A stretch of DNA of 64,000 nucleotides. Source: Microtetraspora sp. NBRC 13810 (GTDB lineage Bacteria; Actinomycetota; Actinomycetes; Streptosporangiales; Streptosporangiaceae). The stretch spans positions 1 through 64,000 of the forward strand of contig NZ_BSRQ01000015.1 of the NCBI RefSeq assembly GCF_030268685.1. Direction: 5' to 3'. Every line of letters starts with the position of its first letter. The first letter of the stretch is position 1. The notes beneath the pieces are model-generated. The model saw nothing but the letters and a program-made list of their open reading frames with translations. It ran no database searches and was not told the origin of the DNA. A program made the position numbers and the translations under genes. Shown here one piece after another: positions 1 to 64,000 of this stretch.

Positions 1-1
1 C

Positions 2-100
2 AACCGCCTGGTCGGCATCCTCCACGGCTGCCTCAAAACACATACCCCCTACGACCAGGCAACCGCCTGGTCACACCGGCAACACGACCTCGCCGCTTGA
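2..100 (+). pseudogene. C-terminal end of an IS110-like transposase (partial, runs off the left edge)
   Basis: Only the last 32 codons are in the window, ending in TGA at 98-100. The tail NRLVGILHGCLKTHTPYD followed by an AW..R pattern resembles the C-terminal end of actinobacterial IS110-family transposases, which act by a DEDD transposase without long inverted repeats. The catalytic part lies outside the window, so intactness cannot be judged. It fits the general setting, a region of degraded mobile DNA. The family call rests on a short tail and could be wrong. Confidence 0.45.
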
Positions 101-188
101 CATTCCGGCTCCAGGGATGTCTGACCCTGAGAGTCCGATCACGGGCGGCCCGTCGGCGACGAGGCCCTCAGGCCGCCCTCTGTCACAG

Positions 189-728
189 TCAGGCGGTGCG
201 CAACCGGCGGAGCAGGCCGATCTCGCCGGCGTTCTTCATCAGCTCGATGTTCACCCAGGCCAGCACCTGCCCCAGCGGCAGGTCCCCGCCGGCGAACCAG
301 CCGCTGCGCGCGGTGGAGCCGAGATCGTCCTCGGTCAGTGAATCCAGCGCCTCGGCCCAGCGATCACGACACGCCGTCAGCCAAGCGACCCCGGCCTCCG
401 CGCTGCCCGGCCACGGTGTCACCGCCGCGCTCGCGGTGAAGTCGAGGGTCTTCCCCGAAGCGTACGCGTCGCCGAAGGTGTGGCTGTAGGCGTGGTCCCA
501 CCAGAAGCCGACGTGCCACATCACCCAGCCGACGCTCGTCATCGGGACCGGATCGGGCTCCGGCATGGCCCAGTCGGCGGCCCAGGAACCGTCAGATTGC
601 GGGCGCACCGACCAGGAGCCGGGGGCCGGCTCCCACACACACTCCTCATCGGTCAGTTTCTCAAGGTTGAGCGCCGTCAGCGACCAGGACACGTCGAGCT
701 GCCAGCGCAAGAGGGGAATCGCGTTCAC
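189..728 (-). CDS. DinB superfamily protein
   Basis: This 179-residue protein has the four-helix-bundle pattern of the DinB/YfiT superfamily. It starts with a WQLDVSWSL helix, has a central MWHVGFWWDHAY segment carrying the usual metal-ligand histidines, and ends in a helix ELMKNAGEIGLLRRLR. In many relatives the last helix has a histidine pair; here it reads KN, a variant also seen in actinobacterial members. Such proteins are putative thiol- or mycothiol-dependent transferases, but no substrate can be read from the sequence. It appears complete and stands alone among fragments of other genes. Confidence 0.75.
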   Translation of the reverse strand: MNAIPLLRWQLDVSWSLTALNLEKLTDEECVWEPAPGSWSVRPQSDGSWAADWAMPEPDPVPMTSVGWVMWHVGFWWDHAYSHTFGDAYASGKTLDFTASAAVTPWPGSAEAGVAWLTACRDRWAEALDSLTEDDLGSTARSGWFAGGDLPLGQVLAWVNIELMKNAGEIGLLRRLRTA

Positions 729-920
729 CGGGACAACCTACGGCCCGGCCCTGATGATCCACTAATGGTTTTATCCGCGCCCGCCGACGCGGACGCGCGG
801 ATCCTCGTCGGCCCCGGGCCCGGCGCGGTGCACCTCGCCGAGGGCGCTCCGAGGCGTGGGCGCGGGCGACCGCGCCGATCGTCGGCCGGGCCAAATTAAT
901 GCAGTCGACTCCAAATATAG

Positions 921-1232
921 AGCGCCCGTGCTGACGACCTCCGCGTCATCACCTCTGCCGCCACCCTCGTCGAGATGGTCCACCCTCACGTCAACCGGCC
1001 GGCTCTGGAGTGGACGCTGTCCCGCCTTACCATCGAGCCGGTCACCGAACCGATCGCCCGCCACGCCGCCACACTCTTGTCCAACGCCGGCTTGCACGGG
1101 CACAAGTACGCCATCGATGCCCTGCTCAGCGCCACCGCCCTCGCTGCCCCTGGCCCCGTCACGGTCCTCACCTCCGACCCCGAGGACCTCGCCGCACTGT
1201 GCGGTGTACGCGTTACTGTCATCAAGGTTTGA
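921..1232 (+). pseudogene. PIN-domain toxin fragment, N-terminus missing
   Basis: The frame is open from just after a TAG at 918 and ends in TGA at 1230-1232. It reads SAATLVEMVHP, then a helical stretch, then HKYAIDALLSATAL and VLTSDPEDLAAL, which match the second half of VapC-type PIN ribonucleases, including the acidic residues of the active site (YAIDA, TSDPEDL). The N-terminal beta strand with the first catalytic Asp is absent and no start codon or partner antitoxin is visible. I read it as a remnant of a toxin gene truncated by rearrangement. Confidence 0.6.
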
Positions 1233-1263
1233 GCTATGCCCCATGGTTCTGACAGGGTGATCA

Positions 1264-1593
1264 TGACCCTATCGCCGATCGCCACGATCGCGGTTTGCAG
1301 GCCGCAGGCATCGCTCACTCGAATTGCGGACCCGTTGGCGACAGCGCCGGTACCTTTGGCCGCCGAGTAACGGAGGTTGAAGAACGGCAGGTCGATCACC
1401 CCGAGTGTGGGTGTGTCCTTGTCGACCAGCCCCAGAGAGACGCCGCAGAGCGGGATGCCGTGCAGGAAGTTGGCAGTTCCGTCCACAGGGTCCAGTACCC
1501 ATGTCAGGCCGTCGCCCATACGGCTGACGCCTTTCTCCTCGCCGAGGAATCCGATCTCTGGCGTCTCGCGTGACAGGAACTCCCGTACGGCGT
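1264..1593 (-). pseudogene. Inositol monophosphatase family fragment, both ends missing
   Basis: Read on the minus strand, the segment contains the metal-binding core of the inositol monophosphatase superfamily: IGFLGEEKG (motif with Glu) and WVLDPVDGTANFLHG (the DPxDGT motif), followed by PLCGVSLGLVD and GVIDLPFF. The N-terminal part is lost where integrase sequence begins at about 1594, and the C-terminal third, with the WD motif, is lost at about 1264. It cannot encode a working enzyme. Sharp family boundaries on both sides show that it was trapped between recombination breakpoints. Confidence 0.7.
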
Positions 1594-1855
1594 GAGATGG
1601 CGGGCCGACCTTCTCGGCAAGGGCGTGTCACCGGGCATGATCGCGAAGGCTTACCGCCTGCTGAGGGCTGTGCTCATGACCGCTGTGGAGGACGACGGGA
1701 TCATCCCGCGCAACCCATGCCGGATCCGCGGTGCACACGCTGAGCATGCCGAAGAACGTCCAGTGCTGACCGTGCCTCAGGTCTTCGAACTGGCGGACCG
1801 CCTCGGCCGTCGTCCTTTCGGCAACGTGCGCAAGGTCAAGGACGCCCGGCGGTGA
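1594..1855 (+). pseudogene. Tyrosine integrase fragment (middle part), left piece of a broken integrase
   Basis: The translated piece (WRADLLGKGVSPGMIAKAYRLL onward, through NPCRIRG and RPVLTVPQVFELADR to GNVRKVKD) is closely similar to residues about 120-200 of the AICE-2 integrase at 28643-29964. Homology begins at about 1594 and stops exactly after GTCAAGGAC at 1835-1843, after which the frame runs into a stop at 1853-1855. The N-terminal domain is missing. The right piece of the same gene is at 4617-4851. This is the oldest integrase remnant in the window. Confidence 0.8.
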
Positions 1856-2036
1856 TCGGCGGTTCGCGACTTGGGCGTGAATATGAGCGGTCGTAAGGGA
1901 CTATTCGCCGCAGGCGCGCCCAGAAGTCCGCTGCGGAGCCGATGGAACGCCGAGGCGCTGGATCGCGTCGCGGGGCAACCTTCTCGCGCCCCGGCGGCGT
2001 AGGACGGGTGACTGTCGTTTTGAGGGAGGCCGGTGA

Positions 2037-2540
2037 ATGGCGGATCGGTCGGAGTACGACGCGTTCGTTGCGGCGGTGTGGCAACGGTTGCTCCGTACCG
2101 CCTACCTGCTGACCAGGGACTGGGCGGTGGCCGAGGACTTGGTGCAGACGGCGCTGATGAAGGCGTGGCTGGCTTGGCCGCGCTTGGGGAACGAACGCGA
2201 GGCGTACGTCCGCAAAATCATCGTCAATGTGCACGTGTCGTGGTGGCGGCGGCGCTGGAGACAGGTGGAGGTCACGACCGGATCGCCGCCTGACCGAACA
2301 CAGGCGGCCGACGACATGGGACAGGCCGATGAGCGCGAATTCGTCTGGCAGGCGCTTGGACGGCTGCCCGCCCGGCAGCGAGCTGTGGTGGTGCTGCGGT
2401 TCTTCGAGGACATGACTGAGGCCCAGGCCGCCGAGACGCTGGGGTGCAGCGTGGGGACGGTCAAAAGCCAGACCAGTAAGGCGCTGGCCAAACTGCGGGT
2501 CGACGACTCGTTCGCGTCCACGTTCGTGAGAAGGGGGTAA
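2037..2540 (+). CDS. SigE-family RNA polymerase sigma factor
   Basis: The 167-residue protein shows sigma region 2 near the N-terminus (LLRTAYLLTRDWAVAEDLVQTAL) and region 4 near the C-terminus (LPARQRAVVVLRFFEDMTEAQAAETLGCSVGTVKSQTSKAL), the layout of the small actinobacterial SigE/ECF41-like group. The ATG at 2037 follows GGGAGGCCG. The next gene starts 6 bases after its stop, so the two are co-transcribed, and that gene encodes a single-pass membrane protein that may act as its anti-sigma factor. A module of the same design occurs at 53769-55351. Its location inside a broken integrase points to acquisition. Confidence 0.88.
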   Translation: MADRSEYDAFVAAVWQRLLRTAYLLTRDWAVAEDLVQTALMKAWLAWPRLGNEREAYVRKIIVNVHVSWWRRRWRQVEVTTGSPPDRTQAADDMGQADEREFVWQALGRLPARQRAVVVLRFFEDMTEAQAAETLGCSVGTVKSQTSKALAKLRVDDSFASTFVRRG

Positions 2541-2545
2541 GCCTT

Positions 2546-3589
2546 ATGCCCATCAACCGGCGAGATCTCCATGACCTTCTGGAGGAGCGCAGCCGTCCGG
2601 CGGTCGAGCGCCCGATCCCGTGGGAGTCGCTGCGGACACGGGTGCGTGGCGTCCGGCGCCGCCGTTTCACCGCCGTCACCGCCGTCGCCGTCGCAGGCTT
2701 CGCAGCTGTGGCGGTCGTGGCGTCGGGGAGCCTGCTGAACCTGCGCGGGCCTTACGAAGACGGCCAGATCATCGCGTCCGTCGCCGGCCAGATCCCGGCT
2801 CAGTTCCAGGAGGCGGACGGGACGGTCTACCGCAGGGTCGCCACGGCGACGCTCGATGCCCCCCGCAAGAAGTCGGTGACGTTCGACGTGGAGGTGCGAG
2901 GCAAGCCTCTGGCGGTCCTGGCGGACTGCCCTACGGAGTCCATGTTCATGATGCCGCACGTCACCGTACGGGTGCCGGGCGTATCCAAGGTGTTCACCCT
3001 GTCGCCCGGACCCTCCCTGTCGACCGGATGCCAGGGCAACAGGCCGGTCGATGTGATGCCGCTCCCGGCCGGGACGCGCCGGGCGACGTTCACCGTCGAA
3101 GCACCCAAGGGGTTCGAGAACGTCGCTCCGCACGAGCGCCTGGAGAGATGGCGGTTCGGCGTCTACGAGTGGACGCCTCCTGCCACGATGAAGGCCGCGT
3201 CGCCACCGGCCGAGCCGCCCGCGGCTTTCGGGGGGCGGCCACCCGAGTTCAACCTGATCACGAAGAAGAGCGACACCTGGCCGGCTGCCCGCGAAGTGAC
3301 GATCATCGTGCCGAACAGGGGCCGGTCGCTGGCCTTCGTGGTGTACTGCGGAGGCGACATCGCGGGCCGCCTTATCCCGGAGCTCCGAGTGAACGGCCGC
3401 CTGATCAAGGGCCCCCTCGACTGCCCCGCCGCGTTCACCAACCGAGGGGGCGGCTACACGGACTTGGGCGGGCCGAAGCCGCGTAACCAGAAGACGGTGA
3501 CCATTCAAATCCGGCTAGTAGCGAAGATATCTGAATATCGGCAGCGGCCGGGGACGCTGACGGTAGCCGTCTACGAGAAGTCCGGGTGA
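2546..3589 (+). CDS. Single-pass membrane protein paired with the SigE-family sigma factor
   Basis: The 347-residue product has a short cytoplasmic N-terminus (INRRDLHDLLEERSRP..ESLRTRVRGVRRRRF), one transmembrane helix at about residues 41-60 (AVTAVAVAGFAAVAVVASGS), and a large outside portion with no family I recognise. The outside portion contains few cysteines and several beta-rich segments, such as VTFDVEVRGKPLAVLADC and the similar VTIIVPNRGRSLAFVVYC, which suggests two related beta-sandwich units. Position and topology fit a regulator of the upstream sigma factor, but no zinc-type anti-sigma motif is present. Function is inferred from context only. Confidence 0.75.
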   Translation: MPINRRDLHDLLEERSRPAVERPIPWESLRTRVRGVRRRRFTAVTAVAVAGFAAVAVVASGSLLNLRGPYEDGQIIASVAGQIPAQFQEADGTVYRRVATATLDAPRKKSVTFDVEVRGKPLAVLADCPTESMFMMPHVTVRVPGVSKVFTLSPGPSLSTGCQGNRPVDVMPLPAGTRRATFTVEAPKGFENVAPHERLERWRFGVYEWTPPATMKAASPPAEPPAAFGGRPPEFNLITKKSDTWPAAREVTIIVPNRGRSLAFVVYCGGDIAGRLIPELRVNGRLIKGPLDCPAAFTNRGGGYTDLGGPKPRNQKTVTIQIRLVAKISEYRQRPGTLTVAVYEKSG

Positions 3590-3670
3590 GCTCCGACCTG
3601 GCGAGGCGGCAGCAGCGCGGGCACGACCGCGAGTCCGGAAGGCGGCGATGCGGCCCGGGGCGAGGAAGCG

Positions 3671-3801
3671 GGCCTTGGTCTGCTCGGCTTGTCCCGGGGC
3701 GATGGTGGGCGGGATGATCAGGCATCCACCCCAGCCACCTACGGACCCAGACAGCCGACGCGGCGATCATCCCGGAGCCGGAGAGCCCCCGCCGGAGGCA
3801 T
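3671..3801 (+). repeat. Repeat A, partial copy (right part only)
   Basis: The segment matches the right part of the repeats at 8290-8520 and 19125-19352, from GGCCTTGGTCTGCTCGGC through CGGGATGATCAGGC to GATCATCCCGGAG and GCCCCCGCCGGAGGCAT. The left arm of the outer stem and the 5' arm of the inner hairpin are missing. It ends 31 bases from the stop codon of the cargo gene at 3833-4453, which reads towards it. In the two full copies the cargo gene instead reads away from repeat A. Confidence 0.75.
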
Positions 3802-3832
3802 GGGTCTGAGGGTCACGTCCGGTCGGCTGCGT

Positions 3833-4453
3833 TCACTCCTCATTCCAGTTGTCGAGGATGATGACGGGTGCCTCTTCTACATCCAGCCATTCGCTTTCAA
3901 GGCGCATGCCGGTGGATGCCTCGATCAAGGCGAATGCCGCGCTGAGCTTGCCGCGGTAGTCCTCCGGGTGGAGGCTGTCGAGCATAGGCAGGAAATCGGC
4001 CAGGATGTTGGGGTCGCCCTCCTGGATGCGGTGCTCGGCGAAGATGAAGTAGCCCATCCTTGCCTTGATCTCGCCGTTGGCCGCGTAGAGGACCGTGTAT
4101 CCCCCGAAGGTGTGCCAGGTCGTCATCCATACCCGTGACGACTTGCTGAGTTCGACGAGGATGTGATCGGGTGTGGCGTAGCCGTAGCTGAACTCCAGAA
4201 AGCCGTAGGTTCCTTCGCCCTTGAAGGCGAAGAGCACCGGCTGATCCTCCGTATAGGCCCTCTCCGTGGGATATTCCATGGTGCGTTGTTGGGGCTCGCG
4301 GCCTCCGTTCAGCCGCAGCAGGAGGTCGTCCACGGTGATCTCTTCGTCCAGTGGTTGCACAACGGTCCAGCAGAGCGCGTCCTCTAACCACTGGTGCCGG
4401 TCGAAGAGATTGCGGTAGTGATCGATCACGGTGCTGATTGTCGCGGAAGACAC
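3833..4453 (-). CDS. DUF6461-like cargo protein of unknown function
   Basis: The protein has about 206 residues from a GTG at 4453. The N-terminal part (LFDRHQWLEDALCWTVVQPL, then a short VDDLLLRLNGG segment) and the middle (TYGFLEFSYGYATPDHILVELS) resemble DUF6461 proteins, which are common in actinomycete variable regions and are often suspected to be immunity or cargo proteins. No catalytic motif is visible. The start is uncertain because no clear ribosome-binding site is seen, and repeat B sequence begins about 30 bases upstream. The gene is flanked by repeat A (3671-3801) and repeat B (4480-4616). Confidence 0.6.
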   Translation of the reverse strand: MSSATISTVIDHYRNLFDRHQWLEDALCWTVVQPLDEEITVDDLLLRLNGGREPQQRTMEYPTERAYTEDQPVLFAFKGEGTYGFLEFSYGYATPDHILVELSKSSRVWMTTWHTFGGYTVLYAANGEIKARMGYFIFAEHRIQEGDPNILADFLPMLDSLHPEDYRGKLSAAFALIEASTGMRLESEWLDVEEAPVIILDNWNEE

Positions 4454-4479
4454 CAGGCGGCGGCGTGGCAACCGTGCTC

Positions 4480-4616
4480 GGAGCGTTCGGTCGGTGCGGC
4501 GGGGCCGGCGCGCGGTGCCTGGCCCGGTGTCCCGCCGCCGTCCGGGACCGGCCACCAGGCCGCACGCCCGGACGGCGGGCGGGCGGAGGGCCGGGGGTGC
4601 GGCGCCGCGCCGCCGC
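4480..4616 (+). repeat. Repeat B, copy next to the broken integrase
   Basis: The core GGGACCGGCC.CCAGGCCGCA is shared with the copies at 9130-9240 and 20048-20168. It is enclosed by a 10-bp stem GCCGTCCGGG (4537-4546) / CCCGGACGGC (4567-4576). The equivalent stem at 9155-9164/9185-9194 is GCCGGCCGGG/CCCGGCCGGC, so one base pair has changed on both sides. The copy is more diverged outside this core. Its right end directly meets integrase sequence at 4617. Confidence 0.7.
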
Positions 4617-4851
4617 CATGGGCCTGCCCGGTCTCCACCTCCATGATCTACGTCACACGGGCAACATGTTCGCCGCCGAGTCCGGTGCCGGGCTCAAGGA
4701 CCTGATGGCCAGGATGGGTCACGACAACGTGAGGGCCGCGATGATCTACCAGCATGCCGTACGTGGTGCCGACGAGGTGATCACCGATGCGATCAACAGG
4801 CGGCTCGAAACGCGGGACGACGGCCAGCAGGACGAGGCGCCCACCGGATGA
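4617..4851 (+). pseudogene. Tyrosine integrase fragment (catalytic C-terminus), right piece of the broken integrase
   Basis: The piece encodes GLPGLHLHDLRHTGNMFAAES.. with HDLRHTG, MGHDN and MIYQHAVRGAD, which are the box II Arg, His and nucleophile Tyr region of a tyrosine recombinase. It is almost identical to the end of the AICE-2 integrase (29725 onward). It lacks the first catalytic Arg and everything before it. An ATG exists at 4618, but this fragment cannot catalyse recombination on its own. Arm repeats and an att core follow at 4861-4997 exactly as behind the other two integrases. Confidence 0.85.
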
Positions 4852-4860
4852 TCCCGAAGC

Positions 4861-4882
4861 TAATGGCCCGCTAATGGCCCGA
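4861..4882 (+). repeat. Integrase arm-type repeats, int side of the oldest element
   Basis: Two tandem 11-bp units, TAATGGCCCGC and TAATGGCCCGA, lie 9 bases after the integrase fragment stop. The equivalent place behind the AICE-2 integrase has TAATGGCACGC twice (29974-29995). Their fixed place between integrase and att core suggests that they are arm binding sites. Confidence 0.6.
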
Positions 4883-4909
4883 GAAGATCGAACAGCCCCA
4901 ACAAAGATC

Positions 4910-4947
4910 AAGGCCCGGGTCGGGAAAGCATCCCTGACCTGGGCCTT
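4910..4947. terminator. Hairpin flanking the att core (terminator-like)
   Basis: An imperfect inverted repeat pairs AAGGCCCGGGTC with GACCTGGGCCTT around a short interior. The same element sits beside the other att cores at 17928-17965 and 30023-30060, and a diverged one is at 6148-6184. It lies between the integrase end and the tRNA-derived core and can serve transcription from either side. Confidence 0.6.
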
Positions 4948-4952
4948 GGTGT

Positions 4953-4997
4953 GTGGAGCGGGTGACGGGAATCGAACCCGCGCTGTCAGCTTGGGAA
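4953..4997 (-). other. att core 1 (3' half of tRNA-Gly), left boundary of AICE-1
   Basis: The 45 bases are identical to 17971-18015 and 30066-30110. They comprise the 3' half of the tRNA-Gly gene from the anticodon loop to the acceptor end plus four bases beyond it. After 4997 the tRNA sequence is not continued, so this is an attachment-site duplicate and not a tRNA gene. Confidence 0.9.
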
Positions 4998-5082
4998 TCG
5001 TATGGATCACGCCTCGTAGGACGGCTGACCTGCGCTTCGGACCGGTTGTGGGTGACCGTGGCTGACCCCTTGTTACCGGGGT

Positions 5083-5104
5083 TAATGGCACGCTAATGGC
5101 ACGA
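5083..5104 (+). repeat. Arm-type repeats, right of att core 1
   Basis: Tandem TAATGGCACGC and TAATGGCACGA begin 85 bases after core 1. The same pair begins 85 bases after core 2 (18101-18122), and a third copy is at 7766-7787. The conserved sequence and spacing support a role in integrase or excisionase binding. Confidence 0.6.
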
Positions 5105-5121
5105 CGATCAAGTTCGTGGCC

Positions 5122-5394
5122 TCAGTCGTTGTCACCATGAAGGCCTGATGACACGAGCAGCTGTCCCACGCGGTGCCTCACCTGTGACGGCGTACTTGAA
5201 GAAGCCTCAAGGTCATGCTCGGTCCCGTTGTTGATCCGCTTGGCGACCTTGTTGTGCGGGTAACCTCGAAGTCCCTCAGGGCTCTCCACCGCGGCGACGT
5301 TCTCGGTGGTGCAGTACACCCGCATCCAGTCGCTATATAGAGGCGGCGTCTCAGTCGTCTTCCTTGGCGGCTTCTGTGCGAAGTCGAGCAGCAT
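5122..5394 (-). CDS. Small hypothetical protein
   Basis: A 90-residue frame starts at an ATG at 5394 (MLLDFAQKPPRKTTETPP) and stops at 5122. The composition is polar and plausible for a protein (YSDWMRVYCTTENVAAVESP, YPHNKVAKRINNGTEHDLE), unlike the Arg/Pro-rich shadow frames usual in this DNA. It is divergent from the gene at 5410, 15 bases away. No domain is recognised, no strong ribosome-binding site is visible, and it may be the remaining tail of a longer protein. Confidence 0.4.
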   Translation of the reverse strand: MLLDFAQKPPRKTTETPPLYSDWMRVYCTTENVAAVESPEGLRGYPHNKVAKRINNGTEHDLEASSSTPSQVRHRVGQLLVSSGLHGDND

Positions 5395-5409
5395 GGTTGG
5401 ATAACCGGC

Positions 5410-6147
5410 ATGACGGATTGGTCCCGGCTTACACATGCCCATGGCTCCGCGGAGAACGTTCCCGAACTGCTCGATCAGCTCGTACCGGATTCCCGCGCCG
5501 CAGTGTGGGACGAGCTGTGGTCGTGCATCTGCCACCAGATGACCGTCTACCCGGCGAGCTTCGCCGCGCTTCCACGTCTGGCCGAGATCGCCCGAAGTTG
5601 GGCCCCTGCCGACCGCACGATGATCCTCTCCCTGTGTGGCTCGATCGTGGCCGGGGCGAGACAGCCACACGGAGCCGGGGACGTGCGCATGATCCATGCT
5701 GCGGAGATCGAGGAACTGCTGCGCTTGACCAATGAGACCATGCATGCCGCGATCGACGAGGACTCGTTCATCTACATGCTGCAGGCGGTGCTTGCCTTCG
5801 AGGACGTGCCGGTGTGGGACGAAATGCTGGAGCAGTTGCTGCAAGGGGAGTACGAGCTGGAGAACTGTCCCGGCTGCGGTGTCCATCTTCTCGTCGCGAT
5901 TGGTGCGGACGGCTATTTCGCTACCTCGGGTGACTACGCGATCGAGGACGACCCTGCCAAGGGCGAGCTGGCTCCCGCAGTTCCCTCCGAGCTTGACCAT
6001 GTGGCGCGCCGAATGTACGACACGGCCCAGAGTCTCGGCCGGGAGAACCTCACGACGAGACTGCTTTACCTCTTCGGAAATGCGACCTGCCCCGACTGCC
6101 GGACGACGTTCCAAGTGGCCGACCAAGTGATCAAGCAGTACAGCTAG
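5410..6147 (+). CDS. Hypothetical cargo protein with two CxxC pairs
   Basis: The 245-residue protein has a helical N-terminal half (VPELLDQLVPDSRAAVWDELWSCICHQMTVYPASFAALPRLAEI) that looks like a helical-repeat fold, and a C-terminal half with NCPGCGVHLLVAIG and TCPDCRTTF. The four cysteines in two CxxC pairs suggest a zinc site. Proteins of this kind occur singly in actinomycete variable regions, and I cannot assign a function. It lies between att core 1 and the diverged att core at 6185, with no integrase, so it is the only sizable cargo of that small segment. Confidence 0.65.
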   Translation: MTDWSRLTHAHGSAENVPELLDQLVPDSRAAVWDELWSCICHQMTVYPASFAALPRLAEIARSWAPADRTMILSLCGSIVAGARQPHGAGDVRMIHAAEIEELLRLTNETMHAAIDEDSFIYMLQAVLAFEDVPVWDEMLEQLLQGEYELENCPGCGVHLLVAIGADGYFATSGDYAIEDDPAKGELAPAVPSELDHVARRMYDTAQSLGRENLTTRLLYLFGNATCPDCRTTFQVADQVIKQYS

Positions 6148-6226
6148 GCCCCGGGTTGGGAATCATCCGTTGACCTGGGCCTTTGCGCGGGTGGCGGGGA
6201 TCGAACCCGCGCTGTCAGCTTGGGAA
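6148..6226 (-). other. Diverged att core 4 with flanking hairpin
   Basis: Positions 6185-6226 match the 45-bp att core with three substitutions near the acceptor end (GCGCGGGTGGCGGGGATCG against GAGCGGGTGACGGGAATCG). They share TGTCAGCTTGGGAA exactly. The preceding 6148-6184 is a variant of the hairpin that flanks the other cores. The tRNA sequence does not continue. Different substitutions suggest that this end came with an element adapted to another tRNA-Gly allele. Confidence 0.75.
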
Positions 6227-6329
6227 TCATCTACTGACCTTGCTGCCCTGAGCTGGGAAAACAGGAGTGCAGGTCAGGGTGGGTCGAGTCCCCGTGATTC
6301 CCCGTGAATAACCGTGGTTCCCCGCCTGT

Positions 6330-6351
6330 TCTGGCACGCATCTGGCACGGG
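6330..6351 (+). repeat. Diverged arm-type repeats
   Basis: Tandem TCTGGCACGCA and TCTGGCACGGG share TGGCACG with the TAATGGCACG units elsewhere and lie about 104 bases after the diverged core at 6226, close to the spacing at the other cores. Between core and repeats there are three ATTCCCCGTGA/GTTCCCCG-like motifs, also seen after 6996-7010. Confidence 0.45.
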
Positions 6352-6443
6352 AAACGCGCTCGTCGTCCATCCCTTGACGGCAGTCTGGTTGCGCTGCCGC
6401 TGATAGCTGATCTTGTCGGTGGCGGAGTTTATGCTTCCCGTCC

Positions 6444-6959
6444 ATGACCAGAGACGAGACTTCTGTCGTGCAGGTCAAGCAGCTGGAGGTGGAGGTGGAT
6501 TACAGCCAGGTTTATCTCGTGGATGAGGGGTGTGATACGTCCGGCCAGTTCGACGACGTGCCGGGCCACCCTGTGGGAATCATCCGAGTGGAGACAGGCA
6601 AGGCTATCTTGATCGTGGGCCCTCAGTGGGGACCGGTGGAGTTCACGGTGGCTGCCGCCGATCGGGATCCTGGTGCCGACCTCGACGGCTACGAAGACAT
6701 CGTCGAGATCAGCTACGAGTCCCCATCGGGTCGGCTTTCGCTGCAGGAGTGGGGAGGAGGGAGGACGTATCCTCTTCCTCCGCTGTCCGCCGGTCCCGGA
6801 ACATATCGTTTGCGATACCACGTCAGAGGTATGGACGAAGAAATCGCAATCGAAATAGGTGATCACTACTTCCTGCAGATCTGGCCTGAACCGCCACATT
6901 ATCCCACCGTGCTCAAATCAACGAGTTCATCCTTTCAATGTTGGCTGAACCCTGGATGA
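6444..6959 (+). CDS. Hypothetical cargo protein, beta-rich
   Basis: The 171-residue protein starts at the ATG at 6444. It is acidic and predicted mostly beta-stranded (VKQLEVEVDYSQVYLVDEG, AILIVGPQWGPVEFTVAAAD, GTYRLRYHVRGMDEEIA), without signal peptide, membrane helix or known catalytic motif. I do not recognise the family. It sits between two diverged att cores (6185-6226 and 6996-7010) and is the only gene there, so it behaves as a passenger gene. Such isolated small acidic proteins are often immunity proteins, but nothing here proves that. Confidence 0.6.
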   Translation: MTRDETSVVQVKQLEVEVDYSQVYLVDEGCDTSGQFDDVPGHPVGIIRVETGKAILIVGPQWGPVEFTVAAADRDPGADLDGYEDIVEISYESPSGRLSLQEWGGGRTYPLPPLSAGPGTYRLRYHVRGMDEEIAIEIGDHYFLQIWPEPPHYPTVLKSTSSSFQCWLNPG

Positions 6960-6995
6960 TCCAGGCAAGCTGGCGTGGAATAGAGCGATCTGCAT

Positions 6996-7010
6996 TGTCA
7001 GCTTGGGAAG
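6996..7010 (-). other. Att core remnant 5
   Basis: The 15 bases TGTCAGCTTGGGAAG match the anticodon-proximal end of the att core and one more base of the tRNA. The downstream 100 bases again contain ATTCCCCGTGAGTTCCCC-like repeats as after core 4. The rest of the core is gone. It is short, and the support comes from its context. Confidence 0.45.
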
Positions 7011-7234
7011 TCTCTAACGCACCTGGTCGCTGAGCTGGGAAGACGTTGACCTGCGGGGGAGTGCTTCGGTTACCCGTCATTCCCCGTGAGTTCCCCTTGC
7101 TCCCTCTACTGACGGGCACGGGAACATCTGCTCCTTCGTCGCCCTGATGCTCGGTGGGCTGGGACTGAGGTACGAAGTCCCGGACCGTCGATCGCCCCCA
7201 GCCCTGTAGAAAGATCAGCCACCGCCGGGCGATC

Positions 7235-7744
7235 GTGAGGGTAGTAGCCGCGCTGATTGAGGCACATGAAGTGGGCTTCGATTACAGAGACGGTGCCGGC
7301 GTGGACTTTGAGCCATACCCCCAGTTCCTGACGGCAGCCGATACCGCGCAGTGGTGGCGGGCCTGGATGGGAAACCCCTCTGTCGATGGAGCCGAGTTTC
7401 GGGTGTTCGGGCAGGACGGTACTGGCGGTATGGCGGCGTTCTGGCTCGTCCGCAGCGGTGAGCCGCTCACGCAGCAGCCGGTGGTCTTCCTCGACTCTGA
7501 GGGCAGGACTGGGCTCGTAGCCCGCAACCTGGACGGCTACCTATGGCTGATTGCGGCCGGATTCGGCCCGTTCGAAGCAATGATGTACCCGACACATGAG
7601 CATGAGCCGCGCGCTGACGCGAGACTGACGCAGATCGCCGAACGCTGGGCACCGTCAGCCCGCCAGCCCGCGGCCGAGGTGATAGGCACCGCGCGGCAGG
7701 AGTTCCCGTACTTCGACGAGACGGTGGAGTCACTGTGTCGCTGA
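7235..7744 (+). CDS. Hypothetical cargo protein
   Basis: The 169-residue protein begins at a GTG (7235). It has an aromatic-rich N-terminal part (GFDYRDGAGVDFEPYPQFLTAADTAQWW), then FRVFGQDGTGGMAAFWLV and FLDSEGRTGLVARNLDGYLWLIAAG, the pattern of the SMI1/KNR4-like (SUKH) immunity group, though I would not insist on that assignment. The C-terminus is charged. It lies directly left of the arm repeats at 7766-7787, the presumed left end of the intact AICE-1 unit. Confidence 0.6.
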   Translation: MRVVAALIEAHEVGFDYRDGAGVDFEPYPQFLTAADTAQWWRAWMGNPSVDGAEFRVFGQDGTGGMAAFWLVRSGEPLTQQPVVFLDSEGRTGLVARNLDGYLWLIAAGFGPFEAMMYPTHEHEPRADARLTQIAERWAPSARQPAAEVIGTARQEFPYFDETVESLCR

Positions 7745-7765
7745 GGGACCGCTCGTCACCCTGGC

Positions 7766-7787
7766 TAATGGCACGCTAATGGCACGA
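7766..7787 (+). repeat. Arm-type repeats, second copy at the left of AICE-1
   Basis: Tandem TAATGGCACGC and TAATGGCACGA are identical to 5083-5104 and 18101-18122 and are followed by the same CGATCA. As in AICE-2 (18126), a minus-strand cargo gene ends within a few bases of them. The matching att core expected about 85 bases to the left is absent and has been replaced by the gene at 7235-7744. Confidence 0.6.
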
Positions 7788-7790
7788 CGA

Positions 7791-8249
7791 TCAAGGCTCT
7801 GAGCTGGGCTCGGCAAGGGACTCGGCGGCGATCGTGCGGAGTCGCGTGATCTCGGCGAAGATCTCTTGGTCGCTGAGCACGGACATGACGGTGAGCCCTT
7901 GCGGTCCCGGTTCGCTGTGGTACTTGCGGAGTGAGAAGCAGAGGCTGGCTCGGAGGTCTGCCAGTTCCCGGCGGAGCGCGTCGCGTTCGTTGGTCAGCTC
8001 TTCTACGTCGTCCAGGGTGAAGTGCGTCTGGGTGGGGCCGTCCATGGTCCTGTCGTGCTGGCCGGGATCCCAGAAGATGTCGACCTCGACGCCTTCAAGA
8101 GGGTCGCCACCGGGTGTCGCGTCTTGGGTGGTGGTCACGTTGAGATCTTCTATGCGGAGGGACCAATCCCCGGCGTTGACGTCGACCACGACGGGGGTTT
8201 CGCCGGGCAGGCCGGTGAGGTAGTCGAGGAGTTGGCGGACGGTGAGCAT
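7791..8249 (-). CDS. Hypothetical cargo protein with a coiled-coil segment
   Basis: The 152-residue protein starts at the ATG at 8249 (MLTVRQLLDYLTGLPGETPVVVDVN). The first half resembles short regulatory or phage-type proteins that begin with a LTVGQLIEALSALP motif. The second half contains a heptad-rich stretch LDDVEELTNERDALRRELADLRASL, probably a coiled coil. No enzyme motif is present. The gene is divergent from the DUF4265 gene, with repeat A between the two, the same layout as 18612-19091 and the HNH gene in AICE-2. Confidence 0.65.
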   Translation of the reverse strand: MLTVRQLLDYLTGLPGETPVVVDVNAGDWSLRIEDLNVTTTQDATPGGDPLEGVEVDIFWDPGQHDRTMDGPTQTHFTLDDVEELTNERDALRRELADLRASLCFSLRKYHSEPGPQGLTVMSVLSDQEIFAEITRLRTIAAESLAEPSSEP

Positions 8250-8289
8250 AGGCGCAGGGTGGCATGGACTGCGCACCTACGTACACTCC

Positions 8290-8520
8290 GCCCGTCTGAT
8301 CATCCCGTCCGCCGTCGACCCGCCCGAAGGGGAAGCGGGACAGGGCCAGGGGTCAAGGTGGAGCGCCCCGCGGACGAACGACCTTGACCCCTGGCCCTGG
8401 TCTGCTCGGCTTGTCCCGGGTCGATGGCGGGAGGGATGATCAGGCCCTTACCTCAACTGTTGAGGACCGGATGGCTTTCGCGGGTCCTCGGCGATCATCC
8501 CGGAGCCGGAGTGCCCCCGC
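8290..8520 (+). repeat. Repeat A, full copy in AICE-1
   Basis: The element has an outer inverted repeat (8296-8321 with 8418-8443, beginning CTGATCATCCCG and ending GGGATGATCAG), a small CCCGC/GCGGG hairpin, and a perfect 19-bp inner stem (8341-8359 CAGGGCCAGGGGTCAAGGT with 8381-8399) around a 21-nt loop. The right part repeats the GATCATCCCGGAG motif. The copy at 19125-19352 keeps all of this but with a different inner stem. No frame through it looks coding. It separates two divergent cargo genes. Confidence 0.85.
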
Positions 8521-8584
8521 GCCTGAGACGAAAAGATCGAATGACCTACACTCTGCCGCACTAGGTGACGGCAAAGGAACCACG

Positions 8585-9070
8585 ATGTCCCTCGACAATC
8601 ACGTGAAGGTCATCTTTCCCTTGGAACGAGACGAGGACGATTGGCCGCCAGCGGGTGAGGAGTCCATATGGGCGGAGGTCACCGACGAGCCGGAGGTTGT
8701 ACGCCTGGCGAACACGCCGTTCTTTGTGCGTGGGGTGGCTTGGGGTGATCGGGTCCACGTACGCCGAGACGCTAACGATGGGTCCTGGCAGTACGAGGCG
8801 TTAGTTCAGGAGTCGGGTCACTCGACGGTGCGCATCGTGCTATCTGACGAGGGATACGTGTCAAAGATCCATGCCAAACTGGCGGAGTTGGGATGTGAGT
8901 GGACGGGCATCCGCGCGTTCCCCAACTTAATCGCGGTTGATGTTCCTCCGGGCCTCCCCTACGGTCCGCTTCGGGCCTGGCTCGATGAGGGGGAAAAGGC
9001 CGATCGCCTTGGGTTCGAGGAAGGATGCATTTCTGCTCACCACCGCGCAGGCTGGGATCAGACGCGCTGA
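8585..9070 (+). CDS. DUF4265 domain protein (cassette cargo)
   Basis: The 161-residue protein matches the DUF4265 family from end to end: VKVIFPLERDEDDWPP at the start, ESIWAEVTDEPEVVRLANTPFFVRGVAWGD in the middle, then SGHSTVRIVL, LAELGCEW and NLIAVDVPPGLPYGPLRAWLDEGE. The family is typical of actinomycete variable and polymorphic-toxin regions and its biochemical role is unknown. The ATG at 8585 follows AAAGGAACCACG. It is the only gene between repeat A (8290-8520) and repeat B (9130-9240). Confidence 0.8.
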   Translation: MSLDNHVKVIFPLERDEDDWPPAGEESIWAEVTDEPEVVRLANTPFFVRGVAWGDRVHVRRDANDGSWQYEALVQESGHSTVRIVLSDEGYVSKIHAKLAELGCEWTGIRAFPNLIAVDVPPGLPYGPLRAWLDEGEKADRLGFEEGCISAHHRAGWDQTR

Positions 9071-9129
9071 GCACTGACCTCTACGCCGGGGATCGATGGC
9101 GGATGCATGCATTGAAGGTCTACCGCGGA

Positions 9130-9240
9130 CCGTATTGGTGCGACCCGAGCTGCTGCCGGCCGGGACCGGCCCCCAGGCCGCATGCCCGGCCGGCGAGCGG
9201 GCGTTGGGCGCGAGGCGGCGCGGAGCGACGCCCTTGATAC
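9130..9240 (+). repeat. Repeat B, copy in AICE-1
   Basis: The copy starts in CGACCCGAGCTGCTG, contains the stem GCCGGCCGGG (9155-9164) / CCCGGCCGGC (9185-9194) around the conserved loop ACCGGCCCCCAGGCCGCATG, and ends with GCGGCGCGGAGCGACGCCC and TTGAT. The AICE-2 copy (20048-20168) is nearly identical over about 95 bases although the genes before and after are unrelated. Confidence 0.8.
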
Positions 9241-9270
9241 CCATGAGATCAATTCGGCAATGTTGCGGGC

Positions 9271-9609
9271 ATGGCTGAGTTCATCGAGGTGCACGTGACG
9301 GCCGGTGATCGGGATGAGGCCGAGCGGATGTGTTCGGCAGTGGTGGAGCGGCGGCTGGCGTCGGCTGCCCAGGTGGTCGCGCCGATCTCCTCGACCTACT
9401 GGTGGGCGGGTGAGGTCCGGCGGTCGGAGGAGTGGCTGGTGTTCATGAAGACCACCGGTGATCGCTTCGAGGAACTGGCGGCCTGTGTGCGAGAGCTGCA
9501 CTCCTATGAGGTGCCACAGATCATCGCCGTCCCGCTGGTGTACGGCACGGCCGACTACTTGGAATGGATCAGGCGGGAGACGTCCCCCGGGACCGGCGGG
9601 TGGCGATGA
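9271..9609 (+). CDS. cutA: CutA-type divalent cation tolerance protein
   Basis: The 112-residue protein has the full CutA fold signature: IEVHVTAGDRDEAERMCSAVVERRLASAAQV at the N-terminus, ISSTYWWAGEVRRSEEWLVFMKTT in the middle, and HSYEVPQIIAVPLVYGTADYLEWI, with the conserved EVPQI strand. CutA proteins form trimers; they are linked to copper tolerance in some bacteria, but the general role is unsettled. It follows repeat B and converges on the XRE gene, overlapping it by 41 bases. In AICE-2 the same slot holds a Nudix hydrolase. Confidence 0.9.
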   Translation: MAEFIEVHVTAGDRDEAERMCSAVVERRLASAAQVVAPISSTYWWAGEVRRSEEWLVFMKTTGDRFEELAACVRELHSYEVPQIIAVPLVYGTADYLEWIRRETSPGTGGWR

Positions 9610-11020
9610 TGTCGCCGAGGAGTTCCCGGGCGGCCTGGTCGGGCCTGGTGGCGAGTGCCTGTTCCACCTTGGCGAGGTGTTTCATGCCCCAGGTGGATTC
9701 GGAGCGCTGGGCGGCTTCCAGGGAACGGCGGGCGTAGGAGACGCCCTCGCTCACGTCGCCGATCTGGAGTTGGGCTTGGGCGATGTCGGCGTAGATGACG
9801 GCGACTATCTTGCGGTCGGAGTCCTGGGCGGCCGAGGACAGAGCGGCTTGCCCGGCCTCGATCACGCGGCGTTCGTCGCCGAGTCGTACGTAGGTTGAGA
9901 GCTGGAAGGCAGCGATGCGGCCGGGGTCGAGGAAGCGGGTCCAGGCGCGCTCACGGTGGGGGCGGGCTCGGCTGTATGCCTCTTCCGCCCGGTGCAGGCG
10001 GTCGATGGCCTGCCGGTCGCCGAGGCCGGCCAGTTCTTCGGCTTCGCGGCACAGCAGCCATGCGCGTGTGGCGTCGTCGCCGTCCGCGGGGAGGTACGCC
10101 TGTGCCTGTCGCAGGACGTCGACGGCGGCTCGGCCTTCGACGGCGTAGGACTTGTAGCCCAGGCCGCACGCCTGGATGACCGGGTGTCCGCTCTCCTTGG
10201 CGGTCAGGGCGGCGACGCGATCGAATGAGGCAGACTGGCCGGGCTGTTTGAGGTCCCAGGCGATCCAGGCGGCCAGGGTGGCGGCTTCTCCGGCGCTGGC
10301 GGCCAGGCGGCGGCGGTACCGGTCGGCAGGGTTGCCGTGGAGCAGGGTGCTCAGTTCGTTGATATGGCCGGTGAGCCCTTGGTAGATCGTCCTGGCGGGG
10401 AGTACCGATTCCAGCCGGTGGAAGCCGATGGTCCGGGCCTCCAGGCGTTCCACGATGTCCTCGTCGAGCGACTGCGGGCCGCTAAGGGCGCGTGACAGCC
10501 GCTCCCAGGGGTCGGTGATGCTGGCGCCGACTTCGGCGGTCATACCGGCGGCCAGGAGCAACATGGTTCTTCGGTCCATGCGGGTGTCCAGCCTTCCCAC
10601 TACCCAGGCCAGCGTCGGGAGATCGATATCTCCGGGATCGCCCGTCTGGTGGTCGTCCACAGCAACTTGTCCCACGGTAGGCAGGGCACTTGCTGGGGTT
10701 CCATCCCGACGCGGGATGCGTGTGGGCTGGGCAGGTGCCAGGCCAAGGGTCATGCGGGCGGGGTCGGGCAGGTGCAGGCCGTCGGCGATGCGCTCGATGA
10801 CCTCGAACGAGGTGACCTGCACGGTTCCTTTCATGATTTCGCTGATCTTGCCCTGGCTGAGGTTCACCGCGACGCCGATGCGGGTCTGGCTGACTCCGGC
10901 GTACTGGCGGACCAGTCGCAAAATTGTGCCGATGTCGCGATTTCGGAGGGCTGTGAGCATTTCGGGGCGTTGCCAGAGGTCAGCCGGTATGACGACCGGT
11001 TGTGCCGCATGTGCGGGCAT
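9569..11020 (-). CDS. XRE-family regulator with TPR-like C-terminal region
   Basis: The 483-residue protein begins at the ATG at 11020, preceded by GGGATAAGG. An N-terminal helix-turn-helix (IGTILRLVRQYAGVSQTRIGVAVNLSQGKISEIMKG, about residues 30-70) is followed by a long helical region with Ala/Leu-rich repeats (AATLAAWIAWDL, DDATRAWLLCREAEELAGLGD, VIYADIAQAQLQIGDVSEGVSYARRSLEAA) that reads as tetratricopeptide repeats. The protein at 20793-22010 in AICE-2 has the same design. This fits a control gene of the accessory region, possibly peptide- or ligand-responsive. It is divergent from the small genes at 11164-11627. Confidence 0.85.
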   Translation of the reverse strand: MPAHAAQPVVIPADLWQRPEMLTALRNRDIGTILRLVRQYAGVSQTRIGVAVNLSQGKISEIMKGTVQVTSFEVIERIADGLHLPDPARMTLGLAPAQPTRIPRRDGTPASALPTVGQVAVDDHQTGDPGDIDLPTLAWVVGRLDTRMDRRTMLLLAAGMTAEVGASITDPWERLSRALSGPQSLDEDIVERLEARTIGFHRLESVLPARTIYQGLTGHINELSTLLHGNPADRYRRRLAASAGEAATLAAWIAWDLKQPGQSASFDRVAALTAKESGHPVIQACGLGYKSYAVEGRAAVDVLRQAQAYLPADGDDATRAWLLCREAEELAGLGDRQAIDRLHRAEEAYSRARPHRERAWTRFLDPGRIAAFQLSTYVRLGDERRVIEAGQAALSSAAQDSDRKIVAVIYADIAQAQLQIGDVSEGVSYARRSLEAAQRSESTWGMKHLAKVEQALATRPDQAARELLGDIIATRRSRGTSPA

Positions 11021-11163
11021 CTGCCTTATCCCCTTGCGTCCTTGGACTGGCGGTAGTCCAACGCTCACGGCTTGGAGTCATCCCGTCAAGGGATACCGGC
11101 CATCCGGCGCAGGGATGTCGCCTCGGGATGGGATGCGTATCCCCTGGTGAAGAACCTTGATCC

Positions 11164-11340
11164 ATGACGACCAAGGGGGAGCCGAGAAGCGAGAGGTGCC
11201 GAGCCTGCCGGGGTAAGGGCTGGCGCTGGGTCCGCAAGAGCCGGGCCGGTGCCGGGCAGCGCCTGGACGGCGGGGCGATCGAGCTGGGGCAGGTCGGCTG
11301 CTTTGAGTGCTCTGGTGTGGGGAGACGGCGGGTGGCGTGA
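11164..11340 (+). CDS. Small zinc-ribbon protein (CxxCxGxG)
   Basis: This 58-residue product carries CRACRGKGW near the N-terminus and CFECSGVG near the C-terminus, two DnaJ-type CxxCxGxG motifs likely to bind one zinc. A longer homologous gene with CTACDGRGW and CVYCDGP lies at the same position in AICE-2 (22127-22537). Its stop overlaps the ATG of the next gene (ATGA-type junction at 11340), so the two are translationally coupled. The role in the element is unknown. Confidence 0.65.
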   Translation: MTTKGEPRSERCRACRGKGWRWVRKSRAGAGQRLDGGAIELGQVGCFECSGVGRRRVA

Positions 11341-11627
11341 TGGAGATCATCATGAGCTGTATGAGCCCGCATGTGTCGCTGGCTCGGCGGGATCACATGC
11401 GGCTGGTCTGGCAGGAGCCGTATCACGGTGTGGAGCGGGTCCGGGTGCTGTTGTGGACATGTGACTGCCGGGCAACGGTCTATGAGCTGTGCCAGGCGGG
11501 CGGGCAGACGTTCCTGCGCCGGACGCTGCGGTTCGAGAAGGAACGGCAGGTGCACGAGACGTACCGGTGGACGTTCGCGCAGGCGTACGAAATCTGGGTG
11601 GCGTTGCTCTGCGGCGCGGCCCGGTAA
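11340..11627 (+). CDS. Small conserved AICE protein
   Basis: The 95-residue protein starts at the ATG overlapping the preceding stop. It contains RVLLWTCDCRATVYELCQAGGQTFLRRTLR and ends with AYEIWVALLCGAAR. The AICE-2 product at 22534-22836 shows the same arrangement (VVAWTCHEHRETWYELCSAGGLVFVRRM, ending in VWVALLSGRVR), so the family is conserved between the elements although identity is modest. The C.C..YELC.AGG core is the recognisable part. No function is known to me. Confidence 0.65.
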   Translation: MEIIMSCMSPHVSLARRDHMRLVWQEPYHGVERVRVLLWTCDCRATVYELCQAGGQTFLRRTLRFEKERQVHETYRWTFAQAYEIWVALLCGAAR

Positions 11628-11685
11628 GTCCTGGTGACGGTGTCCTGTCGGTTGAAGGGGTTCGCATGGGCAACATGCGCTGCTA

Positions 11686-11705
11686 GCCTGCTTGGCTAGG
11701 CAGGC
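11686..11705. promoter_or_regulatory. Operator-like palindrome upstream of gntR (AICE-1)
   Basis: GCCTGCTTGGCTAGGCAGGC is a near-perfect 20-bp palindrome ending 20 bases before the gntR start. Its CTTGG half resembles the CTTGACTGGCCAAG-type sites before pra (12490-12563), so it probably serves autoregulation. Confidence 0.5.
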
Positions 11706-11725
11706 ATGTTGATTGTGGGGCTCTG

Positions 11726-12457
11726 ATGACGTTTGAATATACGCCGCCGAAGTATGCGCAACTGATCGCGGAGCTGGAACGGCGCATCGATTCGGGCGAG
11801 TACCCGCCGGGTTCCCCGCTGCCCAGCGAACACCAGCTCATGGCGGAGTTCGGGATGGCCCGCCCGACCGTGGTCAAGGCGCTGGGCGTACTACGCGATC
11901 AAGGCTGGATCGTCACGCATCAGGGCAAGGGCCGCTTTGTGCGCGGGCGTCCCGCGATGCCGACCGCCCAGCAGGTCAGGACCGGGCGTGAGCTGCTGGA
12001 TCGGAACGAGGCCCAGGTATCCGGGCGGCTGCTCAGTGCCGGTGAGGTGGAGGCGCCCAACAGGATCGCGACCTATCTCGGCATCAAGCCCGCCTCGCCG
12101 GTCGTGCTGCGCCGGTCGTTGGTGGAGCATGACGGGGAGCCGATCGAGATCTCTTCGGCGTGGCTGCCGGTCGCGGTGGCTGACGGTACGGCGCTGGCCG
12201 AGTCCGCCGATCTCAAGCACGGGGTCCGCCGGTATGTGGAGAGCGCGGCCGGCGCTTCCCTGGATCACATCGTCGAGCACGTCACCGCGCGGAACCCGAC
12301 CAAGGAGGAGTGTGGCCTTCTCGGGGTGAAGAGTTCAGCCGCGCTGCTGACCGTGTACGCGGTCGCCTGTGACGCGACGGGCAGGCCGTGGGTGGTCGTG
12401 GAGACCGTTCTTCCCGGCGATCGTCACGAGCTGGAAGACGCGTATCCGATCTTGTAG
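11726..12457 (+). CDS. GntR/UTRA-family repressor (KorSA-like)
   Basis: The 243-residue protein has an N-terminal winged helix typical of GntR regulators (YAQLIAELERRIDSGEYPPGSPLPSEHQLMAEFGMARPTVVKALGVLRDQGWI, residues 9-65) and a C-terminal UTRA ligand-binding domain (VVLRRSLVEHDGEPIEISSAWLP, and DHIVEHVTARNPTKEECGLLG). In AICEs such as pSAM2 the equivalent protein (KorSA) represses pra and keeps the element silent. Here it lies directly upstream of pra, and palindromes are present before both genes. The AICE-2 homolog at 22929-23645 has a different recognition helix (VGRTTVVRALQTL against MARPTVVKALGVL). Confidence 0.88.
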   Translation: MTFEYTPPKYAQLIAELERRIDSGEYPPGSPLPSEHQLMAEFGMARPTVVKALGVLRDQGWIVTHQGKGRFVRGRPAMPTAQQVRTGRELLDRNEAQVSGRLLSAGEVEAPNRIATYLGIKPASPVVLRRSLVEHDGEPIEISSAWLPVAVADGTALAESADLKHGVRRYVESAAGASLDHIVEHVTARNPTKEECGLLGVKSSAALLTVYAVACDATGRPWVVVETVLPGDRHELEDAYPIL

Positions 12458-12489
12458 CTCCAACTTTCTCGCGAAGCCCGCTTGGTGCA

Positions 12490-12563
12490 CTTGACTGGCC
12501 AAGTGGGCTTCGTGCTTAATGGAGTCACACAGCTTGGTCAGTCAAGCAGTCTGACCAGTCAAG
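12490..12563. promoter_or_regulatory. Operator cluster and promoter of the pra operon (AICE-1)
   Basis: Three related 14-bp sites are visible: CTTGACTGGCCAAG (12490-12503), CTTGGTCAGTCAAG (12533-12546) and TCTGACCAGTCAAG (12550-12563). The first overlaps a possible -35 TTGACT, with CTTAAT 18 bases on as -10. The arrangement suggests repression by the adjacent GntR protein. Confidence 0.65.
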
Positions 12564-12578
12564 AGAGGAGATCGCATT

Positions 12579-13001
12579 ATGGCTATCCAGGGACCCATTC
12601 CGGTGACGTTCGGGCAGGTCTTCCCGCACGGCTGCTTCGCCGTGGGAGACGTCGAGCCCGTCAAGGACTTCGAAGCCTCCACCAACGGCCGGTTCGTCCA
12701 GGCCAGGGACAAGCAGACGGGCGAACTCGTCTGGCAGATCCCGGTCATGGACGCCGACCCGACCCTCAAGGCGGCACAGAAAACGGTGTCGGTGAAGCTC
12801 CTCGGCGCGGTACAGCCGGTTCCCCCGGCGCCGGTGGCGGGCGTGCCGTTCGTCCCGGTGGAGTTCGACGGCCTGACCATCACGCCCTACGTCAACGGCG
12901 CGGGACGGCTGGCCTACTCGATCAAGGCGCGGCAGATCCTCGCTCCGCGCACCAACACCAGCACGACCAAGACCACGAGCAAGGAGGCAGCAGCGGCATG
13001 A
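12579..13001 (+). CDS. pra: Plasmid replication, integration and excision activator (Pra)
   Basis: The 140-residue protein matches the AICE activator family by its opening MAIQGPIPVTFGQVFPHGC, the VEPVKDFEAST segment, VMDADPTLKAAQKTVSVKLL and FDGLTITPYV. In pSAM2 Pra turns on replication, excision and integration genes. The C-terminal tail is Thr/Lys/Ala-rich. A ribosome-binding site AGAGAGGAG precedes the ATG. The next gene overlaps its stop by four bases. A close paralog lies in AICE-2 at 24394-24828. Confidence 0.85.
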   Translation: MAIQGPIPVTFGQVFPHGCFAVGDVEPVKDFEASTNGRFVQARDKQTGELVWQIPVMDADPTLKAAQKTVSVKLLGAVQPVPPAPVAGVPFVPVEFDGLTITPYVNGAGRLAYSIKARQILAPRTNTSTTKTTSKEAAAA

Positions 13002-13291
13002 CCGGCTTCACCTACACCAGCGTCTCACTGGCACCCGGTTCTGAGCCTCGTGTGGCGATCTCCGTCTTCCTCGATGAGAGCACAGAGGTCAGCTACTTCC
13101 CAACTACGCCCGATGGGCGGGCATTCATCGCGATCAAGCACGGCAAGGTGTCCGTGCACCTCGGAATCTCCTCGGACGCCGAGATCATCGATGAAGACCT
13201 CCGGCTCGCCCGGGAGCTGCACGACGCGACGGCGCGGTTCCTGGCCGATTGCGAGCGCCTGCACGCCGATCAGGACTCGGCTGCGGCCTGA
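12998..13291 (+). CDS. Small AICE backbone protein of unknown function
   Basis: This 97-residue protein begins with an ATG overlapping the pra stop (ATGA). It reads VSLAPGSEPRVAISVFLDESTEV, AFIAIKHGKVSVHLGISSD and, in the last third, a helix DLRLARELHDATARFLADCERLH. The product at 24825-25133 in AICE-2 shows the same pattern (DLDLARQIRDAASRYLADCQRLH), so it is a true backbone gene placed between pra and traB. It has no membrane segment and no recognisable motif. A role in transfer or its control is inferred only from position. Confidence 0.75.
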   Translation: MTGFTYTSVSLAPGSEPRVAISVFLDESTEVSYFPTTPDGRAFIAIKHGKVSVHLGISSDAEIIDEDLRLARELHDATARFLADCERLHADQDSAAA

Positions 13292-13300
13292 CAGGTAAGC

Positions 13301-13334
13301 GGGGCCGCTGGAAGCGGCAACTTCCGGCGGCCCC
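13301..13334. other. 34-nt hairpin before traB, identical in both AICEs
   Basis: GGGGCCGC pairs with GCGGCCCC and, after one unpaired base on each side, GGAAG pairs with CTTCC around a CGGCAA loop. The same 34 bases occur at 25143-25176, also between the small gene and traB, while neighbouring coding DNA has diverged. There is no T-tract. It may be an RNA regulator of traB or a DNA site such as clt. Confidence 0.75.
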
Positions 13335-13376
13335 CTGGATCTCTCCCGACACCTCATCAAGAGAGGACATCAGCAT

Positions 13377-14804
13377 ATGTGGCGACGACTGCCCGGCGAA
13401 GAAACCGCGGGACTGGTCTCCACGAGTCCCGGGACACCGGTCGTGTTCCGGCCCACCGTGGTCCCCACCCCCGCCTTCATCACGATCATCATCTTGACGT
13501 GGCGTCTGATCTGGGGCGCCCTCATCACCATCTATCTGCACCCGATTGCGGCAAGCCTCGTAGCCGCGACCGCGACCGCGACGGTAGTGCTCGGCTGGAA
13601 AGTCACGCTCTTCGGGGCGGGGGCCGTGGCGTCTGCCCTTGCGCTGTGGGCGAATCTGGCCTTCCCTTCATTCCTCACCTGGGTCGGCTGGCCGCTGCTG
13701 GCGTTCTGGCGGTGGCTGTGGATCTACCGGCGTCACTGGCTCGCCGTCGTCGCCGTTTCCGGCCTGGGCCGCTCCCTCAAGGGGCGCGACTTCACTCCCC
13801 ACCTCGTGGGCGTCCGCTGTGACGGCCAGGTGGACCGGGTGACGGTAAAGATGCTGAAGGGCCAAAGCGACAAGGAGTGGTGCGACCGGAGTCCCAACCT
13901 CGCGCACGGCTTCGGCGCTACCTCGTGCCGGGTGTCGGTGGAAAAGGCCGGCCGACTGGTGCTGACCTTCCCGCGCCGTGACCCGCTGGCAGTGCCGTTG
14001 CCTGCGCGGCCTCTGCCCGAGTGGCCATCCGTGGGACCGGTGGAGATCGGCCAGTGTGAGGACGGCACGCCGTACAAGCTCAAGGTGCATGGCACGCACA
14101 TCCTGATCGCCGGAGCGACCGGGGCCGGTAAGGGGTCGTGGCTGTGGTCGGTGATCCGTGGGCTGTTGCCTGCGGCGCGTGCTGGGCTGGTCCAACTGTG
14201 GGCGATGGACCCCAAGCTCATGGAGCTGTCATTCGGCCGGTCGCTGTTCCACCGCTACGCCGACGCCCCCGAAGATTGCGCCTACCTGCTCGAAGAGGCC
14301 GTGAAGGTCATGCAGGAACGGGCGGCACGGTATGCCGGGGTCCGGCGCAACCACGTCCCGACGATCGCCGACCCGTTCATCTTGCTCCTGGTGGATGAGC
14401 TGGCGTTCCTCACCGCGTATCAGGCCGACAAGGGCCTCAAGCAGCGCATCACGGCGGCCCTGGCCACGTTGACGACGCAGGGCCGGGCGGTCGGTGTCGG
14501 GGTCATGGCGGCGTTGCAGGACCCGCGCAAGGACGTCGTGTCAATCCGCAACCTGTTCCCCGACAAGGTCGCGCTCAGGCTGGATGAGTCCGAACAGGTG
14601 GACATGGTCCTCGGCGACGGCGCTCGGGACCGGGGCGCGCTGGCCGACCTGATCTCACCCGATCCCGCGATCGGCGCGGGCGTCGGATACGTCTGGCTGG
14701 AGACCTCGCCCGATCCGGTGCGGGTGCGGGCGGCATACGTGTCGGACAACGACATCCGGCACATGGTCCTGCGCTACGGCCGGGGGACAGGTGAGGCCCT
14801 GTGA
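13377..14804 (+). CDS. traB: TraB-type FtsK/SpoIIIE DNA translocase (conjugation)
   Basis: The 475-residue protein has hydrophobic N-terminal segments (residues about 35-110: FITIIILTWRLIWGAL, ATATATVVLGWKVTLFGAGAVASALAL) and a C-terminal FtsK-type ATPase. Walker A is GATGAGKGSW at about residue 246 and Walker B is ILLLVDELAFL at about 340. Proteins of this size transfer AICEs as double-stranded DNA between hyphae and recognise short repeats in the clt locus. The ATG is preceded by GAGAGGACATCAGCAT. Its stop overlaps the GTG of rep. The AICE-2 copy is 480 residues long. Confidence 0.93.
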   Translation: MWRRLPGEETAGLVSTSPGTPVVFRPTVVPTPAFITIIILTWRLIWGALITIYLHPIAASLVAATATATVVLGWKVTLFGAGAVASALALWANLAFPSFLTWVGWPLLAFWRWLWIYRRHWLAVVAVSGLGRSLKGRDFTPHLVGVRCDGQVDRVTVKMLKGQSDKEWCDRSPNLAHGFGATSCRVSVEKAGRLVLTFPRRDPLAVPLPARPLPEWPSVGPVEIGQCEDGTPYKLKVHGTHILIAGATGAGKGSWLWSVIRGLLPAARAGLVQLWAMDPKLMELSFGRSLFHRYADAPEDCAYLLEEAVKVMQERAARYAGVRRNHVPTIADPFILLLVDELAFLTAYQADKGLKQRITAALATLTTQGRAVGVGVMAALQDPRKDVVSIRNLFPDKVALRLDESEQVDMVLGDGARDRGALADLISPDPAIGAGVGYVWLETSPDPVRVRAAYVSDNDIRHMVLRYGRGTGEAL

Positions 14805-16462
14805 CCCATGCCAATGACCGGAGCATCCCCCGTGCCCTCCGCCAGTCCATGCCCGTCGCGCTCGACGTGGCGGAAGAGATCGCCAAGGTCAACGGGGTGT
14901 GTCTCCAGCCGTTGGAGTTCAAGCGCATCGACACCCTGACCGGACAGATCACGCTCATCGATGTCCCGTGCGGGGCCACGCTGGAAAGCAAGTGCGCCCC
15001 GTGTGCGAAGCGGAACCGGCAGCTTCGCATGGTCCAGTGCCGGGAAGGCTGGCACCTCGACCACGAACCGGTCACCACCCCGGATGAGCCGACCGACGAA
15101 CAGTCCTGGCTGGTGGAGTTCCGCGCCGACCTCCAAGCCCAGCGCGACGCCGCCGAAACGGCCGGGCAAGACACCGCCGACCTGGACGCCGCGATCCTGG
15201 CCGTGGACGACGAGATCAACGCGGCGGGAATCCGCGGGAACGTGCTGGGCCGGGCGGTCAAGAAGCGCAATCGCTCGACCCGCCGCCGCCAGGACGCCCC
15301 CGACCTGCCCAGGCGACCGATGACCAACACAACCCTCGGCCGGACCTTCACCGGCAACGACGGCAAGGTCTACCGGCCCTCGATGTTCATCACCCTGACC
15401 CTGCCCTCCTACGGCAAGATCCGAGACGGCGCGCCCATCGACCCATCGGCGTACGACTACCGGGCGGCTGCTCGCGACGCGTTGCACTTCTCCAAGCTGG
15501 TGGACCGGTTCGTGCAGAACCTGCGCCGGGTGGCCGGGTATGACGTGCAGTACTTCGCCACCGTCGAACCTCAAAAGCGGTTCGCCCCTCATCTGCACCT
15601 GGCGATGCGGGGCACCCTGCCTAGGGCCGATGTCCGGGCTGTCGTCGCGGCGACGTATCACCAGGTGTGGTGGCCACCGGCCGACCGGGTCCTCTTCGAG
15701 GGTGACCACCTGCCGGTGTGGGTGGAACGGGAAGACGGCACACAGCAGGCCGGGGACTACTGCGACCCCGCGACCGGCGAAGTCCTGCCCACCTGGGACC
15801 AGGCGCTTGACCTCCTGGACGCCGACCCGGACGCCGAACCCCTGCACGTGGTCCGCTTCGGCACCCAAGTGGACGTGCAAGGCATCCTCGCCGGGTCGTC
15901 CGACGCAGACACCCAGATACGTTACCTGTCGAAGTACCTGACCAAGTCCCTTGGCGTCGGCTCCCTCGACCCCGAACAGGCCACCTACCAGGCCCGGCGG
16001 GACCACGCGGCCCGGCTGTGTGACGCGCTGCGGTACGAACCGTGCTCACCCTCGTGCCCGAACTGGCTGCGCTACGGAGTACAGCCCAAGGGCGCCAAGC
16101 CCGGGATGGTGCCGGGCCGGTGCAGGTCCAAGGCGCACAAGCCCGATCACCTCGGCTACGCCGGGCGGCGGGTGCTGGTCAGCCGCAAGTGGTCGAACAA
16201 GACCCTGGCCGAACACCGCGCCGACCGCCGTACCTGGGTCCTGGAAGCCCTCGGCCTCGATGCCGGCCAGTCTCCGCCGGACCCGCACCGGTTCATCTGG
16301 TGTCCCGTCCCGGCCGGGGACCCGAGTGCCACACCACGAGCGAAACGGCTGCTACGCGGGGTGGCCGAACGCTTCCGGTGGCGCAGATCGATGGAAGAGC
16401 TACAGGCCAGAGCGGAGGGACCACCGATCACGGATCTTTCGGCAATGCGGGGGGCCGCATGA
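14801..16462 (+). CDS. repSA: RepSA-type rolling-circle replication initiator
   Basis: The 553-residue protein carries the HUH motif in FAPHLHLAMRG (about residue 264) and a downstream Tyr motif IRYLSKYLTKSLG, the two signatures of rolling-circle initiators. It also has an N-terminal cysteine cluster (CGATLESKCAPCAKRNRQLR) and a later CSPSCPNW pair. The C-terminal part VLVSRKWSNKTLAEH..RRTWVLEALG is typical of AICE and Streptomyces Rep proteins. The GTG start overlaps the traB stop, and its own stop overlaps the excisionase start, so traB-rep-xis-int form one coupled operon. Confidence 0.92.
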   Translation: MTHANDRSIPRALRQSMPVALDVAEEIAKVNGVCLQPLEFKRIDTLTGQITLIDVPCGATLESKCAPCAKRNRQLRMVQCREGWHLDHEPVTTPDEPTDEQSWLVEFRADLQAQRDAAETAGQDTADLDAAILAVDDEINAAGIRGNVLGRAVKKRNRSTRRRQDAPDLPRRPMTNTTLGRTFTGNDGKVYRPSMFITLTLPSYGKIRDGAPIDPSAYDYRAAARDALHFSKLVDRFVQNLRRVAGYDVQYFATVEPQKRFAPHLHLAMRGTLPRADVRAVVAATYHQVWWPPADRVLFEGDHLPVWVEREDGTQQAGDYCDPATGEVLPTWDQALDLLDADPDAEPLHVVRFGTQVDVQGILAGSSDADTQIRYLSKYLTKSLGVGSLDPEQATYQARRDHAARLCDALRYEPCSPSCPNWLRYGVQPKGAKPGMVPGRCRSKAHKPDHLGYAGRRVLVSRKWSNKTLAEHRADRRTWVLEALGLDAGQSPPDPHRFIWCPVPAGDPSATPRAKRLLRGVAERFRWRRSMEELQARAEGPPITDLSAMRGAA

Positions 16463-16713
16463 CACGGAAGACCACGACCGAGCCGACCAGTGCGCTCCCG
16501 GAGCTGGCGCGGGGACGGCTGCTCACCGTCCAAGAGGCCGCCGAACGGCTCAACACCACGGTTCGCTTCCCTCGCCGTCTCATCGAAGAGCGGCGCATCA
16601 CCTTCGTCCACGTCGGACGCAACGTCCGCATCCCCGAAGCCGCGCTAGAGGCGTTCATCGCGGCCGGGGTCGTCCAGCCGATCACCACCACACGACGCAG
16701 AAAGGTTGCCTGA
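16459..16713 (+). CDS. xis: Excisionase (MerR-like helix-turn-helix)
   Basis: The 84-residue protein has a HTH_17/excisionase domain: LLTVQEAAERLNTTVRFPRRLIEERRITFVHVGRNVRIPEAALEAFI. Such small winged-helix proteins bend DNA at the attachment sites and steer the integrase towards excision. Its ATG overlaps the rep stop and its TGA overlaps the integrase ATG (16711-16715). The usual Tyr before the R-R-I-E segment is replaced by Phe-Pro (VRFPRRLIEE). Confidence 0.85.
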   Translation: MTRKTTTEPTSALPELARGRLLTVQEAAERLNTTVRFPRRLIEERRITFVHVGRNVRIPEAALEAFIAAGVVQPITTTRRRKVA

Positions 16714-17891
16714 TGACCACGACCACGAAGGACGAGCCCCGGCGTTCCACGGCCAAGAAGGGGAGCATGAAGCGGCGCTTCGGTCGCGTTCGGCAACTCC
16801 CGTCCGGACGGTGGCAGGCTCGATACAAGGGGCCTGACGGGCTGGACAGGGCGGCTCCTGAGACCTTCTCGACCAAGCGGGACGCCGAGGTCTGGCTGAC
16901 CAAGAAGGAAGCCGAGATCATCGAGGGCGGCTGGACGAACCCGGACCTCGGCAAAGTCGCGTTCAAGGACTACGGCGAGGGCTGGGTGAGTGAGCGGCCT
17001 GGCCTGCGTCCCAAGACGGTGCAGCTCTACGAGGGTCTGCTTCGGATTCATCTCGTCCCGATCTTCGGCGGCATGGCCGTCAACGAGATCAAGGCCGCTC
17101 ACGTGCGTAAATGGCGAAAGACGCTGTTGGACAACGGGGTCGGGCCGGTGACCGTGGCCAAGGCGTACCGGCTGCTCAAGGCGATCATGAACACGGCGGT
17201 CGAGGACCAGATGATCAAGACCAATCCGTGTCAGATCAAGGGCGGTGGCAAGGAGGAGTCTCCCGAGCGGCCGACGCTCACGGTGGAACAGGTCTACGCG
17301 CTGTCAGGTGCGATCGAGCCGCACTTCCGGGCGCTGGTGCTGGTGGCGACGTTCGGCAGTCTGCGGTGGGGGGAGTTGGCCGCGCTCAGGCGGAAGAACG
17401 TCGATCTGGAGAAGGGGACGGTCCGGATCGTGGAGAGCACGACGGACCTGCGAGATGGCTCGGTGGTCCTGGGGCCGCCGAAGTCCGCGGCGGGTGTGAG
17501 GACGGTGGCCCTGCCGTCCTTCGTCGTCTCCGCGCTCCGGACGCACATGGACAGGTACACGGCGGATCACGGTGAGGCGTTCGTCTTCCTCGGTGCCAAG
17601 AGGGCCGTGTTGCGGCGGGCCGCCTTCTCGCGTCCGTGGGCGAAGGCGCTCAAGCGTGCCGGGTTGTCGGGGATTCACCTTCATGATCTGCGTCACACGG
17701 GGAACGTGTTCGCGTCCCGGTCCGGGGCGACGTTGCGGGAGTTGATGGACCGGATGGGGCACTCCACCACGCGGGCCGCGCTGATCTATATGCATACGGA
17801 GAACGGGCGAGACCGGGCCATCGCGGACGGCATGGGGAAGATCGCGGAAGAGGTCATGCGGAAAGCGGCGGAAGAGGGATCGGGCACGTAG
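16713..17891 (+). CDS. int: Tyrosine site-specific integrase (AICE-1), apparently intact
   Basis: The 392-residue recombinase has an N-terminal arm-binding domain (RFGRVRQLPSGRWQARYKGPDGLDR, residues about 20-65), a SAM-like core-binding domain, and a catalytic domain with TFGSLRWGELAALR (first Arg, about 217), HDLRHTG (about 324) and MGHSTTRAALIYMH (Tyr about 358). All catalytic residues are visible. It lacks the extra arm-domain-like insertion found in the AICE-2 and remnant integrases (here simply YALSGAIEPHFRALVL). It should integrate the element into tRNA-Gly and, being intact, may also act on the att sites of the neighbouring elements. Confidence 0.93.
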   Translation: MTTTTKDEPRRSTAKKGSMKRRFGRVRQLPSGRWQARYKGPDGLDRAAPETFSTKRDAEVWLTKKEAEIIEGGWTNPDLGKVAFKDYGEGWVSERPGLRPKTVQLYEGLLRIHLVPIFGGMAVNEIKAAHVRKWRKTLLDNGVGPVTVAKAYRLLKAIMNTAVEDQMIKTNPCQIKGGGKEESPERPTLTVEQVYALSGAIEPHFRALVLVATFGSLRWGELAALRRKNVDLEKGTVRIVESTTDLRDGSVVLGPPKSAAGVRTVALPSFVVSALRTHMDRYTADHGEAFVFLGAKRAVLRRAAFSRPWAKALKRAGLSGIHLHDLRHTGNVFASRSGATLRELMDRMGHSTTRAALIYMHTENGRDRAIADGMGKIAEEVMRKAAEEGSGT

Positions 17892-17900
17892 CGGGCACGG
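17881..17900 (+). repeat. Diverged arm-type repeats behind int-1
   Basis: CGGGCACGTAG followed by CGGGCACGG overlaps the last codons of int and is followed by AAGATCGA, as TAATGGCACGC-repeats are at 29974-29995. Only GGCACG is kept from the consensus, so the int-side arm of AICE-1 differs from the other arms. Confidence 0.45.
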
Positions 17901-17927
17901 AAGATCGAGAAGGCCCAAGAAATCATC

Positions 17928-17965
17928 AAGGCCCGGGTCCGGAAACCAATCCTGACCTGGGCCTT
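17928..17965. terminator. Hairpin flanking att core 2 (terminator-like)
   Basis: The arms AAGGCCCGGGTC and GACCTGGGCCTT again enclose a short interior. The position relative to the att core matches 4910-4947 and 30023-30060. Confidence 0.6.
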
Positions 17966-17970
17966 CGAAT

Positions 17971-18015
17971 GTGGAGCGGGTGACGGGAATCGAACCCGCG
18001 CTGTCAGCTTGGGAA
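17971..18015 (-). other. att core 2, junction between AICE-1 and AICE-2
   Basis: The 45 bases are identical to att cores 1 and 3. The tRNA sequence stops after GGGAA, and AICE-2 sequence (TTGTAGGGAACATG) follows. It is therefore a hybrid attachment site formed when the second element integrated. Confidence 0.92.
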
Positions 18016-18100
18016 TTGTAGGGAACATGCCTTGTGGTGGCGCTGACCTGCGGCTGGGGTCGGTCATGAGTGACCGTGAGTGCCCTGTTCTTACCGGGGT

Positions 18101-18122
18101 TAATGGCACGCTAATGGCACGA
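18101..18122 (+). repeat. Arm-type repeats, right of att core 2
   Basis: Tandem TAATGGCACGC and TAATGGCACGA begin 85 bases after core 2. They are identical to the repeats at 5083-5104 and 7766-7787, including the following CGATCA. Confidence 0.6.
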
Positions 18123-18125
18123 CGA

Positions 18126-18611
18126 TCAGGGGAGACACGGCCAGAGTTCCAACCATTGATCAAGCTGCGTTCTCAGCGGTTCGCCGGTCACACGGTCGGC
18201 GATCGTCCTCATCGATCCGAGCAAGTTCTTGCAGGTACGCAGAGCCAGGATTTCGACTCTGGCTCGGGAGGCCCAATCGGTGCTCCACGCTTGGGCCTCC
18301 AGCAAGGACAGCGGCAGTGCGGCCAGAACATCCGCGCCGAGCACATCGGGATCCCACAGGGGATCTGCGTCCGATGGAAGCTCCCTGATCAGCAAGGCAC
18401 GGAGGTTGAACCGTACGGCATCCGCATCCCGCTTGGGATATCCGGCCTTCTCCGCGCCGTCCAGTGCGAAGAAGACCAGGCGGGCGAACACCCGTCGCCC
18501 TTCACCTTGCTCGGGGAGTTGGGCATGGAGTTGGTTGAGTTGATAGGCGGCTATCCACTGGTCGCGTACGTCGCTGGCCGCGGCCAAGCCGTCTCCGTCT
18601 GCCATCTTCAT
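18126..18611 (-). CDS. Hypothetical cargo protein, helical
   Basis: The 161-residue protein is predicted mainly helical (WIAAYQLNQLHAQLPEQGEGRRVFARLVFFALDGAEKAGY, RARVEILALRTCKNLLGSMRTI) and has no membrane segment or known motif. It starts directly after the stop of the upstream gene (18612), so the two minus-strand genes form an operon. Its stop codon is 3 bases from the arm repeats, at the extreme left end of AICE-2. The position and the lack of homology with AICE-1 genes mark it as variable cargo. I do not recognise the family. Confidence 0.6.
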   Translation of the reverse strand: MKMADGDGLAAASDVRDQWIAAYQLNQLHAQLPEQGEGRRVFARLVFFALDGAEKAGYPKRDADAVRFNLRALLIRELPSDADPLWDPDVLGADVLAALPLSLLEAQAWSTDWASRARVEILALRTCKNLLGSMRTIADRVTGEPLRTQLDQWLELWPCLP

Positions 18612-19091
18612 TCAGCTTCGACCTACCGAGTCGACACGAGCGCGTTCGTGGCTCCGCTCATTCAGATGACCTCTCAGACACTCCCGATGGGCGGCGATGG
18701 CATGACTGCCGGGGCCGTCGGCGCTCCTGACATCCATGACCACCCCATCGCCACCTGGGCTCAAGATTGTGGGAGTGCCGCAGAAGTCGCACGGCCACTG
18801 AAAGCTGTCTAGGTCCCGGGCGCGGATGGTCAACCGCACCCATGCCGGCGGATGCCAGCGGCGGATCTCCTGAACTACCGCGTCAATCTCCGACCCGACA
18901 GCGGGATACTCCCCTAACCAAGCGCGGCTTTCGCCGGAAGGACTGTCGATCGATGCGCCGTCGATTGACGCGCCGATGTCCTCATGGCCGATGATCGTCG
19001 CGATGACTCCCCACGGGTGCTGATCAGTCACCCGGACTCGGACGCGCTGACCAGGGACGAGGTCAGCTCCAGCGGCGTCGAATCGTTGCAC
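18612..19091 (-). CDS. Hypothetical cargo protein, beta-barrel-like
   Basis: From a GTG at 19091 the protein has 159 residues. The first part, RFDAAGADLVPGQRVRVRVTDQHPWGVIATIIGHEDIGASIDGASIDSP, looks like an S1/OB-type barrel as found in some small actinomycete cargo or immunity proteins. The later part has a C..C pair (WPCDFCGTPT) and HRECLRGH, possibly a metal site. The start is uncertain, because the frame is open upstream into repeat A without a clear ribosome-binding site. It is divergent from the HNH gene, with repeat A between them. Confidence 0.6.
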   Translation of the reverse strand: MQRFDAAGADLVPGQRVRVRVTDQHPWGVIATIIGHEDIGASIDGASIDSPSGESRAWLGEYPAVGSEIDAVVQEIRRWHPPAWVRLTIRARDLDSFQWPCDFCGTPTILSPGGDGVVMDVRSADGPGSHAIAAHRECLRGHLNERSHERARVDSVGRS

Positions 19092-19124
19092 GAGTTCATT
19101 CTTCCGCGCGCTCGCGCAAGGTTC

Positions 19125-19352
19125 GCCCGACTGATCATCCCGTCTGCCGTCGACCCGCCCGAAGGGGAAGCGGGCCATGTCCAGTGGGTCCAGGTGGAGC
19201 GCCCCACCGGACGAACGACCTGGACCCACTGGCCTTGGTCTGCTCGGCTTGTCCCGGGTCGATGGCGGGCGGGATGATCAGGCCCTTACCTCAGCCACCT
19301 ACGGGCGTGTCGGGCGATCATCCCGGAGTCGGAGGGCCCCCGCCGGAGGCAT
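19125..19352 (+). repeat. Repeat A, full copy in AICE-2
   Basis: The copy has the outer stem 19131-19156 with 19256-19281, the CCCGC/GCGGG hairpin, and an inner stem CCAGTGGGTCCAGGT (19181-19195) with its exact complement at 19218-19232. Compared with 8290-8520 the inner stem has one substituted pair and one inserted pair, both compensated on the other arm, while the 21-22-nt loop is nearly unchanged. The right part contains GATCATCCCGGAG and ends GCCCCCGCCGGAGGCAT. Confidence 0.85.
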
Positions 19353-19363
19353 ACAACTTAGAA

Positions 19364-20047
19364 ATGTCACCCGCCATCAGTACGGTGCTGATTGTGCGGA
19401 ATTTCGCGGATGAGGATATGCCGACCCACGAAGAGATCGCTCGCTACTGGTACTGTCGAGCGCTTCCGGGCAGCAACTACGTCCCCCTTATCGACCTTGG
19501 CGAGCCTGAATGCTTCGCCTGCGGCTGGTGCCGCCAAGAGCAAGTTCGCTCGGAGAAGGCGTTGGCGAATCTCTGGAAGGGGCTAGAGCGGGCCCATGTG
19601 GTGCCGCGTTCCCTCGGAGGTCCCACCAGTGTCGAGAACATAATTCTCCTGTGCCACGCCTGCCATCTGAGTGCACCAGACACGAGCGACGCATCGCGAT
19701 TCTGGCGGTGGGTTGTTGATCATCCGAACAGTGGGGCTTTGGCATACCTCTTCGAGATCTCAGGACCTCACGATCCGCGCGCCCGCGACTACACGGGACC
19801 GCAGGCGAAGGACCTGCACGCTCTTTCCTCTCTCCAGATTAACGAGCTCAATGTCCTCACAGAGATCTGGGAGAACAACCCGGAAGGTACCCTTCGGCAA
19901 CGCCTGCATGAAGCAGTAAAGCGCATCGGCGGGGTGTCGACTCACTGGGGTATCGGGCTCTCTTCCGGCACCGTGCTCGAACTTCTGCGAGAGGTCGTTC
20001 GGGATGAACTTGCATCACGCCAGAACCGGCTTGAGGAATCGGGTTGA
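19364..20047 (+). CDS. HNH endonuclease-like protein (cassette cargo)
   Basis: The 227-residue protein has an HNH (zinc) core: CFACGWC near residue 50, then LERAHVVPRSLGGPTSVENIILLCHACHLSAPD with the H, N and H positions and CxxC. The flanking parts (HEEIARYWYCRALPG before, and a helical C-terminus with TLRQRLHEAVKRIGG) are not recognised. HNH proteins of this kind are found in restriction, homing and defence contexts. The ATG at 19364 lies 12 bases after repeat A ends, and repeat B starts at the base after its stop, so the gene exactly fills the space between them. Confidence 0.8.
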   Translation: MSPAISTVLIVRNFADEDMPTHEEIARYWYCRALPGSNYVPLIDLGEPECFACGWCRQEQVRSEKALANLWKGLERAHVVPRSLGGPTSVENIILLCHACHLSAPDTSDASRFWRWVVDHPNSGALAYLFEISGPHDPRARDYTGPQAKDLHALSSLQINELNVLTEIWENNPEGTLRQRLHEAVKRIGGVSTHWGIGLSSGTVLELLREVVRDELASRQNRLEESG

Positions 20048-20168
20048 CCGCGGATGCGGCCCGAGCTGCTGGCGGCCGGGACCGGCCCCCAGGCCGCATG
20101 CCCGGCCGGCGAGCGGGCGTAGGGCCGCGAGGCGGCGCGGAGCGCCGCCCTTGATCACCCTTAAGAAC
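20048..20168 (+). repeat. Repeat B, copy in AICE-2
   Basis: It begins with CGCGGATGCGGCCCGAGCTGC directly after the HNH stop. It contains the CGGCCGGG/CCCGGCCG stem with the same ACCGGCCCCCAGGCCGCATG loop and ends with GGCGGCGCGGAGCGCCGCCC TTGATCACC. It is nearly identical to 9130-9240. Confidence 0.8.
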
Positions 20169-20251
20169 AATTCGGCAACTGGCAGGACCCCGTCGGTGGT
20201 CTGCGCAGAGTTCCCGTGTACGTCGGCGCTGTTGGGCGGTAGCGTCGCGGT

Positions 20252-20812
20252 GTGGCTACCAACGAAGAGCGGTCGCGGTGGGTCGTGCACGGCGAACGGT
20301 TGATCTATGACAACCGGTGGATTCGCCTCGGGTTGGTTGATGTCGAGATCCCGGATGGAGAGCGGTTCGAGCATCACGCGGTGCACCTGGATCGAGCGGC
20401 AATTGCTGTGGTGGTCGATGACGACAACCGGGTGCTGATGATGTGGCGGCACCGGTTCCTGTTCGACCGTTGGGGCTGGGAGCTGCCCGGCGGTCTTGTC
20501 GAGGCGGGGGAGGACCCGATGGCGACGGCGGCCCGTGAGGTGGAGGAAGAGACCGGGTATCGCCCCAAGCAGATTGAGCACCTGGTCACCTATCAGCCCA
20601 TGGCCGGCATGGTGGACTCCGAGCACATGCTGTTCCTGGCGCGGGGTGTGGTGTTCGTGAAGGAGCCGGACGGGGAGATTGAAGCGGACGTCATCGAGTG
20701 GGTGCCGATGAAGGAAATCCCAGACATGATCGCCCGTGGTGACATCTGGACCTCGGGGACGTTGGTGGGGCTGTACACGGCGCGGGAGCGACTTAATGGA
20801 GGGCGTGGGTAA
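20252..20812 (+). CDS. NUDIX hydrolase
   Basis: The 186-residue protein begins at a GTG at 20252. The Nudix box is visible as GGLVEAGEDPMATAAREVEEETGY (G-x5-E-x7-REVEEE-x-G at residues about 82-104). The fold is that of the ADP-ribose pyrophosphatase subgroup (EHHAVHLDRAAIAVVVDDDNRVLMMWRHRFLFDRWGWELPGG). Substrates may be ADP-ribose or other nucleoside diphosphate derivatives. It follows repeat B and converges on the XRE gene with a 20-base overlap, the slot occupied by cutA in AICE-1. Confidence 0.9.
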   Translation: MATNEERSRWVVHGERLIYDNRWIRLGLVDVEIPDGERFEHHAVHLDRAAIAVVVDDDNRVLMMWRHRFLFDRWGWELPGGLVEAGEDPMATAAREVEEETGYRPKQIEHLVTYQPMAGMVDSEHMLFLARGVVFVKEPDGEIEADVIEWVPMKEIPDMIARGDIWTSGTLVGLYTARERLNGGRG

Positions 20813-22010
20813 GTCGGCGAGTGAGTTCGTCGATGCGCTTGCGCTGGCGGCGGGAGCCGGTCATGGTCGCCAGGTGGTGAGCGCGCTTGATGTGTGGCTG
20901 GGCGGCGTCTGGGTCGCCCAGTGCCAGTAGGGCATGTCCCAGGTCGCAGCGGAGGGCAGCTTCGGCGCGGTTGTAGGTGCCGTCCATCCCGGCGAGCGCT
21001 GAGCGCAGGTCTTCCATGCTGTCGGGGTCGCTGAAGCGAATGAGGCAGTTGCCGCGCCACCGGGCGAGATGGTGGACGTCGAGAGACAGGTACGGCATGT
21101 CCGGGTCGCCGTGACCGTCCGGTAGTAGAGCGGCGGCCTGGTCGAGCGCGGCTCGGCAGGTCGGTTCATCGCCGAGGATGGCGGCGGCTTCTGCTTCGGC
21201 TGCGGAGAGCCATGTACGCAGCCGGTTGGGGATGCGGTCGCGGTGGGTGGCGTGGATGTACTGAAGGAGTTCCGTGGCCTGGGCAGGCTGTCCCAGGTCC
21301 ATGAGGACGTATGCCTGTTCGGCAGATACGTGGGCGATGATGGCAGGATCGCCAGCTTCGCGTGCGGCTGCTTTGGCGTTCTCGTAGTGGGTCCAGGCGT
21401 CGTTCAGGGCGCCGGTGTTGATGGCTTGCCATCCGGCGAGTGAATGTGTTTGGGCGAGTACGTGTGCCAGTTCGGCGCGGATTCCTGGGCGTACGGCGTG
21501 GTGATGGGCGTGCTCTATTTGGGATATCTGGGCGCGCATTTTGTCGGCGATGGCGGCGCTGCCGACGCGACGGTCAAGTAGTCGAAGGTTGTTGGTGTCG
21601 GTGTTGAGGATCATCACCATCATGGGGTCGATAGCGGCCGCGGCTTCGATCCGGGCGGTGAGTTCTTCGGTCTGCTCTCGATACTCGTCGTCGTGATTGC
21701 CGGTGGGTGAGGCGATGTCGGTGGGGGCGAGTCCGAGCAGCATGCGGGCGTGGTCGGGCAGGCCGAGGCCGGCGGCGATGCGCTCGTAGACCTCAAGGTC
21801 GGTGACCTGGCGTTGGCCGCGTATGTGCTGGCTGATGCGGCCTTGGGCGATGCCGGTCGCGGTGCTGATGCGTACCTGGCTGGCGCCCGCGTACTTGACG
21901 GCGAGGTTGAACAGCCCTGCCATGTCACGTTTCTTAAGTATTTCCCGGCTTTCGTCGCGGTCCCATACCCATGTGGGGATCTGGATAGGTTCGAAAGCGT
22001 TCCCGTGCAT
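20793..22010 (-). CDS. XRE-family regulator with TPR-like C-terminal region
   Basis: The 405-residue protein starts at the ATG at 22010, preceded by GGAGGACGG. The helix-turn-helix is MAGLFNLAVKYAGASQVRISTATGIAQGRISQHIRGQ (residues about 25-65). The C-terminal region is built of helical repeats (VLAQTHSLAGWQAINTGALNDAWTHYENAKAAAREAG, AIIAHVSAEQAYVLMDLGQPAQATELLQYI, EAALRCDLGHALLALGDPDAAQPHI). It is the counterpart of 9569-11020. Upstream of it, two TATATCC motifs around 22071-22100 may be operator half-sites. Confidence 0.85.
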   Translation of the reverse strand: MHGNAFEPIQIPTWVWDRDESREILKKRDMAGLFNLAVKYAGASQVRISTATGIAQGRISQHIRGQRQVTDLEVYERIAAGLGLPDHARMLLGLAPTDIASPTGNHDDEYREQTEELTARIEAAAAIDPMMVMILNTDTNNLRLLDRRVGSAAIADKMRAQISQIEHAHHHAVRPGIRAELAHVLAQTHSLAGWQAINTGALNDAWTHYENAKAAAREAGDPAIIAHVSAEQAYVLMDLGQPAQATELLQYIHATHRDRIPNRLRTWLSAAEAEAAAILGDEPTCRAALDQAAALLPDGHGDPDMPYLSLDVHHLARWRGNCLIRFSDPDSMEDLRSALAGMDGTYNRAEAALRCDLGHALLALGDPDAAQPHIKRAHHLATMTGSRRQRKRIDELTRRLTHALH

Positions 22011-22126
22011 CCGTCCTCCGGCCATCTCGGACTGGTGTGCATGGCTGTCGCTGAGAACTCTATATCCCTCGGTGGTATATCCACGGGAAATATGGCTGCG
22101 CTCTTGCGCGATCCATTCTTTCCGGC

Positions 22127-22537
22127 ATGACAACACCAGTTAAGTGCACCGCGTGCGACGGGCGCGGCTGGAAGATCGTCACCCGGCGCGGGCATGTGAC
22201 GGCCGCGATGCTCGGAGAGGCGACCTCGTCGCAGGAGGACTGCGTGTACTGCGACGGGCCTGACCCTGTGGTGGAGATGTTCGAGTGGGAAGTGTTCGTC
22301 ACCATCGACGGCGTTGACGAGATCGGGCCGTGTGGGACCAGTTCGGGGCAGGCCACGTCAATGGACGCACTGCGTATGGCACTGCGCCGGACGGACCTGG
22401 GCGGCAAGCCATGGGGCCGCATCACGCACCGCATCTACGAGTTCGGGACTTTCCCCGACGACTGGTCCCGGCGGGTGATCTTCCATGCGACGCTCGACCC
22501 GGCCGGATCGGTGCGGTTCAAGCGCGCGGACCGGTGA
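22127..22537 (+). CDS. Zinc-ribbon AICE protein (CxxCxGxG)
   Basis: The 136-residue protein opens with KCTACDGRGWKIVTRRG and has CVYCDGP at about residue 43, so the two cysteine pairs can form a zinc ribbon as in the shorter 11164-11340 product. After it comes an extra domain (FEWEVFVTIDGVDEIGPCGTSSGQATSMDALRMALRR, ending FHATLDPAGSVRFKRADR) absent from AICE-1. The stop overlaps the GTG of the next gene. Its function is unknown, and divergence from the XRE gene suggests co-regulation. Confidence 0.7.
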   Translation: MTTPVKCTACDGRGWKIVTRRGHVTAAMLGEATSSQEDCVYCDGPDPVVEMFEWEVFVTIDGVDEIGPCGTSSGQATSMDALRMALRRTDLGGKPWGRITHRIYEFGTFPDDWSRRVIFHATLDPAGSVRFKRADR

Positions 22538-22836
22538 TCGACCAGATCTCAGCCTGGGACATGCCTTGCCCGGCTCCACACCTGCCTCCCTTGCAGAAAG
22601 GCAGCACGCCTCTTGGCTGGCACGTCGTGCACCGGTTCGCCCGGTACAGGGTGGTGGCTTGGACCTGTCACGAGCATCGCGAGACCTGGTACGAGCTGTG
22701 TTCCGCCGGTGGGCTGGTCTTCGTCCGGCGGATGACCGGCGACCCGATGAAGCCACAGATCGCGCAGACTGATGCCTGGTGTGAGGTTGAGGCGCGAGCG
22801 GTGTGGGTGGCGCTGCTGTCCGGCAGGGTGAGATAG
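22534..22836 (+). CDS. Small conserved AICE protein
   Basis: The 100-residue product begins at a GTG that overlaps the preceding stop. It contains VVAWTCHEHRETWYELCSAGGLVFVRRMTGDP and ends in ARAVWVALLSGRVR, matching the pattern of the AICE-1 protein at 11340-11627. The shared TC...YELC.AGG motif includes two cysteines. It has no known domain and belongs to the conserved small-gene block between the XRE and GntR regulators. Confidence 0.65.
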   Translation: MIDQISAWDMPCPAPHLPPLQKGSTPLGWHVVHRFARYRVVAWTCHEHRETWYELCSAGGLVFVRRMTGDPMKPQIAQTDAWCEVEARAVWVALLSGRVR

Positions 22837-22889
22837 CCGTCCCTGCCAATGGCGGAGGTCCTGACACGACAACACTCAGCCGCTACTGT

Positions 22890-22905
22890 ACTTATGCAGA
22901 CAAGT
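22890..22905. promoter_or_regulatory. Operator-like site upstream of gntR (AICE-2)
   Basis: ACTTATGCAGACAAGT differs from the palindromic sites before pra-2 (ACTCGTCCGGACAAGT at 24336-24351) at few positions and lies 23 bases before the gntR start. It suggests autoregulation with an operator different from that of AICE-1. Confidence 0.5.
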
Positions 22906-22928
22906 GGAAAAGTGATTGGGCGGTTGGC

Positions 22929-23645
22929 ATGAGCATGGACTTTGCCCCTCCGAAGTACGCCCGGGTGATGGCGGCGATTCAGCAGCGTATCCAGGACGGG
23001 GAGTACGCGCCGGGCGACATGCTGCCCTCGGAGACGCAACTCGTCCGGGAGTTCGCGGTGGGCCGGACGACCGTGGTTCGGGCGCTTCAAACGCTTGCTA
23101 TGCAAGGCTGGATCGAGCGTGAGCATGGCCGCGGGTCCTATGTGAAGGGCCGGCCGGAGAGTCCAGCCTCGCGGGTACGGCCCGGCGTGGCGACGACTGA
23201 GCAGCCCGAGAGCGCTGACAGCATCCTGGACGTGCGCCGCGTGCCGGCCCCCCGGCACATCGCCCGACTGATGGGCGTTGACGAGCGAACCCCCGTGATC
23301 GCTCGCCAGCGAGTGACCAGACAGGGGGACCGGGTATCCGCGGTCGAGACGCTGTGGTTCTCCCTGGACATCGCTCTCGGCACGGACCTGGAAAAGCCGG
23401 ACCCGCTACGGCACGGCATCCGTCAACACCTGTTGGCCGTCAAGCATCTGCGCTTCGACCACGTCACCGAGCGTCTGACCGCTCGCAAGCCGACCAAGGA
23501 CGAGGCTGAACGGCTCGGTTCGTCCGCTCCAGTGCTGGCTGTGGCGGCTACGGTGCACGACCCGGCCGGGACCGTCCTCATGGTGGTGAGCGTCGCACTG
23601 CCCGGCGACCTGCACGAACTTGAGGACGTCTACCAGGTGAGCTGA
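22929..23645 (+). CDS. GntR/UTRA-family repressor (KorSA-like)
   Basis: The 238-residue protein has the winged helix YARVMAAIQQRIQDGEYAPGDMLPSETQLVREFAVGRTTVVRALQTLAMQGWI and a UTRA domain (PVIARQRVTRQGDRVSAVETLWF, FDHVTERLTARKPTKDEAERLG). It is the AICE-2 counterpart of 11726-12457. The recognition helix differs from that of AICE-1, and the candidate operators differ as well, so the two elements may be controlled independently. The ATG at 22929 starts a protein that aligns well with its paralog. Confidence 0.87.
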   Translation: MSMDFAPPKYARVMAAIQQRIQDGEYAPGDMLPSETQLVREFAVGRTTVVRALQTLAMQGWIEREHGRGSYVKGRPESPASRVRPGVATTEQPESADSILDVRRVPAPRHIARLMGVDERTPVIARQRVTRQGDRVSAVETLWFSLDIALGTDLEKPDPLRHGIRQHLLAVKHLRFDHVTERLTARKPTKDEAERLGSSAPVLAVAATVHDPAGTVLMVVSVALPGDLHELEDVYQVS

Positions 23646-23732
23646 TCGCCGTGTGAGTCGGGCGCAGTCACCGCAGCGGTCGGCTCGATGCTGGGAAGCT
23701 CGGCGGCCCGGCAACTCGGGGAGAGTCGAAAG

Positions 23733-24086
23733 TCACTCGTCGTCATCGCCCAGGTTGCCTAGCGCGTGGCCGTCATACCACACCTGAATGCGCCCAGCGA
23801 GGAGCGTCAAAGTCTCGGGGATGCTTTTCTCCAGCGTGTCCGCCGCGTGGGCGAGGTTGGTCGCCTCGGCCTCCGACAGGTAGACGGTCAGGCGGTAAGG
23901 GCGGCCGTTGGAGAAGTCGCTCGGAGGGGTGTTAAGCCTAGCGGTACGCCAGCCGCGCGGGCGGCGCTGGTCACAGCCACTCTCGTCACAGCGGTGGATC
24001 TTGGCGTCGCAGTGCCCGCACCTGGCGGATTCGGACGAAGGGGCAAGGACGACCGTGTAGAGCCGGTCACCGGTGAGGTCACTCAT
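23733..24086 (-). CDS. Hypothetical protein with cysteine pairs, AICE-2 only
   Basis: The 117-residue product from the ATG at 24086 has ARCGHCDAKIHRC and CDESGC in the first third, a likely zinc site. A later segment, FSNGRPYRLTVYLSEAEATNLAHAADTLEKSIPETLTLLAGRI, resembles a small ribbon-helix-helix-like or regulatory region. It lies between gntR and pra on the opposite strand. AICE-1 has only 121 bases there, so the gene was gained by AICE-2 or lost from AICE-1. Its function is unknown. Confidence 0.6.
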   Translation of the reverse strand: MSDLTGDRLYTVVLAPSSESARCGHCDAKIHRCDESGCDQRRPRGWRTARLNTPPSDFSNGRPYRLTVYLSEAEATNLAHAADTLEKSIPETLTLLAGRIQVWYDGHALGNLGDDDE

Positions 24087-24301
24087 GCCGAGCCTTTCGT
24101 CAGAGGGATGTTCTTGCTCTGGCTGGCTCAACGAGAGGGACAGCCGGAACGCCCTTGCGCAGACCGGGGGAGGCTGGCGTCACTGCTGAGCTGGACCTCC
24201 CGAATGTTGATCAGGCGTCGCGACAATAACCACTCCTACTGACAAAACTACGGCGAGCCGAATCTGAGGCCTGACTGCAGCTCCACTTTTTTCGCTTGTT
24301 T

Positions 24302-24351
24302 ACTTGTGCGGACGAGTGGGGAGCCTTAGAGTTGCACTCGTCCGGACAAGT
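24302..24351. promoter_or_regulatory. Operators and promoter of the pra operon (AICE-2)
   Basis: ACTTGTGCGGACGAGT (24302-24317) and ACTCGTCCGGACAAGT (24336-24351) are imperfect palindromes of one type. A promoter TTGTGC (24304-24309), 17 bases, TAGAGT (24327-24332) lies with its -35 inside the first site and its -10 between the sites. Confidence 0.65.
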
Positions 24352-24393
24352 GGACGACCACCTAGCTAGATCCATCGTGAAAGGACACGGCAC

Positions 24394-24828
24394 ATGGCCA
24401 TCCAGGGACCCATCCCGATCAGCTTCGAGCACGTCTTCCCGCACGGCTGCTACCTCGTCGGGGAGGTCGAGCAGGTCAAGGACTTCACTGCCTCGACCGG
24501 CGGCCGGACTGTCTACGCCAAGGACAAGACCACGGGGGAGCCGGTCTGGCAGGTCGCCGTCATGGACGCGGACCCGGCGGCCAAGCTCGCTCAGAAGACC
24601 GTGGCGGTCAAGATCCTGTCCGTGGTGCAGCCGGTACCCCCGACAGCTCCGGCGGGCTTGCCGATCACGCCGGTGGAGTTCGAGGACATGACCGTCACGC
24701 CGTACGTCCACCAGAACACCGGCCGCCTGGCCTACTCGCTGCGGGCCAGGGGGATGCACGCCCCCAAGCCCGCCACGACCACCACCACCGCCAAGCAGGC
24801 CACCGCCGGTAAGGAGGCGGCGGCATGA
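24394..24828 (+). CDS. pra: Plasmid replication, integration and excision activator (Pra)
   Basis: The 144-residue protein opens with MAIQGPIPISFEHVFPHGC and continues with VEQVKDFTAST, VMDADPAAKLAQKTVAVKIL and FEDMTVTPYV, in register with the AICE-1 product. The C-terminal tail is Thr/Ala/Lys-rich. It begins after GTGAAAGGACACGGCAC, and the ATG of the following gene overlaps its stop. The role as activator of excision and replication is known for pSAM2 and is inferred here from similarity and position. Confidence 0.85.
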   Translation: MAIQGPIPISFEHVFPHGCYLVGEVEQVKDFTASTGGRTVYAKDKTTGEPVWQVAVMDADPAAKLAQKTVAVKILSVVQPVPPTAPAGLPITPVEFEDMTVTPYVHQNTGRLAYSLRARGMHAPKPATTTTTAKQATAGKEAAA

Positions 24829-25133
24829 TCTCCGATCCGTACACCTACGTCACGATGTCGATCAATCCCGGCGGACCCGCGTACCTCGGCGTCTCCTTCT
24901 ACTCGGCCGACATCCAGGTCAGGGCCTCAACGGTCGACTCCGGGCGGCCCTACCTCGACATCGCCTGCAACACCGTGCACGTGCAGATCTCCACCGCCGG
25001 GGCCGGACCGGTCACGGACAGGGACCTCGACCTCGCCCGGCAGATCCGCGACGCTGCCTCGCGCTACCTCGCCGACTGCCAGCGACTGCACCTCACAGCA
25101 CGCTCGGCCGATCCCGGCGACACAGCGCTCTGA
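24825..25133 (+). CDS. Small AICE backbone protein of unknown function
   Basis: The 102-residue protein has the same build as 12998-13291: a beta-rich N-terminal two thirds (YVTMSINPGGPAYLGVSFYSADIQVRAS, LDIACNTVHVQISTAG) and a C-terminal helix DLDLARQIRDAASRYLADCQRLH. Overlap with the pra stop indicates coupled translation. No motif gives a function. Confidence 0.75.
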   Translation: MISDPYTYVTMSINPGGPAYLGVSFYSADIQVRASTVDSGRPYLDIACNTVHVQISTAGAGPVTDRDLDLARQIRDAASRYLADCQRLHLTARSADPGDTAL

Positions 25134-25142
25134 CACGCAAGC

Positions 25143-25176
25143 GGGGCCGCTGGAAGCGGCAACTTCCGGCGGCCCC
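25143..25176. other. 34-nt hairpin before traB, second copy
   Basis: The sequence and pairing are identical to 13301-13334, and it also follows directly after the small gene. It begins 77 bases before the traB start. The preceding bases GCAAGC/GTAAGC are nearly the same as well. Confidence 0.75.
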
Positions 25177-25219
25177 TTGATCTCCCACACACGCGAATGC
25201 TTGGAAGGACTCCAGCCTA

Positions 25220-26662
25220 ATGTTCCGGAAACTACCCGGAGACGAGGCACGCGACCTCGTCTCCACCACCCCCGACACGGCGGTCGTCTTCCGCCCGGCC
25301 GTCGTCAAGACCCCCGCGATCCTCACCGTCATCATCTGGCTGGCCCGCCTCGTCGCGAGCCTGTTCCGGGTGATCTGGCGGCACCCGATCGCGGTCGCCA
25401 TCCCGGCCGCCCTCGGCGTCATCTGGACCCTGCACGGCTACCAGTGGGCGCTGGCCGTCGTCGCCTTCACTGGTACCGCCGTGATGTCCTGGGCGCTGCT
25501 CGACGTGAACTCGTTCCGCGGGCTGGTCGGCTGGCGATTGCTGGCCTGGTGGCGGCTGATGTGGGTCTACCGGCGGCACTGGCACTCGGTGATGGTCGTC
25601 TCCGGCCTTGGACGCCACATACGCGGCCGTGACTACCTGCCCCACCTGGACAAGGTCACCTGCACCTCGTGGGCCGACCTCGTCACGGTGAAGATACTCA
25701 ACGGCCAGGCGGTCAAGGACTGGACCGACCGGGCCGACCACCTTGCCCATGGTTTCGGCTCACGAAGCTGCCGTATCTCCATCGCTCGTGCCGGCCGCCT
25801 GGTCCTCACCTTCCCCCGGCACGACCCATTAGCCGCTCCGCTCCCGGCCGTTCCCATCCCTGACGTGGTCTCGGTCGGCTCGGTGGAGATCGGCAGGCAG
25901 GAGGACGGTCGCCCGTTCCGGCTCAAGGTGCATGGGACGCATGTCCTGATCGCGGGTGCCACCGGCTCGGGCAAGGGCTCCTACCTGTGGTCGGTGATCC
26001 GCGGGTTGCTCCCGGCGATGCGGGAGGGCTTGGCCGAGGTCTGGGCGCTGGACCCCAAGCGTATGGAGCTGTCCTTCGGACGGCCCCTGTTTCGCCGCCG
26101 GTACGCGGCCACCCCCGACGAGTGCGCGGACCTGCTTGAAGCCGCCGTCGCGATGATGCAGGAACGAGCCGACCGCTACGGCGGTGTCCAACGCTCCCAC
26201 GTCCCGACCATCGCGGACCCGTTCGTCCTGGTGCTCGTCGATGAGGTGGCGTTCCTGACCGCCTACCAGTCCGATAAGGCGCTCAAGCACCGGATCAACG
26301 CCGCTCTCGCCGTTCTCACCACACAAGGCCGGGCGGTCGGGGTTGGGGTCATGGCGGCGTTGCAGGACCCGCGCAAGGAGGTCATGAACATCCGCAACCT
26401 GTTCCCCGACAAGATCGCCCTGCGGCTGGACGAGTCCGAACAGGTGGACATGGTCCTCGGTGACGGCGCCCGTGATCGCGGCGCACTGGCCGACCACATC
26501 TCTCCCGTGCCTGCGGTCGGGGCGGGCGTGGGATACGTCCGGCTCGAAACCTCCCCTGATCCTGTCCGGGTGCGGGCTGCGTACGTCTCCGACGACGACA
26601 TCCGCGCCATGGTCGCTCAGTTCACGGCCTTCAAGCGGGAGGAGGTGCCTGCCTGTGGTTGA
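25220..26662 (+). CDS. traB: TraB-type FtsK/SpoIIIE DNA translocase (conjugation)
   Basis: The 480-residue protein parallels the AICE-1 product: N-terminal hydrophobic segments (ILTVIIWLARLVASLFRVIW, AVAIPAALGVIWTLHGYQWALAVVAFTGTAVMSW) and the ATPase with Walker A GATGSGKGSY at about residue 246 and FVLVLVDEVAFL as Walker B. The stretch TTQGRAVGVGVMAALQDPRK is shared word for word with its paralog. The C-terminal end (AQFTAFKREEVPACG) differs, and target-site recognition usually lies near there. It should transfer this element independently if expressed. Confidence 0.93.
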   Translation: MFRKLPGDEARDLVSTTPDTAVVFRPAVVKTPAILTVIIWLARLVASLFRVIWRHPIAVAIPAALGVIWTLHGYQWALAVVAFTGTAVMSWALLDVNSFRGLVGWRLLAWWRLMWVYRRHWHSVMVVSGLGRHIRGRDYLPHLDKVTCTSWADLVTVKILNGQAVKDWTDRADHLAHGFGSRSCRISIARAGRLVLTFPRHDPLAAPLPAVPIPDVVSVGSVEIGRQEDGRPFRLKVHGTHVLIAGATGSGKGSYLWSVIRGLLPAMREGLAEVWALDPKRMELSFGRPLFRRRYAATPDECADLLEAAVAMMQERADRYGGVQRSHVPTIADPFVLVLVDEVAFLTAYQSDKALKHRINAALAVLTTQGRAVGVGVMAALQDPRKEVMNIRNLFPDKIALRLDESEQVDMVLGDGARDRGALADHISPVPAVGAGVGYVRLETSPDPVRVRAAYVSDDDIRAMVAQFTAFKREEVPACG

Positions 26663-26810
26663 GATCGCTCACCTGCTGGACGACCTTGCCTGCGCGGGCT
26701 GCGGCACTTCCAACGTCCTGTGGCTGTACCCGGTCCGGGGCCTGGTGGAGTGCCGCGAGTGCGGGGAGAAGACGTCGATCCTCATCGAGCCCTCGGACGG
26801 TGAGTGGTGA
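26655..26810 (+). CDS. Very small zinc-ribbon protein
   Basis: A GTG at 26655, inside the end of traB, opens a 51-residue frame: DLACAGCGTSNVLWLYPVRGLVECRECGEKTSILIEP. The two CxxC pairs 20 residues apart form a classical zinc ribbon. It overlaps both neighbours (traB by 8 bases, rep by one base), which argues for real coupled translation. AICE-1 has no equivalent, because rep there overlaps traB directly. Confidence 0.65.
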   Translation: MVEIAHLLDDLACAGCGTSNVLWLYPVRGLVECRECGEKTSILIEPSDGEW

Positions 26811-28423
26811 TGAACCTGAACGACAGGGCGACGCCTCGGGCGGTACGGCTGGCTCGGCCCCTTGCCCGGGACGTGGTTGAAGAGATCGCCAAGCAGTACG
26901 GCGTGTGCATCCGCCCCATCCCGCTGCGGCGGCTGGACACCTGCACCGGGAAGACAGAGATCATCGATGTTCCCTGCGGGGCGACGCTGGAAGCCAAGTG
27001 CCCGCCGTGTGCCAAGCGCAACCGGCAGCTCCGCAAGGCCCAGTGCCGGGAGGGCTGGCACCTGGAGGCGGAACCCGCGATCACCCCGGACGATCCGAAC
27101 GAGGATCAGCGGTGGCTGGTGGAGTTCCGCGCCGACATCCAAGCCCAGCGCGACCAGGCCCACGAGGCCGGCCAGGACACCACCGACCTGGACGCCGTCA
27201 TCACCGGCCTGGACGAAGAGATCAATGCCGCCGGAATGCGCGGCAACGTCCTCGGCCGGACCGCTCCCAAGCGATGCCGTTCGACCCGTCGGCGGCAGGA
27301 CGCCCCGGATCTGCCCAAACGCAAGATGACCGCCACGACCCTCGGCCGGACCTTCACCAGTTCCGACGGCAAGGTCTACCGGCCCTCGCTCTTCGTCACG
27401 CTCACTCTGCCCTCCTACGGCAAGGTCCGCGACGGTGTCCCAGTCGATCCAGAGAGCTACGACTACGCTCGCGCGGCTCGTGATGCGCTGCACTTCTCCA
27501 AGCTCGTAGACCGGTTCGTGCAGAACCTGCGCCGCGTGGCCGGGTACGACGTGCAGTACTTCGCCGCTGTTGAACCACAGAAGCGGCTCGCGCCGCATCT
27601 GCACATGGCGATCCGCGGCACGCTGCCCCGTGCGGAGATCAAGCAGATCGCCGCTGCCACCTACCACCAAGTGTGGTGGCCATCGACCGATCAGGTCGTC
27701 TTCGACGGGGATCATCTGCCCGTGTGGGAGGACGGCACCGGCTACCTCGACCCGGCCACCGGCGAAGTGCTGCCCACCTGGGAACAGGCCCTCGACACCC
27801 TCGACCAGGACGACGACGCCAAGCCCCAGCATGTGATCCGTTTCGGCTCACAGATCGACGTACAGGGCGTGCTGGCCGGAACTCCGGACGCCGACCAGTG
27901 CATCCGCTACCTGTCCAAGTACCTCACCAAATCCCTCACCGACACCCTCGACTCCGACGACACCGCCCAGCGTGACCACGCCGCCCGCATGGCAGACGCA
28001 CTGCGATACGAGCCGTGTTCACCCACCTGCCCGAACTGGCTGCGCTACGGCATCCAGCCCAAAGACGCAAAGCCCGGCATGGCTCCAGGCCGATGCAGGG
28101 GCAAGGCTCACAAGCCCGAACACCTCGGCTACGCCGGTCGCCGCGTCCTGGTATCTCGCAAGTGGTCGAACAAGACCCTGACCGAGCACAAGCAGGACCG
28201 CCGCACCTGGGTCCTGGAAGCCCTCGGCGTGCCCAGCGACCCGATCGACCCGCACCGCTACGTCTGGCGGCACGTCCCGTCTGGAGACGCGAACGTCCCT
28301 CCGCTCGCCATGCGGCTGCTGCGCTCCATCCATGAGCGCCAGCGCTGGCGAGCCCATATGAACGCGCTCGAAGTCAGAGCGACAGGACAACCAGATTCTT
28401 CGGCAACTTCACCGGCTGCCTGA
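26810..28423 (+). CDS. repSA: RepSA-type rolling-circle replication initiator
   Basis: The 537-residue protein is the counterpart of 14801-16462. It shows the N-terminal cysteine cluster (CGATLEAKCPPCAKRNRQLR), LFVTLTLPSYGKVRDG, the HUH motif LAPHLHMAIRG, the Tyr motif IRYLSKYLTKSL, and CSPTCPNWLRYG. Three possible start codons lie in a row (GTG, GTG, ATG). I chose the ATG at 26810, which overlaps the stop of the zinc-ribbon gene. Replication from a double-strand origin inside or near rep is expected but not identified. Confidence 0.92.
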   Translation: MNLNDRATPRAVRLARPLARDVVEEIAKQYGVCIRPIPLRRLDTCTGKTEIIDVPCGATLEAKCPPCAKRNRQLRKAQCREGWHLEAEPAITPDDPNEDQRWLVEFRADIQAQRDQAHEAGQDTTDLDAVITGLDEEINAAGMRGNVLGRTAPKRCRSTRRRQDAPDLPKRKMTATTLGRTFTSSDGKVYRPSLFVTLTLPSYGKVRDGVPVDPESYDYARAARDALHFSKLVDRFVQNLRRVAGYDVQYFAAVEPQKRLAPHLHMAIRGTLPRAEIKQIAAATYHQVWWPSTDQVVFDGDHLPVWEDGTGYLDPATGEVLPTWEQALDTLDQDDDAKPQHVIRFGSQIDVQGVLAGTPDADQCIRYLSKYLTKSLTDTLDSDDTAQRDHAARMADALRYEPCSPTCPNWLRYGIQPKDAKPGMAPGRCRGKAHKPEHLGYAGRRVLVSRKWSNKTLTEHKQDRRTWVLEALGVPSDPIDPHRYVWRHVPSGDANVPPLAMRLLRSIHERQRWRAHMNALEVRATGQPDSSATSPAA

Positions 28424-28436
28424 CGGGAGGACCTCG

Positions 28437-28643
28437 TTGGACGAACTACTCAAGGCCGATGAGGCCGCCGCGCTGCTCCACACCTCGGAGCGCTTCATTC
28501 GTCGTCTGATCGCGGAACGGCGGATCGAATTCGTGAAGATCGGCCGACACGTTCGCATTCGTGAATCCGCATTGCTGGCCTTCGTAGCTGCGGGGACGGT
28601 CGAACCGCTGGGGGCTCATGACATCACCGGGAGGGTGGCCTGA
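28437..28643 (+). CDS. xis: Excisionase (MerR-like helix-turn-helix)
   Basis: A TTG at 28437, preceded by GACGGGAGG, begins a 68-residue protein: LLKADEAAALLHTSERFIRRLIAERRIEFVKIGRHVRIRESALLAFV, the excisionase/HTH_17 domain. The motif FIRRLIAERR is closer to the family norm than in AICE-1. Its TGA overlaps the integrase ATG at 28643. The same gene order xis-int occurs in AICE-1. Confidence 0.85.
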   Translation: MDELLKADEAAALLHTSERFIRRLIAERRIEFVKIGRHVRIRESALLAFVAAGTVEPLGAHDITGRVA

Positions 28644-29964
28644 TGGCCAATAAGGACGGCCACCGGCGTTTCGGCAACATCCGCAAGCTTCCCTCTGGAC
28701 GTTTCCAGATTCGATATCCAGGCCCGGACGGGCGGATGCGCACCGGGTCCGAGACCTATGAACGTAAGGGCGACGCCGAACGGGCGCTGTCCCTGGTTGA
28801 GGCGCAGATCATCAAGGGGGAGTGGACAGACCCGGATCGCGGCAAGATCAAGCTTCAGGAGTATGCAGAGACCTGGGTCTCCCAGCGGCCGGGTCTTCGA
28901 CCCCGCACGGTGGATCTCTATCGCTGGCTGCTCAAGAAGCACGTGACGCCCTACCTGGGCGGGATGCAGCTCGGGAAGCTCTCCACCGCGATGGTTCGGC
29001 AGTGGCGGGCCGATCTTCTCGGCAACGGGGTGTCGGTCAGCATGGCGGCCAAGGCGTACCGGCTGCTGCGGGCCGTGCTGATGACGGCGGCGGAAGAGGA
29101 CCACATCATCCCGCGTAACCCGTGCCGGATCCGCGGGGCTGGCGACGAGCATGCCCCAGAACGCCCGGTGCTGACCGTGGCCCAGGTCTTCGAGCTCGCG
29201 GAAAGGGTGGGCCGTCGTCCGATCGGTAACGTCCGCAAGGTCAAGGACAACGTCTATCGGTTGCGCTTCCAACGCCATGGGAGATGCGGACCCATCCGGA
29301 GGTCTTCGCTTCGCGGAATGTCGCTGAGCGCGCGCTATGGAAGATGGGGGCCGATGGCCGGGCCGACTGCGCTCATGATCGACGCTTTCGTGCTCTGGTC
29401 CTGCTGGCAACGTTCGCGAGTCTGCGTTGGGGTGAGGTGAGTGCGCTTCGCCGGAGCGACATCGACCTGAACACGGGGACGGTGCGCGTCCGGGCAGCTT
29501 TTGTCGAGCGGTCCACGGGGGAGATGGTCCTCGGCCCGCCCAAGTCCAAGGCCGGCCGCCGCATCGTCGGCATCCCGCAAGCCGTCATCCCCCCGTTGCG
29601 GGAGCACCTTACGACCTATGTGCCGGATGACCCCGGTGCGCTCGTCTTCCCGGGAGTCAAAGGCGGTCCGCTACGGCGGAGCGGGTTCAACACTCGTACG
29701 CGGTGGGTGGACGTGGTCAAGGACATGGGCCTGCCCGGTCTCCACCTCCATGATCTACGTCACACGGGCAATATGTTCGCCGCCGAGTCCGGTGCCGGGC
29801 TCAAGGACCTGATGGCCCGGATGGGGCACGACAACGTCAGGGCGGCGATGATCTACCAGCACGCCGTACGCGGTGCGGATCGGGCGATTACCGATGCGAT
29901 CGACCGGCAGATCAACCGAAGCGAAGACGACGGCCCGGCCGAAGCGATGGCCCCGGTGAGCTGA
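28643..29964 (+). pseudogene. int: Tyrosine integrase (AICE-2) broken by a single-base frameshift
   Basis: Frame 1 runs from ATG 28643 through the arm-binding domain (RFGNIRKLPSGRFQIRYPGPDG), the core-binding domain and a second arm-domain-like unit, to about 29280. The rest of the protein (RTHPEVFASRNVAERALWKM, ATFASLRWGEVSALRR, HDLRHTG, MGHDN, MIYQHAVRGAD) lies in a different frame. Restoring one G at CCATGGGAGATG (about 29278-29283) would join HG-EMRTHPEVF into one protein of about 440 residues. All catalytic residues are present in the second frame. A sequencing error is possible. Confidence 0.85.
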
Positions 29965-29973
29965 TCGAACGTC

Positions 29974-29995
29974 TAATGGCACGCTAATGGCACGC
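29974..29995 (+). repeat. Arm-type repeats behind int-2
   Basis: TAATGGCACGC occurs twice in tandem, 9 bases after the integrase stop, followed by GAAGATCAAA. It matches the repeats on the other side of the cores and the diverged pair at 4861-4882. Confidence 0.6.
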
Positions 29996-30022
29996 GAAGA
30001 TCAAAGAGTCTCAGAGACGAAC

Positions 30023-30060
30023 AAGGCCCGGGTCGGGAATCCATCCCTGACCTGGGCCTT
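30023..30060. terminator. Hairpin downstream of tRNA-Gly, flanking att core 3
   Basis: AAGGCCCGGGTC and GACCTGGGCCTT pair around GGGAATCCATCCCT. Read from the tRNA (minus strand) the hairpin lies 9 bases past its 3' end, ends in CCTTGTTCG, and is the likely tRNA terminator, supplied by the integrated element. Confidence 0.65.
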
Positions 30061-30065
30061 GGTGT

Positions 30066-30110
30066 GTGGAGCGGGTGACGGGAATCGAACCCGCGCTGTC
30101 AGCTTGGGAA
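30066..30110 (-). other. att core 3 inside the intact tRNA-Gly gene
   Basis: It is identical to cores 1 and 2, and only here does the sequence continue as a full tRNA. It marks the chromosome-proximal end of the tandem array. Confidence 0.92.
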
Positions 30111-30140
30111 GCTGAAGTTCTACCATTGAACTACACCCGC
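30070..30140 (-). tRNA. tRNA-Gly (anticodon CCC), integration target
   Basis: Read on the minus strand, the acceptor stem GCGGGTG pairs with CACCCGC, the D stem is GTTC/GAAC, and the anticodon stem TCAGC/GCTGA encloses the loop TTCCCAA with anticodon CCC. The T arm is GCGGG-TTCGATT-CCCGT. CCA is not encoded. Its 3' half serves as attB for the island's integrases, and integration restores a complete gene. Confidence 0.95.
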
Positions 30141-30290
30141 AGCGGTGTGCCGCGAGGTCTACTGTAGCGGAAACTCAGGGGTTCTCGCCCCGGTCTGGCG
30201 GGGGAAGCGGGGCCTGTGGGTGGGGGATGGCACGGCTTGTGGGTGGGGAGAGCGGGGCGTGGGGGTGGGGGAGCGGGTAGGTTGCCTCAC

Positions 30291-30866
30291 GTGCTGCTTT
30301 CGGATCGGGACATTCTTGCGGAGATCAAAGCTGGTCGGGTGGGGCTGGAGCCGTTCGAGCCGGCGATGATCCAGCCGTCGAGCATCGACGTGCGACTTGA
30401 TCGGTTTTTTCGGGTGTTCGAGAACCATCGGTATCCGCATATCGATCCGGCGGTGGAGCAGCCCGACCTGACCCGGCTGGTGGAGCCGGAGGGGGACGAG
30501 CCGTTCATCCTGCATCCGGGGGAGTTCGTGCTGGCCAGCACGTACGAAGTGATCAGCCTGCCGGATGACATCGCGTCCCGGCTGGAGGGGAAGTCGAGTC
30601 TGGGGCGGCTGGGGCTGCTGACGCATTCGACAGCCGGGTTCATCGATCCGGGGTTCGAGGGGCATGTGACGCTGGAGCTGTCCAACGTCGCGACGCTGCC
30701 GATCAAGCTGTGGCCGGGTATGAAGATCGGGCAGTTGTGCATGTTCCGGCTGAGCTCCCCGGCGGAGTTCCCGTACGGGTCGGAGAAGTACGGCTCGCGC
30801 TACCAGGGGCAGCGGGGGCCGACGCCTTCCCGGTCCTTCCTGAACTTTCACCGGACCGTTATCTGA
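30291..30866 (+). CDS. dcd: dCTP deaminase
   Basis: The 191-residue protein starts at a GTG at 30291 ([11 protein letters not shown]). It shows [16 protein letters not shown], the active-site segment [25 protein letters not shown] and [13 protein letters not shown], and ends in [17 protein letters not shown], all typical of the homotrimeric Dcd family. Actinobacterial members are often bifunctional, converting dCTP to dUMP. A tRNA-Gly next to dcd is a common actinomycete arrangement, and this gene marks the return to core chromosome after the island. Confidence 0.95.
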
Positions 30867-31218
30867 GGCCGCTCATCTGATTCGTGACCACATCGTTACC
30901 TGCGCGGGTGGTCGGCTTCGGCGTGCCCGGAGGCGGGGACGGTTCGCTGTGGCGTGTCCCAGGATGCGACCCACCCCTACACCCCCAACAGCCAACATCT
31001 CACGACATAGTGCTAAAAATAGGGATAAATCGGGGTAAATGGGGGGTCAGGGTGGCGGGTCGGGTAATCCGGCTACGCGGGTGGTGTCGTGGATCATCTG
31101 GTGGGTAGCGTGAGGAAGAAGATCGGGTAACGGCAAGGTGTGCGGGAGGTGAAGTTCGCATTCCCGCTGGTTACCCGTACTCTTTCTGCGGACCATCCCC
31201 GCACATCTGGAGTACGAC
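30867..31218. other. Intergenic region between dcd and the phosphate-uptake genes
   Basis: This stretch of about 350 bases has no convincing coding frame. It contains an AT-richer patch (GTGCTAAAAATAGGGATAAATC around 31009-31030) and inverted GGGTAAC/GTTACCC motifs near 31125-31178, which may belong to the promoter of the downstream pair. I see no clear PHO box. Confidence 0.4.
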
Positions 31219-31836
31219 GTGCGTCTGCGTCTCACGCCACGTGAGGACAGCTACTACGACTTGTTCGCCGACTCGGCGAACAACCTCGTCACCGCGTCTC
31301 GCCTGCTGGTGGACATCATCAGCGACGGTGCCGACCGGGAGGCGCTCGCCGAGAAGATGCGCGCCTGCGAGCACGCGGGTGACGAGCGCACTCACGCGAT
31401 CATGAAGCGGCTCAACGAGAGCTTCATCACCCCCTTCGACCGCGAGGACATCTACCGCCTCGCCTCCAACCTCGACGACGTCATGGACTGCATGGAGGCG
31501 GCGGCCGACCTCATCGTGCTCTACCAGATCGACCACCTGCCCAAGGAGGTCATCCGTCAGGTCGAGGTCCTGGAGCGGGCCTCGGAGCTGACCGCGGAGG
31601 CGATGCCGCGGCTGCGCTCGATGCGCAACCTGAGCGAGTACTGGATCGAGATCAACCGGCTGGAGAACCAGGGCGACCAGATCTACCGCCGCCTGCTGGC
31701 CAAGCTGTTCAGCGGCGAGTACGACTCGCTGACCGTGCTCAAGATGAAAGAGGTCATCGACCAGCTGGAGAGCGCCGCCGACGCCTTCGAGCACGTGGCC
31801 AACACGATCGAGTCGATCGCGCTGAAGGAAAGCTAA
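31219..31836 (+). CDS. PhoU-like DUF47 family protein
   Basis: The 205-residue, all-helical protein has the DUF47 pattern: DSYYDLFADSANNLVTASRLLVDII, then ACEHAGDERTHAIMKRLNESFITPFDREDIYRLASNLDDVMDCMEAAADLI, with the EHxGDE and EDI..L metal/phosphate-site segments, and a final helix VIDQLESAADAFEHVANTIE. It is coded 6 bases upstream of a Pit transporter. Such pairs are common, and the DUF47 protein is thought to regulate or assist phosphate uptake. Confidence 0.92.
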   Translation: MRLRLTPREDSYYDLFADSANNLVTASRLLVDIISDGADREALAEKMRACEHAGDERTHAIMKRLNESFITPFDREDIYRLASNLDDVMDCMEAAADLIVLYQIDHLPKEVIRQVEVLERASELTAEAMPRLRSMRNLSEYWIEINRLENQGDQIYRRLLAKLFSGEYDSLTVLKMKEVIDQLESAADAFEHVANTIESIALKES

Positions 31837-31842
31837 GGTCCA

Positions 31843-32841
31843 GTGGAGCTCGCACTCGTCATCGGCGTCATCGTCGTGGCGTTAATCTTCGACTACACCA
31901 ACGGCTTTCACGACGCCGCCAACGCGATCGCGACGTCGGTGTCCACCCGGGCGCTGACTCCGCGGGCCGCGTTGTTCATGGCCGCGGCGATGAACTTCCT
32001 GGGCGCGCACCTCGGCGAGGAGGTCGCGAAAACCGTCGGCTCGGGCATCATCGAGCCGCCCGACGGCAGCCACGGCCTCGTGATCGTGGGTTCCGGCCTG
32101 GTCGGCGCGATCACGTGGAACATCATCACCTGGTACTTCGGCCTGCCCTCCTCCAGCAGCCACGCGCTGATCGGCGGTCTCGTCGGCTCCGCCCTGGCCG
32201 CGTCGGCGGTGGTCAAGTGGGACGGGGTGGTCGAGAAGGTGGTCATCCCGATGATCCTGTCCCCGCTCATCGGCTTCGGCCTGGGAGCGATCATCATGAT
32301 AGCGATCTTTTGGATCTTCCGCCGGTCAACGCCGGCCAGGACCAACCGCGGGTTCCGTTACGCCCAGACCGTCTCGGCGGCGGCCATGGCCCTCGGCCAC
32401 GGACTCCAGGACGCGCAGAAGACCATGGGCGTGATCTTCCTCGCTCTGATCGTCGGCGGCTACGCCCAGCCCGGCGACCCCATCCCGCAGTGGGTCATCT
32501 TCTCCGCCGCGGCGGCGATCTCGCTGGGCACGTACGCCGGCGGTTGGCGGATCATGCGCACGCTGGGCCGGCGCATCATCGCGCTCGACCCGCCGCAGGG
32601 CTTCGCCGCCGAGACCGCGGCGGCCACCGTCCTGTACGGGGCCGCCATCGGCTTCCAGGCGCCGATCTCCACCACTCACACGATCACCAGCGCGATCATG
32701 GGCGTGGGCGCCACCAAGCGGATGTCGGCGGTGCGCTGGGGCGTCGCCGGCAACATCGTGACGGCCTGGGTCCTGACGATCCCGGCCGCGGCGCTGGTGG
32801 CGGCGCTGTCCTACTTCGCCCTGCACTGGATGCTGGAGTAG
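31843..32841 (+). CDS. pit: PiT-family inorganic phosphate transporter
   Basis: The 332-residue membrane protein has about nine to ten hydrophobic helices and both PiT signatures: DYTNGFHDAANAIATSVSTR at the start and GLPSSSSHALIGGLVG, with a second inverted copy near FQAPISTTHTITSAIMGVG. It mediates cation-coupled phosphate uptake. The GTG start at 31843 follows AGCTAAGGTCCA and it forms an operon with the DUF47 gene. It is the low-affinity type usually active when phosphate is plentiful. Confidence 0.94.
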   Translation: MELALVIGVIVVALIFDYTNGFHDAANAIATSVSTRALTPRAALFMAAAMNFLGAHLGEEVAKTVGSGIIEPPDGSHGLVIVGSGLVGAITWNIITWYFGLPSSSSHALIGGLVGSALAASAVVKWDGVVEKVVIPMILSPLIGFGLGAIIMIAIFWIFRRSTPARTNRGFRYAQTVSAAAMALGHGLQDAQKTMGVIFLALIVGGYAQPGDPIPQWVIFSAAAAISLGTYAGGWRIMRTLGRRIIALDPPQGFAAETAAATVLYGAAIGFQAPISTTHTITSAIMGVGATKRMSAVRWGVAGNIVTAWVLTIPAAALVAALSYFALHWMLE

Positions 32842-32848
32842 CCGGGGC

Positions 32849-33733
32849 TCACCTGCTGTACATCACGTCGGTGTCGAAGTGGGTGAATCCCAGCCCCTCG
32901 TAGAGGCGGACGGCCGCGGTGTTGGCCTCGTCCACGTAGAGGATCACGTGGGCGAGGCCCCGCTCGCGCAGATGGGCCAGACCGGCCAGGGTCAGTGCCT
33001 TCCCCAGGCCGGTGCCCTGCTGCCCGGGGTCCACGCCGACGATGTAGACCTCGCCCACGGGCTCGTCGCCCTGGTGCACCTTGGTCCAGTGGAAGCCGAC
33101 CGTGACCCCGCCGCTGTCCGCGAGGAAGAAGCCCTCGGGGTCGAACCACGGCTCCTGCTCACGGCGTTTGAGGTCCTCGATCGTCCACGCGCCCTGTTCG
33201 GGATGGTGGGCGAAGGCCCTGGCGTTCACCGCGATCCACGCCTCCTCGTCCGCGCCGGGCACGAACGCGCGCAGCCGTACGCCCTCGGGCAGGACGGGGG
33301 CCGGGACGGGGAGCGACAGCGGGCGGCGCATCCGCCACAGGGAACGCGCTCGGGTGAAGCCGTTGGCGGCGGCGAGCCGGGCGGCGGCCGGGTGGTCGCC
33401 GTGCGCCCACACCCGCAGCCGGCCGCCGGTGTGCTCCAGTACGGCCCGCAGCAGCGTGCCGCCGTGTCCCGAGCCGCGGAAGCCCGGATGCACGACCAGC
33501 TCCCCGACCGGCCCCTCGTCGGAGGGGTCCACGTGCGCGTAACCGGCGAGCGTGTCGCCGGCGAAGAGGAGGGCGGCACGGGACGGCTCGTCGCCGCCGT
33601 AGCGCAGTTGCAGCATGGCCTGCTCGTTGAGCGGGTGCACGCCGTCGGCCTCGCCGGCCGCCTCGACGAGCGTCAGAACGCCCGCCACTTCCGCGTCGTC
33701 GAGGCGACGCTGGTACTCCACGCGGACGTTCAT
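32849..33733 (-). CDS. mshD: Mycothiol synthase
   Basis: The 294-residue protein is a tandem GNAT acetyltransferase. The first domain (GELVVHPGFRGSGHGGTLLRAVLEH) and the second (VGEVYIVGVDPGQQGTGLGKALTLAGLAHLRERGL) each carry an acetyl-CoA loop. The end LYVDEANTAAVRLYEGLGFTHFDTDVMY is typical of MshD, which transfers acetate from acetyl-CoA to Cys-GlcN-Ins in the last step of mycothiol synthesis. It converges with pit and confirms an actinobacterial host. Confidence 0.93.
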   Translation of the reverse strand: MNVRVEYQRRLDDAEVAGVLTLVEAAGEADGVHPLNEQAMLQLRYGGDEPSRAALLFAGDTLAGYAHVDPSDEGPVGELVVHPGFRGSGHGGTLLRAVLEHTGGRLRVWAHGDHPAAARLAAANGFTRARSLWRMRRPLSLPVPAPVLPEGVRLRAFVPGADEEAWIAVNARAFAHHPEQGAWTIEDLKRREQEPWFDPEGFFLADSGGVTVGFHWTKVHQGDEPVGEVYIVGVDPGQQGTGLGKALTLAGLAHLRERGLAHVILYVDEANTAAVRLYEGLGFTHFDTDVMYSR

Positions 33734-33837
33734 GGATGAAGCCTAGGTCACATGGCAATTCACGCCATCTTCTGGTCATAGGTTTCGTTACCTGTGCGAC
33801 CTTCGCCGTATAGGTGGCCACCCTAGGGTCGTGACAC

Positions 33838-35556
33838 ATGACGCCACGTACCAAGAAGCGGCTGGCCATCGCAGGGCTGGCCGCGGCGACCTGTATCGCC
33901 GTAGCGGTCGGTCCTCCCGCGACCGCCGCCACCACCCCGGCGGCGACCACGCACGGCAAGCCGGGCAAGCCCGCCAAGACGGTTCCGGTCCGTCTCATCG
34001 CCATCAACGACTTCCACGGCAACCTTGAGGCGCCGACCGGCTCCAGCGGCCGGATCGTCAACGAGTCCGGCCAGACGGTGAACGCGGGAGGCGCCGCCTT
34101 CATGGCGACCCACCTCAAGCGGATGGCCGACAGGAACACCGTGATCGTCGGCGCGGGTGACCTGATCGGCGCCAGCCCGCTGATCTCGGCCGCCTTCCAC
34201 GACGAGCCCACGGTGGAGCTCCTCGGCAAGCTCGGCCTCGACGTCTCCTCGGTCGGCAACCACGAGTTCGACGAGGGCTACAAGGAACTGCTGCGGATCA
34301 GCAACGGCGGCTGCCACCCGGTGGACGGTTGCACCCCGGCGGGCAGGTGGCATGGCGCGAAGTACGACTACGTCGGCGCGAACGTCCGCCTGAAGAAGGC
34401 TCCCGAACTGCCCGCCCTCGCGCCCTTCTCGGTCAAGAAGATCAACGGCGTCAAGGTCGGCTTCATCGGCCTGGTCACCAAGTCGACCCCGTCGATCGTC
34501 ACCTCCGAGGGCATCAAGGACCTGACCTTCGTCGACGAGGTGGAGGCGGCCAACCGCACCTCCAAGGCCCTGAAGCTGCTCGGCGTCAAGGCGCAGGTCG
34601 TGCTGGTGCACGAGGGCGACCAGATCGCCCCGAACATGAGCCCGGACGCCTGCCCGGTGATCGCCGGCGCCGGCACCCGGATCGCGCAGGGCGTCAGCGC
34701 CGACGTCGACCTGGTCGTCATGGGCCACTCGCACCAGGCGTACGTCTGCAAGACCAAGGACCCGGCGGGCCAGGACCGCTACGTCACGCAGGGCTCGTCC
34801 TTCGGCCGCGTGCTGACGCAGTTCGACTTCCAGGTGGACACCAGCACCGACGACGTCGTGCGTTCCTCGGTGGTCGCCGACAACCACGTGGTCACCCGCG
34901 ACGTCCCCGCCGACGAGAAGACCACGGAGTTCGTGGATGACTGGATCGACCGGGTGGCCGATGTCGCCGACCGGCAGGTCGGCACCATCACCGCCGACAT
35001 CACCCGGCAGTCCGCGCCCTCCGGTGAGACCCCGCTCGGCAACCTGATCGCGGACGCCCAGCTGGAGTCCACGAAGACCGGCGGCAACGCAGAGATCGCG
35101 CTGATGAACCCGGGCGGCGTGCGCGCCGACCTGACCGTCGGCTCCGACAACGGCGTGGTGACGTACGGCGACGCCTTCACGGTCCAGCCGTTCAACAACC
35201 TCATGCAGGTGGTCACCCTGACCGGTGCGCAGCTCGACGCGCTGCTGGAGCAGCAGTACCAGGTCAACAGGACGCTGGCGCCGTCGGCGTCGCTCGGCTA
35301 CACGGTCAGCGCCTCGGCGCCGGTCGGGTCCAAGGTGTCCGACATCAAGATCAATGGGACGCCGGTCACGGACGCCCAGCAGATCCGGGTCGCCGCGAAC
35401 AACTTCCTGGTCGGCGGCGGTGACGGCTTCACGGTCTTCACCCAGGGCACCGACCTGTGGAGCGGGCAGCTCGACATCGACGCCTTCGTCGACTACCTGG
35501 GCGCGCACACGCCGACCGCTCCGCCGGCGACGAACCGCATCACCCGGGTGCCGTGA
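33838..35556 (+). CDS. Secreted 5'-nucleotidase / UDP-sugar hydrolase family protein
   Basis: The 572-residue protein starts with a signal peptide (MTPRTKKRLAIAGLAAATCIAVAVG). The N-terminal metallophosphatase has IAINDFHGN, VGAGDLIGAS, VGNHEFDEG and VVMGHSHQAY. The C-terminal substrate domain has TPLGNLIADA, GGVRADL and NNFLVGGGDGFTVF. Enzymes of this UshA-like family dephosphorylate extracellular nucleotides. There is no LPXTG signal, so it is likely released. Its promoter region faces mshD. Confidence 0.93.
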   Translation: MTPRTKKRLAIAGLAAATCIAVAVGPPATAATTPAATTHGKPGKPAKTVPVRLIAINDFHGNLEAPTGSSGRIVNESGQTVNAGGAAFMATHLKRMADRNTVIVGAGDLIGASPLISAAFHDEPTVELLGKLGLDVSSVGNHEFDEGYKELLRISNGGCHPVDGCTPAGRWHGAKYDYVGANVRLKKAPELPALAPFSVKKINGVKVGFIGLVTKSTPSIVTSEGIKDLTFVDEVEAANRTSKALKLLGVKAQVVLVHEGDQIAPNMSPDACPVIAGAGTRIAQGVSADVDLVVMGHSHQAYVCKTKDPAGQDRYVTQGSSFGRVLTQFDFQVDTSTDDVVRSSVVADNHVVTRDVPADEKTTEFVDDWIDRVADVADRQVGTITADITRQSAPSGETPLGNLIADAQLESTKTGGNAEIALMNPGGVRADLTVGSDNGVVTYGDAFTVQPFNNLMQVVTLTGAQLDALLEQQYQVNRTLAPSASLGYTVSASAPVGSKVSDIKINGTPVTDAQQIRVAANNFLVGGGDGFTVFTQGTDLWSGQLDIDAFVDYLGAHTPTAPPATNRITRVP

Positions 35557-35619
35557 GCACGTTCTGAACAACCGTCCGCGCCGGTCTCCCCAGGGGGGCC
35601 GGCGCGGACGCCGTCGAGG

Positions 35620-36333
35620 TCAGTGGTGGACCGGCTCGCGCTCTTCCGACTGCTGCTCGCCGCGGTCGGGGACGAAGCGGTAGCCGACGTTGCGGACGGT
35701 GCCGATGAGGGACTCGTACTCGGCGCCGAGCTTGGCCCGCAGCCGCCGGACGTGCACGTCGACGGTCCGGGTGCCGCCGAAGTAGTCGTAGCCCCAGACC
35801 TCCTGCAGCAACTGGGCGCGGGTGAAGACCCGGCCGGGGTGCTGCGCGAGGTACTTCAGCAGCTCGAACTCCTTGAACGTGAGGTCGAGGGCGCGCCCGC
35901 GCAGACGGGCGGTGTAGGTGGCCTCGTCGATCGACAGGTCGCCGCTGCGGATCTCGTCCGGTACGTCCTCGGCCGCGGCGAGGGACAGCTTGCCGACCGC
36001 CATCCGCAGCCGGGCCTCGACCTCGGCCGGGCCGGCGCTGTCCAGGATCACGTCGTCGGCGCCCCACTCGGCCGTCATCGCCGCGAGCCCGCCCTCGGTG
36101 ACGATCACCATGAGCGGGCAGTCGATGCCGGTGGTCTTGAGGAGCCGGCACAGGCTCTTGGCCTGGACGAGCTCGCGGCGCGCGTCGATGAGCACCGCGT
36201 CGGACGGCGGAGCGTCGAGCAACGCCGACGCCTCGGCGGGGGCGACACGGACCGAGTGCAGCAGCAGCCCGAGGGCCGGGAGCACTTCAGCGGACGGTTC
36301 CAGGGCATTGGTGAGCAGGAGCAAGTTGCTCAC
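35620..36333 (-). CDS. glnR: GlnR, orphan OmpR-type regulator of nitrogen metabolism
   Basis: The 237-residue protein opens with [34 protein letters not shown], characteristic of actinomycete GlnR. Its receiver domain is atypical, as in all GlnR proteins, with one expected phosphorylation Asp in VLIDARREL and no adjacent sensor kinase gene. The C-terminal winged helix ([50 protein letters not shown]) matches the family almost word for word. It controls nitrogen assimilation genes. Confidence 0.93.
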
Positions 36334-36542
36334 TAGGCTCCGCCTCCTTCCCGCGTTCTGACGGCAGAGGGCCGTTCAAACACGTAAGGACCCGGGGGCT
36401 ACGTCGCCCAGGTCCCGTAGTACGTGAGGATAGCCGACGAGGATGGCGCGTCCAGAGTGGGTCCACCTGGTGAACAGCAGCTCACATGTTAAGAACTTCG
36501 CACTGTGGCCCGAAAATGGGTGTGAGAAAGGACGAACGAGCG

Positions 36543-36794
36543 ATGGCGCACGGAAAGATCCGCTATTGGGCGGCCGCGAAGGAGGCGGCGGGCCTCGCCG
36601 AGGAACCGTTCGATGCGGTCACTCTTGACGAACTCATGACGAAAATCACAACGGATCGGGAGGAACTGGCCCGGATAGTCAGAAGATGCTCCTTCCTCGT
36701 CGACGGTCACCCGGTGGGCAGGCGCGCGCACGACACGGTCGTGCTGGCGGAGGGGGCTACGGTGGAGGTCCTTCCACCATTCGCTGGCGGTTGA
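36543..36794 (+). CDS. MoaD/ThiS-like sulfur carrier protein
   Basis: The 83-residue ubiquitin-like protein begins GKIRYWAAAKEAAGLAEEPFD and ends VEVLPPFAGG, with the C-terminal Gly-Gly that is thiocarboxylated in sulfur carriers such as MoaD. The AAKEAAG segment is typical of MoaD. No molybdopterin genes are adjacent, so the pathway is not proven by context. The ATG follows AAGGACGAACG. Confidence 0.85.
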   Translation: MAHGKIRYWAAAKEAAGLAEEPFDAVTLDELMTKITTDREELARIVRRCSFLVDGHPVGRRAHDTVVLAEGATVEVLPPFAGG

Positions 36795-36867
36795 TTCCGT
36801 CCGTTCCGTAATGTCTGCACCAGGTTCGTAAGGTCGGAGGGCGTGTGGCGCGAGCCAAGGGAGTGCG

Positions 36868-37551
36868 ATGCGGAAGCTGATCGTTTTTCTGATCCTGCTG
36901 GTCGTCCTCCTCGTCGTCCTGGACAGGGTCGCCGTCGCCGGGGTCCAGAGTGAGATCGCCCGGCAGGTCGCCGCGCGCTACGACCTCGACGCCGAGCCCG
37001 AGGTGCGCATCGACGGCATCCCCTTCCTCACCCAGGCGATCTCCGGCCGTTATGACGAGATCCAGGTGGACATGGGCCCGATGTCCCTCGAAGGCATCCA
37101 GCTCGCCGGCGTGCACGCCACCCTGTACGGCGTGAGCGCCCCGCTGTCCGACCTCATCCAGAACTCCGCCCAGGCGCAGATCACGGCCGAGCGGGTGACC
37201 GGAGCCGTGGTCGTCCCGCTGGAGACCATCGAACGACGCGCGCCCGAGGGCGTGAACCTCGAAGGCGACGGCGACGGGCTCAAGGTTTCCGGCGAGATCA
37301 GCGTGCGCGGCGTCCGCGTGCCGGTCGAGGCCGGCGTGCGCATCGAGGTGCTGGACGGCGGGGTACGGCTCACGCCGCGGAACGTCACCCTGGCCGGCGG
37401 CATCCCGGTCCCCGCAGAGACGACCAGATCCCTCACGTACACCATCCCGATCGAGAACCTCCCGCTCGACCTGAAGCTCACCGAGGTGAAGAACACCCCC
37501 GAGGGCCTCCAGGTGACGGGTGAGGCCACCGATGTCCCTCTTCGGGGATGA
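36868..37551 (+). CDS. LmeA-like DUF2993 lipid-binding protein
   Basis: The 227-residue protein has an N-terminal hydrophobic signal anchor (LIVFLILLVVLLVVLDRVAV) and the DUF2993 body: ARYDLDAEPEVRIDGIPFLTQAISGRYDEIQVDM, LEGIQLAGVHATLYGV, and VTLAGGIPVPAETTR. Relatives such as mycobacterial LmeA bind phospholipids in the envelope. Its 3' end overlaps the start region of the sigma gene by 20 bases, so the genes are probably co-transcribed. Confidence 0.88.
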   Translation: MRKLIVFLILLVVLLVVLDRVAVAGVQSEIARQVAARYDLDAEPEVRIDGIPFLTQAISGRYDEIQVDMGPMSLEGIQLAGVHATLYGVSAPLSDLIQNSAQAQITAERVTGAVVVPLETIERRAPEGVNLEGDGDGLKVSGEISVRGVRVPVEAGVRIEVLDGGVRLTPRNVTLAGGIPVPAETTRSLTYTIPIENLPLDLKLTEVKNTPEGLQVTGEATDVPLRG

Positions 37552-38095
37552 ACCGGACAGCTCCGCCGTACGTCATGGAGATGTGAGCCCAGCCGGAACC
37601 GCTGATGAGCAGCTCGTCCGAGCCCTTTTCGACGACCACGCCGGGCCACTCTACGGTTACGTGTTGCGATTGACCGGTGATCCGGGACGAGCGGAGGATG
37701 TCGTGCAGGAGACGCTGCTGCGGGCCTGGCGGCACCCTGACGCGCTCTCCGGCCGTACGGTGCGCGCGTGGCTGTTCACGGTGGCCCGCAATCTCGTCGT
37801 CGACCACCACCGGGCGCGCCGGGCGCGCCCCCAGGAGACCGGGGACGAGGCGCTCGCCGTCCTCCCCGCGGCCGACGACCTGGAACGCGCCGTCGAGTCG
37901 TGGGCGGTCGCGGACGCGCTGTCCTCGCTGCGGCCCGAGCACCGCGAGGTGCTGATGGAGGTCTACTACCGGGGCAGGTCGGTGAAGGAGGCGGCCGAAG
38001 AGCTCGGCATTCCGCCCGGCACCGTCAAGTCCCGCACCTACTACGCCCTCCGGGCGCTCAAGCTGGCACTCGAGGAGCGAGGGCTGGCGCCGTGA
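37532..38095 (+). CDS. ECF-type RNA polymerase sigma factor
   Basis: From the ATG at 37532 the protein has 187 residues. Region 2 is LFDDHAGPLYGYVLRLTGDPGRAEDVVQETLLRAWRHPD, and region 4 is LSSLRPEHREVLMEVYYRGRSVKEAAEELGIPPGTVKSRTYYALRAL. An in-frame GTG at 37520 is an alternative start. The next gene overlaps its stop (GTGA at 38092-38095) and encodes a zinc-type anti-sigma factor, so it is a regulated extracytoplasmic-function sigma similar to the SigK/SigL groups. Confidence 0.93.
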   Translation: MSLFGDEPDSSAVRHGDVSPAGTADEQLVRALFDDHAGPLYGYVLRLTGDPGRAEDVVQETLLRAWRHPDALSGRTVRAWLFTVARNLVVDHHRARRARPQETGDEALAVLPAADDLERAVESWAVADALSSLRPEHREVLMEVYYRGRSVKEAAEELGIPPGTVKSRTYYALRALKLALEERGLAP

Positions 38096-38910
38096 ACATG
38101 TCGTGTGAAGAGGTCAGGATGTCACTGGGCGTCCACGCGCTGGGCGCGCTGGACCGTGACGAGGCGGCCCTGGTCGAGGCCCATCTCGCGGACTGCGCCG
38201 AGTGCCGGGCGGAGTACGAGGAGCTCGCCGGGGTGTCGGCCTTCCTGGCGAAGGTGTCGGAGCAGGACATCGCGCACGCGGGCAGCCCGCCGCACGCCGT
38301 GCTGGACCGGCTGCTGAGCGCCAAGGCCAGGCGCCGGCGCAGGGCCAGGCTGTTCCTGGTCGCGGCATCGGTCGCCGGGCTGGCCGTGCTGGGCGGCGTG
38401 GTCGTCAGGGCGGGGCTCACCGGCTCGGGCGGGGTCGACAGCCAGGCCGCGGCGCCCGCGTCGGCATCCTTCACGGCGTCCCCGCCGGCGCAGGACAGGC
38501 GGGCCGGGCAGGAGTTCGGGGAGCCGCTGGTCGCGACCGGGCCCTCCGGCCAGCGGTCGCGCACCGGGCCGCCGGCCGAGGCCGTCCCCAAGGACGAGGC
38601 CACGGCCGCGAAGGCCGACGTCGACGTCCAGCAGAAGAACGGCGAGGTCAGGGCGCACCTCAAGCTCTTCGCCCGGACGTCGGGAAGCGCCGTGCAGATC
38701 GCGCTCTCCGGAGTCCCCGGCGGCACACACTGCAGCCTGATCGCGGTCGCCCACGACGGCTCGCGGGACGCGGCGGGCAGTTGGCGGGTGTCCACGGCCG
38801 GGTACGAAAGGTTCACCGGCAGCACCGGCTTCGCCCCGGGGGCGATCGACAGGTTCGACGTCGTCACCTCCAACGGCGACGTCCTCCTGTCGATCAAGGT
38901 CAGGGCCTGA
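38092..38910 (+). CDS. Zinc-type (ZAS) anti-sigma factor, membrane-anchored
   Basis: The 272-residue protein has the ZAS signature VEAHLADCAECRAEYEEL (H-x3-C-x2-C) within its first 45 residues, one transmembrane helix at about residues 84-104 (LFLVAASVAGLAVLGGVVV), and an extracytoplasmic domain ending GAIDRFDVVTSNGDVLLSIKV, as in RskA-like proteins. It should hold the upstream sigma factor inactive until an envelope or redox signal arrives. The GTG at 38092 overlaps the sigma stop, and an ATG at 38098 is also possible. Confidence 0.9.
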   Translation: MNMSCEEVRMSLGVHALGALDRDEAALVEAHLADCAECRAEYEELAGVSAFLAKVSEQDIAHAGSPPHAVLDRLLSAKARRRRRARLFLVAASVAGLAVLGGVVVRAGLTGSGGVDSQAAAPASASFTASPPAQDRRAGQEFGEPLVATGPSGQRSRTGPPAEAVPKDEATAAKADVDVQQKNGEVRAHLKLFARTSGSAVQIALSGVPGGTHCSLIAVAHDGSRDAAGSWRVSTAGYERFTGSTGFAPGAIDRFDVVTSNGDVLLSIKVRA

Positions 38911-38952
38911 GACGCGGGAAGCTTTCCGGCCAGGGAGAGGTTGCACGATGCG

Positions 38953-39363
38953 ATGACCGGCTGGTGGATTCTCCTGGGCACGCTGCTGCTCGGCACGATG
39001 ATCGGGGTGGTACGGCTGCGCCGCGACGGTGACCTGCGCCGGGGGGCGCGGCAGACGCTGACCGCCGCCGACCTCGGCGGCGAACTGGGCGAGCGGGCGA
39101 CGCTCGTGCAGTTCTCCACCGCGTTCTGCCAGCCGTGCCGGGCCACCCGGCGGGTGCTCTCCGACGTCGCGGGCATGGTGGACGGGGTCGCGCACGTCGA
39201 GATCGACGCGGAGTCCCGGCTCGACCTGGTCCGCGCGCTCGACGTCACCCGCACCCCGACCGTGCTCGTGCTCGACGCGTCGGGGGGCGTGGTCAGGCGA
39301 GCCGCCGGGCTGCCCCGCAAGGCCGACGTGATCGCCGCCCTGGGAGAGGCGGTCGGCCCGTGA
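38953..39363 (+). CDS. Thioredoxin-like protein, membrane-anchored
   Basis: The 136-residue protein has an N-terminal membrane helix (WWILLGTLLLGTMIGVV) and a thioredoxin fold with the active-site motif FCQPCRATRRVL, the cis-Pro region VTRTPTVLVLDA and a C-terminal helix. The CQPC dipeptide is an uncommon variant of CGPC. The topology puts the redox domain on either side of the membrane depending on orientation. It lies between the anti-sigma gene and the sulfur operon, and a link with envelope thiol chemistry is inferred. Confidence 0.85.
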   Translation: MTGWWILLGTLLLGTMIGVVRLRRDGDLRRGARQTLTAADLGGELGERATLVQFSTAFCQPCRATRRVLSDVAGMVDGVAHVEIDAESRLDLVRALDVTRTPTVLVLDASGGVVRRAAGLPRKADVIAALGEAVGP

Positions 39364-39447
39364 AGCGGTGCAACGGAGAGAAAAGCTTGTATCTCATAAA
39401 CCGGACGGGATGTGACAGACGCCGGGGCGACGGGTAACCTCTTGACC

Positions 39448-39531
39448 GTGAATCCAACGACAGAGTTGCTGACGAAGCGGCGGGCGGTCGATTTCTGCCG
39501 CGTCGCCACCGCGCTCTGTCGTTTTTCCTGA
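39448..39531 (+). CDS. Cysteine-responsive leader peptide of the DUF4395-cysA-sseC operon
   Basis: A 27-residue frame starts at a GTG (39448) and reads ELLTKRRAVDFCRVATALC with cysteines at positions 17 and 24 near its end. It lies 57 bases upstream of the DUF4395 gene. In mycobacteria a cysteine-rich upstream ORF before the same gene set (DUF4395, CysA2, SseC) controls the operon by translational coupling that responds to cysteine. The LTKRRAVDxCRVA core is shared with many actinobacterial leader peptides. Confidence 0.8.
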   Translation: MNPTTELLTKRRAVDFCRVATALCRFS

Positions 39532-39588
39532 GGGCGATTTCGTGCGGCTGCTCGCCGCCCCGTCGACACCCTTTCAGGAGATCCCGCG

Positions 39589-39990
39589 ATGCAGGTCGAT
39601 CCCCGAGTTCCGCGCTTTTCCGCGATGATCACGACGGCGATCCTGGCAGTCGTCCTGGTGACCGGCAGTGGCTGGTTGCTGGCTGTGCAGGCCGTCCTGT
39701 TCGCCCTGGGAGCCGCGGGAGTCTCGCCTTACCGGCCGCTCTTCCGGCTGCTCGTCAAGAGCCCGCCGGCCGAGCTGGAGGACGCCGCCCCGCCGCGCTT
39801 CGCGCAGGGGGTCGGGCTCGTGTTCGCCATCGTGGGACTGGTCGGGTTTATCGCGCAGATCGTGCCGCTCGCGCTCGCCGCGACGGCCGCCGCTCTACTA
39901 GCCGCCTTTCTCAACGCGGCCTTCGGCTTCTGCCTGGGCTGCGAGATGTACCTGATCGTTCGCCGTCTCCTGCCCGCCGCATTCCGATAA
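39589..39990 (+). CDS. DUF4395 membrane protein of the sulfurtransferase operon
   Basis: The 133-residue protein opens with VDPRVPRFSAMITTAILAVVLVTGSGWLLAVQAVLFALGA, has four predicted membrane helices and a closing FGFCLGCEMYLIVRR. The conserved C-x2-C in that last segment is typical of DUF4395. It is always found next to thiosulfate sulfurtransferase and SseC genes in actinobacteria and may take part in sulfur transfer at the membrane, though this is not proven. Confidence 0.9.
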   Translation: MQVDPRVPRFSAMITTAILAVVLVTGSGWLLAVQAVLFALGAAGVSPYRPLFRLLVKSPPAELEDAAPPRFAQGVGLVFAIVGLVGFIAQIVPLALAATAAALLAAFLNAAFGFCLGCEMYLIVRRLLPAAFR

Positions 39991-40004
39991 ACCGGAGGAT
40001 TCCA

Positions 40005-40844
40005 ATGAGCCGTTCCGCCGCACTGGTGGACGCTGAGTGGGTCGAGAACAACCTCGACACCCCTGGTGTCGTCATCGTCGAGGTCGACGAGGACACCAGC
40101 GCCTATGACAAGGGCCACATCCGTGGCGCCGTGAAGATCGACTGGAGGAGCGACCTCCAGGACCCGGTTCGTCGTGACTTCGTGGACAAGGCCGGCTTCG
40201 AGGCCCTGCTCTCCGACCGCGGCATCGGCAACGACGACACCGTGGTGCTCTACGGCGGCAACAACAACTGGTTCGCCGCCTACGCCTACTGGTACTTCAA
40301 GCTCTACGGCCACCAGGACGTCAAGCTGCTCGACGGTGGCCGCAAGAAGTGGGAGCTCGACTCCCGCGAGCTGGTCACCGAGACCGCGCAGCGCGCCAAG
40401 ACCAGCTACACCGCCACGGAGCAGGACTCCAAGATCCGCGCGCTCCGCGACGACGTGCTCGCCGCGATCGGCAAGCTCAACCTGGTCGACGTCCGCTCGC
40501 CCGACGAGTTCACCGGCAAGCTGCTCGCCCCCGCCCACCTCCCGCAGGAGCAGGCGCAGCGCGGCGGCCACGTGCCCACCGCCCGGAACATCCCCTGGTC
40601 CAAGGCCGCCAACGACGACGGCACCTTCAAGTCCGACGACGAGCTGAAGCAGCTCTACACCGAGGCCGGCGTCGACTTCGGCAAGGACACCATCGCCTAC
40701 TGCCGCATCGGTGAGCGCTCGGCGCACACCTGGTTCGTCCTGCACGAGATCCTGGAGCAGGACAACGTCAAGAACTACGACGGTTCGTGGACCGAGTACG
40801 GCTCGCTCGTGGGCGTGCCGATCGAGTTGGGGGAGGCCCGCTGA
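40005..40844 (+). CDS. cysA: Thiosulfate sulfurtransferase (rhodanese)
   Basis: The 279-residue protein is a two-domain rhodanese. The inactive N-terminal domain contains LVDAEWVENNLDTPGVVIVEVDED and GGNNNWFAAYAYWYF. The C-terminal domain has the catalytic loop YCRIGERSAHTW with Cys at about residue 233. The family (CysA/SseA type) moves sulfane sulfur to cyanide or thiol acceptors. It is preceded by AACCGGAGGATTCCA, and its stop overlaps the start of sseC. Confidence 0.93.
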   Translation: MSRSAALVDAEWVENNLDTPGVVIVEVDEDTSAYDKGHIRGAVKIDWRSDLQDPVRRDFVDKAGFEALLSDRGIGNDDTVVLYGGNNNWFAAYAYWYFKLYGHQDVKLLDGGRKKWELDSRELVTETAQRAKTSYTATEQDSKIRALRDDVLAAIGKLNLVDVRSPDEFTGKLLAPAHLPQEQAQRGGHVPTARNIPWSKAANDDGTFKSDDELKQLYTEAGVDFGKDTIAYCRIGERSAHTWFVLHEILEQDNVKNYDGSWTEYGSLVGVPIELGEAR

Positions 40845-41149
40845 TGAGCAGCACCACACAGGGTTGCGCCGCACCGGAGCAGACGGTCGCGCTGCCGGCC
40901 GGCATCGATCTTTCCACCCAGGCCGTGATCCAGGGCGTCGTGACCGGTGCCACCACCGCCTACGCCCGCCTGCTCGACGGTTCCGGCGAGTTCACCGGTG
41001 AGGTCGTGGTGTCCGACGAGGGCATCTTCCGCTTCTTCGCCGCGCCCGGCGACTGGACCGTCCGCATCATCGCCGGCGGCGGCGTCACCAAGGACATCGC
41101 CGTCGAGGCCAGGCTGGGTGAGGTCTCCCAGCTCCAGGTCACCGTCTGA
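40844..41149 (+). CDS. sseC: SseC, DUF1416 protein of the sulfurtransferase operon
   Basis: The 101-residue protein begins at the ATG overlapping the cysA stop. It contains a cysteine near the N-terminus (TQGCAAPEQTV) and the beta-sandwich DUF1416 body: QGVVTGATTAYARLLDGSGEFTGEVVVSDEGIFRFFAAPGDWTVRII. In actinobacteria sseC always accompanies the sulfurtransferase gene and is part of the cysteine-controlled operon. Its exact role is unknown. Confidence 0.92.
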   Translation: MSSTTQGCAAPEQTVALPAGIDLSTQAVIQGVVTGATTAYARLLDGSGEFTGEVVVSDEGIFRFFAAPGDWTVRIIAGGGVTKDIAVEARLGEVSQLQVTV

Positions 41150-41215
41150 CCTCAGGCGGTCACGACCTCGGCACGTCCGCGACAGGGCCGGCGCATCTCG
41201 GTGCGCCGGCCCTGC

Positions 41216-41290
41216 CGCGTCTCCGGCCCGGGGCTGCGTCTCCGGCCCGGGGCTGCGTCTCCGGCCCGGGGCCGCGTCTCCGGCCCGGGG
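41216..41290 (+). repeat. Short tandem repeat, about four 19-bp units
   Basis: The unit GCGTCTCCGGCCCGGGGCT is repeated about four times, with C replacing T at the unit end in the last two. It lies between sseC and the next gene. It looks like a slippage array. I see no function. Confidence 0.75.
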
Positions 41291-41360
41291 CCGCGGGGGC
41301 GGGCGGCACGATCCGGGGAGTGGCCCGCACGGCGGGGCGCGGATCGGTACGATTCCCGCG

Positions 41361-42578
41361 ATGTCTGGAACGTCTGGCTTGCTGGCCGCTCCCCGCCCTG
41401 CCGAGCCGCAGCGCCCGGGGCGGGCCGCGCCGTCCGCGTTCTTGCTGCCACTGCACGCGTTCCGGCTGCTGGGCACCCGTGGCGTGGGCGTGGCCGGGTG
41501 GTTCTCGGCGGGCCAGGCGGCCACATCCGCCCTGCTGTACCTCGGCGTCGAGGCGCCTGCGGGCGAGCCGGGCCGGGTCGTCACGATCACCGTCCTCACC
41601 CTGGTCGTGGTCGCGCACCTGGTCGCCACGGCCGGCATGCTGCACGCGCTGCGCGGCGGCCTGGCGGAGTTCCGCGCCCGTCGTATCGGAGCCGGGCCGG
41701 ACGAGCGGCTCCTCGTCGCGGTGGACCGGGCCGCCCCCGCGTTCGCCCTCCTCTACCTGACCTGGGGACTCACCGGGGACGACGCCCGCGAACTCGCCCG
41801 GCTCGCCGCCCTGCACGGAGTGGCGGGCGGCGACGCGGCCGACTGGCCGGCCGGGCTGGACGTGCGGGTCACGCTGGGCGTCGCGGTGATCGGACTGCTG
41901 GTCAGGACGGCCTGCGGATGGTGGTATGGCAGGCGGCAGGGGCGCGTCGCGGGCTCGTTGGCCGCGCTCGGCGAGGTGTGCTTCGCCTTCTTCGGGCTTC
42001 TCGCGGTCGCCGCGGCCCTCGGCTCGGCCTGGCTGGAGCGGCGGGCCGTCGTGGCGTGGGCCGGGGACCTGGTGACGCGGTACGAGGGCGTGCTGTCCGG
42101 GCCGTTCCGCACGTGGGCGGGCGAGCTCCTGCCCTACGCGACCCAGGCGGTCCTACTCCCGCTGATGTGGCTGGTCGTGGGCGCGCTGGTCCTCGGCGCG
42201 GGCTCCCGCCGCCGCGGCGGGTCCACGGCCGACCCCGACGGCGGCCTGACGCGGGGGCCGCGCGGGCGCTGCCTCCCGGTGCTCCGCGCGCTGCGGCTCG
42301 TCGTGCGCGGCGGGGCGCCGCTGTTCGGCATGTTCTGCCTGTGCTTCGTGGCGCTCCGGGCCGGCGTCGGGTACGCGGAGCGCGGCGCCCGCCAGCTGAT
42401 CGGCCCGCAGGAGGGCCCACTGCACCTGGTGTACGACCGGCCGCTGGCGCTGCTCGGCGAGCTGCTGCTCACCGCGCTCACCGTCTGCCTGCTCGCCGCC
42501 GCCCTCGACCTCGCCGCCACCCGGGCCAGGGCGTTCGCCAGGCCCGGTGACGACGAGCCCGTCACCGCTCGAACCTGA
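41361..42578 (+). CDS. Hypothetical multi-pass membrane protein
   Basis: The 405-residue protein from the ATG at 41361 has a Pro-rich start and roughly six to eight hydrophobic helices, for example VVTITVLTLVVVAHLVATAGML, VTLGVAVIGLLVRTACGWW, VCFAFFGLLAVAAALGSAWL and ATQAVLLPLMWLVVGALVLGA. Charged loops such as GSRRRGGSTADPDGG separate them. No transporter or enzyme motif is recognised. It converges on the minus-strand operon 42562-45028, overlapping its last gene by 17 bases, and is of the type found near secretion or envelope genes in this order. Confidence 0.7.
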   Translation: MSGTSGLLAAPRPAEPQRPGRAAPSAFLLPLHAFRLLGTRGVGVAGWFSAGQAATSALLYLGVEAPAGEPGRVVTITVLTLVVVAHLVATAGMLHALRGGLAEFRARRIGAGPDERLLVAVDRAAPAFALLYLTWGLTGDDARELARLAALHGVAGGDAADWPAGLDVRVTLGVAVIGLLVRTACGWWYGRRQGRVAGSLAALGEVCFAFFGLLAVAAALGSAWLERRAVVAWAGDLVTRYEGVLSGPFRTWAGELLPYATQAVLLPLMWLVVGALVLGAGSRRRGGSTADPDGGLTRGPRGRCLPVLRALRLVVRGGAPLFGMFCLCFVALRAGVGYAERGARQLIGPQEGPLHLVYDRPLALLGELLLTALTVCLLAAALDLAATRARAFARPGDDEPVTART

Positions 42579-43680
42579 GCACGTCGGCGACCGCGCGAGA
42601 CGATTCCCCCAGGCCCTCCAGGCCCCTTGGGCCCCCCGGGCTTCCCATTCCCGCGTGCATGACGGCGGTGCGCGGCGCGCCGGGGGCGAGATGGAGTTCG
42701 ACCTCGTCCGCGACCGCCGCCGGCACCAGGCTGACCAGCTCGTACCGGTAGCCGACGCCCACCGCGCCCGCCGTACCGTCCGCCGGGGCGTCGTCGCCGA
42801 CGACCTCGGCCGTCCACGCCCGGCCCCGGTCGTCGCGCATCTCGAACACGGGCGCCTCGTGCGGCACCGCGCCCTCAGCGTCCACCGCCGTCCTGGTCAC
42901 CGTGCTCTTCAACCAGGTACGGCCGGGCCCGGCGGGCGGCAGGCCGGGCACGTCGTCCGCCGGGTCCACCTCCGCCCGCCAGGAGACGTGCTCGAAGGTG
43001 AATGCCTGCCCGGCGGGCACCGGGTGCAGCCGGTCGGGCGTCTCGTAGTCCCGGTAGAGGAGATAGCCGTCCACGGCCGGCGTCCCGAAGGCCACGGCCG
43101 CGAGCACCGTCGCCAGCATGATCCGCAGCCGGCTCCCGCCCTTGCGGGCCGGCGGCGGAACGGCCTCGGCCGCCGCCCTCTCCTCCGCGGCGCGGACCCG
43201 ATCCCGCAGGGGCACCCGGCGCGGCAGCGGCGGCCCGCTCCTCCGCGCGCCCCCCTCCGCGCGTCCACCGGGTGGGACGGCGCGCTCACCGGCCGGGAAC
43301 GTCGCCGGGCCGCCGGATGCGGGGGCCTGCTCGCGGAGGGACACCGCCTCGGCGCGGCCGCCGGGCGTGGGCTGCTCGCCCGCCGGGAGCGCGGTCGCGT
43401 CGGGTTCGGCCGGGTTGGGGGTGGCGGTGCGGGGAGGGGGTGGGGTGTCGTCGGTGATGGCGGGGAAGGGCTGGGTGGAGCTTTCCTCGGCGTCGGCCGG
43501 GGGCGGGGGGAGCGGCCAGACGAGTTCGTCCGGCCAGATGCGCCTCGGACCTCGCGGCCGGGGACGGAGGGGTGGCAGCGGGCGCCTCGCCTGCCAGACG
43601 CCCATGTGCGGGGGTCTTCTCGGCACACGGGGGGCGAACCAGTCGCGGTCTTGGGGTTCGGCGGGGCCTTGCTGGTCCAT
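42562..43680 (-). CDS. Anchored protein with Pro/Arg-rich cytoplasmic region
   Basis: The 372-residue protein has a Pro-rich, charged N-terminal half, a membrane helix at about residues 190-210 (IMLATVLAAVAFGTPAVDGYLL) and an outside domain with beta-type segments (AFTFEHVSWRAEVDP, WLKSTVTRTAVDAEGAVPHE, YRYELVSLVPAAVADEVELHLAPG). It follows 43686-44399 by 5 bases and has the same outside-domain style as the two upstream genes, so the three form one operon. Family and role are not recognised. Confidence 0.7.
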   Translation of the reverse strand: MDQQGPAEPQDRDWFAPRVPRRPPHMGVWQARRPLPPLRPRPRGPRRIWPDELVWPLPPPPADAEESSTQPFPAITDDTPPPPRTATPNPAEPDATALPAGEQPTPGGRAEAVSLREQAPASGGPATFPAGERAVPPGGRAEGGARRSGPPLPRRVPLRDRVRAAEERAAAEAVPPPARKGGSRLRIMLATVLAAVAFGTPAVDGYLLYRDYETPDRLHPVPAGQAFTFEHVSWRAEVDPADDVPGLPPAGPGRTWLKSTVTRTAVDAEGAVPHEAPVFEMRDDRGRAWTAEVVGDDAPADGTAGAVGVGYRYELVSLVPAAVADEVELHLAPGAPRTAVMHAGMGSPGGPRGLEGLGESSRAVADVLRFER

Positions 43681-43685
43681 ACGCG

Positions 43686-44399
43686 TCAGCTTTCACCCAG
43701 GCGATATGTTTCTCCGGCCTCGGCGGCGAGATCGTCGGCCGCCCTCCGCCCGAGGTTCAGATCGATCCCGGCACGCGGTGTGCTGTCGTCGTCCGGGATC
43801 CCGATGATGACCTTCGATCCGGTCAGGGCGGCCCGGGGTACCTCGAAGACGAGGACGCCCTCGGTCCACCAGCCCGGCTGGACGTAGGCGCGGCGCAGGG
43901 TGAGAAGGTCGCTCACCTTGTCCGTCTGGTCATACTGCGAGCCGTTCCCGGCCCGGAGCAGGCCCTCCAGGCGTACCGGCCGCTTCGGCACGGTCGCCGC
44001 CGCCCGGACGACGAGGAAGAGGTGGTCGGTGCCGATCCGCCGTTCGCCGCCCCCGGCGTCGCGCACGGTGAGCGAGCGCGCGGCGGTCACCGAGCCGACC
44101 CGGACGGAGAAGCCGCCCGCGGACACCTCGCCGCCGACGCCGCCGGTGAAGGTGGGCACGCCGTCGCCCGGCCGCCCGGCGGGCGCGACGTACTGCGCCG
44201 CCACCGCCGCGGCGGCGAGTACGAGGCCCAGCACCGCCCCGCCCACCCGGGCCGGAAGACCGGGCCTACGCGGAACCTCCGCGACACCGGGAGCGACACC
44301 GGGAGCGACACTAGGAGCGATGCCGGGGGCGGTGCCGCGGGTGTTCGGTGAGGGGGTGACGGGTGTGTCGTCGTCCGGTGGTCCGGAGGCGCGGGTCAT
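43686..44399 (-). CDS. Anchored protein with extracytoplasmic beta domain
   Basis: The 237-residue protein has a short N-terminal region with a degenerate Thr/Ala/Pro repeat (APGIAPSVAPGVAPGVAEVP), one membrane helix (VGGAVLGLVLAAAAVAAQYV, about residues 50-70), and an outside domain with GFSVRVGSVTAARSL, TDHLFLVVRAAATVPK and GWWTEGVLVFEVPRAALTG. The last parts resemble DUF4352-like beta sandwiches. Its ATG overlaps the stop of the upstream gene. Confidence 0.7.
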   Translation of the reverse strand: MTRASGPPDDDTPVTPSPNTRGTAPGIAPSVAPGVAPGVAEVPRRPGLPARVGGAVLGLVLAAAAVAAQYVAPAGRPGDGVPTFTGGVGGEVSAGGFSVRVGSVTAARSLTVRDAGGGERRIGTDHLFLVVRAAATVPKRPVRLEGLLRAGNGSQYDQTDKVSDLLTLRRAYVQPGWWTEGVLVFEVPRAALTGSKVIIGIPDDDSTPRAGIDLNLGRRAADDLAAEAGETYRLGES

Positions 44400-45028
44400 G
44401 CCGCCTCCCGGCGGACCGGAAGGGTCACCTCGGCCAGTGTCTCCGGTGTGCGGCCGGGCCGCGCGGCCGGTCGCCAGCCGTGCCCGGCGGCGTACTCGTG
44501 CCCGCCCATCGCGAGGACGAGCCTGGCCGGCGGTTCGGCGGCGAGTTCGTAGCGGAGGACGACCCTGCCGGTGATCCCCGGGTGGAGTTGCGCGCTCTCG
44601 GCGCCGTCGCCGAGCACCAGGCCCTGCGGGGCGTACGTGACCGCGAGCGGCGGGGTGATCCGGAGCACCGACGCGGCGAACGTGGCCCCGGCGGCGGACG
44701 GCTTGGCAGGGCGGGCCGGACCGGGGCCGGGCGGGCTGCCGACCCGCTGGGTGCGGGCGCCGAGGTTGGTGACCTCGAAGTCGATCTCCAGGATGCGTTC
44801 CGGTACGGCGGGGCGGCCGTGCGGCGGGGTGACGACGAGCCTGGCACCCAGGATCCTGGTACGGAACTGTCCCTGTTCCAGGATCGACCCCTCACCGAGC
44901 CGTCCGGGCCGGTACGGCGTCTCGTCGAACCCGCCGAGCGCCACCGTGGTCCCCACTCCCGCGGCGAGGAGGACGGCGAACACCGGAACCATGACCGGCC
45001 GTTTCCTTCCGCCGGGGGGAGACGTCAT
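44396..45028 (-). CDS. Anchored protein with extracytoplasmic beta domain
   Basis: The 210-residue protein starts MTSPPGGRKRPVMVPVFAVLLAAGVGTTVALGG, a short N-terminus with a membrane helix. The remainder is an outside domain (FRTRILGARLVVTPPHG, ERILEIDFEVTNLGARTQRVGS, GITGRVVLRYELAAEPP). The pattern of FEVTNLG and a late VVLRYEL strand is the DUF4352 style seen in the other two products. It is first in the three-gene operon. A role in the envelope is inferred only from topology. Confidence 0.7.
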   Translation of the reverse strand: MTSPPGGRKRPVMVPVFAVLLAAGVGTTVALGGFDETPYRPGRLGEGSILEQGQFRTRILGARLVVTPPHGRPAVPERILEIDFEVTNLGARTQRVGSPPGPGPARPAKPSAAGATFAASVLRITPPLAVTYAPQGLVLGDGAESAQLHPGITGRVVLRYELAAEPPARLVLAMGGHEYAAGHGWRPAARPGRTPETLAEVTLPVRREAA

Positions 45029-45204
45029 AGGAATGGATGCTAATGGGTGAGGCTGTCCCAGTTCATCGGTGCCTCACATGCCTCTTTAGTCACATCGGGC
45101 ACAAAGGCACCGTACGTTACCATGATCGCCGGGAATTCCATCCCTTTGGAGGGAACCCTGCCCCAAAGGGATGGGCTGCTTTATACGCTGTCCCGGAGGC
45201 GACG

Positions 45205-47172
45205 ATGGCGGCCGGAGGTCCCGTGGCGGACGTGCATCCCGAGCATGCGCAGCTCCAGGCGGACCGGATCTACCTGGGCTGGCAATACGTCCTGCTGCAC
45301 CGCGACCCGGGGCCGCCGCCCAAGCGGCCCTCACCCGGCGAGGCCCCCGAGCCAGAGGCCCTCGACGCCGAGTGGGTCCGCAGGGAGCGGATGCGGGAAG
45401 ACCTGCTCAACCGGCCGGTGAAGATCTTCCGGACGTTCATGGCGCTCCTCGCGCTGCTGATCTTCGGCCTGGGCGTGACCGAGCTGATGAGCTGGTCCTT
45501 CGCGGCGATCGGGCTGGTGGCCGCCGGCGGTGTGGCGGTGATCTGCACCTACGCCATCCACCAGGGGCACAAGGCGGTCCGGCACCGGGCGCGCGAGCAG
45601 CAGGCCAGGCACGACCGGGCGCGGGCCGAGCGCGACAAGGAGCTGTTCCGCGCGCAGGAGGAACACGCCCGGCGCTACCGCGAGTGGCAGGAGAGGAAGG
45701 ACCGCTTCGACCGGCAGGTCTCCTGGTACGCGGTGGCGGTGCCGGACGAGATCGACCGGATCGACGTCGCCGGCGGCACGCTGCCCGGCTGGTCGGCGCT
45801 GGTCACGCTGATCGGCGCGACCAGGCTCTACAGCGGCGGCCACCTGACCGTGCTCGACCTGTCCGAGGGCGCGATCGCCAAGGACCTCATCGAACTGGCC
45901 ACCCGCGGCGGCGACGACCCGCTGGTGTGGGTGCTGCCGGTGGACCTGCCCCGGCTCGACCTCGGCGCGACGCTCAGCGCCGAGGCGTTCGCCGACGTGC
46001 TCGCGCACGTGGTCAGCGTCAGCGAGGAGCACCGCACCAGCAGGGACCTCTCCTTCGACAACGCGATCCTGGAACGGGTCCTGGAGGTCCTCGGCGAGAA
46101 CGCGACGATCAACCAGGTGACCGCCGCGCTGCGGGCGCTGGCCCAGGTGGGCGACCCGCGCGACGACCTGCGCTACGGGCTGATCACCGCGGACCAGCTG
46201 GAGCGGATCGGCACGCTGTTCGGCCGCGGGGTCAGCGACCGGGTGGTCATCGAGCGGGCGTGGGCGCTGGAGTCGCAGCTCCGCAAACTGGAGACCCTGG
46301 GCAGCGAAGCCGTACGGCTGCCGCCCGCCCGGCTGCGCGTGGTGAGCATGGACCGCCAGGCCGGCGTCTTCGGCAACCGGGTGCTCGGCACCTACGTCGC
46401 GACCGCGCTCACCCACATCCTGCGCCAGTCGCCCGCCTCCGAGCGGCCCTGGTACCACACGATCATCGTCGCCGGCGCGGAGAAGCTCAGGGGCGACGTG
46501 CTCGACCGGCTGATGGACGCCTGCGAGACCTCCAGGACCGGCCTGGTGCTGACCTACCGCAGCCTCACCCCGACCGTGCGGGAGCGGCTCGGCCGGGGGC
46601 ACGCCGCGGTGGCGTTCATGCGCCTGGGCAACGCCGAGGACGCCAGGGTGGCGAGCGAGCACGTGGGCACCGAGCACCGGCTGGAGCTCGCCCAGCTCAC
46701 CGAGACGATCAGCGCGGCGGTGGACGGCATCGACGGCGCCTACATCTCCACGGTGGGCAACACCGACGACGCCGAGGAGACGCCGGAGACGCCGCCCGCC
46801 GGGCTCAAGGAGGACATCACCGAGTCCACCGAGTGGGGTCGCGCGGCGTCCAAGGCGATGGGCGAGACCGAGCGGGTGCTCCACCGCTCCCGGGAGTTCC
46901 TGGTCGAGCCGCACCAGCTCCAGCAGCTCCCCACCACCTCGGTCATCGTCACCGACGCCACCGCGGAGGGCAGGCGGGTGCGGCTGGCCGACGCCAACCC
47001 GGCGATCCTGACCTTCCCCAAGACCACGCTGGGGGAGCTGGAGGACATCAGGGAGGCGCTGCTCCGGATCCCCGAGCAGGAGGCGGAACCGGAGATCGAG
47101 ATCGAGCCCGATCCGGTGCCGCCGAACCTGGGGCCGCCGCCCGCCCGGCTCGACTGGCGCAGGCGCCGCTGA
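45205..47172 (+). CDS. Membrane protein related to TraG/VirD4-type coupling proteins, with degenerate ATPase
   Basis: The 655-residue protein begins at the ATG at 45205, preceded by GGAGGCGACG. Two membrane helices (about residues 75-92 and 98-118) are followed by a charged coiled coil (HKAVRHRAREQQARHDRARAERDKELFRAQEEHARRYREWQ). The large C-terminal part has the fold order of TraG-like ATPases, but the P-loop position reads GGTLPGWSALVTLI, without GKT/GKS. The segments YHTIIVAGAEKLRGDVLDRLMDACETSRTGLVLTYRSL mirror the helicase-like end of that family. It precedes a HerA-type ATPase by about 100 bases. Confidence 0.65.
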   Translation: MAAGGPVADVHPEHAQLQADRIYLGWQYVLLHRDPGPPPKRPSPGEAPEPEALDAEWVRRERMREDLLNRPVKIFRTFMALLALLIFGLGVTELMSWSFAAIGLVAAGGVAVICTYAIHQGHKAVRHRAREQQARHDRARAERDKELFRAQEEHARRYREWQERKDRFDRQVSWYAVAVPDEIDRIDVAGGTLPGWSALVTLIGATRLYSGGHLTVLDLSEGAIAKDLIELATRGGDDPLVWVLPVDLPRLDLGATLSAEAFADVLAHVVSVSEEHRTSRDLSFDNAILERVLEVLGENATINQVTAALRALAQVGDPRDDLRYGLITADQLERIGTLFGRGVSDRVVIERAWALESQLRKLETLGSEAVRLPPARLRVVSMDRQAGVFGNRVLGTYVATALTHILRQSPASERPWYHTIIVAGAEKLRGDVLDRLMDACETSRTGLVLTYRSLTPTVRERLGRGHAAVAFMRLGNAEDARVASEHVGTEHRLELAQLTETISAAVDGIDGAYISTVGNTDDAEETPETPPAGLKEDITESTEWGRAASKAMGETERVLHRSREFLVEPHQLQQLPTTSVIVTDATAEGRRVRLADANPAILTFPKTTLGELEDIREALLRIPEQEAEPEIEIEPDPVPPNLGPPPARLDWRRRR

Positions 47173-47275
47173 CGATCCGGTCATGAACGTTGCAATGAAT
47201 GGTCAATGCGGCTGTGGGCGCTTGCTCGGCTGCCCAGCGTAGGAGTAGGCCCCTTTGCCAGAACGCGGGAGTCAA

Positions 47276-50332
<3,057 letters not shown>

Positions 50333-50391
50333 CCGGCGATCTTCCTGCCATGGGCGGTATGCGAGGTGTTCCGCCGTTAGGATCTGGTGAC

Positions 50392-51621
50392 ATGAGTCAG
50401 CTTCCGCTCAGGGCGCAGGTCGCCAGCGCGCTCGGCCGGACCGCCGCCACGTTGTCCCGGATGACGGGGCGCGGTGACGGTTCGGTCATCGGGGGCCGCG
50501 TCGGTCTGGTGCTGGAGCCCGACCTGCTGCGCCAGCTCGCGCAGGATCGCAAGCTCGTGCTGGTCAGCGCCACCAACGGCAAGACGACCACGACCCGGCT
50601 GATCACCTCGGCCCTGCACGAGCTGGGCGACGTCGCGACCAACGCGTTCGGCGCCAACATGCCCGCCGGGCACGTCTCCGCGCTCTCCCAGGCCAAGCAG
50701 GCGCCGTACGGCGTGCTGGAGGTCGACGAGAAATACCTGCCCGAGGTCCTCGACACGACCGGCGCCGGCCTCGTCTGCCTGATGAACCTCAGCCGCGACC
50801 AGATGGACCGGGCGGCCGAGATCTGGCAGCTCGCGCAGAAGTGGCGGCGCGCCCTGGCCGGCCGGCCCACGCACGTGGTCGCCAACTGCGACGACCCGCT
50901 GGTCACCTGGGGCGCCTCGACCGCCGCGCAGGTGACGTGGGTGGCGGTCGGCCAGCGCTGGAAGGAGGACTCCTGGTCCTGCCCCGAGTGCGGCGGCCCG
51001 CTCGACCGCAAGGGCAGCGACTGGGCGTGCCGCGAATGCACCTTCCGCAGGCCCGAGCCGTCCTGGGTGCTCGACGACGACACGGTGATCGACCCGTACG
51101 GGCGGCGCTGGCGGCTCGACCTCCAGCTTCCCGGCTCGGCCAACCGGGCCAACGCGGCGATGTCGCTGGCCGTCGTCGCCCTCCTCGGGCTGCCGCCGGA
51201 GCGGGCGCTGCCCAGGCTGGGCGAGGTGAAGTCGGTCGCCGGGCGGTACACGACGGTGGAGCGCGAGGGCAGGCACGCCCGGCTGCTGCTGGCCAAGAAC
51301 CCCGCGGGCTGGCTTGAGGCGTTCGACGTGTCCGACGCCGCCCTGCCGATCATCCTGTCGGTCAACGCCCAGGGGCCCGACGGCCGGGACACCTCGTGGC
51401 TGTGGGACGTGGACTACCGCATCCTGCGCGGCCGGCCGGTCTTCGTGACCGGGGAGCGGCGGCTCGACCTCGCGCTCCGGCTCGACGTGGCCGGAGTGCC
51501 GTTCCAGCTCGCCGGCGACTTCTCCGAGGCGCTCGCCGCCCAGCCGCCCGGACGGGTGGACGTGATCGCCAACTACACCGCCTTCCAGCAGATCCGATCG
51601 GAGTTCGGCCGTGCAGTCTGA
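50392..51621 (+). CDS. murT: Lipid II isoglutaminyl synthase, MurT subunit
   Basis: The 409-residue protein is a Mur ligase homolog. Its ATP site is SATNGKTTTTRL at about residue 58, and the C-terminal MurT domain ends at PPGRVDVIANYTAFQQIR. A zinc ribbon, CPECGGPLDRKGSDWACREC, at about residues 198-216 is characteristic of MurT. With GatD it amidates the alpha-carboxyl of D-Glu in lipid II. Its stop overlaps the gatD start. Confidence 0.95.
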   Translation: MSQLPLRAQVASALGRTAATLSRMTGRGDGSVIGGRVGLVLEPDLLRQLAQDRKLVLVSATNGKTTTTRLITSALHELGDVATNAFGANMPAGHVSALSQAKQAPYGVLEVDEKYLPEVLDTTGAGLVCLMNLSRDQMDRAAEIWQLAQKWRRALAGRPTHVVANCDDPLVTWGASTAAQVTWVAVGQRWKEDSWSCPECGGPLDRKGSDWACRECTFRRPEPSWVLDDDTVIDPYGRRWRLDLQLPGSANRANAAMSLAVVALLGLPPERALPRLGEVKSVAGRYTTVEREGRHARLLLAKNPAGWLEAFDVSDAALPIILSVNAQGPDGRDTSWLWDVDYRILRGRPVFVTGERRLDLALRLDVAGVPFQLAGDFSEALAAQPPGRVDVIANYTAFQQIRSEFGRAV

Positions 51622-52330
51622 GAGCGCCCTGCGGCTGGTCTGGATCTATCCCGACCTGCTCAGCACCTACGGTGACCAGGGCAACGCGCTGGTGCTCGAA
51701 CAGCGGGCACAGCGGCGCGGCATCCCGGTCCAGACGCTGCACCTGCGCTCCTCCGACCCGGTGCCCGAGGGCGGCGACATCTACCTGATCGGCGGCGGCG
51801 AGGACCGCCCGCAGATCCTGGCCGCCGAGCGGCTGCGGCGCGACGGCGGGTTGCAGCGGGCGATCGCCCGCGGCGCGACCATGCTGGCCGTGTGCGCCGG
51901 CTACCAGATCATGGGTCACACGTTCGGCGGCGAGGAGGGCCAGCCGGTGGCCGGCCTGGGGCTGCTCGACATCGAGTCCGGCCGGGGCGCCCAGCGTTCG
52001 GTCGGCGAGCTGGCCGCCGACGTCGACGCCGCGCTCAACCTGCCGACGCTGACCGGGTTCGAGAACCACATGGGGCTCACCCGGCTCGGTTCCGGCGTCC
52101 GGCCGCTGTCCCGGACCAGGATCGGCATCGGGAACGGCGACGGCACCGAAGGCTGCTACGCGGGCCGCATCGTCGGCACCTACCTGCACGGCCCCGCGCT
52201 GGCCCGCAACCCCGCCCTGGCCGACCTGCTCCTGAGCTGGGCCGTGGGCAGCGCCCTCGCCCCCATCGACGACACCTGGTTCGACCGCCTGCGCGAGGAG
52301 CGCCTCGCGGCCGTCCTGCCGCCCCGCTGA
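51611..52330 (+). CDS. gatD: Lipid II isoglutaminyl synthase, GatD glutaminase subunit
   Basis: The 239-residue class-I-like amidotransferase starts at a GTG at 51611, inside the end of murT. The catalytic Cys lies in MLAVCAGYQIMGH (about residue 95) and the His in TYLHGPALARNP (about residue 193). It supplies ammonia from glutamine to MurT. The pair is usual in Gram-positive bacteria and actinomycetes. Confidence 0.95.
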   Translation: MQSESALRLVWIYPDLLSTYGDQGNALVLEQRAQRRGIPVQTLHLRSSDPVPEGGDIYLIGGGEDRPQILAAERLRRDGGLQRAIARGATMLAVCAGYQIMGHTFGGEEGQPVAGLGLLDIESGRGAQRSVGELAADVDAALNLPTLTGFENHMGLTRLGSGVRPLSRTRIGIGNGDGTEGCYAGRIVGTYLHGPALARNPALADLLLSWAVGSALAPIDDTWFDRLREERLAAVLPPR

Positions 52331-52385
52331 CCCGGACCCGCCGGGGGTCAGTGATCCGCCGGGGGGCAGTGATCCGCCGGGCGGG

Positions 52386-52748
52386 TCAGTAGACGAGCGC
52401 CTGGGCGCCCTCGGCGAGGGCCTCCTCGACGAACGTGGAGGCCCCCGCGATGCGCACGCCGCCGATCAGGTCGTCAACCGTGATCTCGCGGCGGGCCGCG
52501 CACTGGGTGCACACGGTCACCCGCCCGGCCGACATGACGACCTCCAGCAGGTCCTCCAGCGGAGCCGCGTGCGGAAGGCTGAACTCCTTGGCGCGTCCCG
52601 GCAGGCCGAACCACGACGCCTCGCCGGTCAGCCACAGGGACACCGGCACCCCGCTCGCCACCGCGGCCGCGGCCACCGTGAACGCCTGGTTGCACCGCTC
52701 GGGGGCGTCGGCGCCGGCGGTCACCTTGATCACCAATGATCGTGCCAT
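52386..52748 (-). CDS. DsrE family protein
   Basis: The 120-residue protein from the ATG at 52748 (MARSLVIKVTAGADAPERCNQAFTVAAAAVASGVPVSLWLTGEA) has the DsrE/DsrF-like fold. The conserved cysteines lie in VTVCTQCAARREIT, followed by GASTFVEEALAEGAQALVY. Such proteins can act as sulfur carriers, but no partner gene is present. It is divergent from the nitrobindin gene, and this pairing is a common actinomycete arrangement near fur. Confidence 0.85.
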   Translation of the reverse strand: MARSLVIKVTAGADAPERCNQAFTVAAAAVASGVPVSLWLTGEASWFGLPGRAKEFSLPHAAPLEDLLEVVMSAGRVTVCTQCAARREITVDDLIGGVRIAGASTFVEEALAEGAQALVY

Positions 52749-52840
52749 ATCGGTCACCCTAGTCCTGCTTCGCCGTTACCGGCCAGGCGGGCACATCACC
52801 GCCTCTCCGTCGTGTCCGGGAGGCCACTAGGCTCATGGTC

Positions 52841-53347
52841 ATGGGCGTACCTGAACTGCATCCCCAACTGGAGCCGATCGCCTTCCTGCTCGGCCGCTGG
52901 GAAGGCGCCGGTGTGGGCGGATATCCGACGATGGAGAGCATCCAGTTCGGCCAGGAGATCGTTTTCGGCCACAACGGCAAGCCTTTCCTGACCTACCGGA
53001 GCCGCACCTGGCTGCTCGACGAGGCGGGCGAGCGGGTCCGGCCGCTGTCCACCGAGTCCGGCTTCTGGCGCGCGCAGCCGGAGCGGCAGCTTGAGGTGGT
53101 GCTCGCGCACCCGACCGGCATCGTGGAGATCTACCTCGGCGAGGTCGTCTTCCACAAGATCGAGCTGCGCACCGACGTGGCCGCGCGCACGGCCACCGCC
53201 AAGGAGTACAACCAGGGCCACCGGCTCTACGGCCTGGTCAACGGCAGCCTGATGTGGGCCTACGACATGGAGGCGATGGGGCAGCCGCTCCAGTCGCACA
53301 TGTCGGCCGAGCTGAAGAAGGTGGCCGACTTCACCGGCGAGGAGTAA
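52841..53347 (+). CDS. Nitrobindin-like heme-binding FABP family protein
   Basis: The 168-residue beta-barrel protein has LHPQLEPIAFLLGRWEGAGVGGYPTMESIQFGQEI at its start, HTGIVEIYLG-like strands in the middle (VLAHPTGIVEIYLGEVVF) and a C-terminal SHMSAELKKV with the likely proximal His in LQSHMSAEL. The family binds ferric heme in a ten-stranded barrel and can isomerise peroxynitrite. A start at 52835 is also possible. Confidence 0.9.
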   Translation: MGVPELHPQLEPIAFLLGRWEGAGVGGYPTMESIQFGQEIVFGHNGKPFLTYRSRTWLLDEAGERVRPLSTESGFWRAQPERQLEVVLAHPTGIVEIYLGEVVFHKIELRTDVAARTATAKEYNQGHRLYGLVNGSLMWAYDMEAMGQPLQSHMSAELKKVADFTGEE

Positions 53348-53354
53348 GCAGAAC

Positions 53355-53381
53355 GACCCTTCCGCGAGACGCGGAAGGGTC
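53355..53381. terminator. Strong hairpin terminator after the nitrobindin gene
   Basis: GACCCTTCCGCG and GCGGAAGGGTC form an 11-bp stem (with AGAC in the loop) 8 bases after the stop codon. No long T-tract follows. It is the clearest intrinsic-type terminator in the chromosomal half. Confidence 0.75.
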
Positions 53382-53768
53382 GAAGAAATGAAGAACCTCG
53401 GGCTGCTCCGTCCGATCTGCGGACGGGCCGGATGGACCAGTGGACGGGTTTCTGCCCGTCCTCCGGCGGCCCGAGGTCCCGGTGGTGTCATGGATTCGCC
53501 GGACGTCGCCAAACGTCCAGACGTGGTCCGGAGTCGGCGAGCCCTAGCGGACAGCCACCTCGCTAGCCCAATTATGATCAACCATTACTTGGACCACCTC
53601 CTTTCCGCGTGCTTGTACCTTATGCAGCGGGTGCGGGGCGGGCAAATGTTTTTCGAACGGCATCCCGGCCAGGCGCGATCCCGCCGCCGCGCCGAGCCCG
53701 GACCCTCCTGAGGACCTTTCGCGCCGGGCATTCCAACCTGGAGCCCCTCAGCGGAGTTGTTTCGATAC
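53382..53768. other. Intergenic region with a candidate 13-residue ORF on the minus strand
   Basis: The 387 bases contain no convincing full-size gene. On the minus strand 53585-53544 encodes MVDHNWASEVAVR and a stop, 11 bases after a perfect Shine-Dalgarno stretch GGAAAGGAGG (53606-53597). On the plus strand the end of the region carries the presumed promoter of the SigE-family gene. Confidence 0.4.
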
Positions 53769-54263
53769 ATGGACCGTTACGAGGGGTTCCATGAGTTCGT
53801 GCGCGCGCGTCAGCAGTCGCTGATGCGGACGGCGTACCTGCTCACCGGGAACCCCCATCTCGCCGAGGACCTGTTACAGACGGTCCTGATCCGCGTCGCC
53901 TCCCACTGGGCGAAGCTCGCCAAGGGCGGCAACCCCGAGGCGTACGCCCGCAAGGCCCTGGTGAACCAGACGCTCTCGTGGCGCAGGCGCAGGCGGGTCG
54001 AGTTGCCCGGGGCCGAGTTGCCGGAGCGGGCCGAGGCCGGGCAGTCGCACGACGAGGTGACCGTGCGCCGCATGGCCCTGCGCCAGGCGCTGGCGCAGCT
54101 CACGCCGAAGCAGCGCGCGGTGATCGTGCTGCGGTTCTACGAGGACCGCTCGGAGCACGAGACCGCGCAGCTCATGGGCGTCTCGGTCGGCACCGTCAAG
54201 AGTCAGACCCATTACGCGCTGTCCAAGCTCCGGGCGCTCACCCCCGAAGAGGTGTACCGATGA
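53769..54263 (+). CDS. SigE-family RNA polymerase sigma factor
   Basis: The 164-residue protein has region 2 (SLMRTAYLLTGNPHLAEDLLQTVLIRV) and region 4 (LAQLTPKQRAVIVLRFYEDRSEHETAQLMGVSVGTVKSQTHYALSKLRAL), like the protein at 2037-2540. The ATG at 53769 gives a protein starting MDRYEGFHEFV. The next gene begins by overlapping its stop (ATGA at 54260) and codes for a membrane-anchored partner. Confidence 0.9.
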   Translation: MDRYEGFHEFVRARQQSLMRTAYLLTGNPHLAEDLLQTVLIRVASHWAKLAKGGNPEAYARKALVNQTLSWRRRRRVELPGAELPERAEAGQSHDEVTVRRMALRQALAQLTPKQRAVIVLRFYEDRSEHETAQLMGVSVGTVKSQTHYALSKLRALTPEEVYR

Positions 54264-55351
54264 ACACACTGCGTGATGATCTGCAGGCGCTGGCCGAGGA
54301 GGCGCATGTCGTCGATCTGGCGACACGGGCGGTGCGGGGTGCGCGCAGAAGGCGGGCGACCCGGCTGGCCGTGGCGGCCGCCGCCGTCACCTGCCTGATC
54401 GCGGGCGGTGGGTCCGTGTTGCTGCTGAAAGCGAACCCCTCGCCGCCGGTCGTGCTCACCCCGCCGGAGACGAAGGCGCCCCCACTGCCCGCGAAGGGCG
54501 TCGCGCCGGTGGAGCAGGCGTATGAGCCGGAGTGCCGGATCACGGTGGAGACGTGCACCGAGCGTGCCTGGCGGATCGTGACCCGCGACGGCCGCACGTA
54601 CGAGCTGGGCGAGGATGTGGCGCGACCGCTGGAAGTCACCGCGGACGGCCGCAGGATCGCGTACTACAGCTCCAGGCATCGCGCGATCGTGGTGCGCGAC
54701 CTCGCGAGCGGGAGAACGTGGAAGTCGCCGCTGAAGCAGCCCGCGGAGGACTTCTCGGTCGAGTACGCGCTGCGGCTGTCGCCCAACGGGCTGAGGTTCA
54801 TCGTGTCCGGGTGGGGCGGTCGGCGGCAGCCGAACAAGCTGGTGGACCTGGAGCGCGGGACGGTGACCGACCTCAGGCGAGGATGGTGGCCGGTGAGCGT
54901 GTCGGACGGTTCAGGACCCGTGGTGCTGGTCAAGCCGTACGACAAGTCCAGCCGGGTGTGGGTGCTGGGCCAGGAGCCGATCACCATCAAGGACTTCACG
55001 TACGACTACAGCGCCCTCGCGCCGGACGGACGGACGCTGGCCAGGGTGGGGACGACCCGCGACCCGGATCGGGAGCCGATGATCCAGAAGGACGGCTCGA
55101 TCGTCGTCTTCGACGCCGTGCGGGCCGGCCGGGAGACCCGTGTCCCCGTATCCGGGCTCGCCGAAGGTTGGCGTCCCTGGCGGCTCGGGAGCTGGCTGAA
55201 CGCCACGGAGGTGACCGTGCTGGCCGGTGCCGAATCGCCGAACAGCCCGCCGCCGGTGGCTTATGCGGTCGATGTGCGCACGGGCGCGAGCAGGGAGCTG
55301 TTCGCACTGCGCGGAGAGGGGCGGGTCGTGGTGCCGGGGCTGGTGCGCTAG
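54260..55351 (+). CDS. Membrane-anchored beta-propeller-like protein paired with the sigma factor
   Basis: The 363-residue protein has a short cytoplasmic N-terminus (LRDDLQALAEEAHVVDLATRAVRGARRRR), a membrane helix at about residues 33-56 (ATRLAVAAAAVTCLIAGGGSVLLL), and an outside part made of TolB/WD-like blades (PLEVTADGRRIAYYSSRHRAIVVRDLASG, YALRLSPNGLRFIVSGWG, YSALAPDGRTLARVGTTRD). It probably senses or transmits a signal for the sigma factor. In-frame sequence after its TAG continues to look like a WD40 repeat. Confidence 0.85.
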   Translation: MNTLRDDLQALAEEAHVVDLATRAVRGARRRRATRLAVAAAAVTCLIAGGGSVLLLKANPSPPVVLTPPETKAPPLPAKGVAPVEQAYEPECRITVETCTERAWRIVTRDGRTYELGEDVARPLEVTADGRRIAYYSSRHRAIVVRDLASGRTWKSPLKQPAEDFSVEYALRLSPNGLRFIVSGWGGRRQPNKLVDLERGTVTDLRRGWWPVSVSDGSGPVVLVKPYDKSSRVWVLGQEPITIKDFTYDYSALAPDGRTLARVGTTRDPDREPMIQKDGSIVVFDAVRAGRETRVPVSGLAEGWRPWRLGSWLNATEVTVLAGAESPNSPPPVAYAVDVRTGASRELFALRGEGRVVVPGLVR

Positions 55352-55459
55352 TGCCTGACGTCCTCGGTGTTCCTGACCGGTTCGTCCGACCTCACCAGGT
55401 TTTGGGACGACCGCCACACCAAGCTTTGGGATGTCCACTACGGTGATCACGGAAATTGA
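55352..55459 (+). pseudogene. In-frame WD40-like tail after the stop of 54260-55351
   Basis: The 36 codons directly after the TAG read CLTSSVFLTGSSDLTRFWDD and RHTKLWDVHYGDHGN, then TGA. TGSSDLTRFWD and TKLWDV are classical WD40 repeat endings. The segment is in the same frame as the gene before it. It may be the former C-terminus, cut off by a stop mutation, or a remnant of a second WD40 gene. Confidence 0.5.
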
Positions 55460-55480
55460 TCCCCTTTGTGAGGTTGGCGC

Positions 55481-55927
55481 ATGAATCGCAAGAAGCTCGC
55501 ATCCGTTCTGCTCGGCTCCGCCACCGCGGCGGCCCTGCTGCTGACTCCGGAAACGGCTGCGTCCGCGCAGGCGGGCGCCGCATCGTCCAACGCGGCCACC
55601 GCCGCGGCGAAGGCGGCTCCGGCGAAGGCCGCTACGGCGTCGGCCCGAGCCGCGGTCGAGCGCGACAGTGTGAAGTGCTCCAAGCCCGGTGGCAAGTGGG
55701 CCAACTACTCCTGGGGCGAGGGCAACACGACCGTGACCATCTACTTCAACAACCACTGCAGCCACAAGGTCAGTACCAAGATCGCGTTCGAGAGGAAGGG
55801 CTCGGTCGGCGACAAGGTCACCAAGTACCGGTGCATGACGGTCAACGCCAGGACCAAGGGCAAGAAGAAGTTCTACGCCGCGGCCTACAAGCCGTACTCC
55901 GTGATCCGGGTCGCGCGCTGCAGTTGA
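55481..55927 (+). CDS. Small secreted protein
   Basis: The 148-residue protein has a signal peptide (MNRKKLASVLLGSATAAALLLTPETAASAQA), an Ala-rich linker, and a small basic domain (VKCSKPGGKWANYSWGEGNTTVTIYFNNHCSHKVSTKIAFERKG, ending in CMTVNARTKGKKKFYAAAYKPYSVIRVARCS). Four cysteines can form two disulfides. It resembles beta-sandwich inhibitor-like or bacteriocin-like exported proteins of actinomycetes, but the function is unknown. Confidence 0.75.
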   Translation: MNRKKLASVLLGSATAAALLLTPETAASAQAGAASSNAATAAAKAAPAKAATASARAAVERDSVKCSKPGGKWANYSWGEGNTTVTIYFNNHCSHKVSTKIAFERKGSVGDKVTKYRCMTVNARTKGKKKFYAAAYKPYSVIRVARCS

Positions 55928-56026
55928 GCCGCTCGACCGGGGGACCGGGTGGACACCCCCGCCGGTTGGCCGGGGCAGGTCCCACCTGACCCGGCGCCGG
56001 GTGAGAAGGCGGGCCGATCGGGCTCC

Positions 56027-56377
56027 TCAGTCTCCCTGAGACCAGGCGGCTACCGGAAGTGACAGGTAGACGCCGAAATCGAGGAGCCCGGTCGCGGCGC
56101 CGATGCTCTCATGGAGCCGGTCCACGCGCTCCTGGCGGTTGACGGCCCTGCTCTCGAACCACTTGGACCGCACCTCGATCACGACATCCAGGCCGCAGCG
56201 GTCCAACGGCCCGAGCCCGCGGAAGCGCATCTCCACATCGCCCGGTTGCAGGTTGCCGTCGTAGGGCTCCTCGGGACACTCCACGGCCTGGGACACCAGA
56301 TGCGGCAGCACCGACCCGAGTTCGCGGAGTGTGGTCTCGGCGACATGCGGAGCGTAGGTGATCTCGACGAGCGGCAT
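56027..56377 (-). CDS. Tautomerase-superfamily-like hypothetical protein
   Basis: The 116-residue protein opens with MPLVEITYAPHVAETTLRELGSVLPHLVSQAVECPEEPYDG. A proline immediately after the initiator Met, followed by a strand and helix, is the pattern of 4-oxalocrotonate tautomerase relatives (CHMI-type length). The middle (GDVEMRFRGLGPLDRCGLDVVIEVRSKWFESR) also fits that fold. The substrate is unknown. It is divergent from the merR gene. Confidence 0.65.
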   Translation of the reverse strand: MPLVEITYAPHVAETTLRELGSVLPHLVSQAVECPEEPYDGNLQPGDVEMRFRGLGPLDRCGLDVVIEVRSKWFESRAVNRQERVDRLHESIGAATGLLDFGVYLSLPVAAWSQGD

Positions 56378-56516
56378 CGAATCACCATAGGTGAGGTTGC
56401 CCCCGGGTCCAGTCGGCGATCCCGGGTGGGGGCGCCGGGCGGGTCAGGTGAAATGTTCGCCCGCGAGGCGGCGTTGAAGCTGTACATCGTGTCGGAGCCT
56501 CGGATAGGGCGGTCAC

Positions 56517-56858
56517 ATGCTGATTGGGGAGTTGTCCCGGCGTACCGGGGTCAGCCCGCGGTTGCTGCGGTACTACGGAGCGCAGGGCCTGCTCGAAGCC
56601 AGGCGAGACGCGAACGGCTACCGCAGCTACGACGAGGACGCGGTGATCGTCGTACGGAAGGTGCGCGCCCTGCTGAACGCCGGCCTGTCCACCGAGGTGA
56701 TCCGCGAGGTGCTGCCGTGCACCCGGGGCGATGGCACCGAGTTCGACTGGTGTGCCGACCTGCGGGCCCTCATCGACCGGGAGCTCGCGGCCATGGACGA
56801 GCGCATCGACGACCTCCGGCGCAGCCGCGGCACCCTCGCCGGCTACCTGGAGTCCTGA
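56517..56858 (+). CDS. MerR-family transcriptional regulator
   Basis: The 113-residue protein has the MerR winged helix LIGELSRRTGVSPRLLRYYGAQGLLEARRDANGYRSYDEDAV at the start and a dimerisation helix RALIDRELAAMDERIDDLRRSRGTLAGYL at the end. The effector part is a short LPCTRGDGTEFDWCADL, with two cysteines. Members with this form (single Cys pair) include redox and drug responsive types, and the target is unknown. Confidence 0.88.
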   Translation: MLIGELSRRTGVSPRLLRYYGAQGLLEARRDANGYRSYDEDAVIVVRKVRALLNAGLSTEVIREVLPCTRGDGTEFDWCADLRALIDRELAAMDERIDDLRRSRGTLAGYLES

Positions 56859-57069
56859 ACCGCGCGCCCGAGAGTCGTCCTCTGCCCCCGCTCCGCAACT
56901 TGGCGAGGACAGAGGACGCCCCACCAGGGTGCTGCACGCGGTCGCGCTCCGGTGCCGCAACGGCGGGACCCGCGGCGACTCCGGCGACCCGCGGCCGGTC
57001 GTGTGCGCGCGGGTGAAAACTCGCGTCGCGGGCGCCGGGCGGGGACGCCGGCGCGACTAAACTCGTGAC

Positions 57070-57525
57070 ATGACGGAGACTTCATGGCACGAGGAGCTCA
57101 GGGCGCGAGGTTACCGGGTGACGCCTCAGCGGCAGCTGGTGCTTGAGGCGGTCAAGAAGCTGGAGCACGCCACGCCCGAGGAGATCTGCTCCGCCGTGCG
57201 CGAGACGGCCAGGGGCGTCAACATCTCGACCGTCTACCGCACCCTTGAGCTGCTCGAAGAGCTCGGCATGGTGACCCACACGCACCTCGGCCACGGTGCT
57301 CCCACCTACCACCTGGCCGCGGACGCCGACCACGTGCACCTGGTGTGCCGGGGGTGCGGGGAGATCAGCGAGGTGCGGCCTTCGGTGGTGCAGGGGCTGG
57401 TGAGCGCGTTGCACGACGAGCTCGGGTTCGACACCGACGTGCACCACCTCACGGTCTTCGGCCGGTGCCGCAACTGCGTCGGCGCGGGCCGTACCGGCGG
57501 CGAAGCGGCGCGGAGCGCGAAGTAA
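57070..57525 (+). CDS. nur: Fur-family metalloregulator, Nur-like
   Basis: The 151-residue protein has the Fur DNA-binding fold (GYRVTPQRQLVLEAVKKLEHATPEEICSAVRETARGVNISTVYRTLELLEELGMVTHTHLGHGAPTYHL) and a dimer domain with HVHLVCRGCGEI and FGRCRNC. The stretch NISTVYRTLELLEELG and HLGHGAPTYHLA matches the nickel-responsive Nur of Streptomyces more closely than Zur or FurA. The neighbourhood (nitrobindin, DsrE, ygfZ, dtd) also agrees. It ends 9 bases before ygfZ. Confidence 0.85.
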   Translation: MTETSWHEELRARGYRVTPQRQLVLEAVKKLEHATPEEICSAVRETARGVNISTVYRTLELLEELGMVTHTHLGHGAPTYHLAADADHVHLVCRGCGEISEVRPSVVQGLVSALHDELGFDTDVHHLTVFGRCRNCVGAGRTGGEAARSAK

Positions 57526-57534
57526 CCTTGGAGC

Positions 57535-58515
57535 ATGCGAAGCCCGCTGCTGGACACGCCCGGCGCCGTCGCCGCCGAGGCACCTGACGCCGATGTCGCG
57601 GCCCACTACGGTGACCCGTTCGCCGAGCAGCGGGCGCTGCTCGGCGGCGCGGCGATCGTCGACCGGAGCAACAGGGAGGTCGTCCGGATCTCCGGCGTCG
57701 ACCGGCTGCGCTGGCTCAACGACCTGAGCTCCCAGAAACTCGACGCCCTCGCCCCCGGCGAGGTCACGCAGACCCTGCTGCTCGACCCGCAGGGCCGGGT
57801 CGAGCACCACGTCACGCTGGTGGACGACGGCGAGGCGGTGTGGGGGCACGTCGAGCCCGGCGGGGCCGCCGCGCTGGTCGCCTTCCTGGACAAGATGCGG
57901 TTCATGCTGCGGGTCGAGGTGAGCGACGAGACCGCGGCGTACGCGGTGGTCACCGTGCGGTCCGCCGTGGCCGGGCCGCCGGCGGGCACCGTCGTGATGG
58001 GCGAGGACCTGCTGCTGCCGCGCGAGCACCTGGCCGGGCACCTGGGCCTGCGCCTCGCGGGCCTGTGGGCCTACGAGGCGCTGCGCATCGAGGAGCACCG
58101 GCCGAGGCTCGGCCGGGAGACCGACCACAAGACGATCCCGCACGAGGTCGGCTGGATCGGCACCGCCGTCCACCTGACCAAGGGCTGCTACCGGGGGCAG
58201 GAGACCGTGGCCCGGGTGCACAACCTGGGGCACCCTCCGCGCCGCCTGGTGTTCCTGCACCTCGACGGCAGCGTGGACACCCTCCCCCCGCACGACGCCC
58301 CGGTGACGCTGGACGGCGAGGCGGTCGGCTTCGTCGGCAGCGCGGCCCGGCACCACGAGCTGGGCCCGATCGCGCTGGCACTGGTCAAGCGCACCGTGCC
58401 GGTGGACGCGGCGCTGCTCGCGGGCGGGGTGGCCGCCTCCCAGGAGGTCATCGTGCCGCCGGACGCGGGGCGTAACGTCTCGATCGACCCGGGGCTGCGC
58501 CGCAGGATCCGCTGA
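57535..58515 (+). CDS. ygfZ: Folate-binding YgfZ/GcvT-like protein
   Basis: The 326-residue protein has the GcvT-type folate-binding fold (VVRISGVDRLRWLNDLSSQKLDALAPGEVTQTLLLDPQGRVEHHVTL) and the YgfZ signature KGCYRGQETVARVHNLG with its cysteine, the motif characteristic for this family. YgfZ assists repair or synthesis of iron-sulfur clusters. It begins 9 bases after nur and is likely co-transcribed with it. Confidence 0.93.
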   Translation: MRSPLLDTPGAVAAEAPDADVAAHYGDPFAEQRALLGGAAIVDRSNREVVRISGVDRLRWLNDLSSQKLDALAPGEVTQTLLLDPQGRVEHHVTLVDDGEAVWGHVEPGGAAALVAFLDKMRFMLRVEVSDETAAYAVVTVRSAVAGPPAGTVVMGEDLLLPREHLAGHLGLRLAGLWAYEALRIEEHRPRLGRETDHKTIPHEVGWIGTAVHLTKGCYRGQETVARVHNLGHPPRRLVFLHLDGSVDTLPPHDAPVTLDGEAVGFVGSAARHHELGPIALALVKRTVPVDAALLAGGVAASQEVIVPPDAGRNVSIDPGLRRRIR

Positions 58516-58537
58516 CCCTTCCCGTCAGGTGTCCAGG

Positions 58538-58963
58538 TCAGGTGTCCAGGATGAGCGTGATGGGGCCGTCGTTGACCAGCTCGACCTTCATGTCGGCCCC
58601 GAAGACGCCCGTCTCGACCCGGGCCCCCAGGTCGCGCAGCCCGCTGACCACCGCGTTCACCAGCGGCTCGGCGACCGGGCCCGGGGCCGCCGCCTGCCAG
58701 GTGGGCCGCCGTCCCTTGCGGGCGTCGCCGTACAGCGTGAACTGACTGATCACCAGGAGCGGGGCGGCGACGTCGGAGCAGGACTTCTCGCCGTGCAGGA
58801 CGCGCAGGCCCCAGAGCTTGGCGGCGAGCCTGGCGGCCTCGGCCGGGGTGTCGGTGTGCGTGACGCCGACCAGCACCAGCAGGCCCGGTTCGCCGATCGC
58901 GCCGACCGTCGCGCCGTCCACCGTCACGGACGCGGAGCTCACCCGCTGCACCACCGCTCGCAT
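58538..58963 (-). CDS. dtd: D-aminoacyl-tRNA deacylase
   Basis: The 141-residue protein starts [39 protein letters not shown] and contains the two DTD motifs, [12 protein letters not shown] (SQFT) and [23 protein letters not shown] (NDGPxT-type). It removes D-amino acids from mischarged tRNA. The ATG at 58963 gives the normal family length. It converges with ygfZ. Confidence 0.95.
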
Positions 58964-59043
58964 GCCTGCGCATTCTGCCATGCCCCCGGGGTGAACCCGG
59001 ATATCGGTCGTCCCTAAACTCAAGGCCCGAGAGGGAGGGCACA

Positions 59044-59982
59044 GTGGAGCCGCTGCTGGTGGACGTGGTCCGGTCGGGTTTCGTGGAGTCGACGCACCGG
59101 GCGCGGATGGTGGTCTTCGGGGCCGACGGCAAGGTCGTCAGGGCGCACGGCGACGTGGACGTCCCGGCGTCTCCGCGGTCCTCGATGAAGCCGTTGCAGG
59201 CGCTCGCCATGGTGCGGGGCGGGCTGGCCCTGGAGGGCGAGTCGCTGGCGCTGGCCTGCGCCAGCCACGCCGGGGAGGCGTTCCACGTGGACGGCGCGCG
59301 TAAGATCCTGGCCGGGGCCGGGCTCGACGAGGGCGCGCTGCGCTGCCCCCTCGCGCTGCCCGAGGACCCCGGGTCGGCGCGGGAGGTGCTGAGGACCGGC
59401 GGCGACCAGGCGCGGATCTTCATGAACTGCTCGGGCAAGCACGCGGCCATGCTCGCCACCTGCGTGGCCAACGACTGGCCGACCGAAACCTATCTGGACC
59501 AGACGCATCCCCTCCAGCGGGCGATCAGGGCCTGTGTGGAGGAGATGACCGGGGAGCGGGTGGCCGCCTCCGGGGTGGACGGGTGCGGCGCGCCGCTGTT
59601 CTTCGTGTCGATGGTCGGGGTGGCGCGCGCGTTCCGGTCGCTCGTCCTCGCCGATCCCGGTACGCCGGAGCGGCGCATCGCCGACGCGATGCGCGCCCAT
59701 CCCGAGTGGACCTCGGGCACGTCGCGCCCGGAGACGGCGCTCATGCGGGCCGTGCCCGGCTTGCTGATCAAGGCGGGCGCGGAGGCGTTCGACGCGTTCG
59801 CGCTGGCGGACGGCCGCGCCGGCACCGTCAAGATCGAGGACGGCGGCCAGCGGGCCCGCACCCCGGTCACGGTGGCCGCCCTGCGCGCGCTCGGCGAGGA
59901 CGGCCCCGAGCTGTCCGCCCTGGCCGCCACGCCGGTCTTCGGCCGCGGCGAGCCGGTGGGGGAGATCCGCGTCCGCGGCTGA
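59044..59982 (+). CDS. L-asparaginase II family protein
   Basis: The 312-residue protein begins at a GTG (59044, GGGAGGGCACA upstream) with [27 protein letters not shown]. Family motifs include [52 protein letters not shown], and [27 protein letters not shown]. This family (Rhizobium etli type) is unrelated in fold to E. coli asparaginase. It hydrolyses L-asparagine. Confidence 0.92.
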
Positions 59983-60029
59983 CCTCCGCCCGGTCCCGGG
60001 GGCGGGGCGCCTGAGCGCGGCCGGGACCC

Positions 60030-60608
60030 TCAGGGACGCTTGAAGGCGCCGCCCTGGGCGAGGCCGTCCACGATGAGCTCGACGGCGATCTCGAAGCTGC
60101 GGTCGGCGTCCACGGCTCCGGTGCGCATGCCGAGCATGCCGCCGCCCTCAGCCGTGACGAGCGCCGAGACGAACCAGATGAGCACCTCGGCGGTGTGCCC
60201 GAGATCGCGCTCGGGGACGCCGGCGGCGCGCAGGATGCGGCTCAGCACGGCCATCATGCCGGAGTCCGCCTGGATGACGGCCGGATGCGCGTCGATGTAG
60301 GACATGAGCGCGGGATGCCGCATGGCGTACACGCGATAGGCGCCCGCCAGTACGCGGAGCTGTTCCTGCCAGGGGGAGCCGTCGTCGGCGGGCAGCTGGA
60401 GGCGGCTCACGGCGAGCCGGGCGACCTCGCGGATGAGCGCCGTCTTGTCGTCCACGTGGTGGTAGAGCGACATGGGGTTGACGCCGAGCTCGGTGGCCAG
60501 CTTGCGCATGGACAGCGCTTCGACGCCGCCCGCGTCCACCAGTCGCAGCGCCGTCTCGTAGATCTCCCCGGGGGTCAGGGGCTCCCCTCTGCGCGCACTG
60601 TTGGCCAT
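60030..60608 (-). CDS. TetR-family regulator (TetR_C-like), next to the P450
   Basis: The 192-residue protein starts at the ATG at 60608. Its helix-turn-helix is GEIYETALRLVDAGGVEALSMRKLATELGVNPMSLYHHVDDKTALIREVA, and the C-terminal part resembles the TetR-type ligand domain (YRVYAMRHPALMSYIDAHP, VLIWFVSALVTAEGGGMLGM). It is divergent from the P450 gene, with two palindromes in the 63-base gap and over its own start codon, so it probably represses both genes. Confidence 0.9.
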   Translation of the reverse strand: MANSARRGEPLTPGEIYETALRLVDAGGVEALSMRKLATELGVNPMSLYHHVDDKTALIREVARLAVSRLQLPADDGSPWQEQLRVLAGAYRVYAMRHPALMSYIDAHPAVIQADSGMMAVLSRILRAAGVPERDLGHTAEVLIWFVSALVTAEGGGMLGMRTGAVDADRSFEIAVELIVDGLAQGGAFKRP

Positions 60609-60640
60609 ACGCCGTATGGTAGTAGCCATACAGTGTATGG
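60605..60640. promoter_or_regulatory. Two palindromic operators between tetR and the P450 gene
   Basis: CCATACGCCGTATGG (60605-60619) and CCATACAGTGTATGG (60626-60640) are palindromes of the same type, with centres 21 bases apart, two helical turns. The first covers the regulator's start codon. They are likely binding sites for the TetR protein. Confidence 0.8.
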
Positions 60641-60671
60641 CTGGTAGTCCGGCACACCGTGAGGAGCCCCC

Positions 60672-63600
60672 GTGACGACGACAGAGATACCCGCGCCCCA
60701 GGGCCTGCCCTTCGTCGGCAACACCTTGCAGATCCCGGCCCACGCGCCCAACGAGTTCTTCGTCGAGCAGGCGGCCCGGCATCCGGACGGGATCTTCCAG
60801 CTCGACATGATGGGACGGAAGGTGCTCTTCGTCTACGATCCCGACCTGGTGGCCGAGGTGTGCGACGAGAGCCGGTTCGCCAAGGTGATCGACCCGCCGC
60901 TGTCCATCGTGCGCGATTTCGCCGGCGACGGGCTGTTCACCGCCCGGGAGGACGAGCCGGTCTGGGGGCACGCGCACCGGATTCTCATGCCGGCGTTCAG
61001 CCAGCGGTCCATGAAGTCCTACTTCCCGCAGATGCTGGAGGTCGCCGACCAGCTCATCGCCTCCTGGGAGCGCCGGCAGGGCGAGGACCTCCCGGTCTCC
61101 GACGACATGACCAGGCTCACGCTGGACGTGATCTCCCTGACCGGGTTCGACTACCGGTTCGACTCCTTCAACTCGGCCGAACTGCACCCCTTCCTCCAGG
61201 CGATGGGCCGCTCGCTGACCGAGGCGATGATCCGCAACCGGCAGCTCCCGCTGGTCACCAGGCTGAAGAGGAAGCAGGAGGACGGCTACCGGGCCGACAT
61301 CCGGCTGATGCACGACCTGGTGGACGACGTCATCGCGCGCCGCCGTACGACGGGCGGCGGCGGCACCGGGGACCTGCTCGGCCTGATGCTGGAGGCCGCC
61401 GACCCGCGTACCGGCGAGCGGCTGCCGGACGAGAACATCCGCAACCAGGTGCTCACCTTCCTCATCGCCGGCCACGAGACCACCAGCGGCCTGCTGTCCT
61501 TCGCGCTGTACAACCTGCTGCGCAACCCGCACGCCCTCGCGCAGGCGTACGCCGAGGTGGACCGGCTGCTGCCGGGCGACACCGTGCCCACCTACGAGAC
61601 GGTCATGAAGCTGGACGTGGTCTCCCGGATCCTGGAGGAGACGCTGCGGCTCTGGTCGCCGATCCCGGCGTTCGCCGTGGCCGCCCGGTCGGCCACCACG
61701 ATCGGCGGGTACCCGGTGGAGGCGGGCCGCAAGGCGGCGGTACTGCTGCCCGCGCTGCACCGGCACCCCAAGGCGTGGGAGCGGCCCGACGAGTTCGACA
61801 TCGACCGCTGGCTGCCCGAGGCCAGGGCGGCCCACCACCCGGCGGCCTACAAGCCGTTCGGCAGCGGCGAGCGGGCCTGCATCGGGCGGCAGTTCGCGCT
61901 GACCGAGGCGCGGCTGGCGCTGGCGCTCATCCTGCGGCGGTTCGCCCTCGCCGACCCCGGCGCCTACCGGATGCAGATCAAGCAGACCCTCACCCTCAAG
62001 CCGGAGGGCTTCACCATCCGGGTCAGGGCCCGCAGGGAGCACGAGCGCGCCACCGCGCAGCCGGCGCCGGAGGCCACGCAGGAGGAGGCCGAGGTGAGCG
62101 TCACCGGGGTGAGCATGGCGGTCGCCTACGGCTCCAACCTCGGCACCTCGGCGGACGTCGCCGAACGGCTCGCCGAGCGGGCCGGCCGCTCCGGCTTCGC
62201 CACCACCCTGATGACGCTGGACGAACTCGCCGCCGCCCCGCCGGCCGGCGGCCTGCTGGTGGTGGTCACCTCCACCTACAACGGCAAGGCCCCGGACAAC
62301 GCGCAGGTCTTCGACGCTGCCGAGCTGCCCGCGCTGGACGGGGTACGGCTGGCGCTGCTCGGCTGCGGCAACACCCAGTGGCCCACCTACCAGGACTTCC
62401 CCCGGCGCGCGTTCGCCAAGCTGACCGGGGCCGGCGCGGTGCCCCTGGTGGACCGCGGCGAGGCCGACGCGGACGGCGACTTCGACGGCGACGTCCTCGC
62501 CTGGAGCACGGGCCTGTGGGAGGCCGTCGCACGCGAGTACGGCGCCACCGCCGCCGACGCCGGCCGCCGGTACGAGATGGACGTCCTCACCGAGGCGGAC
62601 GTCCGGCCGGCCATCGTGTCCGAGCAGGCGTTCCCGCTGCGCGTGGTGTCGAACGAGGAGCTGACCGGCGACCCCGGCGGGCTGTGGGACTTCTCGGTGG
62701 AGGCCCCGCGTCCCGGCGTGCGTTCGATCGTGGCCGAGCTGCCCGAGGGCGTGACCTACTCGGCGGGCGACCACCTCGCGGTCTTCGCCAAGAACGACCC
62801 CGAGCTGGTCGCCTGGGCGCTGCGCTGCCTGCGCGTCCCACGCGATCAGGTCGTACGGCTGCGCGCCCGCGGCGCGACGCACCTGCCGGTGGAGACCCCG
62901 GTCACGGCCGAGCTGCTGCTGAGCGAGTTCGCCGAGCTCCAGGAGGTGGCCACCCGCGCCGACCTCGCCGCGCTCGCCGAGCACACCGGCTGCCCGTGGA
63001 CGACGGGGGAGCTGGACCGGCTCGGCGCGGACTACGCGGAGGAGATCCTGGCCAAGCGGATCTCGGTGCTGAAGCTGCTGGAGCGCTTCCCCGCGGTGGA
63101 GCTGCCGCTGCCGGTCTTCCTTGAGCTGGCCGGCCCGATCAGGCCGCGCTACTACTCGATCTCCTCCACGCCGCTGGCCGATCCGCGGCGGATCCGGATC
63201 ACGGTCGGGCTGGTGGAGGGCGCGGCCTGGTCCGGCGGCGGCGCCTATCGCGGCATGTGCTCGGCCTACCTGGCGGGACTGTCGGAAGGGGATGTCTTCT
63301 ACGGGTACGTCCGGGTGCCGAGCCCGCCGTTCCGGCTCCCGGCCGACCCGGGCACGCCGGTGATCCTCGTCGGCCCGGGCACCGGGTTCGCGCCGTTGCG
63401 CGGTTTCCTGGAGGAGCGGGCGCTGTCCGGCGCCACCGGCCCGGCCGAGGTGTTCTACGGCTGCCGCCACCCCGAGCACGACTGGCTCTACCGCGCCGAG
63501 CTGGAAGGCTGGCGCGACTCCGGCCCGGTCCGGGTGCACACCGCGTTCTCGGCCGTGCCCGGCCACCGGTACCGGTTCGTCCAGGACGCGGTGGCGGGCG

Positions 63601-63791
63601 AGGCGGACACGGTGTGGGAGCTGCTCAGCCGGGGGGCGTACGTCTACGTGTGCGGGGACGGGCTGCGGATGGCGCCGGCCGTACGGCGGGCGCTGGCGGC
63701 GATCCACGAGGAGCGCGCCGGCGGCGACGGCGAGGAGTGGCTGCGCGGCCTGGAGGCCGAGGGCCGCTACCAGCAGGACGTCTTCGCCTGA
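60672..63791 (+). CDS. Self-sufficient cytochrome P450 / NADPH-P450 reductase (CYP102 type)
   Basis: The 1039-residue protein from a GTG at 60672 fuses a P450 with a diflavin reductase. P450: I-helix motif AGHETTSG, EXXR in LEETLRLWSP, and the heme loop FGSGERACIGRQF with Cys at about residue 403. FMN domain: VAYGSNLGTSADVAERLAERAG from about residue 482. FAD/NADPH domain: RYYSISSTP, GMCSAYLAGL and ILVGPGTGFAPLRGFLEER. Length and order equal P450 BM3, so hydroxylation of fatty acids or related lipids is likely. Confidence 0.95.
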   Translation: MTTTEIPAPQGLPFVGNTLQIPAHAPNEFFVEQAARHPDGIFQLDMMGRKVLFVYDPDLVAEVCDESRFAKVIDPPLSIVRDFAGDGLFTAREDEPVWGHAHRILMPAFSQRSMKSYFPQMLEVADQLIASWERRQGEDLPVSDDMTRLTLDVISLTGFDYRFDSFNSAELHPFLQAMGRSLTEAMIRNRQLPLVTRLKRKQEDGYRADIRLMHDLVDDVIARRRTTGGGGTGDLLGLMLEAADPRTGERLPDENIRNQVLTFLIAGHETTSGLLSFALYNLLRNPHALAQAYAEVDRLLPGDTVPTYETVMKLDVVSRILEETLRLWSPIPAFAVAARSATTIGGYPVEAGRKAAVLLPALHRHPKAWERPDEFDIDRWLPEARAAHHPAAYKPFGSGERACIGRQFALTEARLALALILRRFALADPGAYRMQIKQTLTLKPEGFTIRVRARREHERATAQPAPEATQEEAEVSVTGVSMAVAYGSNLGTSADVAERLAERAGRSGFATTLMTLDELAAAPPAGGLLVVVTSTYNGKAPDNAQVFDAAELPALDGVRLALLGCGNTQWPTYQDFPRRAFAKLTGAGAVPLVDRGEADADGDFDGDVLAWSTGLWEAVAREYGATAADAGRRYEMDVLTEADVRPAIVSEQAFPLRVVSNEELTGDPGGLWDFSVEAPRPGVRSIVAELPEGVTYSAGDHLAVFAKNDPELVAWALRCLRVPRDQVVRLRARGATHLPVETPVTAELLLSEFAELQEVATRADLAALAEHTGCPWTTGELDRLGADYAEEILAKRISVLKLLERFPAVELPLPVFLELAGPIRPRYYSISSTPLADPRRIRITVGLVEGAAWSGGGAYRGMCSAYLAGLSEGDVFYGYVRVPSPPFRLPADPGTPVILVGPGTGFAPLRGFLEERALSGATGPAEVFYGCRHPEHDWLYRAELEGWRDSGPVRVHTAFSAVPGHRYRFVQDAVAGEADTVWELLSRGAYVYVCGDGLRMAPAVRRALAAIHEERAGGDGEEWLRGLEAEGRYQQDVFA

Positions 63792-63795
63792 CCGG

Positions 63796-64000
63796 TCACG
63801 CCGGGGATGCCTGGGCGGACCGGCGGTGTGCCTGGCTCGATGGGCGGTGCGCCTGTCCGGCGGCCCGCAGGTGGCGCAGCGTCCAGCCGTGCCCCGCGGG
63901 GTCGAGCGGCCGGGTCGCGCCGGTGAACAGCTCGGCCGCCCGCCGGTAGGACAGGCGGCCCCGCCCGGTCACCGGATCCCGGTCCCCGGGCGGCGTCGCC
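63796..64000 (-). pseudogene. Tyrosine-recombinase-like fragment at the right edge (partial)
   Basis: On the minus strand the frame reads DPVTGRGRLSYRRAAELFTGATRPLDPAGHGWTLRHLRA and then a non-conserved Ala/Ser/Arg-rich tail to TGA at 63796-63798. The GRLSYRRAAELF..ATRPLDPAG..GWTLHQLRH segment is typical of the catalytic end of a group of actinomycete site-specific integrases. The catalytic His and Tyr expected after LRH are missing, so it looks truncated. The rest lies outside the window. Confidence 0.5.

Follow-up and report, generated by a model that had tools for sequence, protein, structure and literature searches.

In rolling-circle plasmids of Streptomyces, the single-strand origin (sso), named 'sti' in pIJ101, pSN22 and pJV1, is described as a site of small plasmids that is strand-specific and lies past rep, with spdA between rep and sso (PMC4170104). 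An sso is also described in an integrative element, the orientation-specific sso1 of the rolling-circle element ICEBs1 of Bacillus subtilis, which has three stem-loops similar to pBAA1 (PMC4595007). Another cis-acting site of conjugative elements, the clt/TRS of Streptomyces conjugative plasmids, has short repeats of 8 bp bound by TraB (PMC4170104). For AICEs, section 7 of the 2011 survey presents RepSA of pSAM2 as a rolling-circle initiator nicking a double-strand origin (dso), and that section describes no second-strand origin (PMC3218068); the main text of the survey nowhere uses the words 'hairpin', 'stem-loop' or 'inverted repeat'. Is there any candidate for such an origin in AICEs? The window, namely the whole stretch of 64,000 nucleotides that was analysed, contains two AICEs with the following elements.

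4955-4981, plus strand: 27-bp repeat, taken as the att site at the left end of AICE-1 (repeat comparison)
13377-14804, plus strand: FtsK/SpoIIIE-type transfer gene of AICE-1 (Pfam PF01580)
14801-16462, plus strand, as the hairpin: RepSA rolling-circle initiator of AICE-1 (Pfam PF20199, E 1.3e-99)
16551-17891, plus strand: tyrosine integrase of AICE-1 (Pfam PF00589; translated stretch, start approximate)
17973-17999, plus strand: 27-bp repeat, taken as the att site between AICE-1 and AICE-2 (repeat comparison)
26804-28423, plus strand, as the hairpin: RepSA initiator of AICE-2 (match at 26870-28330, 355.5 bits)
30068-30094, plus strand: 27-bp repeat within the 3' end of tRNA-Gly(ccc) (tRNA at 30067-30140)

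Each AICE carries a hairpin of 148-151 nt that folds into a three-way junction, and a literature search, conducted largely outside subscription journals, found no published description of it. Its parts are as follows.

3671-3792, plus strand: partial hairpin copy left of AICE-1, with the 3' half and the third motif
8296-8443, plus strand: AICE-1 hairpin, three-way junction (consensus fold, covariation, match to model R2)
8296-8322 and 8417-8443, plus strand: AICE-1 outer arms, with stem P1 at 8296-8319 paired to 8420-8443
about 8323-8332, plus strand: AICE-1 side hairpin P2
8334-8406, plus strand: AICE-1 long inner stem P3, arms 8334-8368 and 8372-8406
8358-8364, plus strand: AICE-1 tip motif, 5' side, GTGGAGC (conserved columns)
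8376-8382, plus strand: AICE-1 tip motif, 3' side, GAACGAC (conserved columns)
8493-8527, plus strand: third GATCATCCCG copy, coupled to P1, and conserved tail 3' of the AICE-1 hairpin
19131-19281, plus strand: AICE-2 hairpin, same architecture (fold, match to model R2)
19131-19157 and 19255-19281, plus strand: AICE-2 outer arms
19169-19204 and 19209-19244, plus strand: AICE-2 inner arms
19194-19200, plus strand: AICE-2 tip motif, 5' side, GTGGAGC
19213-19219, plus strand: AICE-2 tip motif, 3' side, GAACGAC
19316-19343, plus strand: third GATCATCCCG copy and tail, AICE-2

When 236-nt stretches were folded as single-stranded DNA, the z-scores were -8.2 for AICE-1 and -6.3 for AICE-2, and none of 200 shuffles was equally stable. 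An earlier note on this DNA had given an exact complement to the inner stem of AICE-1 and to a sequence within that of AICE-2, which is true of a 19-nt arm in AICE-1 and a 15-nt arm in AICE-2; outside the latter arm, AICE-2 has lost pairing at columns 48/106 and 50/104. The A-to-C change paired with T-to-G and the one added pair are indeed balanced across both arms by sequence comparison, and the enclosed loop, said to be almost unchanged, differs between the two elements by one base and one insertion. The outer 26-bp stem of that note is present in both, but its arms are 27 nt long and 89% complementary, so it is imperfect. The claim of a triple GATCATCCCG holds exactly in AICE-2, while the minus-strand copy in AICE-1 (8432-8441) has one mismatch. 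Allowing up to one mismatch, the window contains 29 copies of this 10-mer, where 8.55 would be expected.

Do these changes reflect selection on the fold, or only repeat similarity? To answer this, 33 relatives were aligned, most of them best-scoring matches and thus leaning to close relatives. Own-genome matches L003-L008, which repeat the window hairpins only in part or match them on the reverse strand, were excluded from alignment A1, and L047, with a damaged tip, from alignment A2. Double changes on both sides were found in 24 of 59 pairs, with 7 such pairs in the outer helix and 16 in the inner helix, and the double-change cells numbered 103, against 26.4 in shuffles. On a tree, which had the hairpin columns themselves as its input and was read by simple parsimony, about 45 double-change events were counted, compared with 1-3 when partners were slid; 200 random re-pairings yielded no more than 9. 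Covariation is therefore strong in both long stems, the three GATCATCCCG copies are coupled as well, and homologs exist beyond the window copies. The fold is under strong compensatory selection, as the earlier note had proposed for a folded RNA or DNA hairpin. Covariation does not discriminate between RNA and single-stranded DNA. The wobble pairs do show a strand bias: across 74 type I stems, all different, there are 75 G.T and 22 A.C; they are common at columns 13/140, 15/138, 19/134, 42/112 and 44/110.

Near the hairpin tip lies an internal loop, GTGGAGC/GWACGAC, whose columns are invariant or near-invariant. The same tip motif is also found on different stems, in a rolling-circle plasmid, in plasmids of larger size, and within or next to IS110 or ISL3 elements. 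How widespread is the hairpin itself? DNA matches occurred in 117 of 200 genomes of the source organism's family; in the genus-level search the source genome itself was the sole match, and a phylum search with model R2 under stricter filters gave 19 of 396 genomes. A pattern scan of genome contigs, which is a sample, gave at least 119 stretches with the motif, and among the 120 pattern matches listed the uninterrupted stem beyond the motif had a median of 25 bp and was shorter than 8 bp in 21. The same hairpin design turns up across many Actinomycetota, and mobile DNA is a frequent location. The 22-base motif pattern had no exact match in viral contigs, a search that diverged copies would escape.

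The rolling-circle plasmid, of 9.9 kb, is from S. longwoodensis. Its initiator matches Rep_1 with E 3.7e-7, below the Pfam cut-off, and is 36-37% identical to Rep of pIJ101 and pSN22; it is not RepSA. The tip motif stands there on a different stem, and the whole architecture matches model R1 with 88 bits. According to the gene tables the hairpin has the rep side on one flank and a GntR gene on the other, a position that would be equivalent to the place of the sso beyond rep. Among 12 plasmids with a pIJ101-type Rep, it is the only one with the tip motif. Unlike this plasmid, pIJ101, pSN22, pJV1, pSNA1 and pSVH1 lack the motif, and the first three have no match to the hairpin model either. That the hairpin might be the sti sequence already known was dismissed, as no match in sequence or structure was found in pIJ101, pSN22 or pJV1.

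The relation to replication and transfer genes was counted in 127 hairpin loci of at least 4 kb, with the hairpin found by regular expression and the gene by tblastn, and only where the gene was detected. RepSA lies on the hairpin strand in 24 of 24 rows (23 distinct), Tra in 31 of 31, and a Rep_1-like gene in the single row available; L150 and L278, and for Tra also L117 and L184, lie on equally long contigs and are probably identical loci. The converse count is lower: 7 of 40 RepSA regions have a recognisable hairpin, two with the tip motif and five with the common base but another tip, and this is a lower bound because four windows were incomplete. Presence on all RepSA elements is thus rejected. 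No hairpin was found in 19 Prim-Pol regions, which are not necessarily AICEs, and a comparison of this size with the 7 of 40 does not tell the two groups apart; one R2 match (E 0.042), in L298, is without the tip motif.

What might be the function of the hairpin? Judging from the sequence, the leading candidate is a host-recognised, sso-like single-strand origin, with a probability of roughly 45%. The reasons are the compensatory selection on the fold together with the wobble strand bias, and the strand, fixed relative to rep and tra where detected. As in an sso, a single strand folds into a stable imperfect hairpin, and its orientation is fixed relative to the replication gene. It resembles sso1 of ICEBs1 in being folded and orientation-specific on a rolling-circle integrative element, though in other bacteria and compared by description only. 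Because AICE transfer is described as double-stranded in the 2011 survey (PMC3218068), the argument draws on replication and not on transfer. In this scenario the AICE would excise at tRNA-Gly, RepSA would nick the circle, and rolling-circle replication would displace the plus strand, on which the hairpin would fold into its three-way junction. The tip motif would then be recognised by a host factor, be it primase, primosome or RNA polymerase, and synthesis of the complementary strand would begin. A covarying, strand-fixed hairpin family thus offers a concrete second-strand-origin candidate for AICEs, testable in one plasmid assay.

One tip motif on different stems, with initiators from different Pfam families, suggests that a host protein reads it, and not the Rep or Tra that the element encodes, and the motif could serve as bait for finding that protein. 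A wider scenario, possible though somewhat unlikely, is that GTGGAGC/GWACGAC on freely changing stems may be a phylum-wide password that one host protein of Actinomycetota reads on single-stranded DNA (or RNA), and with which AICEs, rolling-circle plasmids, relaxase plasmids and IS110/ISL3 insertion sequences would enlist the host for second-strand synthesis, with tips as swappable modules on a common base.

Several observations speak against the sso-like reading. Besides the lack of the tip motif in the five plasmids named above and the minority of RepSA regions with the hairpin, 11 of 20 hairpin-centred regions have no RepSA match at E 1e-10 (one of them, L096, has a RepSA fragment at its edge), and 8 of 12 hairpin regions from distant genomes have no mobile gene in the few ORFs scanned. 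Moreover, type II hairpins lie within or next to ISL3 and IS110 elements, where such a role would presuppose a single-stranded stage; they run opposite to the transposase, and their stems show no G.T bias (G.T 9, A.C 9). Another structured noncoding stretch of IS110 elements is the bridge RNA; compared with it, by description only, the hairpin lies beyond the 3' end of the gene and on the other strand, and its motif is also present in non-IS elements.

Could the hairpin act as RNA instead? A plus-strand structured RNA or leader, binding a host protein to control element genes or to block read-through into the element, would suit the very stable fold and the common G.T (that is, G.U) pairs, and in the IS cases we read the hairpin strand as running inward from the element end. 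It is nevertheless unlikely. No Rfam family reached its gathering score (the best below threshold being RF01093, 28.4 bits against 35), and conservation 31-60 nt upstream falls to 0.38-0.39, about the far-downstream background of 0.34-0.38. The tail 3' of the hairpin is conserved (32 loci). Among 31 loci, 9 have unrelated DNA downstream, although the remaining 22 fall into one similarity cluster.

A clt-type site for the FtsK-like Tra, with the triple GATCATCCCG as putative binding repeats, appears quite improbable. The three copies are coupled to one another: at the eighth position, 21 of 33 loci read T/T/T, 9 read C/C/C (these may be one lineage) and 3 are mixed. This agrees with such a site, as do the Tra rows above. 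However, clt needs no single-strand fold, whereas the present hairpin is defined by its fold and is common to different transfer systems; its tip motif is shared by plasmids with differing transfer genes, and in pMR2 GATCATCCCG is altered while the tip motif is kept.

Very improbable, in our opinion, is a REP/MITE-like palindrome, a small mobile or target element that an enzyme acting in trans has spread and that stays where it happened to land. The many kinds of mobile DNA, the regions without a recognised mobile gene, and up to 14 hairpin matches in one genome would fit; yet 13 of those matches have equal scores, and the six copies fetched are one ISL3 element carrying the hairpin internally. 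Nor would such spread account for a strand fixed relative to rep and tra where seen, or for strand and position fixed relative to the IS110 transposase in 8 loci. A dso nicked by RepSA, despite the hairpin lying on the rep strand of elements with a rolling-circle initiator, is scarcely credible, given that the tip motif accompanies high- and low-scoring RepSA as well as the Rep_1-like initiator, that most RepSA regions go without the hairpin, and that about 6.4 and 7.5 kb separate the window hairpins from the rep genes downstream of them. When RepSA regions were scanned coarsely by fold energy for other large hairpins, a few low values appeared, the lowest in L269 and L256.

The window holds two tandem mobile elements, AICE-1 and AICE-2, and a similar hairpin lies in each of them:

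4955, 17973 and 30068: three perfect 27-bp repeats bounding the two AICEs, that at 30068 within the 3' end of tRNA-Gly(ccc)
3671-3792: partial third hairpin
8296-8443: hairpin of AICE-1
19131-19281: hairpin of AICE-2

By Pfam, AICE-1 encodes an FtsK-type transfer protein (Tra), RepSA and a tyrosine integrase. AICE-2 also has RepSA, and its integrase (28643-29964) looks frameshifted, because it is apparently split across two overlapping ORFs, 28643-29440 and 29284-29964. The earlier note had described the two hairpins, with one substitution and one inserted pair balanced on both arms; all of these are real, with some corrections. As single-stranded DNA the hairpins fold with z-scores of -8.2 (AICE-1) and -6.3 (AICE-2).

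Is the fold kept elsewhere? A DNA search with 8290-8520 (E <= 0.001) matched 117 of 200 family genomes, the own genome counted, spread over 47 of 68 genera. An alignment of 33 copies was built from the two window copies, 29 of the best-scoring loci, plasmid pMR2 of Micromonospora rosaria and one Nonomuraea record. Its consensus is a three-way junction of an outer stem, a small side hairpin and a long inner stem; the inner stem contains a conserved internal loop and ends in a short tip. Paired cells make up 97.4% against 91.2% in shuffled alignments; 24 pairs show double changes against 9.1, and 103 cells against 26.4; slid versions give at most 21 such cells. Counting events on a tree gave about 45 double changes on 26 pairs, compared with 1 to 3 for slid partners and, when the same columns were re-paired at random 200 times, a mean of 2.2 (maximum 9). 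The compensatory change read from two copies is thus borne out in the larger alignment. In the terminal region, one pair (columns 72/83) varies between G-C, C-G and A-T. The third copy of the triple motif GATCATCCCG also tracks both arms at position 8, with T/T/T in 21 loci, C/C/C in 9 and mixed bases in 3 of the 33; it may serve for protein binding or as a substitute pairing partner of the 3' arm. pMR2 has an altered form of the triple motif.

What is surprising is that the tip, with its near-invariant internal loop GTGGAGC/GWACGAC, is common to different elements. A 9.9-kb plasmid of S. longwoodensis carries the same tip on a different stem, and its initiator is not RepSA: it has a weak Rep_1 match (E 3.7e-7, under the Pfam cut-off) and 36-37% identity to Rep of pIJ101 and pSN22. 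The hairpin has no match in pIJ101, pSN22 or pJV1. Related tips were found on pRHL2, pSHJG2, a MOBF-typed 35-kb S. longwoodensis plasmid, and plasmids of Nocardiopsis, Pseudonocardia and other Streptomyces. When 22 tips were aligned (13 chromosomal, pMR2 and 8 other plasmids), 18 of 22 pairs showed double changes, and the covariation score was 0.471 against 0.103 shuffled. A model of the full-length hairpin, searched in the plasmids other than L042, L043, L047 and L048, matched the small S. longwoodensis plasmid (88 bits), the Nocardiopsis plasmid (104), pSHJG2 (70) and the MOBF plasmid (64), with no match on the Pseudonocardia plasmid. A model of the tip alone, searched across the phylum, had matches in 19 of 396 genomes. 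An exact pattern occurs in at least 119 stretches of genome_contigs and was not found in viral contigs; from genus names, we take the 80 of these stretches with listed titles to be Actinomycetota, save one Saccharibacteria MAG. That match (L141, at 3766, minus orientation) has a poor stem and may be chance.

The base of the hairpin is also reused. Two of 40 RepSA regions have the tip motif and five more (L270, L280, L286, L261 and L279) share that base, together with its side hairpin, under a different, larger tip, counts that are lower bounds since four RepSA regions are shorter than 10 kb. The five larger-tip copies, all on the rep strand, align and fold together with double changes in 19 of 74 pairs. 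Tips therefore look exchangeable on a common base. No convincing copy was seen in 19 Prim-Pol regions, which may include regions that are not AICEs.

Which strand folds? Two types can be told apart among the 119 loci listed: type I, with a short tip (83 loci), and type II, whose tip is extended (36). G.T exceeds A.C in type I stems (75 vs 22 in 74 distinct stems), which suggests that the folding strand is the plus strand, on which rep lies; type II stems show no bias (9 vs 9, n=34). Gene orientation was counted over all 127 loci of at least 4 kb with a recognisable hairpin. Where the gene was found, RepSA lies on the hairpin strand in 24/24 rows (L150 and L278, equal in length, being probably one contig), Tra in 31/31 (L117 and L184 likewise) and a Rep_1-like gene in 1/1; both window copies conform. 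For the listed type I loci, Tra (12) and RepSA (5) are always downstream on the same strand, and 56 of the 83 had no match to the gene queries used. In type II loci L150 and L182, RepSA is upstream on the same strand. RepSA was detected in 9 of 20 hairpin-centred 20-kb regions and not, at E 1e-10, in the other 11, one of which has an edge fragment. It is on the hairpin strand in six of eight Streptomyces-like regions (L115-L120), with none found in L106 and L107.

What might the hairpin do? PMC3218068 describes RepSA of pSAM2 as a rolling-circle initiator, and PMC4170104 places spdA between rep and the single-strand origin (sso) in Streptomyces rolling-circle plasmids. On the S. longwoodensis plasmid the hairpin lies between the rep side and a GntR gene, and we infer that this place would be equivalent to the sso place of the plasmids in that paper. 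A double-strand origin, a Tra recognition site (clt) or a gene leader fits the combined features less well than an sso does: a fold under selection, a one-strand bias, a fixed relation to rep where seen, a rolling-circle initiator, and a tip reused with another initiator. On sequence evidence we regard the hairpin as a candidate host-recognised sso, with a probability a little short of one half (roughly 0.45).

The main difficulty for the sso reading is the insertion sequences: their transposase genes and the hairpin lie on opposite strands, and nothing in the analysis establishes a single-stranded stage. IS110 transposases occur in eight of the listed loci (seven type II, one type I), always downstream, on the opposite strand and 271-543 bp away. 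In type II locus L232 an ISL3 match shares the strand of the hairpin at a distance of 4.3 kb, and 24 of the 36 listed type II loci had no match to the gene queries. A mycobacterium-like genome carrying a PPE gene has 14 hairpin matches, 13 of equal score; six fetched copies have in common 1.6 kb of sequence, an element of the ISL3 family that contains the hairpin close to its end. In such elements the same host factor may serve a different step, or it may be as RNA that the motif acts. Selected ORFs were also scanned in 12 regions of distant genomes (L101-L105, L108-L114): L102, L104 and L113 have an integrase or transposase, L103 has an IS110 match about 3.5 kb off, and no mobile gene was found in the other eight, so carriage by mobile DNA cannot be claimed for every copy. 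One of these regions, L105 (genome G249, contig 1), has three tip hairpins within 15 kb, in repeats of about 150 nt.

No account of the hairpin was found in the literature searched, and no Rfam family reaches threshold for it. Elsewhere in the window, 53386-53612 (minus strand) matches the Rfam sRNA Ms_IGR-5 with 52.8 bits against a gathering threshold of 45. The att-region sequence 4958-4999 has a 95% copy within AICE-1 at 6187-6228, and a GC-rich 81-nt repeat occurs at 4534-4614 and 9152-9232 (79% identical). By eye, a similar stretch follows the hairpin at about 5540-5640 of L091. In this 20-kb region, where RepSA and Tra queries gave no match, 5001-7484 holds the hairpin, then an integrase-like ORF and tRNA-Met; it is either a remnant or a minimal element. 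L115, a Streptomyces-like AICE region, has two full hairpins (9573-9722 and 11796-11945) about 2.2 kb apart.
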